Assembly (NCBI RefSeq): GCF_003050785.1
Contig: NZ_QAOH01000004.1
Location: 186,001 to 250,000, forward strand
Length of the DNA: 64,000 bases
From: Celeribacter persicus
GTDB lineage: Bacteria > Pseudomonadota > Alphaproteobacteria > Rhodobacterales > Rhodobacteraceae
Direction: 5' to 3'
Shown here piece after piece: positions 1-64,000 of the stretch. The position numbers and the translations under genes are program-made. Position 1 is the stretch's first letter. Each line of letters begins with the position of its first letter. Below the pieces are notes generated by a model that saw only the letters and a program-made list of their open reading frames with translations, was not told the origin of the DNA and searched no databases.

Positions 1-1329
<1,329 letters not shown>

Positions 1330-1669
1330 GACGATCCCTGAGAGTTGGTGACGAAAGCTCGGGAGCCGGGCCACGATTTGCTGTGAAACCCGACTCCCCA
1401 GATTTGTATGCAAAAGTATACCATGCGATTTCCTCTTGCAAGACACCCGGCACTGTCGAAGTGGATTCTCTGCGCTTTTTCACTCCTTTGCGTGCCCTCA
1501 CATCCGGGCATCTGTGCACATCTCAGACTCCTGCACACGTCTGCCCGAATCATTGTGCAGATGTGATCAGCATCATGGACAAAGCCCGCAAAAAGACTAA
1601 GTTTCGGGCAGCACCACGCAGGCGGAATCACGCATTCCGCCACGCAGTTTCACATATCCGGAGGTCCCC
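1330..1669. promoter_or_regulatory. acnB-acnA divergent control region
   Basis: This 340-bp gap must hold promoters for both aconitase genes. No ORF in it is convincing. A TGTGCA-centred element occurs at 1514-1523 (TGTGCACATC), with a related inverted form at 1554-1564 (TGTGCAGATGT) and a weaker one at 1531-1543. Their grouping suggests a regulator binding region, but I cannot name the regulator. The acnA Shine-Dalgarno sequence GGAGG lies at 1660-1664. Confidence 0.4.
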
Positions 1670-4417
<2,748 letters not shown>

Positions 4418-4440
4418 GCGAACCGCCCATCAGACACACA

Positions 4441-4473
4441 AAAGCCCCGTGGCGACACGGGGCTTTTGTTTTG
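4441..4473. terminator. Intrinsic terminator after acnA
   Basis: A perfect 12-bp stem, AAAAGCCCCGTG with CACGGGGCTTTT, around a GCGA loop and followed by TTTTGTTTT. The A-run on the left arm means it could also work for the convergent gene ending at 4506. Confidence 0.9.
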
Positions 4474-4505
4474 AGTATTTAAGGCACAAAGGAAACGGTC
4501 GAAGA

Positions 4506-5303
4506 TCAATCCGCCAGTCGGATTGGGCGCTCTTTCAGGGCCTCCGCCTGCTCGGGCGTCAGCGCCGAAGGCTCCACCACCTGCGTGTGGATGGTAAAAA
4601 CAACCGCACGCGTTTCGGGCAGGCGCACGAGGCTTTGCCGCTCCACCCGGATGTATTTCGACGTATTCGTGCCATGGCGCAGCTCACCTTCGGAGCGAGG
4701 ATCGCAGAGATGCGCATCGGAACGCGACGCCGTGCCGCGCATCAGCCCCCTGCCCTCCTGCACCCCGTTCATCATCCGCTGCACCCGCGCGGCCAGATCG
4801 GGCGTGTAAATCTCGATCGGCTGATGAATCCGCAGCATGGGCTTCATGAATTTCTGCCGCAGACGCCAACCGGAGGGGAAACAAAGCACCGCGCCGGTGA
4901 GCACGCTCTCATCGGTCTCGCCCGTCGGGTCCGGCTGCATCAGACAGATGTCGCATTGCAGGAGCCGCCCCATGGTGTGCATCGGCCAATCGCGATCCAA
5001 CGCAACAGTCACGCCATCGGGGCGGGTCACCTCATCTGACGTCACCCCAAACCCCAGCCCCGGCAACAGGCCGAGCAGCATGTCGAGCAATTCCAAGGCT
5101 GCCGGGCGGGCGCTCTCGTCCAACGCCACGACCTCCTCCGGCGTGGTGGCGATCAGCTGATCGCGCAGCGCCATTTGCGCGCCATAAGCCGTATCCACCT
5201 CAAGCCAATCGTCCAGTTCGAACGGGATCACCCCCGGAAGCCGCGCGGTGCGTGGGTCAGCCCAAGGGGCAAAGCTCAGTTTTGTCTGTAGAATCGGCTC
5301 CAT
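4506..5303 (-). CDS. DUF3445 / heme-dependent oxidative N-demethylase-like protein
   Basis: A 265-residue protein starting MEPILQTKLSFAPWADP. An upstream in-frame ATG would add ten residues of poor quality, so the internal start is preferred. Internal motifs such as RDWPMHTMGRLL, LTGAVLCFPSGWRLRQKF and NTSKYIRVERQSLVRLP match my memory of the DUF3445 family, which includes the alpha subunit of heme-dependent oxidative N-demethylases acting on secondary amines. No partner subunits lie beside it, so the substrate is unknown. It is probably monocistronic and convergent with acnA. Confidence 0.75.
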   Translation of the reverse strand: MEPILQTKLSFAPWADPRTARLPGVIPFELDDWLEVDTAYGAQMALRDQLIATTPEEVVALDESARPAALELLDMLLGLLPGLGFGVTSDEVTRPDGVTVALDRDWPMHTMGRLLQCDICLMQPDPTGETDESVLTGAVLCFPSGWRLRQKFMKPMLRIHQPIEIYTPDLAARVQRMMNGVQEGRGLMRGTASRSDAHLCDPRSEGELRHGTNTSKYIRVERQSLVRLPETRAVVFTIHTQVVEPSALTPEQAEALKERPIRLAD

Positions 5304-5372
5304 AACGGAATGCTGCGCCGGAATTATGCGCACCGGGAGGGGCCAGATCGGCGCATCCTTGAGACCAGCCGC

Positions 5373-5990
5373 TCAGCCCTTGAAAACCGCCTCCAATGGC
5401 GGCGCAGTGAGCACAAATTGATCGTCGGAACCCACGTAATTGTCACCATGCAGGCGCGCGATAGGCCGGTACGCCTCCGGGTTCACATAGCGCCCCTCGG
5501 CATCGAGACAGTCGCGCCGGACATGCATCTGCACCACCTCGCCAATCACCAGAACCCGATTCGTCCAATCGAGCAGGCGCTCGGTCCGGCATTCGAACAC
5601 GCATGACGCGCCCTTGATCTTCGGCGCGGAAATCGCCGTGCAAGGTTCTGTCTCGACCCCTGCCAAAGCCAGTTCGTCAACGCCCGAAGGCACTGGGAGA
5701 CCAGCAATCAGCATCGCCTCGGACAGCGCCATATCCACCATGTGAATGGCAAACTCGCCTGTGCGCCTGATGTTGGCCGCGGTGTCTTTTTCCTGCTCCG
5801 GTTTCGAGGCGATGCCGAGCACCAGAAGCGGCGGATCAGAGGACATCACGTTGAAAAACGACATCGGCGCCGCATTGTGCGTGCCGTCTGGGTTCACCGT
5901 CGTCACCAGCGCGATGGGGCGCGGCCCGACGAAATTCGTCAACAGACGGTAGCGGTCGCGGACGGGTAGCGTGGTGAAATCGAACTGCAT
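5373..5990 (-). CDS. Flavin reductase-like FMN-binding protein
   Basis: A 205-residue protein of the flavin reductase/FMN-binding split-barrel family. The family signature is at the N-terminus: GPRPIALVTTVNPDGTHNAA, then MSFFNVMSSDPPLLVLGI. These proteins bind FMN or reduce flavins; the substrate cannot be told from sequence. The start MQFDFTTLPVRDRY is chosen over a much longer upstream frame because conservation begins there. A perfect 14-bp hairpin ends three bases before its start codon. It lies 59 bp downstream of the GST gene on the same strand and may be cotranscribed with it. Confidence 0.85.
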   Translation of the reverse strand: MQFDFTTLPVRDRYRLLTNFVGPRPIALVTTVNPDGTHNAAPMSFFNVMSSDPPLLVLGIASKPEQEKDTAANIRRTGEFAIHMVDMALSEAMLIAGLPVPSGVDELALAGVETEPCTAISAPKIKGASCVFECRTERLLDWTNRVLVIGEVVQMHVRRDCLDAEGRYVNPEAYRPIARLHGDNYVGSDDQFVLTAPPLEAVFKG

Positions 5991-5993
5991 CTT

Positions 5994-6032
5994 CTCTGTT
6001 TCTCTGGCCGGAATGTGACCAGAGAAACAGAG
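5994..6032 (-). promoter_or_regulatory. Perfect 14-bp hairpin touching the flavin reductase start
   Basis: Arms at 5994-6007 (CTCTGTTTCTCTGG) and 6019-6032 are exact reverse complements with an 11-base loop. On the minus strand the last arm base lies three bases from the ATG at 5990, so the stem occludes the usual ribosome-binding position. It could instead be a terminator for the GST gene, but no T-run follows. Confidence 0.6.
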
Positions 6033-6049
6033 GAACACGGGAATGACAA

Positions 6050-6676
6050 TCAGGCGACCGAAAGTCCCATCTCCTGCGCGGCCTTGGCATCGAAGGTCGC
6101 GGATTGCGCGATGCAAGGTTGGGCCGCACAGCGCGCCACCCAATCGCGGATCACCGGCACATCGGGCGTGGCCTCGGAAAACCACAAAAACGGCGAGGCA
6201 ATTAACAGATCGGCGACGGTGTAATGATCGCCCAACAGGAAGTCGCGCCCTTCAAGCCCCGCCGCAAGACAGGCCACCGCTTCCGGCATGCCGCGAAACG
6301 TGATGTCGAGAAGCCGATGCGACAGCCCCGACAGATGATGAATATAGACCGGCTCCAACACATTGCCGTACCAGAACAGCCAGCTCAGATAAGCTCCCCG
6401 CCCCGGTTCCCCGACCTGCGGCGCAAACTCTGAGGGAAACCGATCGCTGAGATAGAGCAGGATCGCATTGCTTTCCCGGATCATTTCGCCTTCTTCGGTG
6501 ATCAGCAGCGGCACCTTGCCCTCGGGATGCGGATTGTTCGGATCACGTGCGCCGCTTCCATCCTGGCGTGGAATATCGGTGAGACGTATTTCGACCTGAT
6601 CAAGCACATCGAGCGCGATCAACAGGGTGACGATCCGCGAACTGCGGGAATTCGGAGCGTGATGGAGAGTGAGCAT
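6050..6676 (-). CDS. Glutathione S-transferase family protein
   Basis: A 208-residue cytosolic GST fold. The N-terminal thioredoxin-like half starts MLTLHHAPNSRSSRIV and has the cis-proline and glutathione-binding segment KVPLLITEEGEMIRESNAIL. The C-terminal helical half contains GDHYTVADLLIASPF. It probably conjugates or reduces small electrophiles with glutathione; the class and substrate are unknown. It is divergent from a WYL-domain regulator across 108 bp, which makes that regulator a candidate controller. Confidence 0.88.
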   Translation of the reverse strand: MLTLHHAPNSRSSRIVTLLIALDVLDQVEIRLTDIPRQDGSGARDPNNPHPEGKVPLLITEEGEMIRESNAILLYLSDRFPSEFAPQVGEPGRGAYLSWLFWYGNVLEPVYIHHLSGLSHRLLDITFRGMPEAVACLAAGLEGRDFLLGDHYTVADLLIASPFLWFSEATPDVPVIRDWVARCAAQPCIAQSATFDAKAAQEMGLSVA

Positions 6677-6784
6677 GGCCTGTCCTTTCGGGTCCGTCTT
6701 TGCAACTGTTTAAAAGCATGGCAGGCTCATCCTGTCAGAAACCGTCAGCAGGGTTTTGGCATCATCGGCTCGAAAGGAGGCCTC

Positions 6785-7537
6785 ATGGCCAAATCGGATC
6801 GCCTGTTTCGCCTCATGCATCTCCTGCGCAGCCTGCACCCGCCTGTAACGGCGGGGGATTTGGCGCAGGAGTTGGGCGTGTCGCAACGCACGCTCTACCG
6901 TGACATCGACGCGCTCCGGGCTTGCGGCGCGCGGATCGAGGGCGAGGCGGGGTTCGGTTATACGCTGACCGAGGATTACGCCCTGCCACCACAGAGCCTG
7001 ACGCAGATCGAGATCGAAGCGCTTGTGCTGGGTCTCTCCGAGGTGCGGCTGCGTGGCGATCCGGCCCTGTCGCAGGCAGCACGCGATGCTCTGGCGAAGA
7101 TCACCGCCAGCCTGCCCGAAGAAAAACGTGCACAAATCGAACATTCTGTTGGGTTGGTTCACCGCTATTTACCGCAGAAACAGTATGTAGCCGATCTTTC
7201 CCTGATCCGGCAGGCCTGTTGGGAGGAACGCGCGCTCCGGCTTTTCTACCGTGACAGACAGGGGCGGGAAACCCGGCGCGAGATTTGGCCACTGGCCATC
7301 GTCTATCTCGACGAGGAACTGATGCTTCTGGCGCATTGCCGGTTGCGCGGGGCCTTCCGGCAGTTCCTCGTCGGTTCGATCCTGTCGCTCGAATGGGCCA
7401 AAGGCTCCTTTCGTCCCCGCCGGGTGCCGATGTTGCGCGACTATATATCAGAGCTCAGAACCCGCCACGCGATTGCCCCCTATTGCGAGGACGGTCGCCG
7501 GATCATGCGCGAAGAAAATCTCACAGCACCGCTTTGA
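6785..7537 (+). CDS. YafY-type HTH/WYL-domain transcriptional regulator
   Basis: A 250-residue regulator. The N-terminal helix-turn-helix (residues about 8-55) includes TAGDLAQELGVSQRTLYRDI. The C-terminal WYL region shows ERALRLFYRDRQGRETRREIWPL, with the WPLAIVYLD core. WYL domains sense small ligands. The ATG at 6785 follows AAAGGAGG at 6773-6780, so the longer frame from 6527 is rejected. Being divergent from the GST gene, it probably controls that gene or itself. Confidence 0.88.
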   Translation: MAKSDRLFRLMHLLRSLHPPVTAGDLAQELGVSQRTLYRDIDALRACGARIEGEAGFGYTLTEDYALPPQSLTQIEIEALVLGLSEVRLRGDPALSQAARDALAKITASLPEEKRAQIEHSVGLVHRYLPQKQYVADLSLIRQACWEERALRLFYRDRQGRETRREIWPLAIVYLDEELMLLAHCRLRGAFRQFLVGSILSLEWAKGSFRPRRVPMLRDYISELRTRHAIAPYCEDGRRIMREENLTAPL

Positions 7538-7862
7538 CGGCCTCGGGCGGGCGGCCAAGCGCCACGCCCTTTTCTGTCTCGACCACCGGGCGCTCCATCA
7601 ACCGCGGATGCGCCGCAATGGCGTCGAGAATGGCCTCCGGATCGGACTTGGCGCTGATTCCAAGCTCTTTCGCCTCCGCCTCTTTCGCACGCAGGAACGC
7701 GCTCGCGGGCAGTCCCGAGCGGGCCACAAGTTCTGCCAACTTGCCACGCGACACCGGCGTTTCGAGATAAAACACCACCTCCGGCGTGATCCCCTGCTCT
7801 TCGATCAGCTTCAACGTCTCACGCGATTTCGAGCAGCGAGGGTTGTGATAGATACGAGTCAT
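7521..7862 (-). CDS. ArsC-family arsenate reductase-like protein
   Basis: A 113-residue glutaredoxin-type ArsC fold protein with the catalytic cysteine C10 in IYHNPRCSKSRE. The C-terminal RPVVETEKGVALGRPPE matches the family. True arsenate reductases and YffB/Spx-like relatives share this fold. There are no ars transport or regulator genes nearby, so a role in arsenic resistance is not supported by context. Its 3' end overlaps the convergent WYL regulator by 17 bp. Confidence 0.85.
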   Translation of the reverse strand: MTRIYHNPRCSKSRETLKLIEEQGITPEVVFYLETPVSRGKLAELVARSGLPASAFLRAKEAEAKELGISAKSDPEAILDAIAAHPRLMERPVVETEKGVALGRPPEAVKAVL

Positions 7863-8192
7863 CCCGATCTCTTTCCTGATTTTTGTTCGGAACAGAAGGC
7901 ACGTCTCCCCCGGTCCAGCCAGCCGGGAACAAAGGAGAAACGCAATGTTTCCAATCTGCCGCGATTCAAGTGATGTCTGATTAACCTTTACCGTCTATTG
8001 CTATCCACATGAAACAGATCTTTACCGATATTCCACTGCCCGCAACGGAAGTCCTGCTCCTCCTCTCCTTCTTCATCCTTATGGTAATGAACGGCTGATC
8101 CGTCACGGGAGATATGCTGTGGAACGTGCGGTGCAGGCCGTGCCCATCATGCATGTGCCTCATGATCTTCCTGAACATACCGACGGTTGAAA
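7863..8192. other. Intergenic region upstream of metY
   Basis: Between the arsC-like start and the structured metY leader. It holds TCTGATTAACCTTTACCG at 7978-7995, which resembles half of the 31-bp element found at 9632 and 28411. A 29-codon hydrophobic ORF at 8009-8098 has no ribosome-binding site and is not called. Confidence 0.4.
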
Positions 8193-8241
8193 CCCTCCCA
8201 CCCCGGGCGTAATGTCGCAGGGATCTTTCGATTTGGGAGGG
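8193..8241 (+). promoter_or_regulatory. Possible translational control leader of metY
   Basis: CCCTCCCA at 8193-8200 is the exact complement of TGGGAGGG at 8234-8241, and the second segment contains the Shine-Dalgarno sequence four bases before the metY ATG. Pairing would hide the ribosome-binding site. Methionine genes in alphaproteobacteria often carry SAM-responsive leaders that work this way. I do not recognise the SAM-II core here (no GCTAAA segment), so the ligand is unknown. Confidence 0.45.
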
Positions 8242-8245
8242 CAAG

Positions 8246-9523
8246 ATGTCCGAAAGAAAACAAGGCTTTGACACGATACAGGTGCATGCGGGAACCGAAC
8301 CGGACCCGGCCACCGGCGCACGTCAGGTGCCGATTTACCAGACCACGGCCTATGTCTTCAAAGATGCCGAGCACGCGGCACGCCTCTTCAACCTCGAAGA
8401 GGTCGGCTACATCTATTCACGCCTGACCAACCCGACGATCTCCGCCTTGCAAAATCGCATGGCGGCACTTGAAGGCGGTGCGGGCGCAGTGTGCTGTTCT
8501 TCCGGTCACGCGGCGCAGATCATGGCGCTTTTCCCGCTGATGGCACCGGGCAAGAACATCGTCGCCTCGACCCGTCTTTATGGCGGTACACTCACGCAAT
8601 TCACCCAGACCTTCAAACGCTTCGGCTGGTCGGCAAAATTCGTTGATTTCGACGATTTCGACGCCGTGCGCGCGGCGATCGACGAGAACACCCAGGCCTT
8701 GTTCTGCGAAAGCCTCGCCAACCCCTCGGGCGCGATCATGGATCTCGACGCACTGGCCGAAATCGCCGATGTGGCGGGGATTCCGCTGATCGTCGACAAC
8801 ACCTCGGCAACGCCCTATCTCTGCCGCCCGATCGAGCATGGCGCGACGCTCGTGGTGCATTCGATGACGAAATTCCTCACCGGCAACGGCACCGTGACCG
8901 GCGGCTGCGTCATCGACAGCGGCAAGTTCGACTGGGCGGCTTCCGGCAAGTTTCCGTCGCTCTCGGAACCGGAACCCGCCTATCATGGCCTTGATTTTCA
9001 AGACACTTTCGGCGAACTGGCCTTCACCTTCCATGGCATCGCCGTGGGACTGCGCGATCTCGGCATGACACTGAACCCGCAGGCCGCGCATTACACGCTG
9101 ATGGGGATCGAGACCCTGTCGCTCAGGATGCAGAAACACGTCCAGAACGCGCGCGAGATCGCCAACTGGCTCGAAGGCGACGCGCGGATCGAAGCGGTGA
9201 CCTATAGCGGCCTACCCTCCTCCCCATATTACGACCGGATGACGCGGATTTGTCCGCGTGGCGCGGGCGCGCTGTTCACCGTGGCACTCAAGGGTGGCTA
9301 TGACGCCTGTGTCGAAACAGTATCGAAGCTTGAGCTGTTCTCCCATGTGGCGAACCTCGGCGATACGCGGTCGCTGATCATCCACCCGGCCTCGACGACC
9401 CACCGTCAGCTTTCGCCCGAGGGTCAGATCAAGGCTGGCGCCGGCCCGAACATCCTGCGTCTCTCGATCGGGATCGAGGATGCCAACGACCTGATCGCCG
9501 ATCTGGATCAGGCGCTGAGCTGA
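8246..9523 (+). CDS. metY: O-acetylhomoserine sulfhydrylase (aminocarboxypropyltransferase)
   Basis: A 425-residue PLP enzyme of the Cys/Met metabolism family that makes homocysteine from O-acetylhomoserine and sulfide. The PLP lysine is K209 in VHSMTKFLTGNGTVTGG. The N-terminal FDTIQVHAGTEPDPATGARQ and the late LGDTRSLIIHPASTTHRQ motif are characteristic of MetY. GGAGGG precedes the ATG at four bases. It is monocistronic with a terminator, and the leader may regulate translation. Confidence 0.94.
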   Translation: MSERKQGFDTIQVHAGTEPDPATGARQVPIYQTTAYVFKDAEHAARLFNLEEVGYIYSRLTNPTISALQNRMAALEGGAGAVCCSSGHAAQIMALFPLMAPGKNIVASTRLYGGTLTQFTQTFKRFGWSAKFVDFDDFDAVRAAIDENTQALFCESLANPSGAIMDLDALAEIADVAGIPLIVDNTSATPYLCRPIEHGATLVVHSMTKFLTGNGTVTGGCVIDSGKFDWAASGKFPSLSEPEPAYHGLDFQDTFGELAFTFHGIAVGLRDLGMTLNPQAAHYTLMGIETLSLRMQKHVQNAREIANWLEGDARIEAVTYSGLPSSPYYDRMTRICPRGAGALFTVALKGGYDACVETVSKLELFSHVANLGDTRSLIIHPASTTHRQLSPEGQIKAGAGPNILRLSIGIEDANDLIADLDQALS

Positions 9524-9545
9524 GGAGGTGCACAGGTAAAAATGC

Positions 9546-9576
9546 AAAACCCGCCGGAACTCGGCGGGTTTTTCTT
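9546..9576 (+). terminator. Intrinsic terminator after metY
   Basis: Stem AAACCCGCCG (9547-9556) with CGGCGGGTTT (9562-9571), a five-base loop, followed by TTTCTTT. Confidence 0.9.
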
Positions 9577-9631
9577 TGTGTTTTGAGGGACGTTTGAAAT
9601 CCGAACAATAAACGCATTCCGAACATCTCTC

Positions 9632-9662
9632 ACGTTAACCTTAATCTGATTACGCTTAACGC
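9632..9662. repeat. 31-bp TTAA-rich palindromic element, copy 1
   Basis: The 31 bases contain GTTAACCTTAATCTGATTA and end CTTAACGC. They match the reverse complement of 28411-28441 at 28 of 31 positions by hand alignment. The element is itself an imperfect palindrome. It lies between the convergent ends of metY and ccmG, so it is unlikely to be a promoter. Confidence 0.65.
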
Positions 9663-9741
9663 ACGCCCCAAACACGAACCGGCCCAAATCGAAGAGACAA
9701 CAGTGATCTCCAACGGAGGGAAACGAGACGGCTACCCCGTT

Positions 9742-10281
9742 TCACTCCCCCGCCTTCGCGATCTCCGGCCTGATATATTTCTCTGCAATCTCCGCCGTGA
9801 TCGGTCCGGCGAAGCGGTAGGCGATCTTGCCCTCGCCGTCGATGATGTAGGTCTCCGGAACACCATAGACACCCCATTCCAGCGCCGTGCGGCCCGGTTC
9901 GTCCTGCCCGATGGCGGCATAAGGATTTCCGAGATCGCCAAGGAATTTCAGGGCGTTGGCCGCCTCGTCCTTGTAGTTGATGCCGTAGATCGTGACGCCT
10001 TCCCCGGAAAGCGCCTCAAGCTGCGGGTGCTCGGCGCGGCAGGGGGCGCACCAGGAGGCCCAGTAATTCACCAGTTTCACCTTACCGTCGCGCAGCATCT
10101 CATCGGTCAGCGGCGGCAGATCGCCCAGAGGCGTCACAGTGGCAATCGAGGGCGCGTCGCGACCGATCTGAGAGCTTGGCAATTGCTGGGCATCCTCGCG
10201 CCCCATGCCAAAGATGAAGAGCCCGGCCAGACCGGCAAAAAACACCAGCGGCAGCACGACAAGCGGATTGATCTTAGCCAT
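9742..10281 (-). CDS. ccmG: Thiol:disulfide interchange protein CcmG/DsbE
   Basis: A 179-residue periplasmic thioredoxin-fold protein held by one N-terminal membrane helix (residues about 7-25). It keeps apocytochrome c cysteines reduced for heme attachment. The active site is W-C-A-P-C with C78 and C81, and the CcmG motif GVYGVPETYIIDGEGKI is present. Its start overlaps ccmD by eight bases, making it the last gene of a ccmABCDG run on this strand. Confidence 0.95.
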   Translation of the reverse strand: MAKINPLVVLPLVFFAGLAGLFIFGMGREDAQQLPSSQIGRDAPSIATVTPLGDLPPLTDEMLRDGKVKLVNYWASWCAPCRAEHPQLEALSGEGVTIYGINYKDEAANALKFLGDLGNPYAAIGQDEPGRTALEWGVYGVPETYIIDGEGKIAYRFAGPITAEIAEKYIRPEIAKAGE

Positions 10282-10429
10282 GGTTGCGACGCTCCTCGGC
10301 CTCTTTCAAAAGACGTTTCATTTTCGCGGAGCGCGCCAGAGAGCGCCAGATGAGCAAAGCCAGAAGCAGCAACGTCACTCCATAGGCCATCAACACATCG
10401 CCCGCATATTTTCCAAGATCCGGCATCAT
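10274..10429 (-). CDS. ccmD: Heme exporter protein CcmD
   Basis: A 51-residue single-span membrane protein: MMPDLGKYAGDV, a hydrophobic helix at about residues 14-28, then a basic tail. CcmD stabilises the CcmABC complex that loads heme on CcmE. Size, topology and position between ccmC and ccmG identify it. Its ATG overlaps the ccmC stop as ATGA and its end overlaps ccmG, indicating translational coupling. Confidence 0.9.
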   Translation of the reverse strand: MMPDLGKYAGDVLMAYGVTLLLLALLIWRSLARSAKMKRLLKEAEERRNHG

Positions 10430-11172
10430 TGCTGCGCCCTTTCCCGCATTTCCAGCGCGTGCAGACGCCGCGCACGAATCTCCGTCCGGGTGCGCAGGAG
10501 CACGAGCGTGACGAACAACAGGACAAAACCCACAATCGCCACAAGCGCCGGATACCAATAGACGTCGGCGACGTTCTCCTCGGCATCCATCGACAGCGAC
10601 GCGCCCTGATGAAGACCCTGATTCCAAAAGAGAACGGCATAGCGCGACAGGATCGCAAAGACCGACCCGACAAGGCACAGAACCGAGGTCAGATCCGCCG
10701 CCGTATCCGGATTGTCGATCGCTTCCCAAAGCGCCATGTAACCGAGATAGAACAGCAGCAGGATCAGGAACGACGTCAGCCGCGGGTCCCATTCCCAATA
10801 GGTGCCCCACATCGGCTTGCCCCAGATCGCGCCGGTGAACAGCGCGATCAGCGTCATGGTCATCCCGATGGCGGCGGCGGATTTGGCCGCAAGGGCCGAG
10901 ACGTGATGCCGCCGCACGATCCAGATCAGCGAGGCCACCAGCATCATCGCCCAGATGTTGATCGCCATCATCGCGGAGGGGACATGGATGTAGAAAATCT
11001 TCACCGTCGCGCCCTGGCGATAGTCATCGGGGGTGAAGAAAAAGCCCCAGACCAGACCGGAGGTGAAAATCACCGCCGCCAGCACCGCGAAATACGGCAG
11101 CGCCCGGTCGGTCCACCACATGAATTTCCGTGGATTTGCCCATTCCCAGAAGGCATTCCAGTTGATGGCCAT
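10426..11172 (-). CDS. ccmC: Heme exporter protein CcmC
   Basis: A 248-residue, six-helix inner-membrane protein that presents heme to CcmE in system I cytochrome c maturation. The tryptophan-rich WWD segment reads GAIWGKPMWGTYWEWDPRLT. A conserved histidine is visible in FYIHVPSAMMAIN. It is coupled to ccmD by ATGA and lies 60 bp after ccmB. Confidence 0.95.
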   Translation of the reverse strand: MAINWNAFWEWANPRKFMWWTDRALPYFAVLAAVIFTSGLVWGFFFTPDDYRQGATVKIFYIHVPSAMMAINIWAMMLVASLIWIVRRHHVSALAAKSAAAIGMTMTLIALFTGAIWGKPMWGTYWEWDPRLTSFLILLLFYLGYMALWEAIDNPDTAADLTSVLCLVGSVFAILSRYAVLFWNQGLHQGASLSMDAEENVADVYWYPALVAIVGFVLLFVTLVLLRTRTEIRARRLHALEMRERAQQ

Positions 11173-11232
11173 ATGCTATCTCTCTCCCCAATGATCCGCG
11201 CCAGCCTAAGCGCAAGCGCGGCACATCTCAAC

Positions 11233-11889
11233 TCACCTTAAAGCGACACGAATGGCCGCCGCTGCGGCAAAGGGCAGCAAGGCGACCGCCCCCGCCGTGA
11301 TCCCCGCCTGCATCGCCAGAGGCGTACCGACCAGAAAGCCCCCAGCCCCGCGACGCACCACTTCGGCGCCGAAAATCAGCGTCGGAATGTAGAGCGGCAG
11401 GACCAGAAGGCTCAGAAGTAATCCCCCACGTTTCAGCCCCACGGTCAGTGCCGCCCCGAACGCCCCGATGAAGGACAACGCGGGCGTGCCGATCAAAAGC
11501 GTCACGATCAGCCAGCGATAGGCAGCACTGTCGAGATGCAGCAAAAGCCCGAGCGCGGGCGCGGCGATCACCAGAGGCAGGCCGGTGGTAATCCAATGGG
11601 CAAAGGCCTTCATCGCCACGACGCCTTCGAGCGGGATCGGGGCTGTGGCCAGCAGGTCGAGCGATCCGTCTTCAAAGTCGAGCGCGAAAATCCGGTCGAG
11701 CGACAGCAAACAGGCGAGCAATGCCCCGACCCAGAGGATGCCCGGCGCGATGGCCGAAAGCATCTCGCCATTCGGCCCGACGCCGAAGGGCACGAGGGTG
11801 ACGAGGATCAGGAAGAACCCGAGGCCAAGTCCGAAACCGCCGCCTGAGCGAAAGGCAAGGGTGATGTCACGCCAGAACAGCCGGATCAT
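11233..11889 (-). CDS. ccmB: Heme exporter protein CcmB
   Basis: A 218-residue, six-helix permease subunit of the CcmAB transporter needed to release holo-Ccm[18 protein letters not shown] and [15 protein letters not shown] are typical CcmB segments. It starts inside the last codons of ccmA (4-bp ATGA overlap), so the two are translated together. Confidence 0.94.
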
Positions 11890-12506
11890 AGGAAACTCTC
11901 GTCAAAATCGTTGCGGATGACGTCATGACGCGCCTTGTAGGGCGTCACATCGAACACGGTTTCCTCGAAACCCAAATGGATATGGGTGGCGATCACCGCC
12001 GCCCCGCCCCCGTCCACATGGGCTTTCACGGCCTTGGCGAAAAGTTCAACGGAGGCCACATCGAGCGACACGGTCGGTTCATCCAGCACCCAGACCGGCC
12101 GCCCGGTGACCATGAGCCGCGCAAGCCCGAGACGGCGTTTCTGCCCGGCGGAGAGATTGCCTGCGGGCCGGTCGCGCAGGGCCTCCAAATTGAAATCCCG
12201 CAACGCCGGCGCAATGTCATGCCCGCCATACACCCCGGCCCAGAAGGCGAGGTTTTCCGTGACCGTCAGCGTCGCCTTCAACCCATCGGCATGGGCGGCA
12301 TAGGCCACCGCATCTGGCGCGGCCTCCACCGTCCCGGCATAGGGCGGCTGCAAGCGCGCGAGCGTGCGCAGAAGCGTGGTCTTGCCCACGCCGTTCGGCC
12401 CGCGCAGCACAAGGATTTCCCCCGGCGAAACGGTGAAACTCAGCCCTTCGAGGACCGGCATACCGCCTCGGGAGACGGTAAGATCTTTCACGGAAATCAA
12501 ACTCAT
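11886..12506 (-). CDS. ccmA: Heme exporter ATP-binding protein CcmA
   Basis: A 206-residue ABC ATPase. It has Walker [10 protein letters not shown], signature [15 protein letters not shown] and Walker [13 protein letters not shown]. With CcmB it powers the cytochrome c maturation complex. It is the first gene of the ccmABCDG run. CcmE, CcmF and CcmH are not in this window. Confidence 0.95.
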
Positions 12507-12550
12507 GGGCGTCTGTTTACAGCGATTCTAAAATTCCGACCTGACACGGA

Positions 12551-12904
12551 TCAAACCGGCAGCAGAGCGACCGCGACACGACGCCCCTCCGAGGCCAGTA
12601 CATTATAGGTGCGCGCGGCCGTCGGTGTCGCCATATGCTCAAGCCCCAGTCCCGCTTCATCCATCGGCACACGGAACTCTTTCGGCAGATGCGTCATCTC
12701 CGCGCCAGTGCCGATAATGACGAAATCCACCCGCTCGCGGATCTCCAGAAGCGCCTCGGTGTCGGCATAACCGCCCCATGGGATCACCTGCTCGCCACAG
12801 ATCAGCACCGCGCCCTCATAGACCTTGCCGCCCACGCGGAACATGTTCGGCCCGTAGCCATCGACCGGCACGGCATCCTCGAACGGCATTTCATTGAACT
12901 GCAT
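12551..12904 (-). CDS. Mth938-like domain protein
   Basis: A 117-residue protein of the Mth938/NDUFAF3-like family (DUF498). Visible segments are VDFVIIGTGAEM and MATPTAARTYNVLASEGRRV. The mitochondrial relative is a complex I assembly factor; the bacterial role is not established. It is on the same strand between secDF and ccmA, an order I associate with Rhodobacteraceae genomes, and may belong to the same transcript. Confidence 0.85.
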   Translation of the reverse strand: MQFNEMPFEDAVPVDGYGPNMFRVGGKVYEGAVLICGEQVIPWGGYADTEALLEIRERVDFVIIGTGAEMTHLPKEFRVPMDEAGLGLEHMATPTAARTYNVLASEGRRVAVALLPV

Positions 12905-12984
12905 GGCGCCCTCCTGTTACGAAAAGGCCCGCGACGCGCGCGAGCCTCTCCTTTGTGCTTAAAATACTCAAACCCGAGCGCGCG

Positions 12985-15612
12985 TCAAACTGCGCTGCCG
13001 TCGGCCTGAATGCCCTTGGCGGGCTCTTTCTTGTCCCAGTCGCGTTTGACGCCGAGCCACAACAGGATATTGGAGGCTACGAAAACCGACGACCATGTCC
13101 CGACCACAACACCCAGCGTCATCGCGAAAACGAAGCCCCGGATCACGTCGCCGCCTAGCACCAGAAGCGCGATCAGCGCAATCAAGGTGGTGCCGGAGGT
13201 CATCACGGTCCGCGACAGGGTCTCGTTGATCGACATGTTCAATACGCCGCCAAGGTCCAGCTTCTTGTACTTGCGCAGGTTCTCCCGCACCCGATCGAAC
13301 ACGACCACGGTATCGTTGAGCGAGTAGCCCACGATGGTCAGAAGTGCGGCAATTATAGTCAGGTCGAACTGGATGCCGAAGAGCGCGAAGACCCCGATGG
13401 TGATTGCCACATCATGCACAAGCGCCACGACCGCACCCAAAGCGAATTGCCACTCGAACCGTAGCCAGATGTAGAACAGCACGGCGACGATGGCGGCGGC
13501 CACGGCCTCGACCGCAGTCCAGATCAGCTCGCCCGAGACCTTCGGCCCGACGGATTCCACGGAGGGGAAGGTGATCGACGGGTCGACGGTTTTGAGCGCA
13601 TCCTCGACCTGCTGCACAGTTTCCGGCGTGATCGCCTCCACCTCGTCCTGAGCCTGAATGCGGATTTGCGAGACGTGTTGGTTTTCGGCGAAATTCGGAT
13701 CGTACACCTCCGTGATCGACACATCGCCAAGACCCAGCGTCGAAAGGGCAGCGCGGTACTCGCCCACATCCACGGCGGATTCGGACTGGGTCCGAATGGT
13801 GGTCCCACCCTTGAAGTCGATGCCGAAATTGAGGCCCAATGAAATGAAGGACACCATCGCCACCACGACCATCACGGCGGAAAATCCGAAGGTGATTTTG
13901 GCGCGTTTGAAGAAATCAATCGCGGTGTTCACGGGCACGAGATGCACGCCCTTAAGCGTCCAGCCCTTGCGATTCTTGCGCCCGTACCAAGCAACCACCA
14001 TGGCCCGTGTCACGTAAATCGCGGTGAAGAGCGAGGTGATCAGCCCCAGCGCCAGCGTCACGGCAAACCCCTTCACCGGGCCGGAGCCCATGACAAAGAG
14101 GATTGCTGCGGTGATGAAGGTGGTGATGTTGGCGTCGACAATGGCGGAAAGCGCCTTTTCATAGCCAAGCTCAATCGCGCGGCCCGTGGATTTCGAATTC
14201 TTCAGTTCCTCACGGATACGCTCGAAAATCAGCACGTTGGCGTCCACGGCCATCCCGACCGTCAGCACGATCCCGGCGATCCCCGGCAGGGTCAGCGTCG
14301 CCCCGATGGAGGACAAAAGCCCGAACAGCAAGCCGACGTTGATGATCAGCGCGATATTGGCGAAGAGGCCGAACAGCCCGTAGGCCAACGCCATGAAGAT
14401 CAACACGGCGGCAAAGGCAACCATGGTCGCCACTTTACCGGCCTCGATACTGTCGGCGCCAAGCTCCGGCCCGATGGTGCGTTCTTCGAGGAAGTTGATC
14501 TTCGCCGGAAGCGCACCGGCACGCAGCAACACGGCCAGTTCAGTCGATTCCTCGACGGTGAAAGAGCCGGTGATCTGACCCGAGCCGCCCCGGATCGCAT
14601 CCTGGATGCGCGGCGCGGAGATCACCTCGTTGTCGAGCACGATGGCAAACAAAGCGCCCACGTTGGCGGCAGTATAGTCGCCGAATTTGCGCGCGCCCGT
14701 CGGATTGAAGCGGAAGGTTACGGAAGGCCGCCCGTTCTGGTCAAAAGCGGGCTGGCTGTCGGTCAGTTCATCGCCGGAGACAACAGCGGTCTGTTCGAGA
14801 ATGTAATAGACACCCGGTTCATTGACCGAGGGCGCGATGAAGTTGCGTGCGCCGGGGGCCTCGTCCGGGTTGGTGGTGCGCCCTACAACAGGGTGGAAGG
14901 TCAGCTTGGCCGTGGTGCCGATCAGTGATTTCAACTCGGCGGCAGAGCCGATGCCCGGCACCTGAATGAGGATACGATCCTCGCCCTGACGCTGGATCGT
15001 CGGTTCGCGGGTGCCGACTTCGTCGACCCGGCGGCGGATAATCTCAAGCGACTGCTGCATGGTGCGATCATCCGTTGCGGCTTTCTCCGCCTCCGAAAGC
15101 TCGACCGTGATGACATCGTTGACGGCGGAGACCGTGATGTCCCTTTCCCCCGCAGCGGTCAGCGAGACCACCGGCGTGCCGAGCTTGCGCACGGCTGCGA
15201 GCGCGGTTTCCATGCCCGAAGCTTCGGAAATCCGCACGCGGAGCTGGCCTGCGGGCGCATCCAGACGGCGGATCGTGCCCACCGTGTCGCGCTCGTCGCG
15301 CAGCGCGTCGCGCACCTCCGGCCAAAGCGCATCCATGCGGGCGGCATAGACCTCTTCGACCTCGACCTCCCCCAGCAAATGCGCCCCGCCCCGCAAGTCG
15401 AGACCGAGATTCACCAGTGAGGACGGAAGATATGACGGCCAGGCATCGCGTGCGGCGGCCCGCTCCGGGGTTTCGCCGGACTTCTCGATCGCCACGATGG
15501 CATCGTTATGCGCCTCGACCCGTGGATAAAACGCGTTGGGCAGAGCAGCGAGAAGACCGAGGGCCACGAGCCCCCAGATGACGATCCGTTTCCAGAGAGG
15601 CATTTGCAACAT
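12985..15612 (-). CDS. secDF: Protein translocase SecD and SecF fused in one chain
   Basis: An 875-residue fusion. Residues about 1-535 are SecD: an N-terminal helix, the GLDLRGGAHLLGEVEVE motif, a large periplasmic domain and the GMAVDANVLIFERIREEL helix. Residues about 555-860 are SecF, with LGLNFGIDFKGGTTIRT and GYSLNDTVVVFDRVRENL. It uses the proton gradient to help SecYEG pull proteins across the inner membrane. SecD and SecF are more often separate genes. I see no internal stop between the parts. yajC lies upstream on the same strand. Confidence 0.93.
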   Translation of the reverse strand: MLQMPLWKRIVIWGLVALGLLAALPNAFYPRVEAHNDAIVAIEKSGETPERAAARDAWPSYLPSSLVNLGLDLRGGAHLLGEVEVEEVYAARMDALWPEVRDALRDERDTVGTIRRLDAPAGQLRVRISEASGMETALAAVRKLGTPVVSLTAAGERDITVSAVNDVITVELSEAEKAATDDRTMQQSLEIIRRRVDEVGTREPTIQRQGEDRILIQVPGIGSAAELKSLIGTTAKLTFHPVVGRTTNPDEAPGARNFIAPSVNEPGVYYILEQTAVVSGDELTDSQPAFDQNGRPSVTFRFNPTGARKFGDYTAANVGALFAIVLDNEVISAPRIQDAIRGGSGQITGSFTVEESTELAVLLRAGALPAKINFLEERTIGPELGADSIEAGKVATMVAFAAVLIFMALAYGLFGLFANIALIINVGLLFGLLSSIGATLTLPGIAGIVLTVGMAVDANVLIFERIREELKNSKSTGRAIELGYEKALSAIVDANITTFITAAILFVMGSGPVKGFAVTLALGLITSLFTAIYVTRAMVVAWYGRKNRKGWTLKGVHLVPVNTAIDFFKRAKITFGFSAVMVVVAMVSFISLGLNFGIDFKGGTTIRTQSESAVDVGEYRAALSTLGLGDVSITEVYDPNFAENQHVSQIRIQAQDEVEAITPETVQQVEDALKTVDPSITFPSVESVGPKVSGELIWTAVEAVAAAIVAVLFYIWLRFEWQFALGAVVALVHDVAITIGVFALFGIQFDLTIIAALLTIVGYSLNDTVVVFDRVRENLRKYKKLDLGGVLNMSINETLSRTVMTSGTTLIALIALLVLGGDVIRGFVFAMTLGVVVGTWSSVFVASNILLWLGVKRDWDKKEPAKGIQADGSAV

Positions 15613-15639
15613 GGGAATGTCCTGAGACGTCTAATGGGA

Positions 15640-15664
15640 AAGGCCCGCACGGGCGGCGGGCCTT
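15640..15664. terminator. GC-rich hairpin between yajC and secDF
   Basis: AAGGCCCGC (15640-15648) pairs exactly with GCGGGCCTT (15656-15664) around a seven-base loop. No T-run follows on the minus strand, so partial termination or an mRNA-stabilising hairpin is as likely as a full terminator. Confidence 0.5.
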
Positions 15665-15683
15665 GGAAGTTTGCGCTCGGGGA

Positions 15684-16010
15684 TCAGGCGTCCGCGGCAG
15701 GTTCGGTTTTCGAGACCACAGCGCTCAGCGTGGCTTTCTGCACCTTCACCTTCACGCCCTCGGCGATCTCGACCTCGACGAAACCGTCTTCGCGTACCTT
15801 GGTGACCTTGCCCATGATACCGCCGGCGGTCACGACCTCATCGCCACGGCGCACGGCTTCGATCATCGCCTTGTGCTCTTTCATCTTCTTCTGCTGCGGG
15901 CGGATCATCAGGAAATACATGATCGCGAAGATCAGGATCAGCGGCAGGAAAGACATCACCGGGTTGGGGGCGGCACCTGCGGCCTGCGCATAGGCGGGGG
16001 TCACGAACAT
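15684..16010 (-). CDS. yajC: Preprotein translocase subunit YajC
   Basis: A 108-residue single-span protein of the SecDF-YajC complex. The membrane helix VMSFLPLILIFAIMYFLMI is followed by the family motif RPQQKKMKEH and the GDEVVTAGGIMGKV domain. The start MFVTPAYAQ is preferred to an upstream ATG that adds 25 unlike residues. It lies just upstream of secDF, the usual partner. Confidence 0.94.
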   Translation of the reverse strand: MFVTPAYAQAAGAAPNPVMSFLPLILIFAIMYFLMIRPQQKKMKEHKAMIEAVRRGDEVVTAGGIMGKVTKVREDGFVEVEIAEGVKVKVQKATLSAVVSKTEPAADA

Positions 16011-16159
16011 CTGTTGATCCTTTGTGTCTCTTGTTTGTCTCTGGGTCGGGATGGGCATCGCCACCCCATGAAAGTCGCCGCGCACCCTATAGACGGGATT
16101 TGGCCTTGTCCAGCGGGCCCCGCCCCGTTGTTTCGATGGGTCACGCGCTCGTTAGAGGG

Positions 16160-16558
16160 TTATTTGAACCGCCCGCCGCGCTGGATCACTTCGATCTTGT
16201 AGCCGTCCGGGTCGGTGATGAAAAAGAACTTCGCCACGCGTGTGCCTGCCGGGGCGAAATCGACGATCTTACCGGGGGAAAGACCTTCCGCCTCCATACG
16301 GGCATGTTCGGCGTCAAGGTCCTCGACCGACACCGCAAAATGCCCGTAACCATTGCCGAGATCGTAAGGCTCCGTGGTGCCCTTGTTGATCGTCAGTTCC
16401 AGCTCGAACTCGGAGAGCGGGTTCGACATATAAATCAAAGCGAAATCGGGGAAATCGAGCTTTTCTGCCACTGTGAGCCCGAAAGCCGCCTCATAGAACG
16501 CGACCGAGCGCGCCTCGTCGAGCACGCGGATACAGGAGTGAATGGCTTTGGCTGGCAT
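16160..16558 (-). CDS. gloA: Lactoylglutathione lyase (glyoxalase I)
   Basis: A 132-residue VOC-fold enzyme that detoxifies methylglyoxal as its glutathione hemithioacetal. The metal ligands expected for the family are visible: H7 (MPAKAIHSCIRV), E54 (FELELT), H73 (NGYGHFAV) and E123 (GYKIEVIQRGG), in the usual spacing. It stands alone on its strand and is divergent from serS. Confidence 0.93.
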   Translation of the reverse strand: MPAKAIHSCIRVLDEARSVAFYEAAFGLTVAEKLDFPDFALIYMSNPLSEFELELTINKGTTEPYDLGNGYGHFAVSVEDLDAEHARMEAEGLSPGKIVDFAPAGTRVAKFFFITDPDGYKIEVIQRGGRFK

Positions 16559-16708
16559 ATGTCCCTCATCATCTGTTTCCCGTTAGATGTGCCCAAAGCG
16601 CCGCAAGAGCAAGAGGCCAAGGTGGATTAACCCAAATCCCCCTTCCCTCCTTCCTTCCCCTGTTGCATAACCGCGCCGAGTTCAACCCAAACCCCGAGGA
16701 CCCAACCG

Positions 16709-18001
16709 ATGCATGACATCAAGGCCATTCGCGAAAACCCCGAAGCGTTCGACGTCGCCATGGCGCGCAGAGGGTTGTCCGGGGTGTCTGCCGGATTGCT
16801 GGCTCTCGATGCCGACCGCCGCGCGAAAATTGCCGCCGCCGAAGAGGCCAAAGCCGAACAGAACAAAGCTTCGAAAGAGGTCGGTGCCGCCAAGGCCCGT
16901 GGCGACGAGGCCGAGTTCGAGCGGGTGCGTGCACTGGTCTCAGAGAAAAAGGCCGAAATCGCCCGTCTGAACGACGAGGCGAAGGAAGAAGATGCGCGCC
17001 TCAACGATATGCTGATGGCACTGCCGAACGTGCTTTACGATGACGTGCCGGTCGGCGCGGACGAGAACGACAACGTGGAAATCCACCGTTGGGGCACGCC
17101 CGCCAGTTTCGATTTTACGCCGAAGGAGCATTATGAGCTCGAAGGCGTTAAGTCGGGTATGGATTTCGAGGCGGGAGCCAAGATCTCCGGGGCGCGTTTC
17201 GTCGTGCTCAAGGGCGCGGTCGCGCGCATCCACCGGGCGCTCGCGCAATTCATGCTCGACACCCATGTCGACCAGCACGGTCTGACCGAGGCGATTACCC
17301 CGGTGATGGTCCGCGAAGAGATGATGTATGGCACAGGTCAGCTGCCGAAATTCGGCGAGGACAGCTACAAGACCACCAATGGCTGGTGGCTGATCCCGAC
17401 CGCCGAAGTGACGCTGACGAACCTCGTCAATGGTGAGACAATCGACGAAGCCGCCCTGCCGATGCGCTACGCCGCCCATACCCAGTGTTTCCGTTCCGAG
17501 GCAGGAAGCGCGGGCCGTGATACCTCCGGCATGCTGCGTCAGCACCAGTTCGAAAAGGTCGAAATGGTCTCTATCGTCCACCCGAATGAGAGCGAAGCCG
17601 AACACGCCCGCATGACCGAGCAGGCCCAGAACATTCTCGAAGCGCTGAACCTGCCCTACCGCACCGTCAAACTCTGCGACGGAGATATGGGGTTCGGCAT
17701 GAAGCGCACCCATGACATCGAGGTCTGGCTGCCGGGTCAGGACAAATATCGCGAAATCTCCTCGGTCTCGACCGCAGGCGATTACCAGGCCCGCCGCATG
17801 AACGCCCGGTTCAAACCGAAGGACGGCGGCAAGCCGGAGTTCGTCCATACGCTGAACGGCTCGGGCCTCGCGGTCGGGCGCTGCCTCATCGCGGTGCTGG
17901 AGAACGGCCAGAACGCGGACGGTTCCGTCACCCTGCCGGACGTCCTGTCGCGCTACCTGAACGGCAAGCTGACACTGACCGCCGAGGGACAGCTCATCTA
18001 A
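16709..18001 (+). CDS. serS: Seryl-tRNA synthetase
   Basis: A 430-residue class II aminoacyl-tRNA synthetase. The N-terminal long coiled-coil arm (residues about 25-105, rich in Lys, Glu and Ala) binds tRNA. Motif 2 is in [20 protein letters not shown] with QHQFEKVEM after it, and motif 3 is [16 protein letters not shown]. The [15 protein letters not shown] start is conserved. A strong terminator follows. Confidence 0.97.
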
Positions 18002-18028
18002 GTTTCCTTTGCTCCGGAAAATACTTGG

Positions 18029-18056
18029 AAAACGGCGCCCTTTCCGGCGCCGTTTA
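18029..18056 (+). terminator. Intrinsic terminator after serS
   Basis: AAAACGGCGCC pairs with GGCGCCGTTT around a six-base loop, followed by a short T-containing tail. Confidence 0.85.
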
Positions 18057-18074
18057 TCGTTCTATATCAGGGTT

Positions 18075-18803
18075 ATGGATACATATCGCATGATCGCCGT
18101 TTTTCACTTCGCCGCAGCCCTGGCCTTTGCCATTGCCGGCCCCCTTCTCGCCCCCGATTTTCGCGGCTACGATCCGAACGCCTTCCCGATTCCGCAAGGC
18201 GATGCACCCGTGGGTCCCGTAGGGTATGCCTTTTCGATCTGGGGCGTGATCTACATCTGGCTGATCGTCTCAGCAGGTGTCGGACTGTTCAAACGGTCTG
18301 ATGCGCCCGACTGGGCCCCGATGCGCCCGCCACTGATCGCAGCGCTTGTGATCGGCACCCCATGGCTCAGCGTCGCGGTGATGAACCCGGTGATCGCCAC
18401 CGTAATGATCTTTCTCATGCTCGCTCTGGCGATGGTCGCCATGAAACGCGCCCCCATACTCGACCCGTGGCTCGCCCGCGCCCCCACCGCGCTCTTCGCA
18501 GGTTGGCTCACGGCGGCCTCCTTTGCTTCGCTGGGTTATGTCGGTGCGGGATATGGCGTTGTGTTCGATGCTGTCGGCTGGGCATATCTCTGCCTCATCG
18601 GCGCGCTGGCCGTTGCGATCTATGGCACACGCCTGCGCCCCGACGCGCCACTTTATCCCTTCGGCACTGCCTGGGCGCTGATCGCCATCGTCGTCAGGAA
18701 CTGGGGCAGCGCATGGGGTGTCGCGACGCTTGCGGGGCTTGGCGCGGTCCTCCTTCTGGGGCTGAGCGCAAGGGCCTTCAGCCCACAGAACACACCCGCC
18801 TGA
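18075..18803 (+). CDS. Multi-pass membrane protein, weakly TspO/MBR-like
   Basis: A 242-residue integral membrane protein with seven or so hydrophobic helices. The GYAFSIWGVIYIWLIVSAG segment after a Pro/Gly-rich loop recalls tryptophan-rich TspO/MBR-related proteins, but it is longer than a typical 160-residue TspO, so the assignment is tentative. The ATG at 18075 is taken because the 22 residues before it overlap the serS terminator. Its 3' end overlaps the convergent patatin gene by 26 bp. Confidence 0.65.
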   Translation: MDTYRMIAVFHFAAALAFAIAGPLLAPDFRGYDPNAFPIPQGDAPVGPVGYAFSIWGVIYIWLIVSAGVGLFKRSDAPDWAPMRPPLIAALVIGTPWLSVAVMNPVIATVMIFLMLALAMVAMKRAPILDPWLARAPTALFAGWLTAASFASLGYVGAGYGVVFDAVGWAYLCLIGALAVAIYGTRLRPDAPLYPFGTAWALIAIVVRNWGSAWGVATLAGLGAVLLLGLSARAFSPQNTPA

Positions 18804-19680
18804 GCAGGGTCTCATGGTCGCGGACCATACGAAACCCATCCGTGATCGCCTTTTTCGCCTCGTGGAAATCCAGCACCGTCATCTCCGACAATTCCGCCGA
18901 GAGCAGCACCTGCGGCGGCTCGCCCGCCATGCGCGCACGGCGGATATGGTCGGTCATGATGTCGATCGAGGTGGACAGCACATCGAGATAACCCGGCGCG
19001 GGCGGCATGTCCGGCGTCGGGAGTGTCGGCCATAGCCCCCTGAACGCCTCCGGCAAACGCGCCTGAAAGGCGGTCAGCCCGGCGCTTGGGCGTCGCACCT
19101 CCGGTGCCTGCCAGAGCGTTCCGTCGAGCCGTGCGTTCGGGTTCACCGCAATCACCACATCCGCTCCCATGGCGCGCGCCAGAGACACCGGCACCGGGTT
19201 CACCATCCCCCCGTCCAGAAGCCATTTGCCTTGATGATAGAGCGGTGAAATGACGCCCGGCATCGCCGCAGAAGCCCGCACCGCCAGATCGAGCGGCCCG
19301 TCGCGCAGCCAGACCTCGCGCCCGGTTTCCAGATCGGTCGCAACAGCGGCAAAGGGGTGCTCAAGCTCTTCAATGCGCTTCGGAAGGCCAAGCCTTTCGA
19401 TCAGCGTCATGATTTCGCGCGCCTCGACCAGACCGCCTCCCGAAAAGCGCAGATCGACGAGGGACAGGAACGAACGCCGGGTGATCGCCCGTGCCCAGAG
19501 TTCCAGCGCATCGAGCCGCCCCCCCGCATAAGCCGCACCAACGAGCGCCCCCATGGAACAGCCCGCAATGACATCCGGGCGGATGCCGATTTCCGCAAGC
19601 CCCCGCAACACGCCGATGTGACAAAACCCGCGTGCCCCACCAGAACCGAGAGCCAATCCGATTTTCAGGCGTCTGGACAT
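18778..19680 (-). CDS. Patatin-like phospholipase, RssA/NTE type
   Basis: A 300-residue patatin-fold acyl hydrolase. The oxyanion loop is LGSGGARGF (residues 11-19), the nucleophile S42 lies in GCSMG, and the second catalytic Asp lies in the LLDGGMVNPVPV motif. No signal peptide is seen, so it is likely cytoplasmic or peripheral to the inner membrane. It is 12 bp downstream of the NUDIX gene and probably the last member of a uvrA-NUDIX-patatin transcript. Confidence 0.9.
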   Translation of the reverse strand: MSRRLKIGLALGSGGARGFCHIGVLRGLAEIGIRPDVIAGCSMGALVGAAYAGGRLDALELWARAITRRSFLSLVDLRFSGGGLVEAREIMTLIERLGLPKRIEELEHPFAAVATDLETGREVWLRDGPLDLAVRASAAMPGVISPLYHQGKWLLDGGMVNPVPVSLARAMGADVVIAVNPNARLDGTLWQAPEVRRPSAGLTAFQARLPEAFRGLWPTLPTPDMPPAPGYLDVLSTSIDIMTDHIRRARMAGEPPQVLLSAELSEMTVLDFHEAKKAITDGFRMVRDHETLLRRVCSVG

Positions 19681-19692
19681 GCGATGTCTCCC

Positions 19693-20103
19693 TCAGCCGA
19701 GCGCAGCCTTCGCGACTCGGGTGACATTTTGGGACAAAGGACGGTCAGTCGTCAAAAGGTCCTCATAGCGCATCCAATCGACCGCCGCGGCATCATCCGC
19801 GGCAACCGGTTCCCCCGCGATGTAGCGACAGGACACCGCCACGAGCAGGAAATGATGCGCGACCCGATCCCCTTCGCGAAAAATCAGTTCGACATGATCA
19901 ATCACCGCACCCGCCTCCGCGATGACGCCGGTTTCTTCCTCAAGCTCCCGCGCGGCGGCCTCGGCCAGCGTTTCGCCGAATTCGACATGCCCGCCGGGAA
20001 AGCCCCATGTGCCGCGCGCGGGATCCTTTCCGCGTTCGACCATGAGAAACTTTCCGTCTCTCTGGCAGACGGCCAGAACGGCAAGTTTCGGCTGCTCACC
20101 CAT
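19693..20103 (-). CDS. NUDIX hydrolase
   Basis: A 136-residue protein with a complete NUDIX box at residues 38-60 (GHVEF-GE...RELEEETGV), which binds the divalent metal. N-terminal [21 protein letters not shown] and the size suit MutT/ADP-ribose-type hydrolases; the nucleotide substrate is unknown. The start MGEQPKL overlaps the uvrA stop by eight bases, so the longer frame into uvrA is rejected. The coupling with uvrA fits nucleotide-pool or DNA-damage upkeep. Confidence 0.9.
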
Positions 20104-22954
20104 GACGGGCCTTCGCGCGTTCGAGAAGCGGTTTGAGATAGCGCCCGGTGTGCGAGGCCGCGACCTCCGCCACCTCTTCGGGCGTGCCGGTGGCCACGAT
20201 CCGCCCGCCGCCATCACCGCCCTCGGGTCCGATGTCGATGATATGATCGGCGGTCTTGATCACGTCGAGATTATGCTCGATCACCACGACCGTGTTGCCC
20301 TGATCCACCAGCTCGTGCAGCACTTCGAGAAGTTTACGCACATCTTCGAAATGCAGCCCCGTGGTCGGCTCATCAAGGATATAGAGCGTCCGCCCCGTCG
20401 AACGTTTCGACAGTTCCTTCGAAAGCTTCACCCGCTGCGCCTCGCCACCCGACAGCGTCGTCGCCTGTTGCCCGACCTTGATATAACCAAGCCCCACCCG
20501 CATCAGCGCGTCCATTTTCTCGCGGATCGAAGGCACGGCCTTGAAGAACTCCTGCGCGTCCTCGACGGTCATATCCAAGACGTCAGCAATCGACTTTCCC
20601 TTGAATTCGATCTCAAGCGTTTCGCGGTTGTAGCGCTTGCCATGACAGGTCTCGCATTCGACGTAAACGTCTGGCAGGAAATGCATTTCGATCTTGATCA
20701 CCCCATCGCCCTGACAGGCTTCGCAGCGCCCGCCCTTGACGTTGAAGGAGAACCGCCCCGGTTTGTATCCGCGCGCTTTCGCCTCCGGAAGACCCGCGAA
20801 CCAGTCCCGGATCGGGGTGAAGGCCCCGGTATAGGTGGCGGGGTTCGAGCGCGGCGTGCGGCCGATGGGACGCTGGTCGATGTCGATTACCTTGTCGAGA
20901 TGCTCGAAGCCCTTGATGGTCTCACAAGGTGCGGGCGTCTCCCGCGCGCCGTTCAGTTTCATCGCCGCGTTCTTGTAGAGCGTCTCGATGGTGAGCGTCG
21001 ATTTCCCGCCGCCCGACACGCCGGTGACCGCCACGAATTTGCCAAGCGGGAACTCGGCGGTCACCTCCTTGAGGTTGTTGCCGGTCGCCTTCACCACCTT
21101 GAGCGTCTTGCCATTGCCCTCGCGCCGCGCGGGCGGCACGACGATCTCACGCGTGCCGACAAGATACTGCCCGGTGATCGAGGCCGGGTCTTTCTCGATC
21201 TCCTCCGGTGTGCCCTTGGCGACGACGACACCGCCATGAACGCCCGCGCCGGGACCGAGGTCGAAAACGTAATCGGCCTCGCGGATCATATCCTCGTCAT
21301 GCTCGACCACGATCACCGTATTGCCCTGATCGCGCAGGTTCTTGAGCGTGCCGATGAGCCGGTCGTTGTCGCGCTGGTGCAACCCGATGGAGGGTTCGTC
21401 GAGCACGTAAAGCACACCCTGAAGCCCGGAACCGATCTGCGACGCGAGGCGAATACGCTGGCTCTCCCCGCCCGACAGCGTACCAGCGTTGCGGCTCATG
21501 GTGAGGTATTCGAGGCCGACGTTGTTCAAGAACCCAAGCCGTTCGCGGATTTCCTTGACGATGGCGCGGGCAATCTCCTGTTTCTGCGGCGAGAGCGTGT
21601 CCATAACGCCAAGGGTCCACGTATAGGCTTCCTTGATCGACTTTTCGACCACCTGCCCGACATGCAGCCCCGCAATCTTGACCGCCAAAGCCTCGTCCCG
21701 AAGACGATAACCGTGGCAATGTCCGCAGGGCCGGTTGTTCTGATAGCGCTCGAATTCCTCGCGCACCCAGTTGCTGTCGGTCTCGCGATAGCGCCGCTCC
21801 ATATTGGGGATCACCCCCTCGAAGCTGCGTTCGATCTCATAGACCCGCCCGCCATCGTCATAGCGGAATTTGATCTCTTCCTCACCGGAGCCATAGAGAA
21901 AGACTTTCTGGATTTTCGGGTCGATGTTCTTCCACGGTGTCGAGGGTTTGAACCCGTAATGTTTCGCAAGCGCTTCAATGGTTTGCAAAAAATAGGGCGT
22001 CTTGCCTTTGCGCCAGGGCGCAATCGCCCCATCGGCGATTTTCAAGGCCGCATCGGGCACCACGAGACGTTCGTCGAAGAACAGCTCAACCCCCAGCCCG
22101 TCGCAATGCGGACAGGCCCCGAAGGGCGCGTTGAAGGAGAAGAGCCGCGGTTCGATCTCCGGGATAGTGAAACCCGAGACGGGACAGGCGAAATTCTCGG
22201 AAAAGGTGATGCGCTCCGGGTCGCCCTCTTTCGGCGCGGTCTCCAGAATGGCGATCCCGTCGGCGAGATCGAGCGCTGTACGCAAACTGTCCGCCAGACG
22301 TGTTTCCAACCCCTCGCGCACCACGAGGCGATCCACCACCACGTCGATATTATGGCGGAATTTCTTGTCCAGAGTGGGCGGCTCATCGAGTTCATAAAAC
22401 GCCCCATCGACTTTCACCCGTTGGAAGCCCTGCTTCCGAAGCTCCAGAAATTCCTTGCGATATTCGCCCTTCCGATCCCGCACGATGGGCGCCAGAAGAT
22501 AGGCGCGCGTGCCCTCCTCCATCCGCATGGTGATATCCACCATGTCCTGCACCTGCTGCGCTTCAATGGGCAGGCCGGTTGCAGGCGAATATGGCGTCCC
22601 GGCGCGGGCGAACAGAAGGCGCAGGTAATCGTAAATCTCCGTCACCGTACCGACGGTGGAACGCGGGTTCTTGGACGTTGTCTTTTGCTCGATGGAAATC
22701 GCGGGAGACAGGCCCGAAATGTGATCCACATCCGGCTTACCCATCATGTCGAGGAACTGGCGCGCATAGGCCGACAGGCTCTCGACATAGCGCCGCTGCC
22801 CCTCCGCATAGATCGTATCAAAAGCGAGCGACGACTTGCCGGACCCCGAAAGGCCGGTGATCACCACAAGCTCGTCGCGTGGGATGTCCACATCCACATT
22901 CTTGAGATTGTGCTCGCGCGCACCGCGCACTTCGATGAATTTCAACTCGGCCAT
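20096..22954 (-). CDS. uvrA: Excinuclease ABC subunit A
   Basis: A 952-residue DNA damage sensor of nucleotide excision repair. The first Walker A motif is GLSGSGKSS at residues 34-42 and the second is GVSGGGKST. Signature motifs read [12 protein letters not shown] and [15 protein letters not shown]. Zinc-finger cysteine pairs are visible in CPHCDG and CEACQGDG...CETCHG. The start [19 protein letters not shown] is the standard UvrA start; the 19 extra upstream codons are not used. A LexA-type box lies 69 bp upstream. Confidence 0.97.
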
Positions 22955-23022
22955 AGGGCACCCCACTCGGATTCTGCCCTCATATCTAGTGGAGCCTTGC
23001 GTCCGATCCAACAGGAAATTGA

Positions 23023-23037
23023 GAACATAACAAGAAC
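23023..23037 (-). promoter_or_regulatory. LexA/SOS box upstream of uvrA
   Basis: On the minus strand the site reads GTTC-TTGTTAT-GTTC, an exact match to the alphaproteobacterial LexA consensus GTTC-N7-GTTC. It is 69 bp upstream of the uvrA start, a normal operator distance, so uvrA and the coupled NUDIX and patatin genes are likely SOS-induced. Confidence 0.88.
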
Positions 23038-23182
23038 TGGCATTCCCTTTGCCCGGTTTTTCACCGATCGCAACTTTGGGACAGGGCTGCTTCCCTTTTC
23101 GGTGATTTCATCACAGACGCCCCATTGACCTCTGACTAGAAGAGGCGCAATCAACAAGAAATGACTGCAAGGGTAAGCTGAA

Positions 23183-23542
23183 ATGTTTGGATTGTTTGGC
23201 GGCGGCTCGAAAATCTCCGTCGAAGAGGTCAAGGCCGGGATGGCGAAGGGCACCACCGTGCTCGTGGACGTGCGTGACGGCATGGAACTGCATATGTCCG
23301 GCACGGCGAAAGGCGCGCTGCACATTCCGTTACAGGAGCTCAAGGAGAAATGCGATCCGAATTCCCCCTCCTGCCTGCCCGAGATGAAGGACACCAAGAC
23401 CACGAAAGTACTCTATTGCGCCTCGGGTGCGCGGTCTGCGGGCGGTGTGCGCCTCTTGAAATCGCTCGGGCATGAGGATGTGCAGAACCTCGGCGGTCTG
23501 CACAACTGGGTTTCCGGTGGTGGCGAGTTGCACAACGTCTGA
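23183..23542 (+). CDS. Rhodanese-like domain protein
   Basis: A 119-residue single rhodanese domain with the catalytic cysteine C79 in the loop LYCASGARSAG and the family DVRDGMELHMSGTAKGALHIPL segment. It probably transfers sulfane sulfur; acceptor unknown. A hydrophobic MFGLFGGG start is not a signal peptide. It is a single gene with its own terminator, facing away from uvrA. Confidence 0.9.
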   Translation: MFGLFGGGSKISVEEVKAGMAKGTTVLVDVRDGMELHMSGTAKGALHIPLQELKEKCDPNSPSCLPEMKDTKTTKVLYCASGARSAGGVRLLKSLGHEDVQNLGGLHNWVSGGGELHNV

Positions 23543-23562
23543 AACGCCCCGATCGGAACGAC

Positions 23563-23592
23563 AAAAGCGGCCCTTGCGAGGCCGCTTTTTCA
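23563..23592 (+). terminator. Intrinsic terminator after the rhodanese gene
   Basis: AAAAGCGGCC (23563-23572) pairs with GGCCGCTTTT (23580-23589) around a seven-base loop and ends in a T-run. It can serve both convergent genes. Confidence 0.9.
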
Positions 23593-23615
23593 TGTGGTCC
23601 ACCTGATATCTGGCC

Positions 23616-24581
23616 TCACTCCACGGTTTCGGACAGCGTGCCTTCGAGCTTGGCGCCATCCGCACGGGTCGCAGTGTTGGCGGAGGCCTTGTCCGGCCCC
23701 ATGTAGAGCGCGCGACGCGCGGTGAACCGCCCGGCGATGAAACGCATGAACTCGGTCACACGCGGCACATGGCGCAGGTCCGGGTGGGTCAGCACCCAGA
23801 TCGGGGTGTGATCGCTCAAAGGCAGCCCCGGCACGCGTTCCAGATGTGGGTCACAGGAGCCGAGAAGATGCGAGGTGCGCACCATCCCCATCCCCTGCCG
23901 CGCCAGTGACATGGCCGAAACCATGTCATCGGTCTTGAGCGCAGCCCGCGCCGGTGGCAGATCGGAGAACAGCCCCGCAGGTGCCGAATTCACCCAAGTC
24001 GAAAAGGCGATATAAGGTAGCGGCGTCTCCGTGTCCTGCCGCTCGATCATCGGTCTGTATTGCTCGATGAAGGCTTTCGAGGCGAACCAGCCCGCGCGCT
24101 GCGGTGTGACCATCCGACCCCAGAGGCTTTCCTCCGGCGATTGCGTCACCCGGATCGCCACATCGGCCTCGCGCCGGTGCAGGTTCAGAACCTCGGTCGC
24201 GCCCAGCAGATGAATGTCGATCCCCGGATGCAGCGCCTTGAATTCCTTGATATCTTCGGCGAAGTGATCCTCCGCCATCAGGGGCGGAATGGTAATCTTC
24301 AACTCGCCTTCCTCGGTCTCGTCCCGCGCAGCCAATGCCATGTCGAGCGCCACCATGCGCGCTTCGACCTCTTCGGCATGGGCAATGGCGACCTGCCCCG
24401 CCTCCGTCGGTTGAAGCCCGGACGCGAGCCGGGTGAAGAAGCGCACGCCCGCGGCATCCTCCGCCTTGGCGAGTTGCCGCGATACGGTGGCATGGTTCAC
24501 ACCAAGGATGCGCGCGGCCCCTGAAAGGCCGCCCTCACGTGCCACCGCGAGAATATATCGAAGAGAATCCCAATCCGTCAT
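23616..24581 (-). CDS. LysR-family transcriptional regulator
   Basis: A 321-residue LysR regulator. The N-terminal winged HTH (residues 1-60) includes GLSGAARILGVNHATVSRQL. The effector domain follows, with IHLLGATEVLNLHRREADVAIR. The target is unknown. It sits 133 bp downstream of lpdA on the same strand, separated by a perfect palindrome that could be its own operator. Confidence 0.9.
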   Translation of the reverse strand: MTDWDSLRYILAVAREGGLSGAARILGVNHATVSRQLAKAEDAAGVRFFTRLASGLQPTEAGQVAIAHAEEVEARMVALDMALAARDETEEGELKITIPPLMAEDHFAEDIKEFKALHPGIDIHLLGATEVLNLHRREADVAIRVTQSPEESLWGRMVTPQRAGWFASKAFIEQYRPMIERQDTETPLPYIAFSTWVNSAPAGLFSDLPPARAALKTDDMVSAMSLARQGMGMVRTSHLLGSCDPHLERVPGLPLSDHTPIWVLTHPDLRHVPRVTEFMRFIAGRFTARRALYMGPDKASANTATRADGAKLEGTLSETVE

Positions 24582-24632
24582 GCAGGTCAGATTACATGTC
24601 CTTCATTTCTGCACAAGAGGGGCGCATATAAT

Positions 24633-24661
24633 ATCACCCATCACATATGTTGATGGGTGAT
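24633..24661. promoter_or_regulatory. Perfect 11-bp palindrome between lpdA and the LysR gene
   Basis: ATCACCCATCA (24633-24643) and TGATGGGTGAT (24651-24661) are exact complements around CATATGT. It lies 52 bp upstream of the LysR start. On the minus strand no T-run follows, which favours an operator or mRNA hairpin over an lpdA terminator. Confidence 0.5.
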
Positions 24662-24714
24662 TGCGCCAGCTTGTGCGGAAAAGCGGTCCGCTTACCCCTT
24701 TGTCTTCGGCACGC

Positions 24715-26112
24715 TCAGATATGAAGCGCGCGCCCATAGGCGGCGAGCACCGCCTCGTGCATCATTTCCGACATGGTCGGATGCGGGAAGACGGTCTCCA
24801 TCAGGTCCTCTTCCGTGGTCTCAAGCTGGCGCGCGATGACATAGCCCTGGATCATCTCGGTAACCTCGGCGCCCACCATATGCGCCCCCAGAAGCTCTCC
24901 GGTCTTGGCGTCGAACACGGTTTTCACAAGGCCCTCGGCCTCGCCCATCGCAACGGCTTTGCCGTTGCCGATAAAGGGAAATTTCCCGACCTTGACCTCA
25001 TACCCTGCCTCTTTCGCCTTATCCTCGCTCAGCCCCACGGAGGCCACTTGCGGATGGCAATAGGTGCAGCCGGCGATGGAGTTCGGCTTGATCGGATGCG
25101 GGTGTTTCCCGGCAATCAGCTCGGCCACCATGACGCCCTCGTGGCTGGCCTTATGCGCAAGCCAGGGCGCGCCCGCGATGTCGCCGATGGCATAAAGCCC
25201 TTCGACACCGGTGCGGCAATATTCGTCCGTTATCACATGGGTGCGGTCGATTTTCACGCCCGCCTCTTCGAGCCCAAGCCCTTCGACATTGCCGACGATC
25301 CCCACGGCAGAAATCACCGTGTCGAATTCCATTTTCTCGGTCTTGCCGCCCATTTCGATATGCGCGACCACACCCTTGCCCAGCGTGCGGTCGAGTTGCT
25401 TGACCATCGCCTTTTGCAGGATTTTCATGCCCTGCTTTTCGAACTGTTTCTTGGCGAAGGCGGAAATGTCTTTGTCTTCAACCGGCAAGACGCGGTCCAT
25501 CACCTCGACCACCGTCGTATCCGCGCCGAGCGTGTTGTAGAAGGAGGCAAATTCGATGCCGATTGCGCCCGATCCGATGACAAGAAGCTTCTTCGGCATC
25601 CGCACCGGCATCAAAGCATGGCGGTAGGTCCAGACCAGATCGCCATCGGCCTCAAGCCCCGGCAGTTCGCGCGCCCGTGCGCCGGTGGCAACGATGATGT
25701 TCTTCGCCGTGAGCGTCTCGGTGCCCTTCCCTGTTTTCACCTCGACCTTGCCTTTGCCAGCAAGCTTCGCTTCGCCCATGATCGAAGTCACCTTGTTCTT
25801 TTTGAACAGGGCCTTGATCCCGCCATTCATCTGCGCCGCCACACCGCGCGAGCGTTTGACGATGGCGTCGAGATCGAACCCCGGCTTTTCCACCGACAGG
25901 CCGAATTCCTTGGCGCGATGCATGGTATGGAACACTTCCGCCGAGCGCAAAAGCGCCTTGGTCGGGATGCAGCCCCAGTTCAGGCAGATGCCTCCGAGGT
26001 TTTCGCGCTCCACACAGGCGACCTTGAGGCCCAACTGTGCGGCACGGATGGCGGCAACGTAACCGCCGGGGCCTGCGCCGATGACCACAAGGTCGAAAGA
26101 TGTGTCAGACAT
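24715..26112 (-). CDS. lpdA: Dihydrolipoyl dehydrogenase
   Basis: A 465-residue E3 flavoprotein of the pyruvate and 2-oxoglutarate dehydrogenase complexes. The FAD motif GAGPGG is at residues 12-17, the redox disulfide is C43/C48 in GGICLNWGCIPTKALL, and the C-terminal His-Glu pair lies in HPTMSEMMHEAVL. The start MSDTSFDLVVIGAGPGG is preferred to an upstream ATG. No E1 or E2 genes are adjacent. Its upstream region has a TAGTTT-AAACTA palindrome. Confidence 0.95.
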   Translation of the reverse strand: MSDTSFDLVVIGAGPGGYVAAIRAAQLGLKVACVERENLGGICLNWGCIPTKALLRSAEVFHTMHRAKEFGLSVEKPGFDLDAIVKRSRGVAAQMNGGIKALFKKNKVTSIMGEAKLAGKGKVEVKTGKGTETLTAKNIIVATGARARELPGLEADGDLVWTYRHALMPVRMPKKLLVIGSGAIGIEFASFYNTLGADTTVVEVMDRVLPVEDKDISAFAKKQFEKQGMKILQKAMVKQLDRTLGKGVVAHIEMGGKTEKMEFDTVISAVGIVGNVEGLGLEEAGVKIDRTHVITDEYCRTGVEGLYAIGDIAGAPWLAHKASHEGVMVAELIAGKHPHPIKPNSIAGCTYCHPQVASVGLSEDKAKEAGYEVKVGKFPFIGNGKAVAMGEAEGLVKTVFDAKTGELLGAHMVGAEVTEMIQGYVIARQLETTEEDLMETVFPHPTMSEMMHEAVLAAYGRALHI

Positions 26113-26179
26113 GAGGAATCCTCCCGAAACCAGATTAAAGCGTTCCGCCACATCCATCAAACCGGCAGGCGTTACAATT

Positions 26180-26197
26180 TAGTTTGACGCTAAACTA
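26180..26197. promoter_or_regulatory. TAGTTT-N6-AAACTA palindrome upstream of lpdA
   Basis: TAGTTT (26180-26185) and AAACTA (26192-26197) flank GACGCT, 68 bp upstream of lpdA. Paired TTTAGTTT-type half sites are common for MarR-family regulators. The regulator is not identifiable here. Confidence 0.45.
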
Positions 26198-26257
26198 TCT
26201 GGGAAGTCGGGGCAACGACCGGCTGCGCTCATCCGGCGAAAGGCTGCATCCCACTCA

Positions 26258-26290
26258 ATGCATAGCTTGAGCGAGAAATGCATAACTTGA
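26258..26290. repeat. 13-bp direct repeat pair
   Basis: ATGCATAGCTTGA at 26258-26270 and ATGCATAACTTGA at 26278-26290 differ at one base and are 20 bp apart start to start, about two helical turns. They lie between lpdA and the DUF924 gene. Confidence 0.45.
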
Positions 26291-26315
26291 AATTTTCCCT
26301 TGATAAATCAAGAGG

Positions 26316-26942
26316 TCAAGCGACCAGAGGCTCCATCTCACGCAGCAGGGCCGGATAACCGCCGCGTGTCATGAACGCCAGTTCGCTTTCCGTCGAAGCC
26401 CGCGACAGTGCCTCGTTGCGATACGGGAAACGTCCGAACAGGCGGATCACCTCGCGATGCACACGGGCATGGAGCAGGTTGCTCTCTTCACCCTTGAGCC
26501 GCTCGAACATCAGCCGCACGCACCGCTCCTGATCCGTCAGGCATTCGGAATGCATCAGCGGTAGGTAAAAGAATTGCCGCGCCGGGGCGTCGATCTTCAT
26601 ATCCCAGCCCTTGTCCAACGCCGCCTTGGCCGCCGCCAACGCCATCCGATCAGAAGCAAAGGCTTTGCCCGACCCACGGAACATGTTGCGCGACATCTGA
26701 TCGTTCAGAATGATATAGGCCAGCGCACCCGACGGGTAGGTCAGCCAGAGAGAATAAGCCCCCTCCTGTGCCTTTTCCCAAGTGACGAGGAAGTCATCGC
26801 GAATCCTTTGATCGAGTGCATCATCCACCCGATACCAATCTGCAGGTGTCAGATCATCGAGCCAGAAGGCCAGAATCTGTTCCGGGGTTTTCTCTTCGCC
26901 CCTGATTTCGGTGCCTTTGATTTCGGTCCCTGAGTGCGCCAT
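26316..26942 (-). CDS. DUF924 family protein
   Basis: A 208-residue cytosolic helical protein. The TPEQILAFWLDDLTPADWYR start, the LNDQMSRNMFRGSGKAFASD core and the FFYLPLMHSECLTDQERCV segment are DUF924 hallmarks; this fold is TPR-like. Function is not established. The first 18 residues hold a short duplicated GTEI(K/R)G unit. It is preceded by divergent or unrelated sequence and sits between lpdA and an MFS gene on the same strand. Confidence 0.88.
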   Translation of the reverse strand: MAHSGTEIKGTEIRGEEKTPEQILAFWLDDLTPADWYRVDDALDQRIRDDFLVTWEKAQEGAYSLWLTYPSGALAYIILNDQMSRNMFRGSGKAFASDRMALAAAKAALDKGWDMKIDAPARQFFYLPLMHSECLTDQERCVRLMFERLKGEESNLLHARVHREVIRLFGRFPYRNEALSRASTESELAFMTRGGYPALLREMEPLVA

Positions 26943-27056
26943 CAGCCTCGCTCCTTTCGACGGCCTGCTTTTACCAAACCGTTACAAAACCCGAACCTCA
27001 AAGCAAGTTCATTATCACCGACACGGCGTCACTTTGCCAAATGTTGCCCACGGGCA

Positions 27057-28319
27057 TCAGGACACCATGACATCCGACGCATCTTCGGCCCGCTCGATCG
27101 CCACTTCCTGAGCCACCTCGGCAGCGACCGGGGTTGTCGAGGGCATCACCGGCACATAGCTCGCGCTGTCCTCGACGGAGATAGGGGCCCGCCGCGTCAT
27201 CCGCCAAAGCGCATAAAGCGCCACGCCGCCCATCAGCACGATCTGGAACAGCCAATACCCCCGTGGGCCGGTGATGCTCATCAACCAACCGGCGATCAGC
27301 GGCCCGCCCACGGCGCCAACCCCGTTGATAAAGATCAGCCCACCGGAAGAGGCCGCCATGTCTTCAGGCGCGAGATAGTCGTTGGTATGGGCGATCAACA
27401 GGGAATAGAGCGGGCTCGACATCCCCCCGGCAATGAACCCCGCAACCAGAGCCAGCATGTAACTGCCTGCAAACAAGGCCCCCAGCACACAGGCCAGCGC
27501 GCCCACCCCTGCGGCTGCAAAGATCACCTTGCGCCGGTCGGAGTGATCCGACAGCCAGCCGATCGGCAGCTGGAACACCAGTGCGCCGAGGTAAATGGCC
27601 GCGACGAAAATCGAAATTTGCGTCAGGGAAAACGCCGCCTGCCCGCCATAGACCGCCGCCATAGCCATTTGCGAGGCAAAAACGCCGCCCATCAGGAACA
27701 TGCCGACACAGCCCAGTGGCGAGGCTTTGAAAAGCTGGCGCAGGGTCATCGGCTTGGTGGTTTCGAAAGCGGGTGTGGGTGCGACCGACAGAAGGATCGG
27801 AGCGAAGGAAATCGACACCAGCACCGAAGGGATAATGAAGAGGACAAAGCCGGAGGGATCGCCTTGTGCCAGAATCCATTGCGCGAGAATGATGCCCAAG
27901 GTCTGCACCAGCATGTAGGCGGAAAGCACCTTGCCGCGCATCTCGTTGGTGGTCGCGTTGTTGAGCCAGCTTTCGGCGGTCACATAGACGCCGGAAAAAC
28001 AGAACCCAAGGCCCACACGCAGCAGGGTCCAGACCCAGGGGTTCGCCACCACCGGAAACAGGATCAGAGCTGCGGAGATGAAGGAGGCCAGCGCCGCGAA
28101 GACCCGCACATGGCCGACGCGCCGGATCAGCAGCGGCGCCACCTGAGACCCGCCGAGGAAGCCCGCGAAATATCCGGACATGACGATGGAAATCTCCAGC
28201 GTCGAAAAACCTTCAGCCACGCCCCGCACACCGAGCAGCGTGCCCTGAAGCCCGTTGCCGATCATCAGAAGGAGAATACCGAGCAACAGCGAGGAGGTAT
28301 TGGCAAGAACGTAACGCAT
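27057..28319 (-). CDS. MFS transporter, YcaD-like
   Basis: A 420-residue, 12-helix major facilitator protein. The conserved loop motif is seen as GWLSDHSDRRKVIF between helices, and YVLANTSSLLLGILLLMIGNGLQG opens the first helix. YcaD-like members are putative efflux or nutrient permeases with no clear substrate. The hydrophilic C-terminal 45 residues are Val/Ala/Glu-rich. It lies 161 bp downstream of queA on the same strand with the 31-bp TTAA-rich element between them. Confidence 0.85.
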   Translation of the reverse strand: MRYVLANTSSLLLGILLLMIGNGLQGTLLGVRGVAEGFSTLEISIVMSGYFAGFLGGSQVAPLLIRRVGHVRVFAALASFISAALILFPVVANPWVWTLLRVGLGFCFSGVYVTAESWLNNATTNEMRGKVLSAYMLVQTLGIILAQWILAQGDPSGFVLFIIPSVLVSISFAPILLSVAPTPAFETTKPMTLRQLFKASPLGCVGMFLMGGVFASQMAMAAVYGGQAAFSLTQISIFVAAIYLGALVFQLPIGWLSDHSDRRKVIFAAAGVGALACVLGALFAGSYMLALVAGFIAGGMSSPLYSLLIAHTNDYLAPEDMAASSGGLIFINGVGAVGGPLIAGWLMSITGPRGYWLFQIVLMGGVALYALWRMTRRAPISVEDSASYVPVMPSTTPVAAEVAQEVAIERAEDASDVMVS

Positions 28320-28410
28320 GGGAAGAAGCCTAGGGGGATTCGGAATTGGGGGAAACCGGTTGGCGCAAAGACCCGATATGTCCGCCCCTGCCCGGATCGT
28401 GTTCGTTTTC

Positions 28411-28441
28411 GCGTTAAGGTTAATCAGATTAAGGTTAACGC
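28411..28441. repeat. 31-bp TTAA-rich palindromic element, copy 2
   Basis: This element has four TTAA blocks (28414, 28420, 28429, 28435) and forms an imperfect palindrome. Its reverse complement matches 9632-9662 at 28 of 31 positions. It is 92 bp upstream of the MFS start and could act as an operator here, but copy 1 is not in a promoter position. Confidence 0.65.
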
Positions 28442-28480
28442 TTTAAGAAGGTGTATGGTGACAAGTTGAGCCGCCCCACC

Positions 28481-29542
28481 TCACGGCTCCTGCGGCAACA
28501 GAAGCGACGCATCGCCATAGGAGAAAAAGCGATAGCGCTCCGCCACGGCATGATCGTAAACCTGCATCATCCGCTCCCGCCCCATCATGGCCGAGACCAG
28601 CATCATCAGCGTCGATTTCGGCAGGTGGAAATTGGTCATCAACGCATCCGCGATGCGGAACTCATAGCCCGGCTTGATGAAAATATCGGTTTCGCCCAGA
28701 AAGGGTGCGATCACACCGGGCGCAGGGGCAGCGCTCTCAATGAGCCGCAGAGCCGTGGTGCCCACCGGGATCACCCGGCCCCCACGTTGCTTCGTGGTGT
28801 TGATCTCGATCGCAGCGCCTTCGGAAACCTCGCCCCATTCGGAATGCATCTTATGCTGCGAGACATCGTCCACCTTGACCGGCAAAAACGTCCCCGCGCC
28901 GACATGCAGGGTCACATAGGTGAACTCGACGCCTTTCTCGGAGAGCGCTTTCAAAAGCGGCTCGTCGAAATGCAGCGAGGCGGTAGGGGCGGCCACAGCG
29001 CCGAGGTTCTTCGCCCAGACGGTCTGGTAATCGGCCTTATCCTGCTGATCGGCCTTGCGTTTGGCCTCGATATAGGGCGGCAACGGCATCGAACCCGCCG
29101 CGTTCAGCGCCCGGTCGAAGTCCTCTCCCGTGAGGTTGAACGCGACCAGCGCCTCACCCTCTTCTTTTGCGACCAAAGTGGCGGAAAGGTCATCGGAGAA
29201 TTTCACCTCCTCGCCTTCCCTGATCTTTTTCAAAGGCTTGATCAACGCCTTCCACTGTCCCGGCACCGATTGCGGCTCCAGAAGCGTGAGTTCAATCTTC
29301 GCCTCCTGATACCCCTGTGCCGTGTCCCGTCCCCGCTTGCCGGTGAGCCGTGCGGGCAGCACCCTGGTGTCATTGAGCACCAACCGATCACCGGGCCGGA
29401 ACCAGTCCAGAAGATCGGTCACATGCCTGTCCACGATCCGCGTCGGCGTCGCCACCAGCAAACGCGCCGAGGAGCGCGGCTTGGCCGGACGGGTGGCGAT
29501 CAACCCCTCGGGCAGATCGAAATCGAAATCAGAGAGTTTCAT
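28481..29542 (-). CDS. queA: tRNA preQ1(34) S-adenosylmethionine ribosyltransferase-isomerase
   Basis: A 353-residue QueA, which makes epoxyqueuosine in the tRNA wobble position from preQ1 and SAM. The [19 protein letters not shown] start, [19 protein letters not shown] and [14 protein letters not shown] motifs, and the C-terminal [21 protein letters not shown] segment are diagnostic. No other queuosine genes are next to it. Confidence 0.96.
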
Positions 29543-29924
29543 AAAGGGTCTTTATATCCGGGTATCTGACGTTCAAGTGTATGCCTCTCCGTCTCATCAG
29601 GCATCGGGAGAAAAACACTCACAATGTCCTCCTGCCATACGCGTTTCAGAAATGAAACCATGACCTGACCCGATATCGAAACCTGCAACAGGCTCATTTA
29701 ATCGACAATGTCAGTCGCAAAAGCAGGCATCGGTGCCCAATACTATAGCAGGCCGGGGCAAATCAATGAGTCCAATTGCTGACATTCCATGAGGCCAATG
29801 GGGCATGAAAATGCGAGTCGCTCCCGTCTCTTCCTATACTCGGAAATTGGAAAACAAATTTTTTCCCCGGCTCGCAGATGATCCGTGTGACTGCCAGAAC
29901 GATTGCATGAAAGGAAAAGAACGC
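29543..29924. other. Intergenic region between queA and the TAT metallohydrolase
   Basis: A 382-bp divergent gap. GTTTCA-GAAA-TGAAAC at 29643-29658 is a perfect short palindrome and the best candidate operator. No ORF within it is supported. Confidence 0.4.
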
Positions 29925-30918
29925 ATGTGGAAATTTGATGATTTAAAGCCTCTGATCGTCGAGCAGACAATGGACGACCCCGAACGCCCGAACCTGTCCC
30001 GGCGCGGCTTTTTCGCAGCCGCGGGCGCTGCGGGTGTTGCCGCTGCCGGCGGATTGCTGCGCCCGACACCGGTGCATGCCCAGTCGACCGACTGGCTGCA
30101 ATCCGGCAACAACAATCACGTCATCGCGCTTCAGGAGGCCACTTCCTACCCGGACGGAGCGCTCGGCATCGAATTTTATGGTCATTGCGCGATCAAGATC
30201 ACCTCGCCCGGGGGGGGGGGCGACATTGCTTTTCGATCCATGGCGCGATGATCCCTCCGGCGCCTGGGGTCTGTGGTTCAAAAACCAGTTCCCCGAAACG
30301 CGGGTCGATATCACGCTTTCGACCCATACCCATTTCGACCATGACGCGATCGACCGGCCGAATTCGACAATGGTGCTCGACCGCATGGTCGGCGCGTTCA
30401 ATTTCGCCGATGTGAAGATCACGGGCTATGCCGACAAGCACGCCTGCGTCGCGCCGGGCTGGTACCCTTGGACGGACGCGCTTGCGGAGTTCGGTGTCCA
30501 GGCCTGCCCACCCGACAATGTCGGCCATATGGACATGGTGGTCTATCTCGTCGAAACCGGCGGTATCCGCACCCTGATCTGGGGCGACAACCGCCACAAT
30601 CCGGCACCGGGTTTCTGGGACGCAATCGGAGAGGTCGATGTCCTCACCCTGCCGGTCGACGGGTCGCAACACATCCTGTCTTATGACATGGGCAATACGA
30701 TCATCGAGAAACTGAAACCGAAAATAGTGATCCCGACCCATTATCTGAGCGAGACCACGACCTATACGCTTTCCACACTGCAACCGGCAGAAGACTGGGT
30801 GAAAACGCAAAAGAGCTACAAGATGCTCGACAGCGCAAGCCTGTCGCTCGCGGCGGAGGATGTGAAGAAGATGGACCGGGAATTCATGTATTTCGGCCAT
30901 CACGCCCAGACGGCATAA
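29925..30918 (+). pseudogene. TAT-exported metallo-beta-lactamase-fold hydrolase, frame broken at an 11-G tract
   Basis: The start is MWKFDDLKPLIVEQTMDD with AAGGAAAAG upstream. A twin-arginine signal, LSRRGFFAAAGAAGVAAAGG, and an Ala-Gln cleavage site near residue 57 mark export. The fold region begins GIEFYGHCAIKITSP. The frame then breaks in a run of 11 G (30210-30220) and continues in the next frame as LLFDPWRDDPSG. The metal motif STHTHFDHDAID and VIPTHYLS are intact downstream, UlaG-like. Ten G residues would restore one continuous protein of about 330 residues. It may be phase-variable, decayed or a sequencing error. Confidence 0.8.
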
Positions 30919-30947
30919 AGACAACAAAGCGGGAGGAAACTTTCCGC

Positions 30948-31004
30948 ACCTGAAGCGTTTCGGGAAAAGCCTGTACTTCAAGTTTTATCCAAAACGCTTC
31001 AGGT
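30948..31004. repeat. REP-like hairpin element, copy 1
   Basis: ACCTGAAGCGTTT (30948-30960) and its exact complement (30992-31004) make a perfect 13-bp stem with a 31-base spacer. A related element with arms CTAAAGCGTTT is at 59890-59959. It lies between the convergent metallohydrolase and AsmA-like genes and may also aid termination. Confidence 0.6.
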
Positions 31005-31020
31005 CACAGGTTTCGCGTCA

Positions 31021-34000
31021 CTACTGATCCCCAGCCGGTTTCTTGCGGAAGATTTCCCGCAATGCGCCCGGGGTGAAAAGAGACAGCGGGTTGACACCGA
31101 CCACCGGTTGTTTCGCCGATCCCGTCAGCGTGTAGGTGAAGCCGAAAAGCCCCTCTCCACGACGCGACACGACTTGGCCCAGCGCGTTGATAAAATAGAC
31201 GGGCGACACCACACCCTGTAAATCCACCACACCGGCGGCGCTGTCATAGAGCCCTTCCATGGAAATGCCAAGCGATGGACCTTCGGCGGTGCCTTCCTTC
31301 ACGGTAAGCCGTCCGGGTTTCATGATAAAGTCGCTCTGCACATGGGAAAACAGGATGCCGCCCCCGCCGGTCATCTGTTCGATCAGACCGACCACGGAAA
31401 TCGCCGACAAAAGCTCCGCCAGAGAGGGCGCGGAAAGCACGCGGACGTCGTCGATCATCACCCGCCCGTCATAGCTGCCTGTCTCCGGCAGGGCCGTGAG
31501 ACCGATGTTCAGCTCTCCGCCCGTGGCGCGCTCCAGAAGACCCGAGGCCTGCACCACCGCCCCCGCATCCTGCGAGGTGGCGGTGATGGTCGGCCCGTGG
31601 GGGCCGGGGCGTATGGTGCCGGTGAGCGGCCCCGTGCCGTTGAGTTGACCGCGGAAGGAGCCGGTCACACCATCCGCCGCCGCCGACAAACGCGCGGAAA
31701 AGCCGGTCAGCTCCTGCCCCTCGGCGATCCTGAGCCGGTCGAGTTGCACCTCGATCGGCACGGCGGCCCCCGAAGGCGCGCCCGCGCCGGAACCGCCAAA
31801 ACTCGCACGGGGCAGATTCAGCGTGCCACCAGTGATCACCACTTTCACAGGGTTCCCCTTGCCCTGCCCGATCAGCGTCGCGGGCACATCGAGCCAATCG
31901 CCAAGCCGCACTTTCCCGAAAGACAGTCGGTCGAACTGCCCTTCGGGCGTGAGGCTCAGCCGCCCCTCCGTCGCCTTAAGCCCCGCACCTTCGAGCGTAA
32001 ACGCCGTGATCTCCGGTTGCGCCCCCGCCGTCCCCTCAAGACTCAGGAGCCCCTTTGTCCCCGCCGGCTTCCCCCAACCCAGCGGCCCGAAGGACAGGCG
32101 CAGCCCGGACAGATCGGAGGCAAGCGTGAATTTGGGCGCTTGCCCCTTGCGCAACGCCACGGACAACTCACCCCAGGCTTCGCCCGCGACCATACCCGAG
32201 GGCAGCGCGATGTTGAACGTGTCGAGCAGTGCCTGATTGATCCGCGCCCGCCCGGTGAGATCGGATTTCCCACGATGCTCCGCCCCGAAGGCCTTGCGCC
32301 AAAGCCCCGCCATCTGCGCCGTCCCAATACGGGCCTCTCCCGCAATCGACAGGCCCGACGGGTCCACGGTCAGACGCAAGAGTTCGGCGGAAAGCACCTG
32401 TCCCGGCATGAGCTGATCGGAGGAAACATCGCTCAACACCCCGTTCAGCAGGTAATTCACATCCGCGGGCATCACTTTCTTGATCAGGGGCAAGGTAATC
32501 TGCCCATGCAACTCGGCCTGCCCCTGCACCACATCGGGACCGAAACTCGCCTCTTTCAACACCGAAAACGGCGGCTCCGCCATCAGCGCCAGCCCCGCCT
32601 CGATGCTCGAACGGGTTTCAAGACCGATCTCCAGCCGCGCCGGTTTGGTGTAAATATCCGGGATGCGCAGCGTCGTGCCCGCCACCGACACCATCCCGCC
32701 CGAAGGCGCCGTGATCTCGCCACCGGCCATGGTGATCGCCATGGCGGGACCGAAAATCGCACCATGGCCCGATCCGCCCCGCACCGGCGGCTGGCTTTTC
32801 ATGAAGCTCAGATCGAGATCGTCGAAATCCCAATCCATCGCCAGCACCGGCTGGCTCTGCCCCGGATGGAAGCGCAGCGCGAGATTGAGGTCATGATATG
32901 TGGCGCTTTCGATATTCTCAGCCATCCAGGTGCGGGTCTTGGCAATGGCTGCGGGCGGCCAGAGGGCCAAAAGCTGCGCGATGCTCATCTCATCGACCGA
33001 GAGATCGAGCCCCGCCTGCCAGCCCTCCGGCGTCGCCTCCGCCCGGCCCTTGCCACGCAGCCAGAGATCGCCCTCGGGCGTTGTCTGCCCCAGATCGAGT
33101 TGCCCGATGTCGAGCCGGAACGGCGCAAGCCGCATACGGACATCCGCCATTACATGATCAAAGACCAGCGGTGCATCGAACAGCCCTTCGGGCGCGACCT
33201 TCAGCTCGGAAAACTGCCATTGTCCGGTGAAGCTCTGCGGCCAGTTGTTCTCGAAATCGCCCAGGATCACATGACCGCGCCCGGTCATCTCCAACGCATC
33301 GGTCGCGAGGCTCAACTCGGGAAAGTCGATCCGCTCACGCTCCGGATCGTAATCGAAATAGCCGCGCGCGCCCTCGAAAGCGATCGGATCGGCCCCTTCG
33401 CCCGCCACGATCTGTCCCGGCGCGATCGCCAGCGTGCCGGTATATTGCGACAACTGCCCCTCAGCGTCGATTTCCGCCCGCATGGAGGCCGACAACGGCG
33501 CATCCACCACCGACAGGAAAGACAGCGCCGGACTTTGCAGGGCGAAATCGCGGGTCGGCGCGCGCTCCATATTGAGCGAAATCGTGGTCGCGAGAGAACC
33601 CTTGGTGGAGGTAAAGCCAAGCGCAATACGCGACAGGTTTTCAGTGCCGTTGAACAACTCGAAATCCAGCGCCATATCAAGAAGCTGAGTATCATTCTTC
33701 AACACAATCGCGGCGTCCGTCGCCTGCCATATCCGCCCGGAATGCGCGTCCTCAAGAGACACCGTGATCTCGCGCGCCTCGACCCGCGTGATCTCCGAGA
33801 GCGGCGTGCGGGAAAAGGCCCCGTCGATGGCTTTGAGAACCTCGATACCGGAACCGACCACCCCCTGCGTGCCACCGAAATCGAGCGCAAAACTGCCATC
33901 CGCGCGCCGCCGCACGGTGATCTGCGCCCCCGAGAGCCGTAACGTGTCAGGCTGCAACCGCCCTGATTTCAGAGCCTCTCTCGAGAGCACGGCCCGCAGC

Positions 34001-34404
34001 GTGTTGAGCCGCCCGATTTCCGCCCCCGACCCGTCGGTGATGCCGACATTGCGGGCGGTGACACGCGGCACGAAATTGCGGTCGACCACGGCAACGATCT
34101 GACCGATGGAAACTTTTGGTCCGTCGAGCTTGTGGTTGATCCCCGCTTCGATGCGCGCGGTCACCAGTTCCGGGAAGGTAATCACCCGCCCGGTGATCGC
34201 CAACACGGCAAGCCCCGCAAACAGCGTCAGAGCCAGCATCAGCGCAACCGTCCAGATCCCGATCTTGTGATGGGTCTTCAAGGGCTTGCGCGGACGTGGC
34301 TCGGGCGTGAGCGGCGGCTCTGCGGCTTGATTTCGGGTCTCGTCGGACAAAGGGCTCTCGTGAATATTCCGAAGGGAACGACTGTCGGTTTCATCTTGTC
34401 GCAA
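31021..34404 (-). CDS. Very large AsmA/YhdP-like inner-membrane protein
   Basis: A 1127-residue protein. It has a cytosolic N-terminal tail rich in Pro and charged residues, one membrane helix (IGIWTVALMLALTLFAGLAV, near residues 48-67) and then a long beta-rich periplasmic chain. FDYDPERERIDFPELSL and the C-terminal ITATSQDAGAVVQASGLLE...GGELNIG are typical of DUF3971/AsmA-like proteins, which bridge the envelope and help move phospholipids outward. The annotated start is a TTG; a TTG a few codons in (LSDETRN) is an alternative. Confidence 0.85.
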   Translation of the reverse strand: MRQDETDSRSLRNIHESPLSDETRNQAAEPPLTPEPRPRKPLKTHHKIGIWTVALMLALTLFAGLAVLAITGRVITFPELVTARIEAGINHKLDGPKVSIGQIVAVVDRNFVPRVTARNVGITDGSGAEIGRLNTLRAVLSREALKSGRLQPDTLRLSGAQITVRRRADGSFALDFGGTQGVVGSGIEVLKAIDGAFSRTPLSEITRVEAREITVSLEDAHSGRIWQATDAAIVLKNDTQLLDMALDFELFNGTENLSRIALGFTSTKGSLATTISLNMERAPTRDFALQSPALSFLSVVDAPLSASMRAEIDAEGQLSQYTGTLAIAPGQIVAGEGADPIAFEGARGYFDYDPERERIDFPELSLATDALEMTGRGHVILGDFENNWPQSFTGQWQFSELKVAPEGLFDAPLVFDHVMADVRMRLAPFRLDIGQLDLGQTTPEGDLWLRGKGRAEATPEGWQAGLDLSVDEMSIAQLLALWPPAAIAKTRTWMAENIESATYHDLNLALRFHPGQSQPVLAMDWDFDDLDLSFMKSQPPVRGGSGHGAIFGPAMAITMAGGEITAPSGGMVSVAGTTLRIPDIYTKPARLEIGLETRSSIEAGLALMAEPPFSVLKEASFGPDVVQGQAELHGQITLPLIKKVMPADVNYLLNGVLSDVSSDQLMPGQVLSAELLRLTVDPSGLSIAGEARIGTAQMAGLWRKAFGAEHRGKSDLTGRARINQALLDTFNIALPSGMVAGEAWGELSVALRKGQAPKFTLASDLSGLRLSFGPLGWGKPAGTKGLLSLEGTAGAQPEITAFTLEGAGLKATEGRLSLTPEGQFDRLSFGKVRLGDWLDVPATLIGQGKGNPVKVVITGGTLNLPRASFGGSGAGAPSGAAVPIEVQLDRLRIAEGQELTGFSARLSAAADGVTGSFRGQLNGTGPLTGTIRPGPHGPTITATSQDAGAVVQASGLLERATGGELNIGLTALPETGSYDGRVMIDDVRVLSAPSLAELLSAISVVGLIEQMTGGGGILFSHVQSDFIMKPGRLTVKEGTAEGPSLGISMEGLYDSAAGVVDLQGVVSPVYFINALGQVVSRRGEGLFGFTYTLTGSAKQPVVGVNPLSLFTPGALREIFRKKPAGDQ

Positions 34405-34467
34405 TGCGGCCTAAAACGAAAGCAAAGCGCTGTGCAACTCACGAATGCCTGTTGAGAGGAAAAGACG

Positions 34468-34926
34468 ATGATCGAACCCGGAGCAATGGCCCCCGATTTC
34501 ACCCTGCCCCGCGATGGTGGCGAGACGGTAACCCTGTCGGCACTGCGCGGTCGGAAGGTGGTACTTTACTTCTATCCAAAGGACAACACGCCGGGCTGCA
34601 CCACCGAGGCGCTGGATTTCACCGCACTCAAGGACGAATTCGCCGCCGCCGGGGTCGCGGTGTTCGGGATTTCCAAGGACTCTGTGAAGAAACACGAGAA
34701 TTTCTGCGCCAAACATTCTCTCGGCATCCCGCTTCTGTCCGATGAGGCTGGCACGGTCTGCGAAGATTACGGCGTCTGGCAGGAGAAAAAGAACTACGGC
34801 AAAACCTATATGGGCATCGTGCGTTCGACCGTTCTGATCGACGAGGCCGGCAAGGTGGCCAACGTCTGGGACAAGGTGAAAGTCGCGGGGCACGCAAACG
34901 AGGTGCTTGAGGCCACAAAAGCATGA
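34468..34926 (+). CDS. bcp: Thioredoxin-dependent thiol peroxidase (BCP/PrxQ)
   Basis: A 152-residue peroxiredoxin with peroxidatic C44 in KDNTPGCTTEALDF. The resolving cysteine that many PrxQ proteins have five residues later is replaced by L49, so it is either 1-Cys type or uses another cysteine (a Cys in NFCAKHS or TVCEDYG). It ends in an ATGA overlap with the DUF455 gene. It is divergent from the AsmA-like gene. Confidence 0.93.
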   Translation: MIEPGAMAPDFTLPRDGGETVTLSALRGRKVVLYFYPKDNTPGCTTEALDFTALKDEFAAAGVAVFGISKDSVKKHENFCAKHSLGIPLLSDEAGTVCEDYGVWQEKKNYGKTYMGIVRSTVLIDEAGKVANVWDKVKVAGHANEVLEATKA

Positions 34927-35750
34927 ATCTGACGCTTTCCGGCATGGCCGAGGAGGTGCTGCGCACCGCCGACGGGCGTGAAAAAACCGCGCTGTCCCAC
35001 AAATATGCTGCGATGTGGCGCGAAGCCCGGGCGGGCGGCACTCCGATCCCGCTGGGCACGGCCAACCCGCCGATGCAGCCCGCCCGGCCCGAAAAGCCGG
35101 AGCTTCTGAACCCGCGCGACGTGCCGAAACGTAAGCCGGGAAGCCCCGAGGGGCGCAAGGCGATCCTTCATGCAATTGCACATATCGAACTGAATGCGGT
35201 GGATTTACACTGGGATATCGTCGCCCGCTTTACCGATATCGACATGCCGCTCGGGTTTTACGACGACTGGGTAAAATCGGCGGACGAGGAGAGCAAACAT
35301 TTCAATCTGGTCTGCGACCGGCTTGAGGCGATGGGTTCCTTCTATGGCGATCTGCCCGCCCATGCGGGCATGTGGCGCGCCGCCGAGGATACGGCTCAGG
35401 ACATTATGGGGCGACTTGCGGTCGTGCCCATGGTGCTGGAGGCGCGCGGCCTCGATGTTACCCCCGGCATGATCAGGATTTTCCAGAATGCCAGAGACCC
35501 GGAGACGGTGGCAGCGCTTGAGGTGATCTATGCCGAGGAAGTCGGTCATGTCGCCTATGGCGCGAAATGGTTCAACTTTCTCTGCGGTCGTCAGGGCATC
35601 GACCCGAAGGACGAATTCCATGCCCTGATCCGACGCTATTTTCCCGGCGGCACCAAGCCGCCCTTCAACGAGGAAAAGCGCGCGGAGGCCGGTCTGCCAC
35701 CGGATTTCTACTGGCCTCTGGCCGACGAACTGCCGCCCGCTTGGAGCTGA
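34923..35750 (+). CDS. DUF455 ferritin-like protein
   Basis: A 275-residue ferritin-like di-iron candidate. Metal-ligand-type motifs are AHIELNAVDLHWDIVARF, ADEESKHFNLV and YAEEVGHVAYGAKWF, each supplying Glu and His. The family is of unknown reaction. It is translationally coupled to bcp (4-bp overlap), suggesting a link to peroxide or oxidative stress. Confidence 0.88.
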   Translation: MNLTLSGMAEEVLRTADGREKTALSHKYAAMWREARAGGTPIPLGTANPPMQPARPEKPELLNPRDVPKRKPGSPEGRKAILHAIAHIELNAVDLHWDIVARFTDIDMPLGFYDDWVKSADEESKHFNLVCDRLEAMGSFYGDLPAHAGMWRAAEDTAQDIMGRLAVVPMVLEARGLDVTPGMIRIFQNARDPETVAALEVIYAEEVGHVAYGAKWFNFLCGRQGIDPKDEFHALIRRYFPGGTKPPFNEEKRAEAGLPPDFYWPLADELPPAWS

Positions 35751-36100
35751 TCCCGAAGTTGGCTCCACCAGACCTCTGAGGCAGCCCGTCGCAGCCGCCA
35801 GAGGTCGCACCGAACCGGGAGCGCTAACATCGGCGAAAAACCGCCCACATCCGGAACTTTACGGCTGGAATCCCCCGCTCACCCCCGCTGATGGGGCAAA
35901 AAAGTTGCCCCACTGGTCGAGCTTCGTTAACAGAGGGCAACCGCTTACGGGTGACGGGCTTGAAGCTCCGCATGAGACGGATCGCCCAATGTTTCGGACC
36001 GGGTCGGCGCGGTGGGCGCCCAGACGAAGGTCCCCTACCTAGTGTACGGGGTGCAAAGCGGGTCGAGGGAACGGGACAACAGAACGGCAACGACAAGACG
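35751..36100. other. Intergenic region with two hairpins before the M23 gene
   Basis: GACCTCTG at 35771-35778 pairs with CAGAGGTC at 35799-35806, probably the end of the bcp-DUF455 transcript, though without a T-run. A second perfect stem, TGGGGCAA (35892-35899) with TTGCCCCA (35905-35912), lies further on. The M23 promoter must lie in the remaining part; no clear box is recognised. Confidence 0.45.
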
Positions 36101-37405
36101 ATGATCAGAAAGCTCAACCACCTGCTTGAGCGCAGATTCCCCGAGCGTCGGGTGTTTCTGCGGTCCGACAACGACACGCGTTATCTGCGGATCACGCCCC
36201 TCACCCAAGTGGTGGCCATAACGGGATCGACCGTTTTCGCAACCTGGATGATTATCGCCACGGCGATCATCCTGATGGACAGCATCGGCTCCGGCAATCT
36301 GCGCGAACAGTCGAACCGCGATCTGGTCCTGTTCGAGACCCGTCTGGCGGAACTCGCGCATGAGCGCGACATGCGCGCCGAAGAGGCCGCCGCCGCACAG
36401 GAACGCTTCAACACCGCGCTCACCCAGATTTCCGATATGCAGAGCCAGCTTCTGGCTTCCGAGGAACGGGTGCGCGAACTGGAAAAAGGCGTCGAGGTGG
36501 TACAGACCAATCTGCGCCGGGCGCTCAAGGACCGCGATGCGGCCGTGGCCGACAAGGCCCAACTCATCGCCCAGCGGGACGGCGGGCCGGATGCCGCCAA
36601 TGGCATGAGTTCCGAAGAAGTCGAGGCCACCGTCGACGTGCTGGCCACCGCTCTGGCCGACACCGCTGCCGAACGCGACGAGATGGTGATTTCCGCCAAC
36701 CACGCGTTGCAGATGGCCGACAATCTCGAAACCGATCTCAAGCTGATGGAAGAAAAGAACGACCGCATCTTCTCGCAGCTCGAAGACGCTGTGACGATCT
36801 CCGTCGCACCGCTGGACAAGATGTTCAAATCCGCCGGCATGGACCCCGAACACCTGATCGCCACAGTGAAAAAGGGCTATTCCGGTCAGGGTGGCCCGCT
36901 CACACCCATCACCTTTTCCACCAAGGGCGGCATGATCGACCCGGATTCGATGCGCGCCAATGCGATCATCGACAAGATGGACCGCCTCAACCTCTACCGC
37001 ATCGCCGCTCAGAAAGCGCCCTTCGCCCTGCCGCTGAAAAACGCATTCCGCATGACCTCTCCTTTCGGTCCGCGCTGGGGCCGGATGCATGAGGGGCAGG
37101 ACTTCGCCTCCGCTTACGGCACACCGATCTATGCCACCGCCGATGGTGTCGTGACCTTTGCCGGCTGGCAGTCGGGTTACGGGCGTCTGGTCAAGATCCA
37201 GCACGAGTTCGGTATCGAAACCCGTTATGGCCACCAATCCCAAATTCTCGTGAAAGTCGGGCAAAGGGTCTCGCGTGGCGAACAAATCGGTGCTATGGGA
37301 AATTCTGGCCGCTCGACCGGCACGCATCTTCACTATGAAATCCGTGTCCAGGGCAAGGCCGTCGATCCGATGACTTACATTAAGGCTGCCAACGATGTTT
37401 TCTAA
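36101..37405 (+). CDS. M23-family murein endopeptidase with coiled coil
   Basis: A 434-residue protein with a short cytosolic start MIRKLNHLLERRFPERR, one membrane helix (TGSTVFATWMIIATAIILM), a long periplasmic coiled coil (about residues 65-230) and a C-terminal LytM/M23 domain. Zinc ligands are H330 and D334 (HEGQD) and H411 in GTHLHYEIR. It likely cuts peptidoglycan cross-links. It overlaps the bactofilin gene by 11 bp, a known functional pairing for cell shape. The start is moderately certain. Confidence 0.9.
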   Translation: MIRKLNHLLERRFPERRVFLRSDNDTRYLRITPLTQVVAITGSTVFATWMIIATAIILMDSIGSGNLREQSNRDLVLFETRLAELAHERDMRAEEAAAAQERFNTALTQISDMQSQLLASEERVRELEKGVEVVQTNLRRALKDRDAAVADKAQLIAQRDGGPDAANGMSSEEVEATVDVLATALADTAAERDEMVISANHALQMADNLETDLKLMEEKNDRIFSQLEDAVTISVAPLDKMFKSAGMDPEHLIATVKKGYSGQGGPLTPITFSTKGGMIDPDSMRANAIIDKMDRLNLYRIAAQKAPFALPLKNAFRMTSPFGPRWGRMHEGQDFASAYGTPIYATADGVVTFAGWQSGYGRLVKIQHEFGIETRYGHQSQILVKVGQRVSRGEQIGAMGNSGRSTGTHLHYEIRVQGKAVDPMTYIKAANDVF

Positions 37406-37943
37406 AAGCAGAATCAACGAACCGGGCCCGAAACAGGGCGATGACGCGAAGAAACCCGAGGCGGCGGCCACGAAGCCCCCTCTGCCGAAGACCCCGGCAC
37501 CCGATTTCGCCGCATCGTCCGCGAAACCGAAACCGCCGGCGTCCGTGCTGTCTTCCGACCTCACCGTCGTGGGCAATCTCAAGACCTCCGGCGATATCCA
37601 GATCGAAGGCACGGTCGAGGGCGACATCCGCGCCCACCTCCTGACCGTCGGGGAAAGCGCCACGATCCGGGGCGAAGTGATTGCCGATGACGTCGTGGTC
37701 AACGGTCGTATCGTGGGCCGTGTGCGCGGTCTGAAAGTCCGCCTGACCTCGACCGCGAAGGTCGAAGGTGACATCATTCACAAGACCATCGCCATCGAGT
37801 CCGGTGCGCATTTCGAAGGTTCCGTGCAGCGCGCCGACGATCCGCTCGCCACGGGCGCGAAACCGGCCCCCTCTGCCGCCCCCGCCGCGCCGCAGACCTC
37901 CGCCGCCGTGTCGAAAGCGACCGCGGCCGCCAAGGGCGAATAA
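37395..37943 (+). CDS. Bactofilin
   Basis: A 182-residue polymer-forming cytoskeletal protein. A Pro/Ala/Lys-rich N-terminal tail (residues 1-50) leads into the right-handed beta-helix bactofilin domain SDLTVVGNLKTSGDIQIEG...DIRAHLLTVG, and an Ala/Pro-rich tail ends the chain. It organises local wall synthesis, probably through the coupled M23 peptidase upstream. A terminator follows. Confidence 0.94.
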   Translation: MFSKSRINEPGPKQGDDAKKPEAAATKPPLPKTPAPDFAASSAKPKPPASVLSSDLTVVGNLKTSGDIQIEGTVEGDIRAHLLTVGESATIRGEVIADDVVVNGRIVGRVRGLKVRLTSTAKVEGDIIHKTIAIESGAHFEGSVQRADDPLATGAKPAPSAAPAAPQTSAAVSKATAAAKGE

Positions 37944-37963
37944 GCCTCCCTGCTCAGAATGCG

Positions 37964-37990
37964 AAAGGCGGTCTTCGGGCCGCCTTTTCT
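37964..37990 (+). terminator. Intrinsic terminator after the bactofilin gene
   Basis: AAAGGCGG (37964-37971) pairs with CCGCCTTT (37980-37987), an eight-base loop, and a TTCTTTT tail follows. Confidence 0.88.
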
Positions 37991-38290
37991 TTTGCTTCCG
38001 GTCCATTTCCCCTTTGTCATGATTTCTCTCAGTTTCATCTCCCTGATCCTTGCGATTTCGCTCTATTTCGGCTGCCCCTTCTTCTATGGAAATCGTCACC
38101 ACTGATGTTCTCTCCGTCAGATATGGCCGCAAACATCAGGGGCGTGATTGCAGTCTCTGGTTCATCCATCCGCTCTCTTCATCCTACCCGTTCTGTACAC
38201 TCGGGCTGCCCCGCCTAGCGGGGCTCGTCTTTCTCTCTTGAACCGGCCCGCCGCCTCCGCCATCGTGCGCAGAGACAACCCGGAGTCCCC
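37991..38290. other. Intergenic region before the hypothetical gene at 38291
   Basis: Pyrimidine-rich sequence without a supported ORF. GCCCCGC (38208-38214) pairs with GCGGGGC (38218-38224) around CTA and is followed by a T/C-rich tract, a possible leader attenuator or terminator. Confidence 0.4.
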
Positions 38291-38794
38291 ATGCCCGCCG
38301 AAGCCCTGCGCCAGCTTGAGAAAGTCACCAATCTCTATCTCTCTGATTTTCGCATGGGGCGGTTCGACGAACGCCGCCTGACTGCCATTTTCGACGAGGG
38401 CATTCCCGGAGAGCCAGGCCCGGCACAGACCGGAAGTTCGGTGATCGACGACATCCTCGGCCCTGTCTCCGCCATCGAAGTGCGTCCCGGATCACGTCGC
38501 TTCACCCTGCGCTTCGACGAATACGTGTCCTTCAAGATCACCGACGAAAGCCAGATCCGCGCGGAAGGCCCGGAAGCCACCGAAAGCCACGCCAGCCTGT
38601 TTCGCGAAAACCCCTCCGCCGTTTTCCTCCGCCATGTCAAACAGGGGTTGCACTGGGAGGACGACCGTATTCCGCTCTATCATTATTGCGTCGTGGCGCT
38701 GAACCATGTGCTCGAAGTCGTCACCTCCCTGCCCCCGGATGTGGAAATGCAGGTGCTCTCCCCCGACGATTTTCCAGACGCTTCCGAAGCCTGA
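38291..38794 (+). CDS. Hypothetical protein
   Basis: A 167-residue soluble acidic protein with no signal peptide or membrane helix. I do not recognise a family. Visible features are an N-terminal helical stretch (MPAEALRQLEKVTNLYLSDF), a middle ITDESQIRAEGPEATESHAS segment, and the ending VEMQVLSPDDFPDASEA. It precedes the DMT transporter by three bases in the same direction, so they are probably one operon. Confidence 0.7.
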   Translation: MPAEALRQLEKVTNLYLSDFRMGRFDERRLTAIFDEGIPGEPGPAQTGSSVIDDILGPVSAIEVRPGSRRFTLRFDEYVSFKITDESQIRAEGPEATESHASLFRENPSAVFLRHVKQGLHWEDDRIPLYHYCVVALNHVLEVVTSLPPDVEMQVLSPDDFPDASEA

Positions 38795-38797
38795 GCC

Positions 38798-39682
38798 ATG
38801 ACCCTGTCCACCGACCCGACAGCCCTGAAAGCGGGCAACCTCAAGGGCGCGCTCCTGATGGTGCTCGCCATGTTCTGTTTCTCGCTTGAGGATATGGCGA
38901 TCAAATCCGTGGCGGCACATCTGCCGGTCGGTCAGGTGCTCACGCTTTTCGGGCTGGGAGGCATGGCGGTGTTCGGGCTGCTCACCGCGCGGCGGCGCGA
39001 GCGGCTGATCCATCCGGTGATGGCAGAGCGCGTGATGGTGATCCGTGCGGGGTTCGAGGTCACGGGACGGGTGTTCTTCACTCTGTCGTTGGCGCTCACC
39101 GCGCTTTCCACCACCTCCGCGATCCTGCAAGCCACGCCTCTGGTCGTGGCCGCCGCGGGCGTCGCACTGTTTCACGAGCGGGTCACCATTGGGCGTTGGG
39201 CCTTGATCGCGCTCGGCTTTGCCGGCGTGTTGCTGGTGATCCGTCCCGGCCTCGACGGATTCACGCCGCTGTCCATTCTCGCCGTTCTCGGCATGATCGG
39301 CTTTGCCGGACGCGATCTGGCGACTCGAGCAGCGCCCGCCGTTTTGTCCTATGCTCAGCTTGGGCTCACGGGCTTTGCCGCACTCGTGTTCTCCGGTCTT
39401 GCCCTCACACTGTGGAGCGGCGGCTGGGTCCTGCCCTCCCCCGTTGATCTTGCCACATTGGTGCTGGCCGTCAGCGTGGGCGTCGCCGCCTATACCGCCC
39501 TCACCATGGCGATGCGCATGGGCGAATTGTCGGTGGTCACGCCGTTTCGCTATGTGCGGCTCCTGTTCGCAATGGTCCTCGGTGCGCTGGTCTTCGGTGA
39601 GCGTCCCGATGCGTTTGAGTTGATCGGCGGCGCGGTAATCGTCGGCACCGGCGTGCTGTTGATGCTCACCGCGCGACGTTGA
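38798..39682 (+). CDS. DMT/EamA family transporter
   Basis: A 294-residue, ten-helix drug/metabolite transporter with two EamA repeats. The second half repeats the pattern, ending FRYVRLLFAMVLGALVFGERPDAFELIGGAVIVGTGVLL. Such proteins export or import small metabolites; the substrate is unknown. It runs with the upstream hypothetical gene and ends six bases from the convergent DUF2189 gene. Confidence 0.88.
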   Translation: MTLSTDPTALKAGNLKGALLMVLAMFCFSLEDMAIKSVAAHLPVGQVLTLFGLGGMAVFGLLTARRRERLIHPVMAERVMVIRAGFEVTGRVFFTLSLALTALSTTSAILQATPLVVAAAGVALFHERVTIGRWALIALGFAGVLLVIRPGLDGFTPLSILAVLGMIGFAGRDLATRAAPAVLSYAQLGLTGFAALVFSGLALTLWSGGWVLPSPVDLATLVLAVSVGVAAYTALTMAMRMGELSVVTPFRYVRLLFAMVLGALVFGERPDAFELIGGAVIVGTGVLLMLTARR

Positions 39683-39688
39683 TCCACC

Positions 39689-40459
39689 TCAGACAAGCGC
39701 CCGGCGATACAGGTGCCATGTCGCGTGCCCGAAAACCGGAAGCGCCACGAACAACCCCAGAAACAGAGGCAACATGGCAAGGAAGGTCAGCCCTGCGATC
39801 AGCGCCGCCCAGACCAGCATGACAAAGAGGTTTTCGCGCACCACCCGCAGCGAATAGAGCATGGCCGTGACGAAATCGACCTCGCGCTCCAGAAGATGCG
39901 GCAGGGAGGTGACCGTCAACGAAAACAGGATAAAGGCCAGAACGCCCCCCACTCCCAGCTCCACCGCGATCATGGCCAGCCCGTTCGGCGTCAGGAAGAC
40001 CTCGTAGGACGAGGAGATATTGGTCATCACCGACAGCCCCATGAAGAGGGCGAAAATCATATGGGCGAGGAAGGACCAGAACAGCACGTAGATCACGATG
40101 ATCGCCCCCATCCACGGGATTTGCCGGTCCCTCTCCGCCGCAACCGAACCGATGATTTTTCGCCAATCGAGCGGCTCACCCCGCTCCAACCGCCGCGACA
40201 CTTCGTAAAGTCCGACGGCAGCGAAGGGCGCGAACATCGGAAAGGCCAGCGAAACCGCGAAGGTCCAGAGCACCGTCCCCGCTCCGAAGATCACGAAACC
40301 AAACCCGATCAGCACATAGATCGCCGAAAAGAAACATCCGAAAGAACAGGCCCGCCGGTAATCGCGCCATCCGTCGTGCAATGCCGCCCTGAGATCGGAA
40401 AGCGTCAAACGTGCCACATCGGGCAACGGGGCTGCCGCCACCGCCGTAATATCCGTCAT
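39689..40459 (-). CDS. DUF2189 integral membrane protein
   Basis: A 256-residue, six-helix membrane protein. The LSDLRAALHDGWRDYRRACSFGCFFSAIYVLIG start and the late ATWHLYRRALV end match DUF2189. Function is not known. It is single and convergent with the DMT transporter. Confidence 0.85.
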   Translation of the reverse strand: MTDITAVAAAPLPDVARLTLSDLRAALHDGWRDYRRACSFGCFFSAIYVLIGFGFVIFGAGTVLWTFAVSLAFPMFAPFAAVGLYEVSRRLERGEPLDWRKIIGSVAAERDRQIPWMGAIIVIYVLFWSFLAHMIFALFMGLSVMTNISSSYEVFLTPNGLAMIAVELGVGGVLAFILFSLTVTSLPHLLEREVDFVTAMLYSLRVVRENLFVMLVWAALIAGLTFLAMLPLFLGLFVALPVFGHATWHLYRRALV

Positions 40460-40783
40460 TGAAATGTCCTCCCTGCCGGACTTGCTGCCCGGCCTGCCTC
40501 AAGGAGAGGACAAAATGTCGCACCCTGTCAAGCGTGTGCTGCGTCACACGAGAGATGTCAGACATCAGGCCAGACTGACTTTCCTGTCCCATCTCTGGTC
40601 CAGATTGCATATGGAACAGGAAAAGCGCCCGTTCGTAACCGGGGAAGAGAACGGCGGGAACGAGTTCATCTTGCTCATTCGTCATAGCCCAGAGAATGTC
40701 GCCTTCTCGCCGTTTCCGTGGAAAAACACCCGTTCGCTGGCGCAGAAATTGCGGCTTCCAAATGGGCGCAAGCGCCTTTCTGG
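40460..40783. other. Junction between core genes and the IS1182-like remnant
   Basis: No supported gene. The last 100 bases before 40784 are probably non-coding tail of the insertion sequence. I could not place an inverted-repeat end or a target duplication. Confidence 0.4.
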
Positions 40784-41602
40784 TCAGGCTTTTCGCGGTT
40801 GCTGCGGTTCAGGAAAAATCTTGGCCAGCTTGCGGAGGCTCTGGGCGGCTGCGGCAAGGAGGAGTGAACCGGGACCGTGGCCCCGGTGGGGCCGCGTAAG
40901 CCCGAAGTGAACGTCATTTGCGCCACATGGTCCACGTAATCGGAGCCGGTTCAGGCCAAGGATTCTTTTGAGGTGGGCAAAGAGCATCTCGACCTTCTTT
41001 CGCAGCTTCATCGAGATCACATATTGCTCGGTTTTGGCGATCTCGCGAGCGACCTGCCGGGCATCTTCATGTTCTTCGCGGGTGATCGACCGAAAGTCCA
41101 TGTTCGGGCCGCAGTCCATTGGTTGGCAGGGTTGGAATGGGACGTGAACTTGGGCTGTACCTCGCTGCCCGCACCAAACGCGGCCTCGTCCAGCGTGTCG
41201 AGATATTCACCAACGGCCCGGGGCGCGTCAACGGGATCGACCTGTGCGGGTCCCATTCTTCCTTCGGCGTCGGGTTCTGCTTGTTCGCGTCCGCCTCGAT
41301 CAGGCTGGCGTCGATGGCCATGCGCTGCCCGCTGACAAGGCCTTCCTCAATGCAGCGTGCAACCGTTGTCTCGAACAAATGCCGTAGCAGTTCGCTGTCA
41401 CAGAACCGTCCATGCCGGTTCTTGGAAAAGGTCGAGTGATCCGGGACCCGGTCACTCAGATCAAGGCGGCAAGGTAACTGCGGATTCCGGATAGACCGAC
41501 GAACCGGTCGATGGAGCGAAGCAGATGGTTCTGGGGCACATGGTCCTCAAGCGAGAATTCATAGAACAGCGCCGGTTGCGCCGCCTGCCGCGGTCCCATC
41601 AT
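40784..41602 (-). pseudogene. Decayed IS1182-family transposase
   Basis: The start MMGPRQAAQPALFYEFSLED and DHSTFSKNRHGRFCDSELL, IEADANKQNPTPKEEWD and MLFAHLKRILGLNRLRLRG are IS1182 transposase segments in the right order, but in different frames. A deletion with frameshift joins the IRSYL region to CRLDLSDRVPDHS near 41455. A second large gap joins the QWTAAR region to ITREEHEDARQ, removing most of the catalytic core. It cannot be active. Confidence 0.88.
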
Positions 41603-42037
41603 CGCCAGATACTCCCACCCTATGCGGGAGTTGAATCAGCCAACGGCCCTTCGATCAAGGGCGAGTTATTCAACGAAATACGCCCACTGCCGCCGTTCAC
41701 TCACTTCCTCCATGTTGCGCTGCGGCTTTCTAAAACCGGACGTTCGCTCACTACTTGAAAACCGGTCTCCTTGAGGGGGCCATCATGCGCCGCTACAGGC
41801 TCTCTCTACGACAGGCTGCACGCCATCCGTAGCAGTTTAACTGCGCCAATTGGCATGAAGCTGCCTGTTCACAAATCCGTGACTCGCCAGCCACATCTTG
41901 TCTCCTTACCCATTTTTGTGCCGGTTAGAGGCAATTGATTCAACCTATGCGGGAAAATCTCTCCAAAACATTCAAAGCCATGGAACCCTCCTGAGTACCT
42001 TCCAACGACTTGAAACAGAAATGACTGGAGTACTACA
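41603..42037. other. Intergenic region before the repeat protein
   Basis: 435 bp with no supported gene. CTCCCACCCTATGCGGGAG at 41613-41631 is a short hairpin. A second CCTATGCGGG occurs at 41945-41954 next to GATTCAAC, in the same orientation, possibly remnants of an insertion sequence edge. The gene at 42038 has GGAG a few bases upstream. Confidence 0.4.
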
Positions 42038-44884
42038 ATGATCGCCTCCCCAACAGGAACCTTCGACGACTTTCTTTACGCTCTCAGATCTTTTGAGAGT
42101 GGCGTCGATTATGAAAGATACCAAGCAAGTGTAATCACAGAATGGCAAATCCGCGATTGGGTGGGTGAAGAGAACTGGGCGACCTATCAGGCTGGCGAAC
42201 TGACCTGGACGGAGCTCCAGTATCGCTCGGAAAATTCTCTGGGTTTTGTCGGTTATCAGTTTGGCGAGGCCTTGTTGATCGACCTCGGATATTATGAAGA
42301 CGATGTCTTTTACGGGAATGGTGCCAGTTCGAACACCTGGGACGGAACATTCACGGGAAAGAACGGCATCAATTCGCTCGATGATCTGAAAACCGAGTTG
42401 CAGGAGAAGGTCATCCTCGACGCGTTCGGATACAACCTGAATGTCATCGAGAACGGTCTGCAAAACTCCGGTCAGTCTCTTGACGATTTCATTGGGCAAA
42501 CCTTCACCTATACGGATGTTGACGGATCGACAGTTTCGGTCGAACTCACCCTGACCGGCATTCTGGCCGCGGCCCATTTGCGAGGGGCTTGGGGAACGCT
42601 CAACCTGTTGCAGGGCGGAAATGCCTCGACAGACGAATATGGCACCTCAATCCTGAAATATGTCCAGCAATTCGGCGGATATGATGCTCCCAAGGTTGAA
42701 ACGCTGATTGATGATTATCTGGCAGGTGTCAGCATGGCTCCAACGGGTGGAGATGACAGCGGTAGTCTCACTCTCGCGTGGGCCTGGGGGTCCCACGAAG
42801 TGATCGACGGATTTGACCCAGCGCAGGATCGGATCAATTTTGTCAACCAGTTCGGAGCAAACGACATCAGAATCACCGAAAACGGCGGGGATGTCGTGAT
42901 TGAGGTTCTGTTCAGCGGCTCCGCGCAACAGAGTTACACATTGAAAAACGTGTCGTTGAACGATCTTTCGCCATCGAATTTCGTCAATGTGTCCGGGACC
43001 AGGGATTTCATCGAAGAGGCGTTTACTACGTCTTCCGACACGGATACGTCTGTCCCGGATACGGCTGAGGACACGGATAGCATAGTTCCTGTCTCGGCCC
43101 CCGAAGTAGCAGAACCGGAAGCTGCGGAGCCGGAACAGACTGAACCCGAACTGGCCGTTTCCGTTGAAAATCCCACCGATGTCACCGAAGAAGCACCTGT
43201 GGCTGGAAGTGGCCAGACCGTCACGATCACTTGGAACTGGGGGGCGAATGCGGTCATTCAGGCTTTCAACCCGGCGACGGACGTTCTGAATTTCGGCTGG
43301 ATGCAACCCGGCAATCTGAACGTAACCGAGAATGCGAACGGGGATCTGGTGATCGAAATTCCTTCGAACAACCAGAGCTATGTGTTCGAAGGGATCAGCC
43401 TGTCCGATCTGAGCATGGATAACATCGAGGCTCTTGACGCTTCGATGACCGCATTCTTTGCCGAACGCGTCGGCAGTGGCGCCTCCACGGAGACCGGGGA
43501 GACGGTGAGCGAAACACCTGAGGCTGACAATGAGACCGGTTCCGGCAACATGAGCGAGGACATGGACATATCAGACGGCGGCAGCGATGCCGGCGGTGAT
43601 ACCACGACGGACGTTCCGGCGGCCGATCCGGTGGAAGATACCCACGACCATGGCGATGACATGGGAGATGAGGACACGAGTGGGGACACCGGCTCGGAGG
43701 TCGTCGAAGGCGGCACGACGGTCGGCAATCAGGACAGTTCCGGCTCGGGCGAAGACACGCCCTTCGTTGGTGGCGGCACGATCCATGCGGTGAATTCCAG
43801 CGGTGCGGACATTGAGGGCTTCGACCCGGCGACGGACCAGTTGGACTTCGGTTCGATCTCGGTGCATGGGCTGATCCTGACGGAGACCCCGGACGGCGAG
43901 GCTGCGCTGCGCAATGTCTGGGGCAGCGATGCACAGGTCCTCAAGGGGGTCTCGGTTGCCGATCTGACGCAGGAATCCCTCGGGGTCGTTGGCAATGAGC
44001 ATTTGCGTGAGGATCTCGGCGGTATCCTGTCCTGGGAAAAAGGGATCGGCCCGCGCGATGCGGACACGGTCTATATCCTGTCACATCAGGTCGGGAAGGT
44101 GACGACGATCACCGACTTCGATGCGGCGACGGACAAGATCAGCTTTCTCTATTACGGAACGCGCGAGCAACTGACGGTCGAACAGGACGGTGCGGATCTC
44201 GTGATCTCTACCGGAACGACGGGGCAGACCTTTATCTTCAAGGACCTTAGCCTGCGTGACCTGACGCCCGGACAGTTGGAGTTCCATTTCGACCAAGTGA
44301 TGGAGGACAATCTGGAAGTGCCTTTCGGTGTCTCCCAGGAAGATGTGTCGCTTGTCAGCCGTACCAGCCTGCTGACGCCGGATGCACCAGCGGGCGCGAC
44401 CACCGATGGGCATCAGGTCCGTGAAGGTTCCACGGTTCCGATCGGGCATGATCCGAGCGGCGAGCAATCCACCCACGGCGATCATAATCATGACGACATG
44501 GATATGAGCGGTGACATGGACATGTCGGACAGCGGCAGCGATGCCGGAGGTGACACCATGACGGACGTTCCGGCGACCGATCCTGTAGAGGATACTTCTG
44601 ACGACGTGGATTATGTCGGTGGAGGCGATACGATCACGATCACATGGAATTGGGGGCAACATGATGAGTTCGACTTCAATCCGGCGGAAGATATGCTCGA
44701 TTTCGGCTGGCTGACATCCGACAATTTCGATGTGCAGCAGACCGCAGAGGGTATCCTGATCGAAGTCGTAGGCAATGATCACAGCTATCTGCTGAGTGGT
44801 TTGACGGCTGACGATTTATCGGCAGAGAATTACTCTGCCCTCAATACATCGGCACAAGCAGAGCTCGACGCGTTCTTCCTATAA
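42038..44884 (+). CDS. Secreted-type acidic protein: unusual N-terminal domain plus five beta-rich repeats
   Basis: A 948-residue very acidic protein with no Sec or TAT signal. Residues about 1-230 form one domain (LYALRSFESGVDYERY, LTWTELQYRSENSLGFVGYQ, FGEALLIDLGYYEDDVFYGN). Five diverged repeats of about 75 residues follow near residues 240, 390, 580, 678 and 865. Each has a W-x-W-G-like start or equivalent, a DPATD-x-(L/I)-x-F core and a SLxDL ending. Linkers are rich in Asp, Met, His and Ser. No RTX nonapeptides are present. It suggests a surface or type I secreted protein; no transporter adjoins it. Its function is unknown. Confidence 0.8.
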   Translation: MIASPTGTFDDFLYALRSFESGVDYERYQASVITEWQIRDWVGEENWATYQAGELTWTELQYRSENSLGFVGYQFGEALLIDLGYYEDDVFYGNGASSNTWDGTFTGKNGINSLDDLKTELQEKVILDAFGYNLNVIENGLQNSGQSLDDFIGQTFTYTDVDGSTVSVELTLTGILAAAHLRGAWGTLNLLQGGNASTDEYGTSILKYVQQFGGYDAPKVETLIDDYLAGVSMAPTGGDDSGSLTLAWAWGSHEVIDGFDPAQDRINFVNQFGANDIRITENGGDVVIEVLFSGSAQQSYTLKNVSLNDLSPSNFVNVSGTRDFIEEAFTTSSDTDTSVPDTAEDTDSIVPVSAPEVAEPEAAEPEQTEPELAVSVENPTDVTEEAPVAGSGQTVTITWNWGANAVIQAFNPATDVLNFGWMQPGNLNVTENANGDLVIEIPSNNQSYVFEGISLSDLSMDNIEALDASMTAFFAERVGSGASTETGETVSETPEADNETGSGNMSEDMDISDGGSDAGGDTTTDVPAADPVEDTHDHGDDMGDEDTSGDTGSEVVEGGTTVGNQDSSGSGEDTPFVGGGTIHAVNSSGADIEGFDPATDQLDFGSISVHGLILTETPDGEAALRNVWGSDAQVLKGVSVADLTQESLGVVGNEHLREDLGGILSWEKGIGPRDADTVYILSHQVGKVTTITDFDAATDKISFLYYGTREQLTVEQDGADLVISTGTTGQTFIFKDLSLRDLTPGQLEFHFDQVMEDNLEVPFGVSQEDVSLVSRTSLLTPDAPAGATTDGHQVREGSTVPIGHDPSGEQSTHGDHNHDDMDMSGDMDMSDSGSDAGGDTMTDVPATDPVEDTSDDVDYVGGGDTITITWNWGQHDEFDFNPAEDMLDFGWLTSDNFDVQQTAEGILIEVVGNDHSYLLSGLTADDLSAENYSALNTSAQAELDAFFL
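43559..43640 (+). repeat. Intragenic 82-bp direct repeat, copy 1
   Basis: Encodes the linker around DMDISDGGSDAGGDTTTDVP. It matches 44513-44594 with ten mismatches by hand alignment, mostly at third codon positions. Confidence 0.8.
44513..44594 (+). repeat. Intragenic 82-bp direct repeat, copy 2
   Basis: Encodes the linker around DMDMSDSGSDAGGDTMTDVP, exactly 954 bp (318 codons) after copy 1. Confidence 0.8.
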
Positions 44885-45236
44885 CTTGAGGTATGGACTG
44901 ATAAGGAGATAGGGGCATTTGAGTTAATCATTCGGTGCCACATGACGAATCGTGACCTGGTCTTCTCGGGCAAGACCAGGCCTCGCAGGAGAATAAATTC
45001 ACCGCACGACTTGTGAGCAACTGTAGGACCAACCGGTCGGTCACCCGAAAGCTGCGCCAGGCCAACGAGATCTTTCGCAAAGACGAACCAATGAAGTGCC
45101 ACTGGTTCGCCCGCACTGGCTAACGCGTATTTTGCGATGGCTGAGCTTGTCTCATCGATCCGTTGGCTTCCGAGGCAAAAGGCAACCGCTGCCCGGCACC
45201 GCAAACTGAGCTGCTGCCGGTATCGTTGACGGCAAC
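44885..45236. other. Degenerate sequence downstream of the repeat protein
   Basis: No supported gene. A plus-strand segment near 45046-45090 reads VTRKLRQANEIFRKD, which resembles the leucine-zipper end of an IS3-family OrfA, but it is too short to call. Confidence 0.35.
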
Positions 45237-45440
45237 TTAAGCTTTCATAGTTCGCTCCTCGCATGTGATAGGGCTTAGATAGCCGATGGTCGAGTGCCTG
45301 CGCTTTGGATTGTAGAACCGCTCGATGCCGTCGAAGACATCTGCACGCGCCTGTTTTCGGGTCCGCTAGGTTTTCGTTTGACGCGTTCGGTCTTCAACGA
45401 AGAGAAGAAGTTCCATTGCGGCGTTCTGCGCCTTTGAATG
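45237..45440 (-). pseudogene. IS3-family transposase OrfB C-terminal remnant
   Basis: On the minus strand, FFSSLKTERVKRK is followed, after a frameshift near 45365, by IERFYNPKRRHSTIGYLSP and ITCEERTMKA then stop. This is the C-terminal part of the DDE integrase domain of IS3-type elements. Only about 65 codons remain. Confidence 0.8.
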
Positions 45441-45520
45441 ATCTCCCAGATATTGCCAGAGCGGCTCATGGAACAGGTGATCCATGATCTGCCATCAGTC
45501 GCTGGAATGGCTCGCCGGTA

Positions 45521-45730
45521 TACACACTGCGCACCAATGCCAAGGCCGAACGCTTCATTCAAACCCTTCTGCGCGAATGGGCCTATGGAGCCGCCTATAC
45601 CACCTCCGCCGCACGCAACCGCGACTTGCCAAGGTGGCTTGACTGGTTCAATGAAAAACGCCCACACTCAGCACTCAAAGGCCAAGCACCGGCTCAAACG
45701 CTGAATAACCTTCCGAGGTTCCACACCTAG
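45521..45730 (+). pseudogene. IS481-like transposase C-terminal remnant
   Basis: A 69-codon open stretch ending at a TAG: LRTNAKAERFIQTLLREWAY, then WLDWFNEKRPHSALKGQAP. This is the terminal part of an rve-type integrase of the IS481 group. It has no start and abuts the IS3 remnant in opposite orientation. Confidence 0.8.
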
Positions 45731-45827
45731 GAACCACTCAACGTCTGAGGGCGATCCGCACACCAGCGCCGCGAGAACTCCGTCGGAAAGCCCCGAAAAC
45801 AGGCCCTCGCCCAAGCAAGCCCTGCTG

Positions 45828-45871
45828 TTCATGAAGTTTTCATGACAACGTCATGAAGCTTTCATTGCGAT
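45828..45871 (+). promoter_or_regulatory. Four 11-bp phased TCATGA-like repeats upstream of the polysaccharide operon
   Basis: TCATGA occurs at 45829, 45840 and 45851, and TCATTG at 45862, each exactly 11 bp apart. Tandem direct repeats of 11 bp are the usual binding pattern of OmpR/PhoB-type response regulators. The array ends 115 bp upstream of the first gene of the operon. TAGATT at 45898-45903 is a possible -10 element. Confidence 0.65.
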
Positions 45872-45985
45872 TTCAGGACTGGTTTGGCACCTGCTCCTAG
45901 ATTGATCCTCAGTGAGGCGGGGGCGTGCTCAGTACGACCGCAAAGACCCCGCGACAACAACAGCCACAGAGGGGAGGTCAGCACC

Positions 45986-47206
45986 GTGCCGAAAGACGTA
46001 ATCAAGAAAGTTCAGAGCGCCCCCGCGGCGCGGGTCGTTATCTACTCCCACGATACGCTCGGTTACGGACATCTGCGGAGAAACCTTGCATTGGCGCGGA
46101 AGCTCCGGATGCTCCCCGACGCACCGGATGTCCTCATGATTGCAGGCATGCGCGAGGCCGGCGCCTTCGATATCCCCGAAGGCGTCGACCTCGTCATCCT
46201 GCCCGCCTATGCCAAGGGACGCTGCGGCAACTACACTTCGCAGCACCTTAGCCTGGAGCTCGGCCAACTCGCGGAGCTACGGGCGGGTATCATCCGCGCT
46301 GCCGTGAAATCCTTTCGTCCCGACCTCGTGATTGTGGACAACGTACCTCAGGGCGCGCAGCAGGAACTGCGGCCAACGCTGAAATGGCTGCGTGGCGAAC
46401 CGGCGCGTGTCGTGCTCGGGCTGCGTGACGTCATCGACAGTCGGGAGGTTGTGCGGCGGCAATGGCTCCGCCAGCGCAATGTGGAATCCCTGACCCGCTA
46501 CTACGACGAGGTCTGGGTCTACGGGGACCCGGAATTCTACGATCTCGTCGAGGAATACGGCTTCGGCCCGACCATCGGCGCGAAGGTCCGATTCACCGGC
46601 TATCTCGACCGGTCTGGCCAGGAACGATCGGCCACCGCGCGTCAGGCCGGACTGAACGTGCTCGGCCGCGACCGCCGCCCCTATATCCTGTGTTCGCTCG
46701 GCGGCGGACGCGACGGGCTTGAGCTCGGCGCTGCCTTTGCCGCGGCACGCATGCCCAAAGGACAGCGCGGCATCCTCGTCACCGGAAGCCAAATGACGCG
46801 CGAGGACCGGCGGGCGATCATCGCCATCGCCTCGGCCAATCCCGATGTCGAGATCGTCGAATTCGTGCCCGAGCTCGCCGGGCTGATCGACGGCGCCGAA
46901 CGCATCATCGGAATGGGTGGCTACAACACGATCTGCGAGATTCTGAGCTTCGCGAAGACCTCTCTCATCGTCCCGCGCATCCGGCCGCGACAGGAACAAC
47001 TCATCCGGGCCGAACGCCTGGCCAACGCCCGGATGATCGACCTTCTGCATCCCGACGCGCTGTCGCCCGAGGCGATATCGGACTGGCTGTCCCGACCGAC
47101 CGACGCAGGCCGCGGCGGGAGCCCGGATCTGTCTGGCCTCGACCGGTTCGCCGAACTGACCTCCGAGGCGCTTTCCGCCGTACGCCCCACCCGCATTGCC
47201 GCCTAG
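45986..47206 (+). CDS. MurG-like (GT28-fold) glycosyltransferase
   Basis: A 406-residue GT-B fold protein. The N-terminal VVIYSHDTLGYGHLRRNLALA and the C-terminal nucleotide-sugar site, CSLGGGRDGLELG then GMGGYNTICEILSF, suit GT28/MurG-like enzymes. It probably adds a sugar to a glycoconjugate. The start is GTG at 45986 with GGGGAGG eight bases upstream; a longer frame begins before this. First gene of a tight five-gene operon. Confidence 0.82.
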   Translation: MPKDVIKKVQSAPAARVVIYSHDTLGYGHLRRNLALARKLRMLPDAPDVLMIAGMREAGAFDIPEGVDLVILPAYAKGRCGNYTSQHLSLELGQLAELRAGIIRAAVKSFRPDLVIVDNVPQGAQQELRPTLKWLRGEPARVVLGLRDVIDSREVVRRQWLRQRNVESLTRYYDEVWVYGDPEFYDLVEEYGFGPTIGAKVRFTGYLDRSGQERSATARQAGLNVLGRDRRPYILCSLGGGRDGLELGAAFAAARMPKGQRGILVTGSQMTREDRRAIIAIASANPDVEIVEFVPELAGLIDGAERIIGMGGYNTICEILSFAKTSLIVPRIRPRQEQLIRAERLANARMIDLLHPDALSPEAISDWLSRPTDAGRGGSPDLSGLDRFAELTSEALSAVRPTRIAA

Positions 47207-47222
47207 AAACAGGAGAGTGTTC

Positions 47223-48452
47223 ATGTCCCATTCGCCCCCCCGCATCGGTTACGTCTGCAAGCGCTATCCGCGGTTTTCAGAGACCTTCATCGTCAACGAG
47301 ATTCTCGCCCACGAGGCGGCCGGGACGGAGATCGAAATCTTCGCACTCCGCCCCGTGCAGGAGACCCATTTCCAGGATCAGATTGCCCGGGTCCGCGCGC
47401 CTGTGACCCGCATTCAGGACAAGGTCCGGACCCCCGACGCCTTCCACCGCCTGCTTCTGCGGACGGTTGAGGTCTTTCCCGACGCGGTCGAAACCCTTCT
47501 TTCGGAAGCCGCCGCAAGTGCGGATCTGGCCCAGGGCATGGAGCTTGCGCTGGCCTGCCACGAAAAGGAAGTAGCGCATCTTCACGCCCATTTCGGAACG
47601 GTGGCGACGACCGTCGCACGACTGGCCGCGCGGATCGCGGGGATCACCTACAGCTTTACCGCCCACGCCAAGGACATCTATCACGACTACGACACGCCCG
47701 TCGCACTCGGCCAGAAGATGCGCGATGCGGCTGCGGTGATCACGGTATCGGACTACAACCTCGATCATCTCTCGGCGACCTTCGGAATGGACGCCCGCAA
47801 TGCGGTCCGGATTTACAACGGCCTCGACCTGACGCGCTTCGACTGGCACGCGCCAACCGCGGAAGCGACCGAGATTCTCGCGGTCGGACGACTGGTCGAG
47901 AAGAAGGGCTTTCATATCTTGATCGAGGCGCTTCTGCTGATGCAGGAGGCCGGACACCCGGTCCGCTGCCGCATCGTCGGCCAGGGCGAGGAGGGAGAGA
48001 ACCTCCGCCACCAGATCGCAGCCGCCGGCCTCGAAGGGCACGTGACGCTGGAAGGCCCCCTGCCCCAGTCGCAGGTGATCGAGCTGATGCGCCGGGCGGC
48101 CGTCCTCGCCTGCCCCTGCATCGTGGGCCATGACGGCAATCGTGACGGGCTGCCCACGGTCCTGCTGGAAGCCATGGCGCTTGGCACGCCCTGCATCTCG
48201 ACGGACGTGACGGGGATACCGGAACTGGTCCGGGACGGTGACACCGGTCTTTGCGTCGCCGAGGGCGACCCCAAAGCGCTGGCCGACGGCCTGACCGCAA
48301 TCCTGTCGGACGCGGAGTTGCGAGATCGGCTGTCGCGCGCCGGACGGGCGTTGATCGAGGCCGAATTCGACGTCGGGCGCAGCGCTGCAGCCCTCCGGAC
48401 GCTCTTTGCCCAGGCTGTCGCCAACGAGGGTTCTCTGCGGGGGGTGGCCTGA
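47223..48452 (+). CDS. GT4-family glycosyltransferase
   Basis: A 409-residue GT-B glycosyltransferase. IGYVCKRYPRFSETFIVNEI opens the acceptor domain in a way typical of colanic-acid-type GTs (WcaL/AmsK-like). The donor domain has AVGRLVEKKGFHILIEA and the E-x7-E motif in LPTVLLEAMALGTPCISTD. The start MSHSPPRIGY follows AGGAGAG. Its stop overlaps the next start as TGATG, so translation is coupled. Confidence 0.88.
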   Translation: MSHSPPRIGYVCKRYPRFSETFIVNEILAHEAAGTEIEIFALRPVQETHFQDQIARVRAPVTRIQDKVRTPDAFHRLLLRTVEVFPDAVETLLSEAAASADLAQGMELALACHEKEVAHLHAHFGTVATTVARLAARIAGITYSFTAHAKDIYHDYDTPVALGQKMRDAAAVITVSDYNLDHLSATFGMDARNAVRIYNGLDLTRFDWHAPTAEATEILAVGRLVEKKGFHILIEALLLMQEAGHPVRCRIVGQGEEGENLRHQIAAAGLEGHVTLEGPLPQSQVIELMRRAAVLACPCIVGHDGNRDGLPTVLLEAMALGTPCISTDVTGIPELVRDGDTGLCVAEGDPKALADGLTAILSDAELRDRLSRAGRALIEAEFDVGRSAAALRTLFAQAVANEGSLRGVA

Positions 48453-49600
48453 TGCGTATCGCCTATGTCTCGACCGATCCGGGAATCCCCGTTTTCGGCT
48501 GCAAAGGGGCCTCGATTCATGTGCAGGAGATGCTGCGGGCCTTCCTTGGCTTCGGCGCCGAGGTGACACTGATCGCGCCGGAACCGGCCGATCCCGCACC
48601 CGAGGGGCTTGGTTCTGTCCGGCTCCGCCCGCTTCCGCCCGCGCCGAAGGGCGATGCGGAGGCGCGGGCGACAGTGCTTCTGAACATGAACGCAGACGTC
48701 GCGGCGGCCCTTTCAGCGGAAGGTCCCTTCGACTTCGTCTACGAACGCCATGCGCTTTTCGCACATGCCGCGATGGAATGGGCGGCGGCGACAGGCGTAC
48801 CCGGCGCGCTGGAAGTCAACGCGCCGCTCATCGAGGAACAGATCCGACACCGCAGCCTCGCCCGCCTGTCCGAAGCGCAGGCCGTGACCCGGCGCGCGAT
48901 GATCTCTGCCGACCAAGTGCTTGCGGTCAGCACTGCGGTTGCGGATTACGCGCGCGGCTTCGGCGCGCGAACCCCTCACGTCGTTCCCAATGCCGTGAAT
49001 CCGGCGCGCTTCGCCGAACCCGCGCAGTTCGAGGGCCCGTTCACCGTTGGCTTTCTGGGCACGCTCAAACCCTGGCACGACGTGGCAACGCTGGTCGATG
49101 CCATGGCGCTGCTGGTGCGCCTGGAACCGCAAGCACGACTTCTGATCGTCGGAGACGGCCCCGAACGCGAGGCACTGACCCATCAGGTCGCGGAATTCGG
49201 CCTTTCGGGCTGCGCCGAATTCACCGGCGCGCTTCCCGCAAAGTCGGTGCCCGAGCAGCTTCGGCGCATGCATGTGGGCACCGCACCCTATCGGGGCAGC
49301 GATCCGTTCTACTTCTCGCCACTGAAGCTTTACGAATACATGGCCGCAGGCCTGCCGGTCGTTGCAAGCCGCGTCGGCACGCTTGACACGGTGGTGGCCG
49401 AGGCCCGGACCGGACGGCTGGTACCGCCCGACGATCCTGAGGCATTGGCACGCACGCTTGCCAATCTGGCGCAGTCACCACAGGCGCTGCGGAAAATGGG
49501 CGCCACGGCGCGGCACGATGTTCTTGCGCACCATACCTGGGATCGCGTGGCCGAACGCGTGCTGTCCCGTGCGGGCCTGACATTCGACGGGGCCGCGTGA
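48452..49600 (+). CDS. GT4-family glycosyltransferase, second
   Basis: A 382-residue GT-B enzyme. It starts MRIAYVSTDPGIPVFGCKGA, with GASIHVQEML for the N-domain. The C-domain shows FLGTLKPWHDVATLVDAM, LLIVGDGPEREAL and a GT4 E-x7-E region YFSPLKLYEYMAAGLPVVA. It is coupled to the previous gene (TGATG) and to the ABC exporter (TGATG). Sugar specificity is unknown. Confidence 0.88.
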   Translation: MRIAYVSTDPGIPVFGCKGASIHVQEMLRAFLGFGAEVTLIAPEPADPAPEGLGSVRLRPLPPAPKGDAEARATVLLNMNADVAAALSAEGPFDFVYERHALFAHAAMEWAAATGVPGALEVNAPLIEEQIRHRSLARLSEAQAVTRRAMISADQVLAVSTAVADYARGFGARTPHVVPNAVNPARFAEPAQFEGPFTVGFLGTLKPWHDVATLVDAMALLVRLEPQARLLIVGDGPEREALTHQVAEFGLSGCAEFTGALPAKSVPEQLRRMHVGTAPYRGSDPFYFSPLKLYEYMAAGLPVVASRVGTLDTVVAEARTGRLVPPDDPEALARTLANLAQSPQALRKMGATARHDVLAHHTWDRVAERVLSRAGLTFDGAA

Positions 49601-51438
49601 TGGCATCCCGCGGACATCGACAGACCCGTCTCAGAGACACCTTGCCGGGACTACGCAGGGTTGTGATGCGGATTGCACCCTACATGCGGCCCCATCGCGC
49701 GCTTGCGGCCGGAGGCGCAGCGGCGATGCTTGCCGCCGTCGCGGCGAAGCTTCTCGAACCCTGGCCGCTGAAATTCGTCATAGACCACGTGGTTCAGGTG
49801 GGCGGCGAGGCATCGCTTCCGTCGCTGCTGGCGACGCTGCCCGTGACCACGGTTCTGGCGATCGCCGCCGGCGGGCTGCTTCTGGTCGTCGCCCTGCGCG
49901 CGATCTTCGAATACGCGTCCACCATCGCCTTCGCGCTTGTCGGCAACCGCGTCCTGACCGCCGTCCGGGCAGATCTCTTCCGCCACCTCCAGACGCTGCC
50001 GCTTGCCTTTCATACCAAGGCCAAGACCGGCGACCTGACCATCCGGCTGATCTCGGACGTCGGCATGCTGAAGGAAACCGCTGTGACTGCGGCCCTGCCG
50101 CTTGCGGTGAACGGGCTGGTTCTGGCCGGGATGATCGCGGTGATGGTGGTGCTGAACTGGCAGCTTGCGCTGCTGGCGCTTCTTCCGCTGCCGCTCCTTT
50201 GGCTCGCCTCGCTCCGGATCGGGCGACGCATCCAGGGGGTGAGCCGGAAGGTCCGCAAGACCGAGGGCGACATGGCCGCCACCGCTGCCGAGGCGATGGC
50301 CGGCATCCGCACCGTTCAGGCCCTCGGTCTGGAAGAGCGCGTTTCGTCCGGCTTCGGCGGCGCCAATGCGAAAAGCCTTGCCCAAGGGGTGAAGGCCAAG
50401 CGCCTGGCCGCGAAACTGGAACGGCTGGTCGACGTGCTGGTTGGGGTGGCACTGGCCGCGGTCCTCTATGTCGGCACGCTTTTCGTGCTCGACGGGCGGA
50501 TCACGGCAGGCGATCTTCTGGTCTTTCTGACCTATCTCAAGAACACCTTCCGCCCGGTCCGCGACTACGCCAAGTATTCCGCGCGCCTTGCCAAGGCGAC
50601 GGCTGCGGGCGAGCGGGTGATCGAACTGCTCGACACACCTGCAACCCTGTCGGACCGGCCCGGTGCAGTTGCCGCCCGGATCGACGCCGGTCGTATCGAC
50701 CTCGACACGGTCGGGTTCAGTTACGACGGACAAGCCGTCCTGAGGGACGTCACACTGTCGATCCCCGCAGGACAGAGCGTAGCCATCACCGGTGTCTCGG
50801 GCGTCGGAAAATCGACCCTTACGAGCCTTCTGATGCGTCTCTACGATCCCGACACCGGCCGCATCCTGATCGACGGACAGGATCTGCGCGACGTCTCGCT
50901 GGCGAGCCTGCGCAGCCGGATCAGCTTTGTTCCGCAGGAAACACTGCTGTTTCGGGCCAGCGTCCGCGAAAACCTTGCCATCGCCGCAGGCCGGGAGGTG
51001 ACCGGGGAAGAGATCCGGGCCGCCGCGCAATTGGCTCATGCCGACGGCTTCATCGAGGCCCTGCCCGAAGGCTACGACACTGTGCTGGCCGAACGCGGCG
51101 GCACGCTCTCGGCTGGCCAGCGCCAGCGGATCGCCATCGCCCGGGCCGCGCTGCGGCAGGCGCCGATCCTGATCCTGGACGAACCGACCGTGGGGCTCGA
51201 CGGCCGGAACGAGGCCGCCGTGTCCGACGCAATCTGGCGGCTGGCCAAGGGACGGACGACGGTTTTCGTGACCCACGACCTGTCACTGGCCGCACGTGCG
51301 GACCGCATTCTTTGCCTGGAGGGCGGAGGCATCGGCCAGGACGGGACACATGCCGAACTGATCCGCGAGCCAGGGCTCTACCGGACGCTTTGGCAGCAGC
51401 AGAATGGAGGTCGCGATGCCATTGTCGCCGCCGAATAA
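49600..51438 (+). CDS. ABC exporter, permease-ATPase fusion (MsbA-like)
   Basis: A 612-residue half transporter. Six helices span about residues 25-320, followed by an ATPase domain. Walker A is GVSGVGKST (G398-, K404), the signature is LSAGQRQRIAIARAAL and Walker B is ILILDEPTVGLD. It is likely to export a lipid-linked or small glycoconjugate made by the neighbouring glycosyltransferases. Its last 23 bases overlap the next gene. Confidence 0.92.
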   Translation: MASRGHRQTRLRDTLPGLRRVVMRIAPYMRPHRALAAGGAAAMLAAVAAKLLEPWPLKFVIDHVVQVGGEASLPSLLATLPVTTVLAIAAGGLLLVVALRAIFEYASTIAFALVGNRVLTAVRADLFRHLQTLPLAFHTKAKTGDLTIRLISDVGMLKETAVTAALPLAVNGLVLAGMIAVMVVLNWQLALLALLPLPLLWLASLRIGRRIQGVSRKVRKTEGDMAATAAEAMAGIRTVQALGLEERVSSGFGGANAKSLAQGVKAKRLAAKLERLVDVLVGVALAAVLYVGTLFVLDGRITAGDLLVFLTYLKNTFRPVRDYAKYSARLAKATAAGERVIELLDTPATLSDRPGAVAARIDAGRIDLDTVGFSYDGQAVLRDVTLSIPAGQSVAITGVSGVGKSTLTSLLMRLYDPDTGRILIDGQDLRDVSLASLRSRISFVPQETLLFRASVRENLAIAAGREVTGEEIRAAAQLAHADGFIEALPEGYDTVLAERGGTLSAGQRQRIAIARAALRQAPILILDEPTVGLDGRNEAAVSDAIWRLAKGRTTVFVTHDLSLAARADRILCLEGGGIGQDGTHAELIREPGLYRTLWQQQNGGRDAIVAAE

Positions 51439-53560
51439 AGCTCTGGCTGCACGCGACCCGGCACTGCCGGGGCTGCGCCTCCTGCTCGACGACGCGGCAT
51501 TGGCGGAGGCGCTCGGGCAAAGCAAAATAATCCATCGCTACTTGCGCTACAAGCCCGGCACCTCCTGCCTGCGCGGCATCGAGATTTCCGGGGAGGAGGG
51601 GCCGGAATGGTATCTCGTCTTCGCCTATACCGAGCCCCGGTTCGCCGAGGCCGCGGAACGCCCCAAGTGGAGACACGGACGCCATAGCGTGCAACTCTTT
51701 CCAGACCAATGCGTCGCAATCGTCCCCGCGCGCCGGGATCGCAAGTTGCGGGCGCTGCGGCGGTTCATCGACCCCGGCCGGAATACCCGCATCCTGTCGG
51801 TCTTCGGACCGGACGCGACCCTCGTACCGCTTCGATACAAGCCCGAACGACGGCTCGTCGGACGGGTCGAGACCCGTGATGCCGCCTTTCTGCTGAAGGC
51901 GCATGCGCCCTCCGGTTTCAACCGTGCGCTTCCGGGTGCAGTTGCCGCCTCCGCACTCGGCGGGCCTGCACTGGTCCATGCCAATCCATCGCTCGGCCTC
52001 ATCGCCTGCGACTGGCTGGAGGGAGACACGCTTGATGCCACAGCCGGCTCTGACGCTTTCGCCGCTGCTGGTGCGGCGCTCGCTGCGATGCACGGACGTA
52101 GGGCGGTTCTGCCGCCTCTGGCGCCACGAAACCGCAGCATGGGGGACGATACGCTCGAGGCGATCTGCGAATCTTTAACTCTCGACCCCAAGAGATTGTC
52201 AAAAATAGACTTTTTCACATCCCGGATGATTGCCGAGCAACGCGGAAGCATCGGCCAGTGCCATGGCGATTTCAGCGCGGATCAATGCCTTCTGACCGCA
52301 AACGGCATCCGGATCGTCGACTGGGATTGCGCAGGGATCGGCGACCAAGGGGCGGATCTGGGCAGTTTTCTCGCCCGGCTGGACGCAGAAACCCTGGCCG
52401 GACGGATGCCCGTCATCACCGCTCGGAGGCTCGGCACATCCTTCCTTGAGGGCTATGCCAAAGAGCGCGCCCTGCCCCGGACGGTCGAGGCACAACGATT
52501 GCGGCATCTGTTCATGCTTTCGACGGAGCCCTTCCGCGAACAATGGAACAACTGGGACCGGGCCATTCTCGGGCTGGTCGACCATCTCGAAACCGCACTC
52601 TCATGCCAGACAGCAGAAACGCCGGGGCTTTCCGCCGCGCTGACGCCACAGAGCGCGGAACGATTCCTTCGCGATGCCACGGGCTACAGCCTTTCGGGCG
52701 CGCCAAAGCTTCTGCGGCACAAGCCCGGGCGACGGGCACTCGTGCGATACGATTGCCAAGAGGGCCCGGCCATCCTGGGCAAGCTTCACGCGCGCAAACG
52801 AGACTGGCGGACACCGGCCGTTCATGCCCGGATGCGAGAGCTCGGGTTCGACGGCACTGGCGCCGGCGAAGCGGCTGTACCAAAGGCCTGGCCAGCCCCG
52901 GGCGACCAGAACCTCTGGTTCATGGAGGAGGTGGAAGGCACGGCGCTTTCGGAATTCCAGACCACAAGTGCCGATCCCGCCGTGTTCCGGCGAACCGGCC
53001 AGGCGCTGGCAGAACTGCATGCCGCCCCTCTGGACCTCGACCGCAACTGGAACCACGGAAACGAGCTTTCGGTCCTCGGCAAGGCCCTCGACACGGCACG
53101 AGAGACGCAGGACCCGGTGCATCTGGATCGTGCGCACATTCTGGCGGCACAGAAGCTTGCCGCACTTCCACCTGTGCAGGAGCGACCGATTCACCGCGAC
53201 TTCTACCCCGACCAGGTCCTTGTCGCGCAGCGCAAGATCTGGCTTCTCGACCTCGATCTCGCAGCGATGGGCGATCCTGCCATTGATCTTGGGAATTTCG
53301 AGGCGCATCTGATCGAATACGCACTGCGGAGCACCGGCGACCCCTGGGCGCTTCAGCACCATGCAACAGCATTTTTCGCCGGATATGCAGACATGCGACC
53401 TGCGCCCGATCCCCATCGCGTGCGGGTGCTCCGTGATGTCTCGCTGCTACGCCACGCCCATATCGCCACGCGGTTCCCCGACCGCCGGGCCTTCGCGCCC
53501 GGGATCCTGGAGCTATCGCTTGATCTGCTGTCCGAGGTCGGGACCTGCGAGGCATCCTGA
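51416..53560 (+). CDS. Tandem aminoglycoside-phosphotransferase-like kinase, two domains
   Basis: A 714-residue protein with two APH/choline-kinase-like domains in one chain. The first (about 30-390) has catalytic D285 in CHGDFSADQ with IRIVDWDCAG after it. The second (about 400-700) has D595 in IHRDFYPDQ with IWLLDLDLAAMGDPAIDLGN. Each retains the Brenner and metal motifs, so both may be active. It probably phosphorylates a sugar, amino alcohol or glycolipid for the operon product. GGAGG precedes the chosen ATG. Confidence 0.85.
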   Translation: MPLSPPNKALAARDPALPGLRLLLDDAALAEALGQSKIIHRYLRYKPGTSCLRGIEISGEEGPEWYLVFAYTEPRFAEAAERPKWRHGRHSVQLFPDQCVAIVPARRDRKLRALRRFIDPGRNTRILSVFGPDATLVPLRYKPERRLVGRVETRDAAFLLKAHAPSGFNRALPGAVAASALGGPALVHANPSLGLIACDWLEGDTLDATAGSDAFAAAGAALAAMHGRRAVLPPLAPRNRSMGDDTLEAICESLTLDPKRLSKIDFFTSRMIAEQRGSIGQCHGDFSADQCLLTANGIRIVDWDCAGIGDQGADLGSFLARLDAETLAGRMPVITARRLGTSFLEGYAKERALPRTVEAQRLRHLFMLSTEPFREQWNNWDRAILGLVDHLETALSCQTAETPGLSAALTPQSAERFLRDATGYSLSGAPKLLRHKPGRRALVRYDCQEGPAILGKLHARKRDWRTPAVHARMRELGFDGTGAGEAAVPKAWPAPGDQNLWFMEEVEGTALSEFQTTSADPAVFRRTGQALAELHAAPLDLDRNWNHGNELSVLGKALDTARETQDPVHLDRAHILAAQKLAALPPVQERPIHRDFYPDQVLVAQRKIWLLDLDLAAMGDPAIDLGNFEAHLIEYALRSTGDPWALQHHATAFFAGYADMRPAPDPHRVRVLRDVSLLRHAHIATRFPDRRAFAPGILELSLDLLSEVGTCEAS

Positions 53561-53570
53561 CGCAGCCATC

Positions 53571-54242
53571 TCAGTCCATGCGGTAGCCGACATGGCGGAT
53601 GGTCACGATCCGCTCCCCTTCTTCGCCGAGCTTCCGGCGGAGGCGGCCGACATAGACGTCAACGACGTTGGTCAGCGGATCCGCACTAAGCCCCCAGACC
53701 GCGTTGAGGATACGCTCCCGGGCCAGTACGCGACCGGAATTCGACATGAAGAGCAGAAGGAGATCGCGCTCCTTCGCGGAAAAATTGATTTCCCGACCGT
53801 CCAATGACACCGAAAGCGCCACCTTGTCGAAGACGATCGACCCCAGTTCGATCCGATCTTCACGGGTATCTATGGCATAGCCGTTCGCGCGGCGGCTCAG
53901 CGCCTCAATCCGGGCGACGAGTTCGTCGAAGTCGAAGGGTTTCGGCAGGTAATCGTCTGCACCTGCCTTGAGCCCGCCGACACGCTCGTCGATCCCGTCG
54001 AGCGCGGTCAGCATCAGGATGGGCGTCGTATCGGACCGCGCGCGCATCAGCCGACAGACATCGAGCCCCTGCATCCCGGGCAGCATGAGATCGAGAAGCA
54101 CGACGTCGTAATGGTTGCCGGCCAAAAGCTCGAGTCCCGTCTCACCGTCCATGGCGTGATCGACGCTCCAGCCCTCGCCGGCAAGCCCCCGGCGCACGAA
54201 ACCCGCGACACGTTCCTCATCCTCGATCAGCAAAATGTTCAT
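53571..54242 (-). CDS. OmpR-family response regulator
   Basis: A 223-residue regulator with receiver phospho-acceptor D51 in VVLLDLMLPGMQG, the conserved Lys in LPKPFDFDELVARIEAL, and a C-terminal winged helix with DVYVGRLRRKLGEEGERIVT. The partner kinase gene lies 52 bp upstream. A GGAAT-N16-CGTT site inside the end of that kinase gene (54306-54330) gives it a possible separate promoter. The phased repeats at 45829 are a candidate target. Confidence 0.93.
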   Translation of the reverse strand: MNILLIEDEERVAGFVRRGLAGEGWSVDHAMDGETGLELLAGNHYDVVLLDLMLPGMQGLDVCRLMRARSDTTPILMLTALDGIDERVGGLKAGADDYLPKPFDFDELVARIEALSRRANGYAIDTREDRIELGSIVFDKVALSVSLDGREINFSAKERDLLLLFMSNSGRVLARERILNAVWGLSADPLTNVVDVYVGRLRRKLGEEGERIVTIRHVGYRMD

Positions 54243-54294
54243 GAAGCTGGCCCCGTCCTGTCGTTCTGGTCCGAGCGCCGCAGTATGACAACGC

Positions 54295-55929
54295 TCAGAT
54301 TGGATAACGTTTGGAGCCGCGTGTTATTCCAATCTGTTGGTCGAATATTTTCCACGCCGTACTACGCGTCCCTTCGACCGCTTGTATGCGTGGTTTTTGG
54401 GGCAGTTCCAAAATAATCCTGACGCCCCCAGTTTCTACATCCTTGATGCTGGCGCTTCCACCATGTGCTTCCACGATCGCCTTCACGATAGGCAGACCAA
54501 GACCGCTGCCGTCCTCGCTGCCGCGGCTGGCATTGTTCCCGCGAAAGAAACGCTCAAACGCGTGAGCCTTTTCCTGATCGGTCATTCCCGGGCCGTCATC
54601 CTCGACGGTGAAGACATGCGCCTCGGGACCTGTTTCGAGCCGCGCCGATATCCGCGGCCCTCCGTATCGCCGGGCGTTCTGGAACACGGCGAGAATGCAC
54701 TGCCGGAGCCGGGTCTCGTCGACACTGGCGTATACCGGGTCGGAGGGGTAGGCGAGATCGATGTGGCCGGGAAACATTTCCACCGCATCCCTGAGAATCT
54801 TTCGCAGGTCCGTCTCGTGCAGATGGAGCCGGAGCTGGCCGGCCTCGCGCCGGGCGATGGTCAGAAGGTCGTCGACGATCTGGTTGGTGTGGCGCGCTGC
54901 ATCCCTGATCCGGCCGAGCGAATCCGACAGGTCGTCGGGAAGATCGGCACCTGTCCGCAGCGCCACCTCGGCCTCGCCGAGGATGATGGCGAGCGGTGTG
55001 CGGAGCTCGTGGCTGATGTCGGCCAGAAGCTGGCGGCGGTTGGCCTCGCCGCTTTCGACCCGCTCGGCGATCCGCTGGAGTTCCTTCGCACGTTCGCTGA
55101 CCTGGGTTTCGAGTTCCCGCTGGCGTTCCGCATAGATCACGTCGCGCGCCTTCAGCGACGACGACATGTCGTCGAGCACAGCGCAGAGTTCGGCGACTTC
55201 CCGGCTACCGCCGACCGGCCCGGCCACAGGATAGACGCCGCGCTTGAGGTCCGCGAGGCGGTTGCCGATCTGGAGAAGCGGTGCGCGGATCTGGCGGTGG
55301 AACGACCAGAGCGCCGTGACTAGGACGGCCAGCGAGACGATGACCAGAGCGAAGACGACACGCCTGTTCGCGGCACGGAAGGCAGAGGCATGGGCAAGAA
55401 CCTCGGCCACCTCGGCGCGCTCGCCCTCAATGGCGGCTTCGATATTGCGCGTCAGCAGCACGTCGATCCGGCGGTCGAGAAGGTCGGTCAGTCGGCTCAG
55501 TTGAACGTCCCTGTTAATCGCCCCCCCGGAAACGGTGATCGCGGAAAGGGCCGTCGTGATATCCCTCAGCTCCTCCTCGATCTCGGCGAGCAGTCCGAGT
55601 TCCGCAATCTCCTCGTCACCGACCATTCTTATTTCCCGCCCGATGACGTTCCGGATCGCGGCGATCAGGTCGGAGATTCGTGTCATGAGCGCCTCTTCGC
55701 CGACACCGCCGTCGCGGTCGCCAATCAGAAGCGCGTCACCATGTTGTTTGAAGAGCCGAAACACCGCCGCCTCAAGTTCCAGGTGTAGCTGATAGGATTC
55801 ATGGGCGAGTTCCGTACGTGCCTCCCACTGCCTGTGCCGCTCGATCCCGTAGAGCGCCGCCGCAGTCGAGGCGACGATCAGGAACGCGAGAAGTCCCGCA
55901 TAAAAGGTAAAAAGTGTACTCGCTCTCAT
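54295..55929 (-). CDS. Sensor histidine kinase
   Basis: A 544-residue inner-membrane kinase. Helix 1 is FTFYAGLLAFLIVASTAAAL, then a periplasmic sensor domain of about 170 mostly helical residues, helix 2 VVFALVIVSLAVLVTALWSF, a HAMP-like linker, and HisKA with phosphorylated H307 (LADISHELRTPLAI). The ATPase motifs FTVEDDGPGMTD and GSGLGLPIVKAIVEAHGG follow. The start MRASTLFTF is chosen; the frame is open further upstream without family support. ATGA couples it to a small upstream ORF. Confidence 0.9.
   Translation of the reverse strand: MRASTLFTFYAGLLAFLIVASTAAALYGIERHRQWEARTELAHESYQLHLELEAAVFRLFKQHGDALLIGDRDGGVGEEALMTRISDLIAAIRNVIGREIRMVGDEEIAELGLLAEIEEELRDITTALSAITVSGGAINRDVQLSRLTDLLDRRIDVLLTRNIEAAIEGERAEVAEVLAHASAFRAANRRVVFALVIVSLAVLVTALWSFHRQIRAPLLQIGNRLADLKRGVYPVAGPVGGSREVAELCAVLDDMSSSLKARDVIYAERQRELETQVSERAKELQRIAERVESGEANRRQLLADISHELRTPLAIILGEAEVALRTGADLPDDLSDSLGRIRDAARHTNQIVDDLLTIARREAGQLRLHLHETDLRKILRDAVEMFPGHIDLAYPSDPVYASVDETRLRQCILAVFQNARRYGGPRISARLETGPEAHVFTVEDDGPGMTDQEKAHAFERFFRGNNASRGSEDGSGLGLPIVKAIVEAHGGSASIKDVETGGVRIILELPQKPRIQAVEGTRSTAWKIFDQQIGITRGSKRYPI
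54306..54330 (-). promoter_or_regulatory. ECF-type promoter site for the response regulator
   Basis: On the minus strand GGAAT (54330-54326), 16 bases, CGTT (54309-54306). It is within the 3' end of the kinase gene and 64 bp from the regulator start. Confidence 0.65.
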
Positions 55930-56204
55930 TTCGTCATCCCGAAATACAAACACGGCAGGCGCGCCGTAAGGCACAGTCTGACCACCCGGTATGAGTTTTG
56001 CCTGTCGGATGCATGAACGGCAGATGAACGCAGGAAGACCCGGATTGGACCCGGCCAAACGGAAGCGAGGGACACAAGGCTGGCGCTGAAGACGTCGAGG
56101 GCGGCGAAGGCCCCCGTCACGAACATTCCATCGAACACCAAAGTCGGGATACTGGCCGAAGCGGACAGCGTGGTGGCCGCTGCGAGGAAGAGGATGTGCT
56201 TCAT
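55926..56204 (-). CDS. Small possible membrane or secreted protein coupled to the kinase
   Basis: A 92-residue ORF starting MKHILFLAAATTLSASASIP, a signal-like hydrophobic start, followed by a second hydrophobic stretch and a basic C-terminal third. I recognise no family and no strong ribosome-binding site. Support comes from context: its stop overlaps the kinase start as ATGA, and a GGAAT-N16-CGTA promoter-like site is placed 40 bp upstream. It could instead be an untranslated leader. Confidence 0.4.
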   Translation of the reverse strand: MKHILFLAAATTLSASASIPTLVFDGMFVTGAFAALDVFSASLVSLASVWPGPIRVFLRSSAVHASDRQNSYRVVRLCLTARLPCLYFGMTK

Positions 56205-56243
56205 AGCAAATGGACTCATCTGGACGGTGGATTGTGAAGAGTC

Positions 56244-56268
56244 TACGTCCGTAAGCTGGTGGTATTCC
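56244..56268 (-). promoter_or_regulatory. ECF-type promoter site upstream of the small ORF and kinase
   Basis: On the minus strand GGAAT (56268-56264), 16 bases, CGTA (56247-56244), 40 bp before the small ORF start. Confidence 0.65.
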
Positions 56269-56410
56269 GCAGGCATCAATCGGCAACGGATGCGACACGG
56301 CTCCTGGCTGTTCCGAAGCCTACGCAACACCTAGATCGACATGGCGCGCCGAGCGAAACAGAGATCGATGTGACTGAAACGCCCGAAGCAGCGACGGTCG
56401 ACAGAAACCG

Positions 56411-56435
56411 GGAATAACTTAAGCCCTAGCGCGTA
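56411..56435 (+). promoter_or_regulatory. ECF-type promoter site upstream of the decayed anti-sigma gene
   Basis: GGAAT (56411-56415), 16 bases, CGTA (56432-56435), 28 bp before the ATG at 56463, with TAAGGAG between. Confidence 0.7.
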
Positions 56436-56462
56436 GACATTCGGAGGGTAAGGAGACGCGTG

Positions 56463-57222
56463 ATGGATGCGACCCAATTTAATGACGTGACACTCATGGC
56501 CTGTGCCAACGGAGAGCTCGACGAATTGACCTTCGCAAAAATCCGTAAGGCCGCCGCAGACGATCCGGCCATCACCGGGCGTATCGAGATGTTCGCACGA
56601 ACTGCATCGGCGCTTGGCACTGCGGCGACGGCCTGACCGCTCGTTCCCCTGTCGCAAGATCTGACCGCCCGTGTTGAAGCGACATGTGAAACCGCTCACA
56701 CGGCTCCGGAAAAGACGGTTGTGCCGTTCCCCGCTGCGCCCGCCCGCACCGCCCCTACCGCCCAATGGTGCTGGCCGCGAGCGTCGCGCTTCTGGCGGGC
56801 CTCGTCGGCGGTATCTTGGCGACACTGACCGTTCGCGGACCGGCGGAACCAGCAGACCAGCCGGTGGCGCTCGTCGACATGGCGGGCGTTTCCGATGCAC
56901 TCGGGTCGCTCGCGACCGGAGGGCACGAGGCCGCCGGGGACGGCGAAATCGTGATCATCGCCTCGTTCGAGACCGGCGACGGAGATTTCTGCGGGGAGTT
57001 CGAATTCGGCACAATGGGCGACGACATCGTGGTGTCGGTGGTCTGCCGCACGGAAGACGGATGGTAAACCCGTTTTGCGATGATCTTCATCGACAAGGGC
57101 AATACGAGCTACGCGCCAGTCTTCTCCCTCAAACCCCTCGACACCTACCTGTCGGGCATCGCGCCAGCGCGCCGCTTTCCGTCGACGACAAGGCCGCACG
57201 CCTCGGTGCCGGAGCCGATTGA
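56463..57222 (+). pseudogene. Decayed anti-sigma factor, paralog of the gene at 61646-62386
   Basis: The first 57 codons (MDATQFNDVTLMACANGELD...) stop at a TGA at 56634, but the same frame continues with PLSQDLTARVEATCETAHTAPE, parallel to PLPQPLKAKIDRAF in the intact paralog. A frameshift near 56760 leads into the membrane segment LAASVALLAGLVGGIL. The downstream GDFCGEFEF matches GTLCREFEF. A stop follows TEDGW at 57065 where the paralog continues, and another frameshift precedes APLSVDDKAARLGAGAD. Upstream promoter and ribosome-binding site are intact. Confidence 0.85.
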
Positions 57223-57263
57223 CAGAAGCGACGCCAGACCGTCGCCGCCACGGCCTACCGGGA

Positions 57264-57296
57264 GAAAAAACACCGCCCCGCCTTCTGCAGGGCGGT
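57264..57296 (-). terminator. Intrinsic terminator of the Asp-rich peptide gene
   Basis: ACCGCCC (57272-57278) pairs with GGGCGGT (57290-57296); read on the minus strand the stem is followed by GTGTTTTTTC. Confidence 0.85.
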
Positions 57297-57338
57297 CTGG
57301 TTTTCGGAGGATGCCGCTGCTATGAGCCTGCCTGGCGA

Positions 57339-57620
57339 TCAATCGTCGTCGTCGTTATCCCCGTCGTCATCGTCATCGTCGCGGCTGCTATCGTCGTCAT
57401 CGTCATGACCGCCGTAGCCGTCATCGTTGTTCCAGCCGCCGCGGTTGTCGTCGTCATCGTTCCAGCGGGAACGCGATGGACCACTGCCGGAACTCTGGAA
57501 GATCGAGTTCAGCAAACGCAGAACCGGATCGTCACCCTGCGCCAAGGAAGGCTCGGGTAATGCGGTCATGAGCGCGGTGGCGACAACCGTGGCTGCCAGC
57601 GCGGTTTTGAAGGTAGGCAT
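57339..57620 (-). CDS. Secreted Asp-rich small protein
   Basis: A 93-residue protein with an AAAGGAG ribosome-binding site. MPTFKTALAATVVATALMTA is a Sec signal peptide with a likely Ala-Gln cleavage at about residue 27 (SLAQ-GDD). A short helical part, VLRLLNSIFQSSGSG, is followed by a tail of about 45 residues that is mostly Asp with Gly, Asn, Trp and Arg. I know no family. Such a tail could bind calcium or other cations. It has its own ECF-type promoter and terminator, and the S8 peptidase at 63027 carries a similar Asp-rich stretch. Confidence 0.8.
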   Translation of the reverse strand: MPTFKTALAATVVATALMTALPEPSLAQGDDPVLRLLNSIFQSSGSGPSRSRWNDDDDNRGGWNNDDGYGGHDDDDDSSRDDDDDDGDNDDDD

Positions 57621-57669
57621 TTCGGTCTCCTTTCGGTGCAGGCCCACTCTGCTCGGGCTTCACAGGGAC

Positions 57670-57694
57670 AACGGACGGGACCGGCGTCTATTCC
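57670..57694 (-). promoter_or_regulatory. ECF-type promoter site of the Asp-rich peptide gene
   Basis: On the minus strand GGAAT (57694-57690), 16 bases, CGTT (57673-57670), 50 bp before the start and overlapping the last codons of the DCC gene. Confidence 0.7.
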
Positions 57695-58098
57695 GAACCG
57701 TTCGAACTTTTTTGCTCCATACCGATCGGGACCCGCCCCGCAAGGCGCAGAAAGGCCCGGCGACCGAAGACGAGCACGGGGTACAGCCGCGCCGCGCGGT
57801 CGGGCGATGCGAAAAGCATCTTTTGGATGCGGTTCAAAATACCGGTGCCTTCCGACGACAGAGTCGCAAGCAGATGAACAGCGGCGTCACCGTAAAAGAC
57901 CTGCCTCTCCCACAGGGCGATCATTCCGGCGTCGAGGTCGTAGCCTTTGGCGCAGAGCACGGCGACACGGGGATCGGTGCTGCGCGCGTCGACAAGTTCG
58001 ACCCGGCCCACAACCTCCCGCAACCGCACCAGGCGCAGATAGGAGGCGCAAAACAGGCATTCACCATCGTAGATCACGGTCAGTCCCGGACCGGTCAT
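57688..58098 (-). CDS. DCC-family (DUF393) thiol-disulfide oxidoreductase-like protein
   Basis: A 136-residue protein with the family's D-x-x-C-x-x-C motif: D11, C14 and C17 in IYDGECLFCASYLRL. The MQKMLFASPDRAARLYPVLV-like C-terminal part is usual for this group. DCC proteins are often next to or fused with HTTM/VKGC-like membrane proteins, as here: the HTTM gene is divergent across 86 bp and both share one symmetrical promoter. Its redox partner is unknown. Confidence 0.9.
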   Translation of the reverse strand: MTGPGLTVIYDGECLFCASYLRLVRLREVVGRVELVDARSTDPRVAVLCAKGYDLDAGMIALWERQVFYGDAAVHLLATLSSEGTGILNRIQKMLFASPDRAARLYPVLVFGRRAFLRLAGRVPIGMEQKSSNGSE

Positions 58099-58126
58099 GA
58101 AATGTCTCCAAAAATTGCTATCATAA

Positions 58127-58158
58127 GGGAATAACGTCCGGGCTGACCCGTTATTCCC
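58127..58158. promoter_or_regulatory. Symmetrical divergent ECF-type promoter of the DCC and HTTM genes
   Basis: GGGAATAACG (58127-58136) and CGTTATTCCC (58149-58158) are exact complements with a 12-base centre. On the plus strand this gives GGAAT (58128-58132), 16 bases, CGTT (58149-58152). On the minus strand it gives GGAAT (58157-58153), 16 bases, CGTT (58136-58133). One element therefore carries two opposed copies of the promoter motif. Confidence 0.75.
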
Positions 58159-58184
58159 AAGACAATATAGAACGGAGACCGCGC

Positions 58185-59609
58185 ATGACCACAACCGATG
58201 GCACCCTGACCGACCGCCCCGATATCGCCGCACGGCTCAGGCCGCTCCGCGACGCTCTGTCCCGGCCCGTGTCGCCCCTGTCGCTGGCAATATTCCGGAT
58301 CGCACTCGGCGCGCTTCTGTTGTGGGACTGCTGGCGGTTCATCAAATACGACCGCATCTACCGTTATTGGGTCGAGCCGGAATTCCATTTCACCTACACG
58401 GGATTCGGATGGGTCACCCCCCTGCCCGAGCCCTGGATCTACCTGGCCTGGCTCACGGTCGGGCTTTCGGCACTGTTCGTCGCGCTTGGCCTGTTCTACC
58501 GTGTCTCGATCGTGATTCTGACGGTGACGTTCGGCTACTTCTTCCTTCTCGACAAGGCGGAATACCTGAACCACTTCTACCTCGTCATCCTGTTCCTGAT
58601 CCTGATGTGCTTCCTCCCCGCGCACCGGAGCCTGTCACTCGACGCGAAACTGTTCCCGCGCGTGCGTGCCACCCACATTCCCTATGCCTCGGTGGCGATC
58701 CTGCGGGCGCAAATGGAGATCATGCTGGTCTTCGCGGGCCTCGTGAAGCTGACACCGGACTGGCTGGCGGGCGAGCCCCTCGGCCTCTGGCTCAGGGCCC
58801 AATCGGAGGATTTCCTGTTCGGGTTCCTGTTCCAGTACGACTGGGTGATTCTGGCAGGAACATGGAGCACCGTAGCGTTACACATCTTCGGCGCACCGCT
58901 GCTTTTGTGGAAACGGACGCGGCTGGCGATCTTCCTCGTCTACTGCCTGTTCCATTCGGCCAATTCGGTGTTCTTCAACATCGGCATCTTCCCCTGGTTG
59001 ACCATCGCCGCAACGACGATCTTCTTCGCGCCGGACTGGCCCCTGCGTTTCGGGCGCTGGCTGCATTCCTGTTTCGAAGATTTGCCGGAACCCAAAACAG
59101 ACCCCGCCCCCACGCGTGCAAAACCGGTCGCGGGCATCGCGCTACTGGCCGCAGCGGTCTGGGTGGTGGTTCAGGTGGCGCTGCCGTTGCGGGCCGGGAC
59201 GATCCCGACCGAAGTCCGCTGGAGCGGTGACGGACACCGATTTTCATGGCGGATGCGGATCTTCGACCGGAATGCCGACGGCGTCTTTCTGGTGACTGCC
59301 GGTGATCAGAGCTGGACGATCGAACCAACCGATTACCTGACCCCGAGGCAGACGGGAAAGATGCTGGTGCGCTCGGACATGATCCACCAGTTCGCCAGTC
59401 ATCTGGAACGGATCTGGCAGGATGCCGGATATGGCAACGTCGAAGTGCGCGCCGAGATATTGAAATCGCTGAACGGCCGCCCGCCACAGCGCTATGTCGA
59501 CCCGGCAATGGACCTGACAGCGGTTACGCTCTCCCATACAGGACCCGACGGTTGGGTACTGCCGCTGGAAGAACCCGTCTGGGGAGTGGTCCACAACGCA
59601 GACCGCTGA
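58185..59609 (+). CDS. HTTM-domain membrane protein (vitamin-K-dependent carboxylase-like)
   Basis: A 474-residue protein with about eight helices in residues 30-300 and a C-terminal soluble domain of about 150 residues. Helix patterns SLAIFRIALGALLLWDCWRF and KAEYLNHFYLVILFLILMCF with LPAHRSLSLDA are HTTM landmarks, the fold of the gamma-glutamyl carboxylase membrane domain. The catalytic reaction of bacterial members is mostly unknown. It shares a divergent promoter with the DCC gene. A role in modifying an exported peptide is possible but unproven. Confidence 0.88.
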   Translation: MTTTDGTLTDRPDIAARLRPLRDALSRPVSPLSLAIFRIALGALLLWDCWRFIKYDRIYRYWVEPEFHFTYTGFGWVTPLPEPWIYLAWLTVGLSALFVALGLFYRVSIVILTVTFGYFFLLDKAEYLNHFYLVILFLILMCFLPAHRSLSLDAKLFPRVRATHIPYASVAILRAQMEIMLVFAGLVKLTPDWLAGEPLGLWLRAQSEDFLFGFLFQYDWVILAGTWSTVALHIFGAPLLLWKRTRLAIFLVYCLFHSANSVFFNIGIFPWLTIAATTIFFAPDWPLRFGRWLHSCFEDLPEPKTDPAPTRAKPVAGIALLAAAVWVVVQVALPLRAGTIPTEVRWSGDGHRFSWRMRIFDRNADGVFLVTAGDQSWTIEPTDYLTPRQTGKMLVRSDMIHQFASHLERIWQDAGYGNVEVRAEILKSLNGRPPQRYVDPAMDLTAVTLSHTGPDGWVLPLEEPVWGVVHNADR

Positions 59610-59980
59610 GACCCGCGACGGACAAAGGACTTGCCAAGCTACCACCACTACGCTTAGTGCTTTGGCCCGCCGAAGTCCCAAGGGGAACGAGCCAGATTGG
59701 CCCTCGGACACCTCGCGAAAGGGAGACAAGCGTGGTTCGCAGCCAAAAACGACCGACCGCGCCGCCTTCGATTTCGTTCATGTCTCTACTCCGGTATCCG
59801 GAGGCAGCCTCAACATCCTCAAATGCTGGGGCGACGTGGATATCCCGCCCAAACTGAGCCTCCCCATGTGAAATGGCCCACCGTTATGTCTAAAGCGTTT
59901 ATATGTTGCACAGCGTTTTTCTTTATTCTCTGCCTCAGATAAAATGAAAAACGCTTTAGGAAACGGAGGGCAGAAAATTG
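59610..59980. other. Intergenic region after HTTM, with REP-like element
   Basis: No supported gene in 371 bp. It contains the second REP-like hairpin at 59890-59959; the rest looks degenerate. Confidence 0.4.
59890..59959. repeat. REP-like hairpin element, copy 2
   Basis: CTAAAGCGTTT (59890-59900) is the exact complement of 59949-59959. The arms differ from those at 30948 by one transition and length; the 48-base centre is unrelated. It lies next to IS remnants. Confidence 0.55.
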
Positions 59981-60156
59981 TGAACACGCGGCACAAGCCC
60001 GAGAAAACATTCCCGAAACTGAGGCAGGTTGATGTGCTTGTCGGGCAGGGAATGGCGCGTGTGGATACGATCCACAAAATTCGCATCGCTGAACAAACCT
60101 TCCACTTCTGGCGCAAGCAGTGCGACGGAAGTGGAACGGCCCAACTCAAGAAATGA
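59981..60156 (+). pseudogene. IS3-family OrfA-like remnant
   Basis: About 58 codons: TRHKPEKTFPKLRQVDVLVG then GMARVDTIHKIRIAEQTFHFWRKQ. This is the helix-turn-helix start of IS3/IS2-type OrfA, changed at several positions that are normally conserved. The frame ends at a stop and no OrfB partner is seen downstream. Confidence 0.75.
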
Positions 60157-60386
60157 ACTGATACGGTTGTCGAATCGCAGCTGTCGCGTCAAGCGGCGTG
60201 TCGCCGTTCTGTCCCTGATCTGCCGGATGCATGGTTGTCTTCATGGTCGGCATCTGCCGCCGCATCATGAAGATTCGCGGAAAGAACCTTCAATGTGGAT
60301 GACGCACTCTGCAGCTTTGGCGGTGCAGCTGCATCAACGGAATGACTTGTCCCTCATCTTGGCAGGGGCGTTCCTGACGATCGACT

Positions 60387-60700
60387 TTGATCGCCTGTTT
60401 CAGCTCCTTATGCCACCTTTCCCAGCAAGAATCAAAACATGTGCCAGTCTTGAGCATCGAATGCATAACGATAGCCAACTTGCGGGCAACAGCGACCGCG
60501 GCGTGCTTCCCCCCCTCATACCTTCTGGCCAAAGCCCCAGATCGTTGTCGCGGGTCACCCGCGTCAAGATGGTCATTGCGTCTTGAAGAGTAGCCCATGC
60601 AAATTGCGGTCGCCCCGCCGGGAGATATGCCCGTCGTAATATATCTCTCCAGATTGGTATCGGCCCGTCGTCAGATCCACCCAAGCGCCAGTGGCTCTCG
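60387..60700 (-). pseudogene. IS110-family transposase C-terminal remnant
   Basis: GRYQSGEIYYDGHISRRGDR, then after a frameshift ILTRVTRDNDLGLW and KHAAVAVARKLAIVMHSMLK. These are the C-terminal transposase_20 motifs of IS110. It points opposite to the N-terminal fragment at 61015. Confidence 0.75.
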
Positions 60701-61014
60701 ATGTCCGAAAGTTGCCGGGGATCAATATGAGCAGGCTGCAAACCTGATCCCTGCGAGCGGCGGCAACGAGTTGCCAGCCCAGCTCGGCAGCGCGCCTGCG
60801 GGTCTTGTCCCAGCCCTCCAGCCAAGGCAGGACGGAATTTCTTTGACCAGCAAACACAACTGAATATGGTCGCCTGAAACCAAGCAACAGCCTCCGGCGA
60901 ACCCGGAGCGTTCATTTAAGAGAAAATTTGCACTGACCGGTTCAATGGTATGGCCCGCCCCCGCCCGGCGGCAGTGACACTTCGGCATCCAGAAGGTGAA
61001 AGAGCAGACATACC

Positions 61015-61560
61015 ATGGATATCGTGAGCATCGGCCTAGACCTGGCCATGACTGTGTTTCAGATCCACGGCGCTGGCAGCAACGAGTAGACCTTGATGAG
61101 GAAAACACTACGACGCCGTGCTGTCGCGCCATTTTCTGCTCAATTGCCGCCTTGCTTGGTCGGCATGGAAACCTGCAGCGGTTCACATTTATCAGGCGCG
61201 GGTGCTGTCCGGGCTCGGACACGAGCTCAGGCTGATCTCGCAGCAATTCGTTACCCCGAACATTAAATCGAATAAGAATGACCGAATTGATCTGCGGAGC
61301 CGCTGGCCGCCCGTCGATGCGGTTCGTTCCACAAAAATCGCCGGAACAACTGGAGCTACAGGCTGTCCACCGCATCCGGCAGAGGCTGATCTCGGACCGG
61401 ACGCGGCTTGCGAAGCAGATACGAGGCCTGTCAGCTGAACATAGTGTCGTGATCACCCGCGACATCAATCGTCTACGCCAAGCCCTTCGGCAGATCGTGG
61501 ATGGGTGCGGCAGAGACGACGGCGTGCCGGATATGATCCGCAATTGCGAAGCTTCGGGCC
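61015..61560 (+). pseudogene. IS110-family transposase N-terminal remnant
   Basis: MDIVSIGLDLAMTVFQIHGA is the DEDD-type N-terminus. A stop follows 24 codons in, with later segments in other frames: NKNDR near 61275 and FVPQKSPEQLELQAVHRIRQ, ISDRTRLAKQIRGL. Several frameshifts make it inactive. Confidence 0.8.
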
Positions 61561-61645
61561 CAACCAGATCAGGCGTTGTAATCAAACGGAGTCCATATAC
61601 ATCCAAACACGCATCGCCTTCCCTTTGAGAAACTGGGAAAGCTGC

Positions 61646-62386
61646 TTAGCGCGCAAGGGCAGAAAGACTGTCTGCCTCACTCTCGGCGGAGAGCGGCGGA
61701 CCTGCGTCGATTGAGACCAGATAGGCGTCTAGCGCATCGTGCGAGGACGCAGGGGCATAACCGCCCGATGCGACATCGGCGATCACCGCGAAGCGTAATA
61801 CCCAAGTGTCATCGCTGTGGCAGGCGACAGCGATATGCGCCCGCGCGCTCCCATCGAACTCGAACTCCCGGCAAAGCGTACCGTCCGCATCGCGAAACGA
61901 GGCAATTGCCCGCACGACGCCGCCTGCCACATGGCGTTCTGCGCCGGAGGGGAGATCATTCAGTGTGGCCCTGACCACCGACGTAGAGAGCACAGCGAGG
62001 TCCGCCACAGTTGTTTGCGGTGTCAACGTCCGGCTCAGTAGCAGGCCGCCACCGAGGCCAATGGCTAGTGCAATGCTCGCTGCCAGCGCCAACGGCTGCC
62101 ATTCGGTTTTTCGGCGTTGCCGCAACGGCACGATCACCTCTGGCGCGGTCTCTGCATTGGCGAAGGCCCTGTCGATTTTCGCTTTGAGCGGCTGAGGCAA
62201 CGGTGCCTCGGATCGTGCCAGTGCAGCCTGTTTTAGTATATGCTTGGTCTCGCCGAAGAGCGCGACACGGTCTGCCACTGAGGAGTCCGCCTGCATGGCC
62301 ACTTCGACAGCGCGTGAGGTTTCCGAGTCCAGTTCACCATCGGCGTAGGCCATCAGGATTTCATCGCTTAGCTTGGGTTTCGTCAT
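61646..62386 (-). CDS. Anti-sigma factor
   Basis: A 246-residue protein. The cytosolic N-terminal domain (residues 1-90) opens DEILMAYADGELDSETSRAV, the form seen in ECF anti-sigma factors; no zinc-binding CxxC is present. One membrane helix follows at LALAASIALAIGLGGGLLL (about residue 100-120), then a periplasmic domain with AIASFRDADGTLCREFEFDG. It lies 43 bp downstream of the ECF sigma gene, the usual cotranscribed pair. The decayed copy at 56463 shares all of these parts. Confidence 0.82.
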   Translation of the reverse strand: MTKPKLSDEILMAYADGELDSETSRAVEVAMQADSSVADRVALFGETKHILKQAALARSEAPLPQPLKAKIDRAFANAETAPEVIVPLRQRRKTEWQPLALAASIALAIGLGGGLLLSRTLTPQTTVADLAVLSTSVVRATLNDLPSGAERHVAGGVVRAIASFRDADGTLCREFEFDGSARAHIAVACHSDDTWVLRFAVIADVASGGYAPASSHDALDAYLVSIDAGPPLSAESEADSLSALAR

Positions 62387-62429
62387 GTCGCTCTTGCTCC
62401 CTGTCCCCTCGTCTACGCACAAGGTGGCA

Positions 62430-62918
62430 CTATATTCCCAGTTTTTTCGCCAAGGCCACGCGGCCCCGCGCCAGCCGGCTCATGACCGTCCCGCGCGGGA
62501 TGTCCAGGATCGCAGCCGCCTCGGCATAGGACAGTTCCTCATAGCACACGAGCAGGATCACCTCGCGCTGATCGTCCGGAAGCTCGTCGAGCGCCTTTTC
62601 CGTTGCACTCAGCATCAGGCGCGCATCCGTGATCTGCCGCCCGTCGATCGCCGCCGCATCGGGCGCGTCACTGACATCGATCTCGGTGCCCCGGGTTCTT
62701 CGCCGCCGCAACATGTCGAGCCAGGCATTGCGCAGGATTCGGAACAACCAGGGTTCGATCCGCTGAGACCCGTCATAACGGTCGCAGGCGGCAATCGCGC
62801 GCTCTACGGTCATTTGGACCAGGTCGTCCGCCAAGTCGGGATTCCGGCAGAGCGATAATGCGAATCTGCGCAACGGGACGAGTTGGGCGACGATGTCTTG
62901 TTCGAAACGGTGATTCAT
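62430..62918 (-). CDS. ECF RNA polymerase sigma factor
   Basis: A 162-residue group IV sigma factor. Region 2 spans about residues 10-75 (LCRNPDLADDLVQMTVERAI and RIEPWLFRILRNAWLDMLRR), and region 4 is at the C-terminus (LPDDQREVILLVCYEELSYA then IPRGTVMSRLARGRVAL). The start MNHRFEQD is chosen over a longer frame. It pairs with the anti-sigma gene below it. It is the likely reader of the GGAAT-N16-CGT(T/A) sites of this region. I see no such site upstream of its own gene. Confidence 0.93.
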   Translation of the reverse strand: MNHRFEQDIVAQLVPLRRFALSLCRNPDLADDLVQMTVERAIAACDRYDGSQRIEPWLFRILRNAWLDMLRRRRTRGTEIDVSDAPDAAAIDGRQITDARLMLSATEKALDELPDDQREVILLVCYEELSYAEAAAILDIPRGTVMSRLARGRVALAKKLGI

Positions 62919-62957
62919 ACCCGCCTGTCCACTGTCTGTTTGCCGCCCAGGGCAGAT

Positions 62958-62982
62958 GGAATTATCTCTGGTCACAACCGTA
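62958..62982 (+). promoter_or_regulatory. ECF-type promoter site of the S8 peptidase gene
   Basis: GGAAT (62958-62962), 16 bases, CGTA (62979-62982), 45 bp before the ATG at 63027. Confidence 0.7.
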
Positions 62983-63026
62983 AGCATCGCAACCTGTTTT
63001 GCAATACAACAATGGGAATTCTCAGG

Positions 63027-64000
63027 ATGTTAAAAAAAATTCTGCTTGCTCACTTGCTTGCCTCTGTCGTGTTGTTCTGCGTTGCCGAAGCGCCATGGCC
63101 CGGGCTGGCCACGCCCGCATGGGCCGATGACGATGACGACGACGGTAGTAACGATAATGGTGGCGACAATGATGATGATGATGATGACAGCCGTAAGCCA
63201 AGCGCGTCACACAGCGGTGGTAGCAAGGAGGGGCTTTCCCGCCTGTTTCGGCGCGCCCCTGCGCAACCGCAACAGGTGCCTCGCGCGGCGTCGCGCTCCG
63301 CCCCAGTGCCACCGCCGCCGGAGCAGGCTGCGGCAGAGATCGTCACCAACGGGCTTTCGTCCGCAGACCTGACCACGCTTGAAAGCGAGGGCTATCAGTC
63401 GCTCGAAGTCCGGCAGTTGGCGCGCCTCGGTACGGAGGTCCGCCGTCTCTCGATACCACCGGGGGTCTCTCTGACCGACGCGCGCATGCGGGTGGGGGCG
63501 TTGTCCTCGGTATCGACTGTCGATTTCAATCACTATTACCGCACCGAGCAGGGCTTTGCACCGGATTGCCAAGGCGGCGACTGTCCCGCGCGGCTCAGCA
63601 TCGGTTGGCCGTTGCCGCCATCGCGAAGCGGATGCGGCAGCGGTGTAGCCATCGGCATGATCGACACTGGCATCAACGATGCGCATGAAACCTTCGCGGG
63701 CGCCGCTCTCGAATTGCACCGGCTCTCGGACGACGGCCTGACGCCCTCCAGGAACCTGCACGGCACCGCTATTGCTGCGCTTCTGATCGGCGATCCGGCA
63801 ACGCGTTCTCCCGGGCTTGTGCCCGGCGCCTCGCTGGTCGCCGTGGATTCCTTTCACCGGGAGGGCCGCGACGAGCGCGCCGATGTCTTTACTCTGACCG
63901 ACGCGCTCTCCTTTCTCGCCGAGCGTGACGTGCGGGTGATCAACCTCAGCCTCGCTGGGCCCGAAAACGCGGTTTTGGAAGAGATCACCGCGCGGCTCGT
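63027..64000 (+). CDS. Secreted S8 (subtilisin-like) peptidase, 3' end outside the window
   Basis: 324 codons are visible. A signal peptide, MLKKILLAHLLASVVLFCVA, is followed by a cleavage region near TPAWADD and a tail of about 22 residues rich in Asp, Asn and Gly. A proline-rich pro-region and an N-terminal domain come next, then the protease domain: catalytic D213 in IGMIDTGIND and H245 in NLHGTAIAALLIGDP. The serine lies beyond the window. An alternative ATG five codons upstream exists. It is divergent from the sigma and anti-sigma genes. Confidence 0.9.
   Translation, partial: MLKKILLAHLLASVVLFCVAEAPWPGLATPAWADDDDDDGSNDNGGDNDDDDDDSRKPSASHSGGSKEGLSRLFRRAPAQPQQVPRAASRSAPVPPPPEQAAAEIVTNGLSSADLTTLESEGYQSLEVRQLARLGTEVRRLSIPPGVSLTDARMRVGALSSVSTVDFNHYYRTEQGFAPDCQGGDCPARLSIGWPLPPSRSGCGSGVAIGMIDTGINDAHETFAGAALELHRLSDDGLTPSRNLHGTAIAALLIGDPATRSPGLVPGASLVAVDSFHREGRDERADVFTLTDALSFLAERDVRVINLSLAGPENAVLEEITARL

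Follow-up and report, generated by a model that had tools for sequence, protein, structure and literature searches.

The 64,000-nucleotide stretch of Celeribacter persicus DNA analyzed here (the window) carries an ECF sigma factor gene (62430–62918, minus strand) followed on the same strand by a putative anti-sigma gene (61646–62386). The 162-aa sigma factor has the two-domain ECF architecture with regions 2 and 4 (Sigma70_r2 and r4_2). The 246-aa anti-sigma factor is recognized by alignment and by a match to the NCBIfam antisigma model that lies under the curated cut-off (E 2.7e-10), and shows one apparent membrane helix near residues 103–127 as judged by eye. Its structure model has a helical N-terminal part (mean pLDDT of the model 70), and a fold search with this model returned no match at E ≤ 0.001. 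The partner expected downstream of an ECF26 sigma of the RpoE6 subtype combines an anti-sigma domain at its N-terminus, a single membrane helix and a C-terminal domain in the periplasm. The two genes correspond to the ECF sigma/anti-sigma pair that had been assigned to 61646–62918 from sequence alone.

Divergent from the sigma gene lies a gene for an S8 peptidase (Peptidase_S8, E 2.9e-29), which starts at 63027 on the plus strand, runs through the window edge at 64000 and ends at 64436; an Asp-rich stretch follows the signal-like N-terminus of its product. On the other side of the pair, a 474-aa HTTM protein homologous to vitamin K-dependent gamma-carboxylase is encoded at 58185–59609 on the plus strand (HTTM, E 1e-77; VKGC_lumenal_dom, E 8.7e-34). 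It is preceded on the minus strand by a gene for a DCC1-like thiol-disulfide oxidoreductase family protein with a CxxC motif (57688–58098; PF04134, E 2.9e-7) and by one for a secreted-looking peptide of 93 aa, Asp-rich in composition and ending in NDDDD (57339–57620). The remaining genes are a broken anti-sigma paralogue with in-frame stops (56463–57068, plus strand), a sensor histidine kinase (54295–55929, minus strand; HisKA, HATPase_c) and an OmpR-type response regulator (53571–54242, minus strand; Response_reg, Trans_reg_C).

Promoter sites and their clustering

A pattern search of the window recovered all seven GGAAT-N16-CGTW sites of the sequence-only reading at their coordinates and strands. 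Two further sites, 62414–62438(-) and 64455(+), the latter just beyond the right window edge (C4:250455), bring the cluster to nine sites within 10.17 kb. They stand 24–63 bp ahead of their starts, a range slightly different from the 28–64 bp first given. The S8 protease gene has its promoter at 62958–62982(+), and the site at 64455 lies 32 bp 5' of the start of an alpha/beta hydrolase gene, which heads a hydrolase-DUF1611-ABC set. The anti-sigma promoter (GGAAT-N16-CGTA, 62414–62438, minus strand) overlaps the sigma stop codon 27 bp 5' of the anti-sigma ATG, so that the final sigma codons before the stop, GGA ATA, are at the same time its -35 box. For the sigma gene itself, no GGAAT-N16-CGTW site was found in this organism's locus. 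The HTTM and DCC genes share a near-perfect inverted repeat of two overlapping, opposed sites, with the HTTM-side half at 58128–58152(+) and the DCC-side half at 58133–58157(-). Further sites serve the Asp-rich peptide gene (57670–57694, minus strand) and precede the broken second anti-sigma copy (56411–56435, plus strand), while the site at 54306–54330(-), 63 bp 5' of the response regulator, falls within the kinase gene at its 3' end. A similar site between kinase and regulator genes is seen at L156:5818. The direct target of the site at 56244–56268(-) is a small ORF at 56219 (97 codons, reality uncertain) running into the kinase gene, which is reached from this site only via that ORF.

All nine cluster sites contain the pentamer GGAAT, and the hexamer GGAATA forms the -35 box of each save the S8 site, which has GGAATT (1/9). 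The sites thereby match the ECF26-type promoter form (-35 GGAATA, -10 GT, spacing of about 16–17). The claim of a fixed 16-base spacing held: among spacings of 8 to 25 only N16 is enriched in the cluster, with nine matches as opposed to two for the other 17 spacings combined (sites starting at 54000–66500). Within the window, nine matches were counted against 0.72 ± 0.82 in shuffled sequence, and none of 100 shuffles reached nine; these are the seven initial sites, 62414–62438(-) and a previously unlisted match at 48775(+), which falls within a called ORF and probably reflects chance.

The count over the whole genome, proposed earlier as a check against shuffled sequence, places the concentration of sites at this locus. 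The 4.30-Mb genome holds 43 matches, nine in the cluster and 34 elsewhere; of the latter, called ORFs contain 29 and the 23S rRNA gene one, which leaves four outside both. These 34 are twice the number found with the reversed pattern (17), while extrapolation of the window shuffle rate to the genome gives about 48, so that neither control is exact. One of the four matches in neither ORF nor rRNA (L011) lies 38 bp 5' of a called start and therefore stays a weak candidate for a distant target. The extended pattern GGAATA-N15-CGTWGTC yielded 14 genome matches at up to one mismatch, six of them within the cluster; at up to two mismatches its 132 matches are exceeded by the 181 of the reversed control, and no distant target could thus be claimed. 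Searching the genome with the plain and the extended pattern, we found no clear site outside the cluster.

Related sigma loci and the reading of the sites

Sites were compared across 27 loci, the window included, in which a related sigma gene lies beside an S8 protease gene, using the pattern GGAAT-N16/17-CGT. Around the 26 relatives, 90 of the 125 matches over 19 spacings have N16 or N17, the relatives using both. In contrast, 74 loci whose sigma genes match less closely gave nine N16 and ten N17 matches, which is not above other spacings, and leaving out the only one with an S8 match (L068) changes nothing. The S8-side site is present in 24 of the 27 loci; 18 have one close to the sigma stop and seven one at the sigma start, with both of the latter in a single locus. 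One locus (L037) has no site at any of these three core positions, and L035, L162, L170, L171 and others have one core position without a site. Around the core, the loci carry exchangeable cargo sets, namely hydrolase-DUF1611-ABC, HTTM-DCC-Asp peptide, SLC13-glycerate kinase and DUF4956-polyphosphate polymerase.

Among sigmas that have been studied, the closest is Sinorhizobium meliloti RpoE6 (ECF26), 53% identical to the sigma here, which replaces EcfG as the reference initially chosen. The RpoE6-EcfR6 system likewise has a divergent S8 protease gene (SMa0142), and the RpoE6-dependent promoters of SMa0142, SMa0144 and SMa0148 each read GGAAT-N16-CGTT (PMC6180224). They occupy equivalent positions: one belongs to the protease, one, within the sigma ORF, to the anti-sigma gene and one to a neighbor, and no such box is listed for the RpoE6 gene, as was found for the sigma gene here (PMC6180224). 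In the RpoE6 locus (L165), our search recovered these three promoters at the genes for the S8 protease, the anti-sigma factor and a DUF6065 protein. Since these published promoters have exactly this form, the switch is of a known kind. The serine protease gene divergent from the sigma gene, a feature of ECF26 (RpoE6 subtype), belongs to an arrangement that the same study calls widely conserved (PMC6180224). The two loci differ in cargo, as HTTM, DCC and hydrolase-DUF1611-ABC are absent among the genes listed for L165 in the incomplete PLSDB tables, and apparently in reach: about 40 genes are reported as raised by RpoE6 overproduction (PMC6180224), compared with no clear site beyond the cluster here.

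We are thus highly confident that the locus is a local regulon of ECF26 type, the class being assigned by likeness to RpoE6. The proposal that the local sigma drives the response regulator, kinase, Asp-rich peptide, DCC, HTTM and S8 genes as one regulon is supported by the sites conserved at fixed positions around related sigmas, by their absence at distant ones and by the published RpoE6 promoters (PMC6180224), while the "stimulon" is still inferred. All the named genes stay on the target list, to which the anti-sigma gene and the hydrolase-DUF1611-ABC set are added; the kinase is included only by way of the small ORF, and the targets include the broken second copy of the anti-sigma gene.

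The general stress sigma EcfG (ECF15) offers another candidate reader. Its box is GGAAC-N16/17-CGTT, related to the sites here but with GGAAC where all nine have GGAAT. EcfG adjoins NepR, whereas the sigma here adjoins a putative membrane anti-sigma factor; the one NepR found in the genome neighbors a different sigma relative, on contig C3, and a general-stress sigma reading a similar box is thus probably present. In favor of this reader, the RpoE6 and RpoE2 regulons overlap in S. meliloti (PMC6180224). However, the sites follow the S8-linked sigma and not other sigma genes, and they also surround the sigma gene of an Idiomarina MAG, a gammaproteobacterium. Gammaproteobacteria are not known to have EcfG. 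It is therefore improbable that EcfG rather than the local sigma mainly reads the sites. Even less likely is it that the sites serve as operators and not promoters, bound by a dimeric transcription factor such as the local response regulator, an idea suggested by the inverted repeat between HTTM and DCC: the remaining sites are directional and close to starts, a response regulator of at least 45% identity was found in only two (L035, L156) of the stretches searched in relatives, and published sites of the same form respond to RpoE6 (PMC6180224). That a short pattern merely recurs by chance, for all its 34 copies elsewhere, is negligible given the spacing specificity, the conservation in relatives and a Poisson P of ~4e-16 for nine sites within 10.17 kb if the density of those copies applied.

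On the preferred reading of a local ECF26-type regulon, the membrane anti-sigma factor would hold the sigma until an envelope signal frees it, and RNA polymerase with the freed sigma would start at the nine promoters within 10 kb. The predicted output comprises the S8 protease, the alpha/beta hydrolase-DUF1611-ABC set, the secreted Asp-rich peptide and, with it, the DCC protein and the carboxylase homologue; the response regulator would be made as well, and so, probably, would the kinase. Sigma activity would also raise the level of anti-sigma made from the 62414–62438 promoter and so close a negative loop.

A gamma-carboxylase homologue with Asp-rich peptides

Human GGCX is the enzyme that matures blood-clotting proteins. 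The HTTM protein matches GGCX chains with E 8e-39 and shares the combination of HTTM and lumenal domain; its K188 is the counterpart of the catalytic Lys of GGCX (K218) and its H130 that of H160, which together with N159 belongs to the Glu pocket. The residues aligned to K218, H160 and N159 are invariant in nine of nine homologues. GGCX Y395, on the other hand, aligns to H351. Furthermore, the neighboring peptides are Asp-rich with one to three Glu each, as opposed to the Glu-rich substrate of GGCX, which bears a docking propeptide. As to the supply of vitamin K (menaquinone) by the host, judged by the menA model alone, none of nine genomes is over the cut-off and two give weak matches.

The carboxylase homologue, DCC protein and Asp-rich peptides recur together across nine HTTM loci. 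Peptides with DDDD tails occur in eight of these loci versus 0 of 63 controls, and the palindromic two-way promoter has both halves intact in seven. This sigma type is present in all eight other genomes in which a full-length HTTM gene was found, although in two cases the sigma gene lies on a different contig; in the one genome with only a broken HTTM gene, the nearest sigma is a 41% relative. A plasmid of Paracoccus albus also carries the set. In L184 and L185, a leader of 231–233 bp, containing no further convincing ORF, separates the site from the Asp-rich gene, and L188 has the HTTM gene but neither a DCC match nor a short Asp-rich ORF, and its promoter is not of the palindromic kind. In a phylum-wide search, the VKGC lumenal domain was detected in 2 of 398 genomes. 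Near two Bacteroidota homologues (L196, L197), no ORF with at least 11 Asp in 30 was found within 6 kb on each side, so that the peptide association is shown within this bacterial family and not beyond it. The cargo looks new: among the titles and abstracts listed from one open library, the top 10–15 of 60 to 46,228 matching papers each time, none describes this association. A distant parallel is BapA of the related bacterium Paracoccus denitrificans, likewise an Asp-rich, calcium-related surface protein but one of 2,211 residues that has Asp-Ala repeats and uses type I secretion (PMC5588039); no homology is claimed.

Tentatively, from sequence, the GGCX-like enzyme, under control of the ECF26 switch and with the DCC protein as a possible redox partner, might carboxylate Asp of the secreted DDDD-tailed peptides as candidate substrate, and perhaps also of the Asp-rich S8 head, giving calcium-binding surface material, although we consider this rather unlikely as it stands. 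If true, Asp carboxylation would parallel Gla-protein maturation in a bacterium, under a single two-way ECF promoter of palindromic form; the bacterial gamma-carboxylase homologues gain a candidate substrate. The function of RpoE6-type sigmas was left undefined in the S. meliloti study (PMC6180224); here, a sigma of this type is tied to a definite, recurring output set, in which one core of sigma, anti-sigma and S8 protease carries exchangeable cargo.

Sites of the cluster and their chance level

All seven GGAAT-N16-CGTW sites of the sequence-only reading are present in the window sequence, and two more were added, one inside the window at 62414-62438 (-) and one just past its end, in the stretch L031, at 64455-64479 (+). 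The gap from each of the nine sites to the next same-strand start codon is 24-63 bp; the sequence-only reading had given 28-64 bp. One of these starts (56219) opens an ORF of 97 codons, of doubtful reality, which runs into the beginning of the kinase gene (54295..55929, -). Another (56463) is that of a second, broken anti-sigma copy (56463-57068), which has kept its own promoter site at 56411; this suggests that a paralogous sigma/anti-sigma unit has decayed. The -35 box of the promoter of the putative anti-sigma gene (61646..62386, -) is written in the last Gly-Ile codons of the sigma gene (62430-62438).

The genome-wide count that the sequence-only reading had proposed as a check yields 43 motif matches in 4.30 Mb (17 for the reversed control; about 48 expected if the window's shuffle rate is extrapolated). 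Nine of them fall within 10.17 kb, which at the density of the remaining 34 has P ~4e-16. Shuffles of the window gave 0.72 sites against nine matches in the window itself, and among site starts from 54000 to 66500 the N16 spacing accounts for nine matches and the 17 other spacings between 8 and 25 for two in total. Outside the cluster, 29 of the 34 sites lie within ORFs called by a small purpose-written codon-based gene caller and five do not; these calls are approximate, since the real anti-sigma gene was among those that the caller overlooked. One of the five lies within 23S ribosomal RNA (L152). Among the remaining four, the site at L011 1501-1525, outside all called ORFs and 38 bp upstream of a called start, is a possible distant target; an extended-motif search of the genome returned no clear distant targets.

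Between the HTTM and anti-sigma genes (60290-61640) lie short broken ORFs resembling insertion-sequence remnants, among them what we take to be an IS110-like start near 61016. Genes for two glycosyltransferases and an MsbA-like exporter adjoin the cluster (47217-53560), together with one for a protein that has two stretches of APH-type kinase and LxmK, below cut-off, as its best NCBIfam match; the sole motif match of this region, at 48775, falls within an ORF.

Related sigma loci and their promoters

Some match to the sigma (62430..62918, -) at E <= 1e-15 was found in 122 of 198 genomes of the family, few of them close. From a sigma protein scan of named genomes, the best 80 of 129 loci were taken. 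Loci with an S8 protease gene beside the sigma gene (27, window included; 494 kb) were compared with other loci (74; 1.18 Mb). The S8 gene was identified by tblastn or annotation in 26 of the 27; L158, whose stretch ends beside the sigma gene and contains no S8, was retained because its sigma is close and it has the anti-sigma gene and sites. In the S8 group, GGAAT-N-CGTW occurs 72 times at N16 and 27 times at N17, against 38 over the remaining 17 spacings between 8 and 26, and with the window left out these two spacings still supply 90 of 125 matches. The other loci, many of which match just part of the sigma, have 9 matches at N16 and 10 at N17, not above other spacings and unchanged without L068, which has a weak S8 match. 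After CGTW, the second and third places lean to TC. The closest relative (86%), L032, shares the S8-hydrolase-DUF1611-ABC neighbours with the window; its record label, Enemella evansiae, looks wrong.

A published anchor is RpoE6 of Sinorhizobium meliloti, of group ECF26. Its study describes a serine protease gene in divergent orientation, a promoter inside the sigma ORF that may drive the anti-sigma gene in dependence on RpoE6, and prominent targets that are mostly nearby; it could not define the role of RpoE6 (PMC6180224). The published promoters of SMa0142, SMa0144 and SMa0148 each read GGAAT-N16-CGTT (spacing counted here; PMC6180224), and identical promoter sequences stand at the S8, anti-sigma and DUF6065 genes of the S. 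meliloti M162 plasmid (L165). Compared with the window's sigma, that of S. meliloti is 53% identical over 95% of its length. By its promoters, layout and sigma identity, the window's switch is therefore of a known kind.

Within the S8 group, a GGAAT-N16/17-CGT site faces the S8 side (in the window, the divergent gene from 63027, +) in 24 of 27 loci, stands at the sigma stop, ahead of the anti-sigma gene, in 18 and at the sigma start in seven, with both of the latter in one locus (L158); feedback is therefore wired to the sigma or the anti-sigma gene, seldom to both. L037 has a site at none of these three positions. In 15 of the 27 loci, window included, the final sigma codons carry the -35 box (offsets 12-16).

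The genes carried under the sites vary. On Paracoccus albus plasmid p1, HTTM, DCC, Asp-rich peptide, hydrolase, DUF1611, ABC, S8, sigma and anti-sigma genes lie together, along with five sites of N16 spacing and one of N17. An SLC13 permease and a glycerate kinase stand under sites in L166 and L167, and on Aminobacter and Nitratireductor plasmids (L169, L171) promoters of this type precede a set of DUF4956 and polyphosphate polymerase genes. Hydrolase-DUF1611 genes occur in the window and in L032, L162, L164, L168, L170 and L184. Five of these seven loci have a CGTW site upstream of the hydrolase; in L168 a near match that ends in CGTC stands there, and L184 has no site upstream. A site intervenes between the kinase and response regulator (53571..54242, -) genes in the window and L156, and none does in L035 and L170, though both genes are present.

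The HTTM gene, its partners and a possible product

Among 390 genomes of the order, 10 have HTTM homologues (window gene 58185..59609, +) at E <= 1e-30: nine full-length, the window's included, and two broken (L191, L192), one of the latter in a genome with a full-length copy as well. The full-length gene of genome G417 carries a TGA among its first matched codons. All eight other genomes with full-length HTTM have a sigma of the window's type (45-68% identity), in two cases (L201, L205) on a contig other than that of HTTM, with anti-sigma, S8 and site. In G474, where the sole HTTM copy is broken (L192), just one sigma relative of a more distant kind (41%) was found at E <= 1e-20, and no N16/N17 site lies near the broken copy; being one genome, it gives a hint of covariation.

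In seven of nine loci, HTTM and DCC (57688..58098, -) lie under a single inverted repeat, GGAATAACG-N-CGTTATTCC or a near variant, in which the -35 box of each strand overlaps the -10 box of the other; L186 has kept one side only and L188 neither. The boxes are constant across loci and the spacer letters vary.

Short ORFs with at least 11 Asp in 30 residues (window 57339..57620, -) accompany eight of the nine full-length HTTM genes and are absent from 63 control loci (1.12 Mb). All nine such ORFs end in DDDD at the C-terminus and hold 22-42 Asp and 1-3 Glu; an EF-hand-like stretch can be read in three. A site lies 17-53 bp upstream of six and 231-233 bp upstream of two, and in L183, which has two peptides, the second lies 383 bp beyond the site of the first.

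Human GGCX chains align with the HTTM protein at E 8e-39. A Leptospira homologue reportedly showed altered activity. By position count in the alignment, GGCX K218, H160 and N159 correspond to K188, H130 and N129, invariant in all nine proteins. In GGCX the active base is K218, and the Glu side chain is coordinated by N159, H160 and Y395 (PMC12589487). Y395 falls on H351, which is not invariant. As to the quinone cofactor, no menA match over cut-off was found in any of the nine genomes.

There is good support for the switch, its boxes and its gene set. Carboxylation of the Asp-rich peptides is putative and rather unlikely. A calcium role has been published for an Asp-rich protein of Paracoccus denitrificans biofilm, which is unrelated to the window's peptides (PMC5588039). 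The strongest guess for the product of the set is a secreted, calcium-related, Asp-rich surface material.
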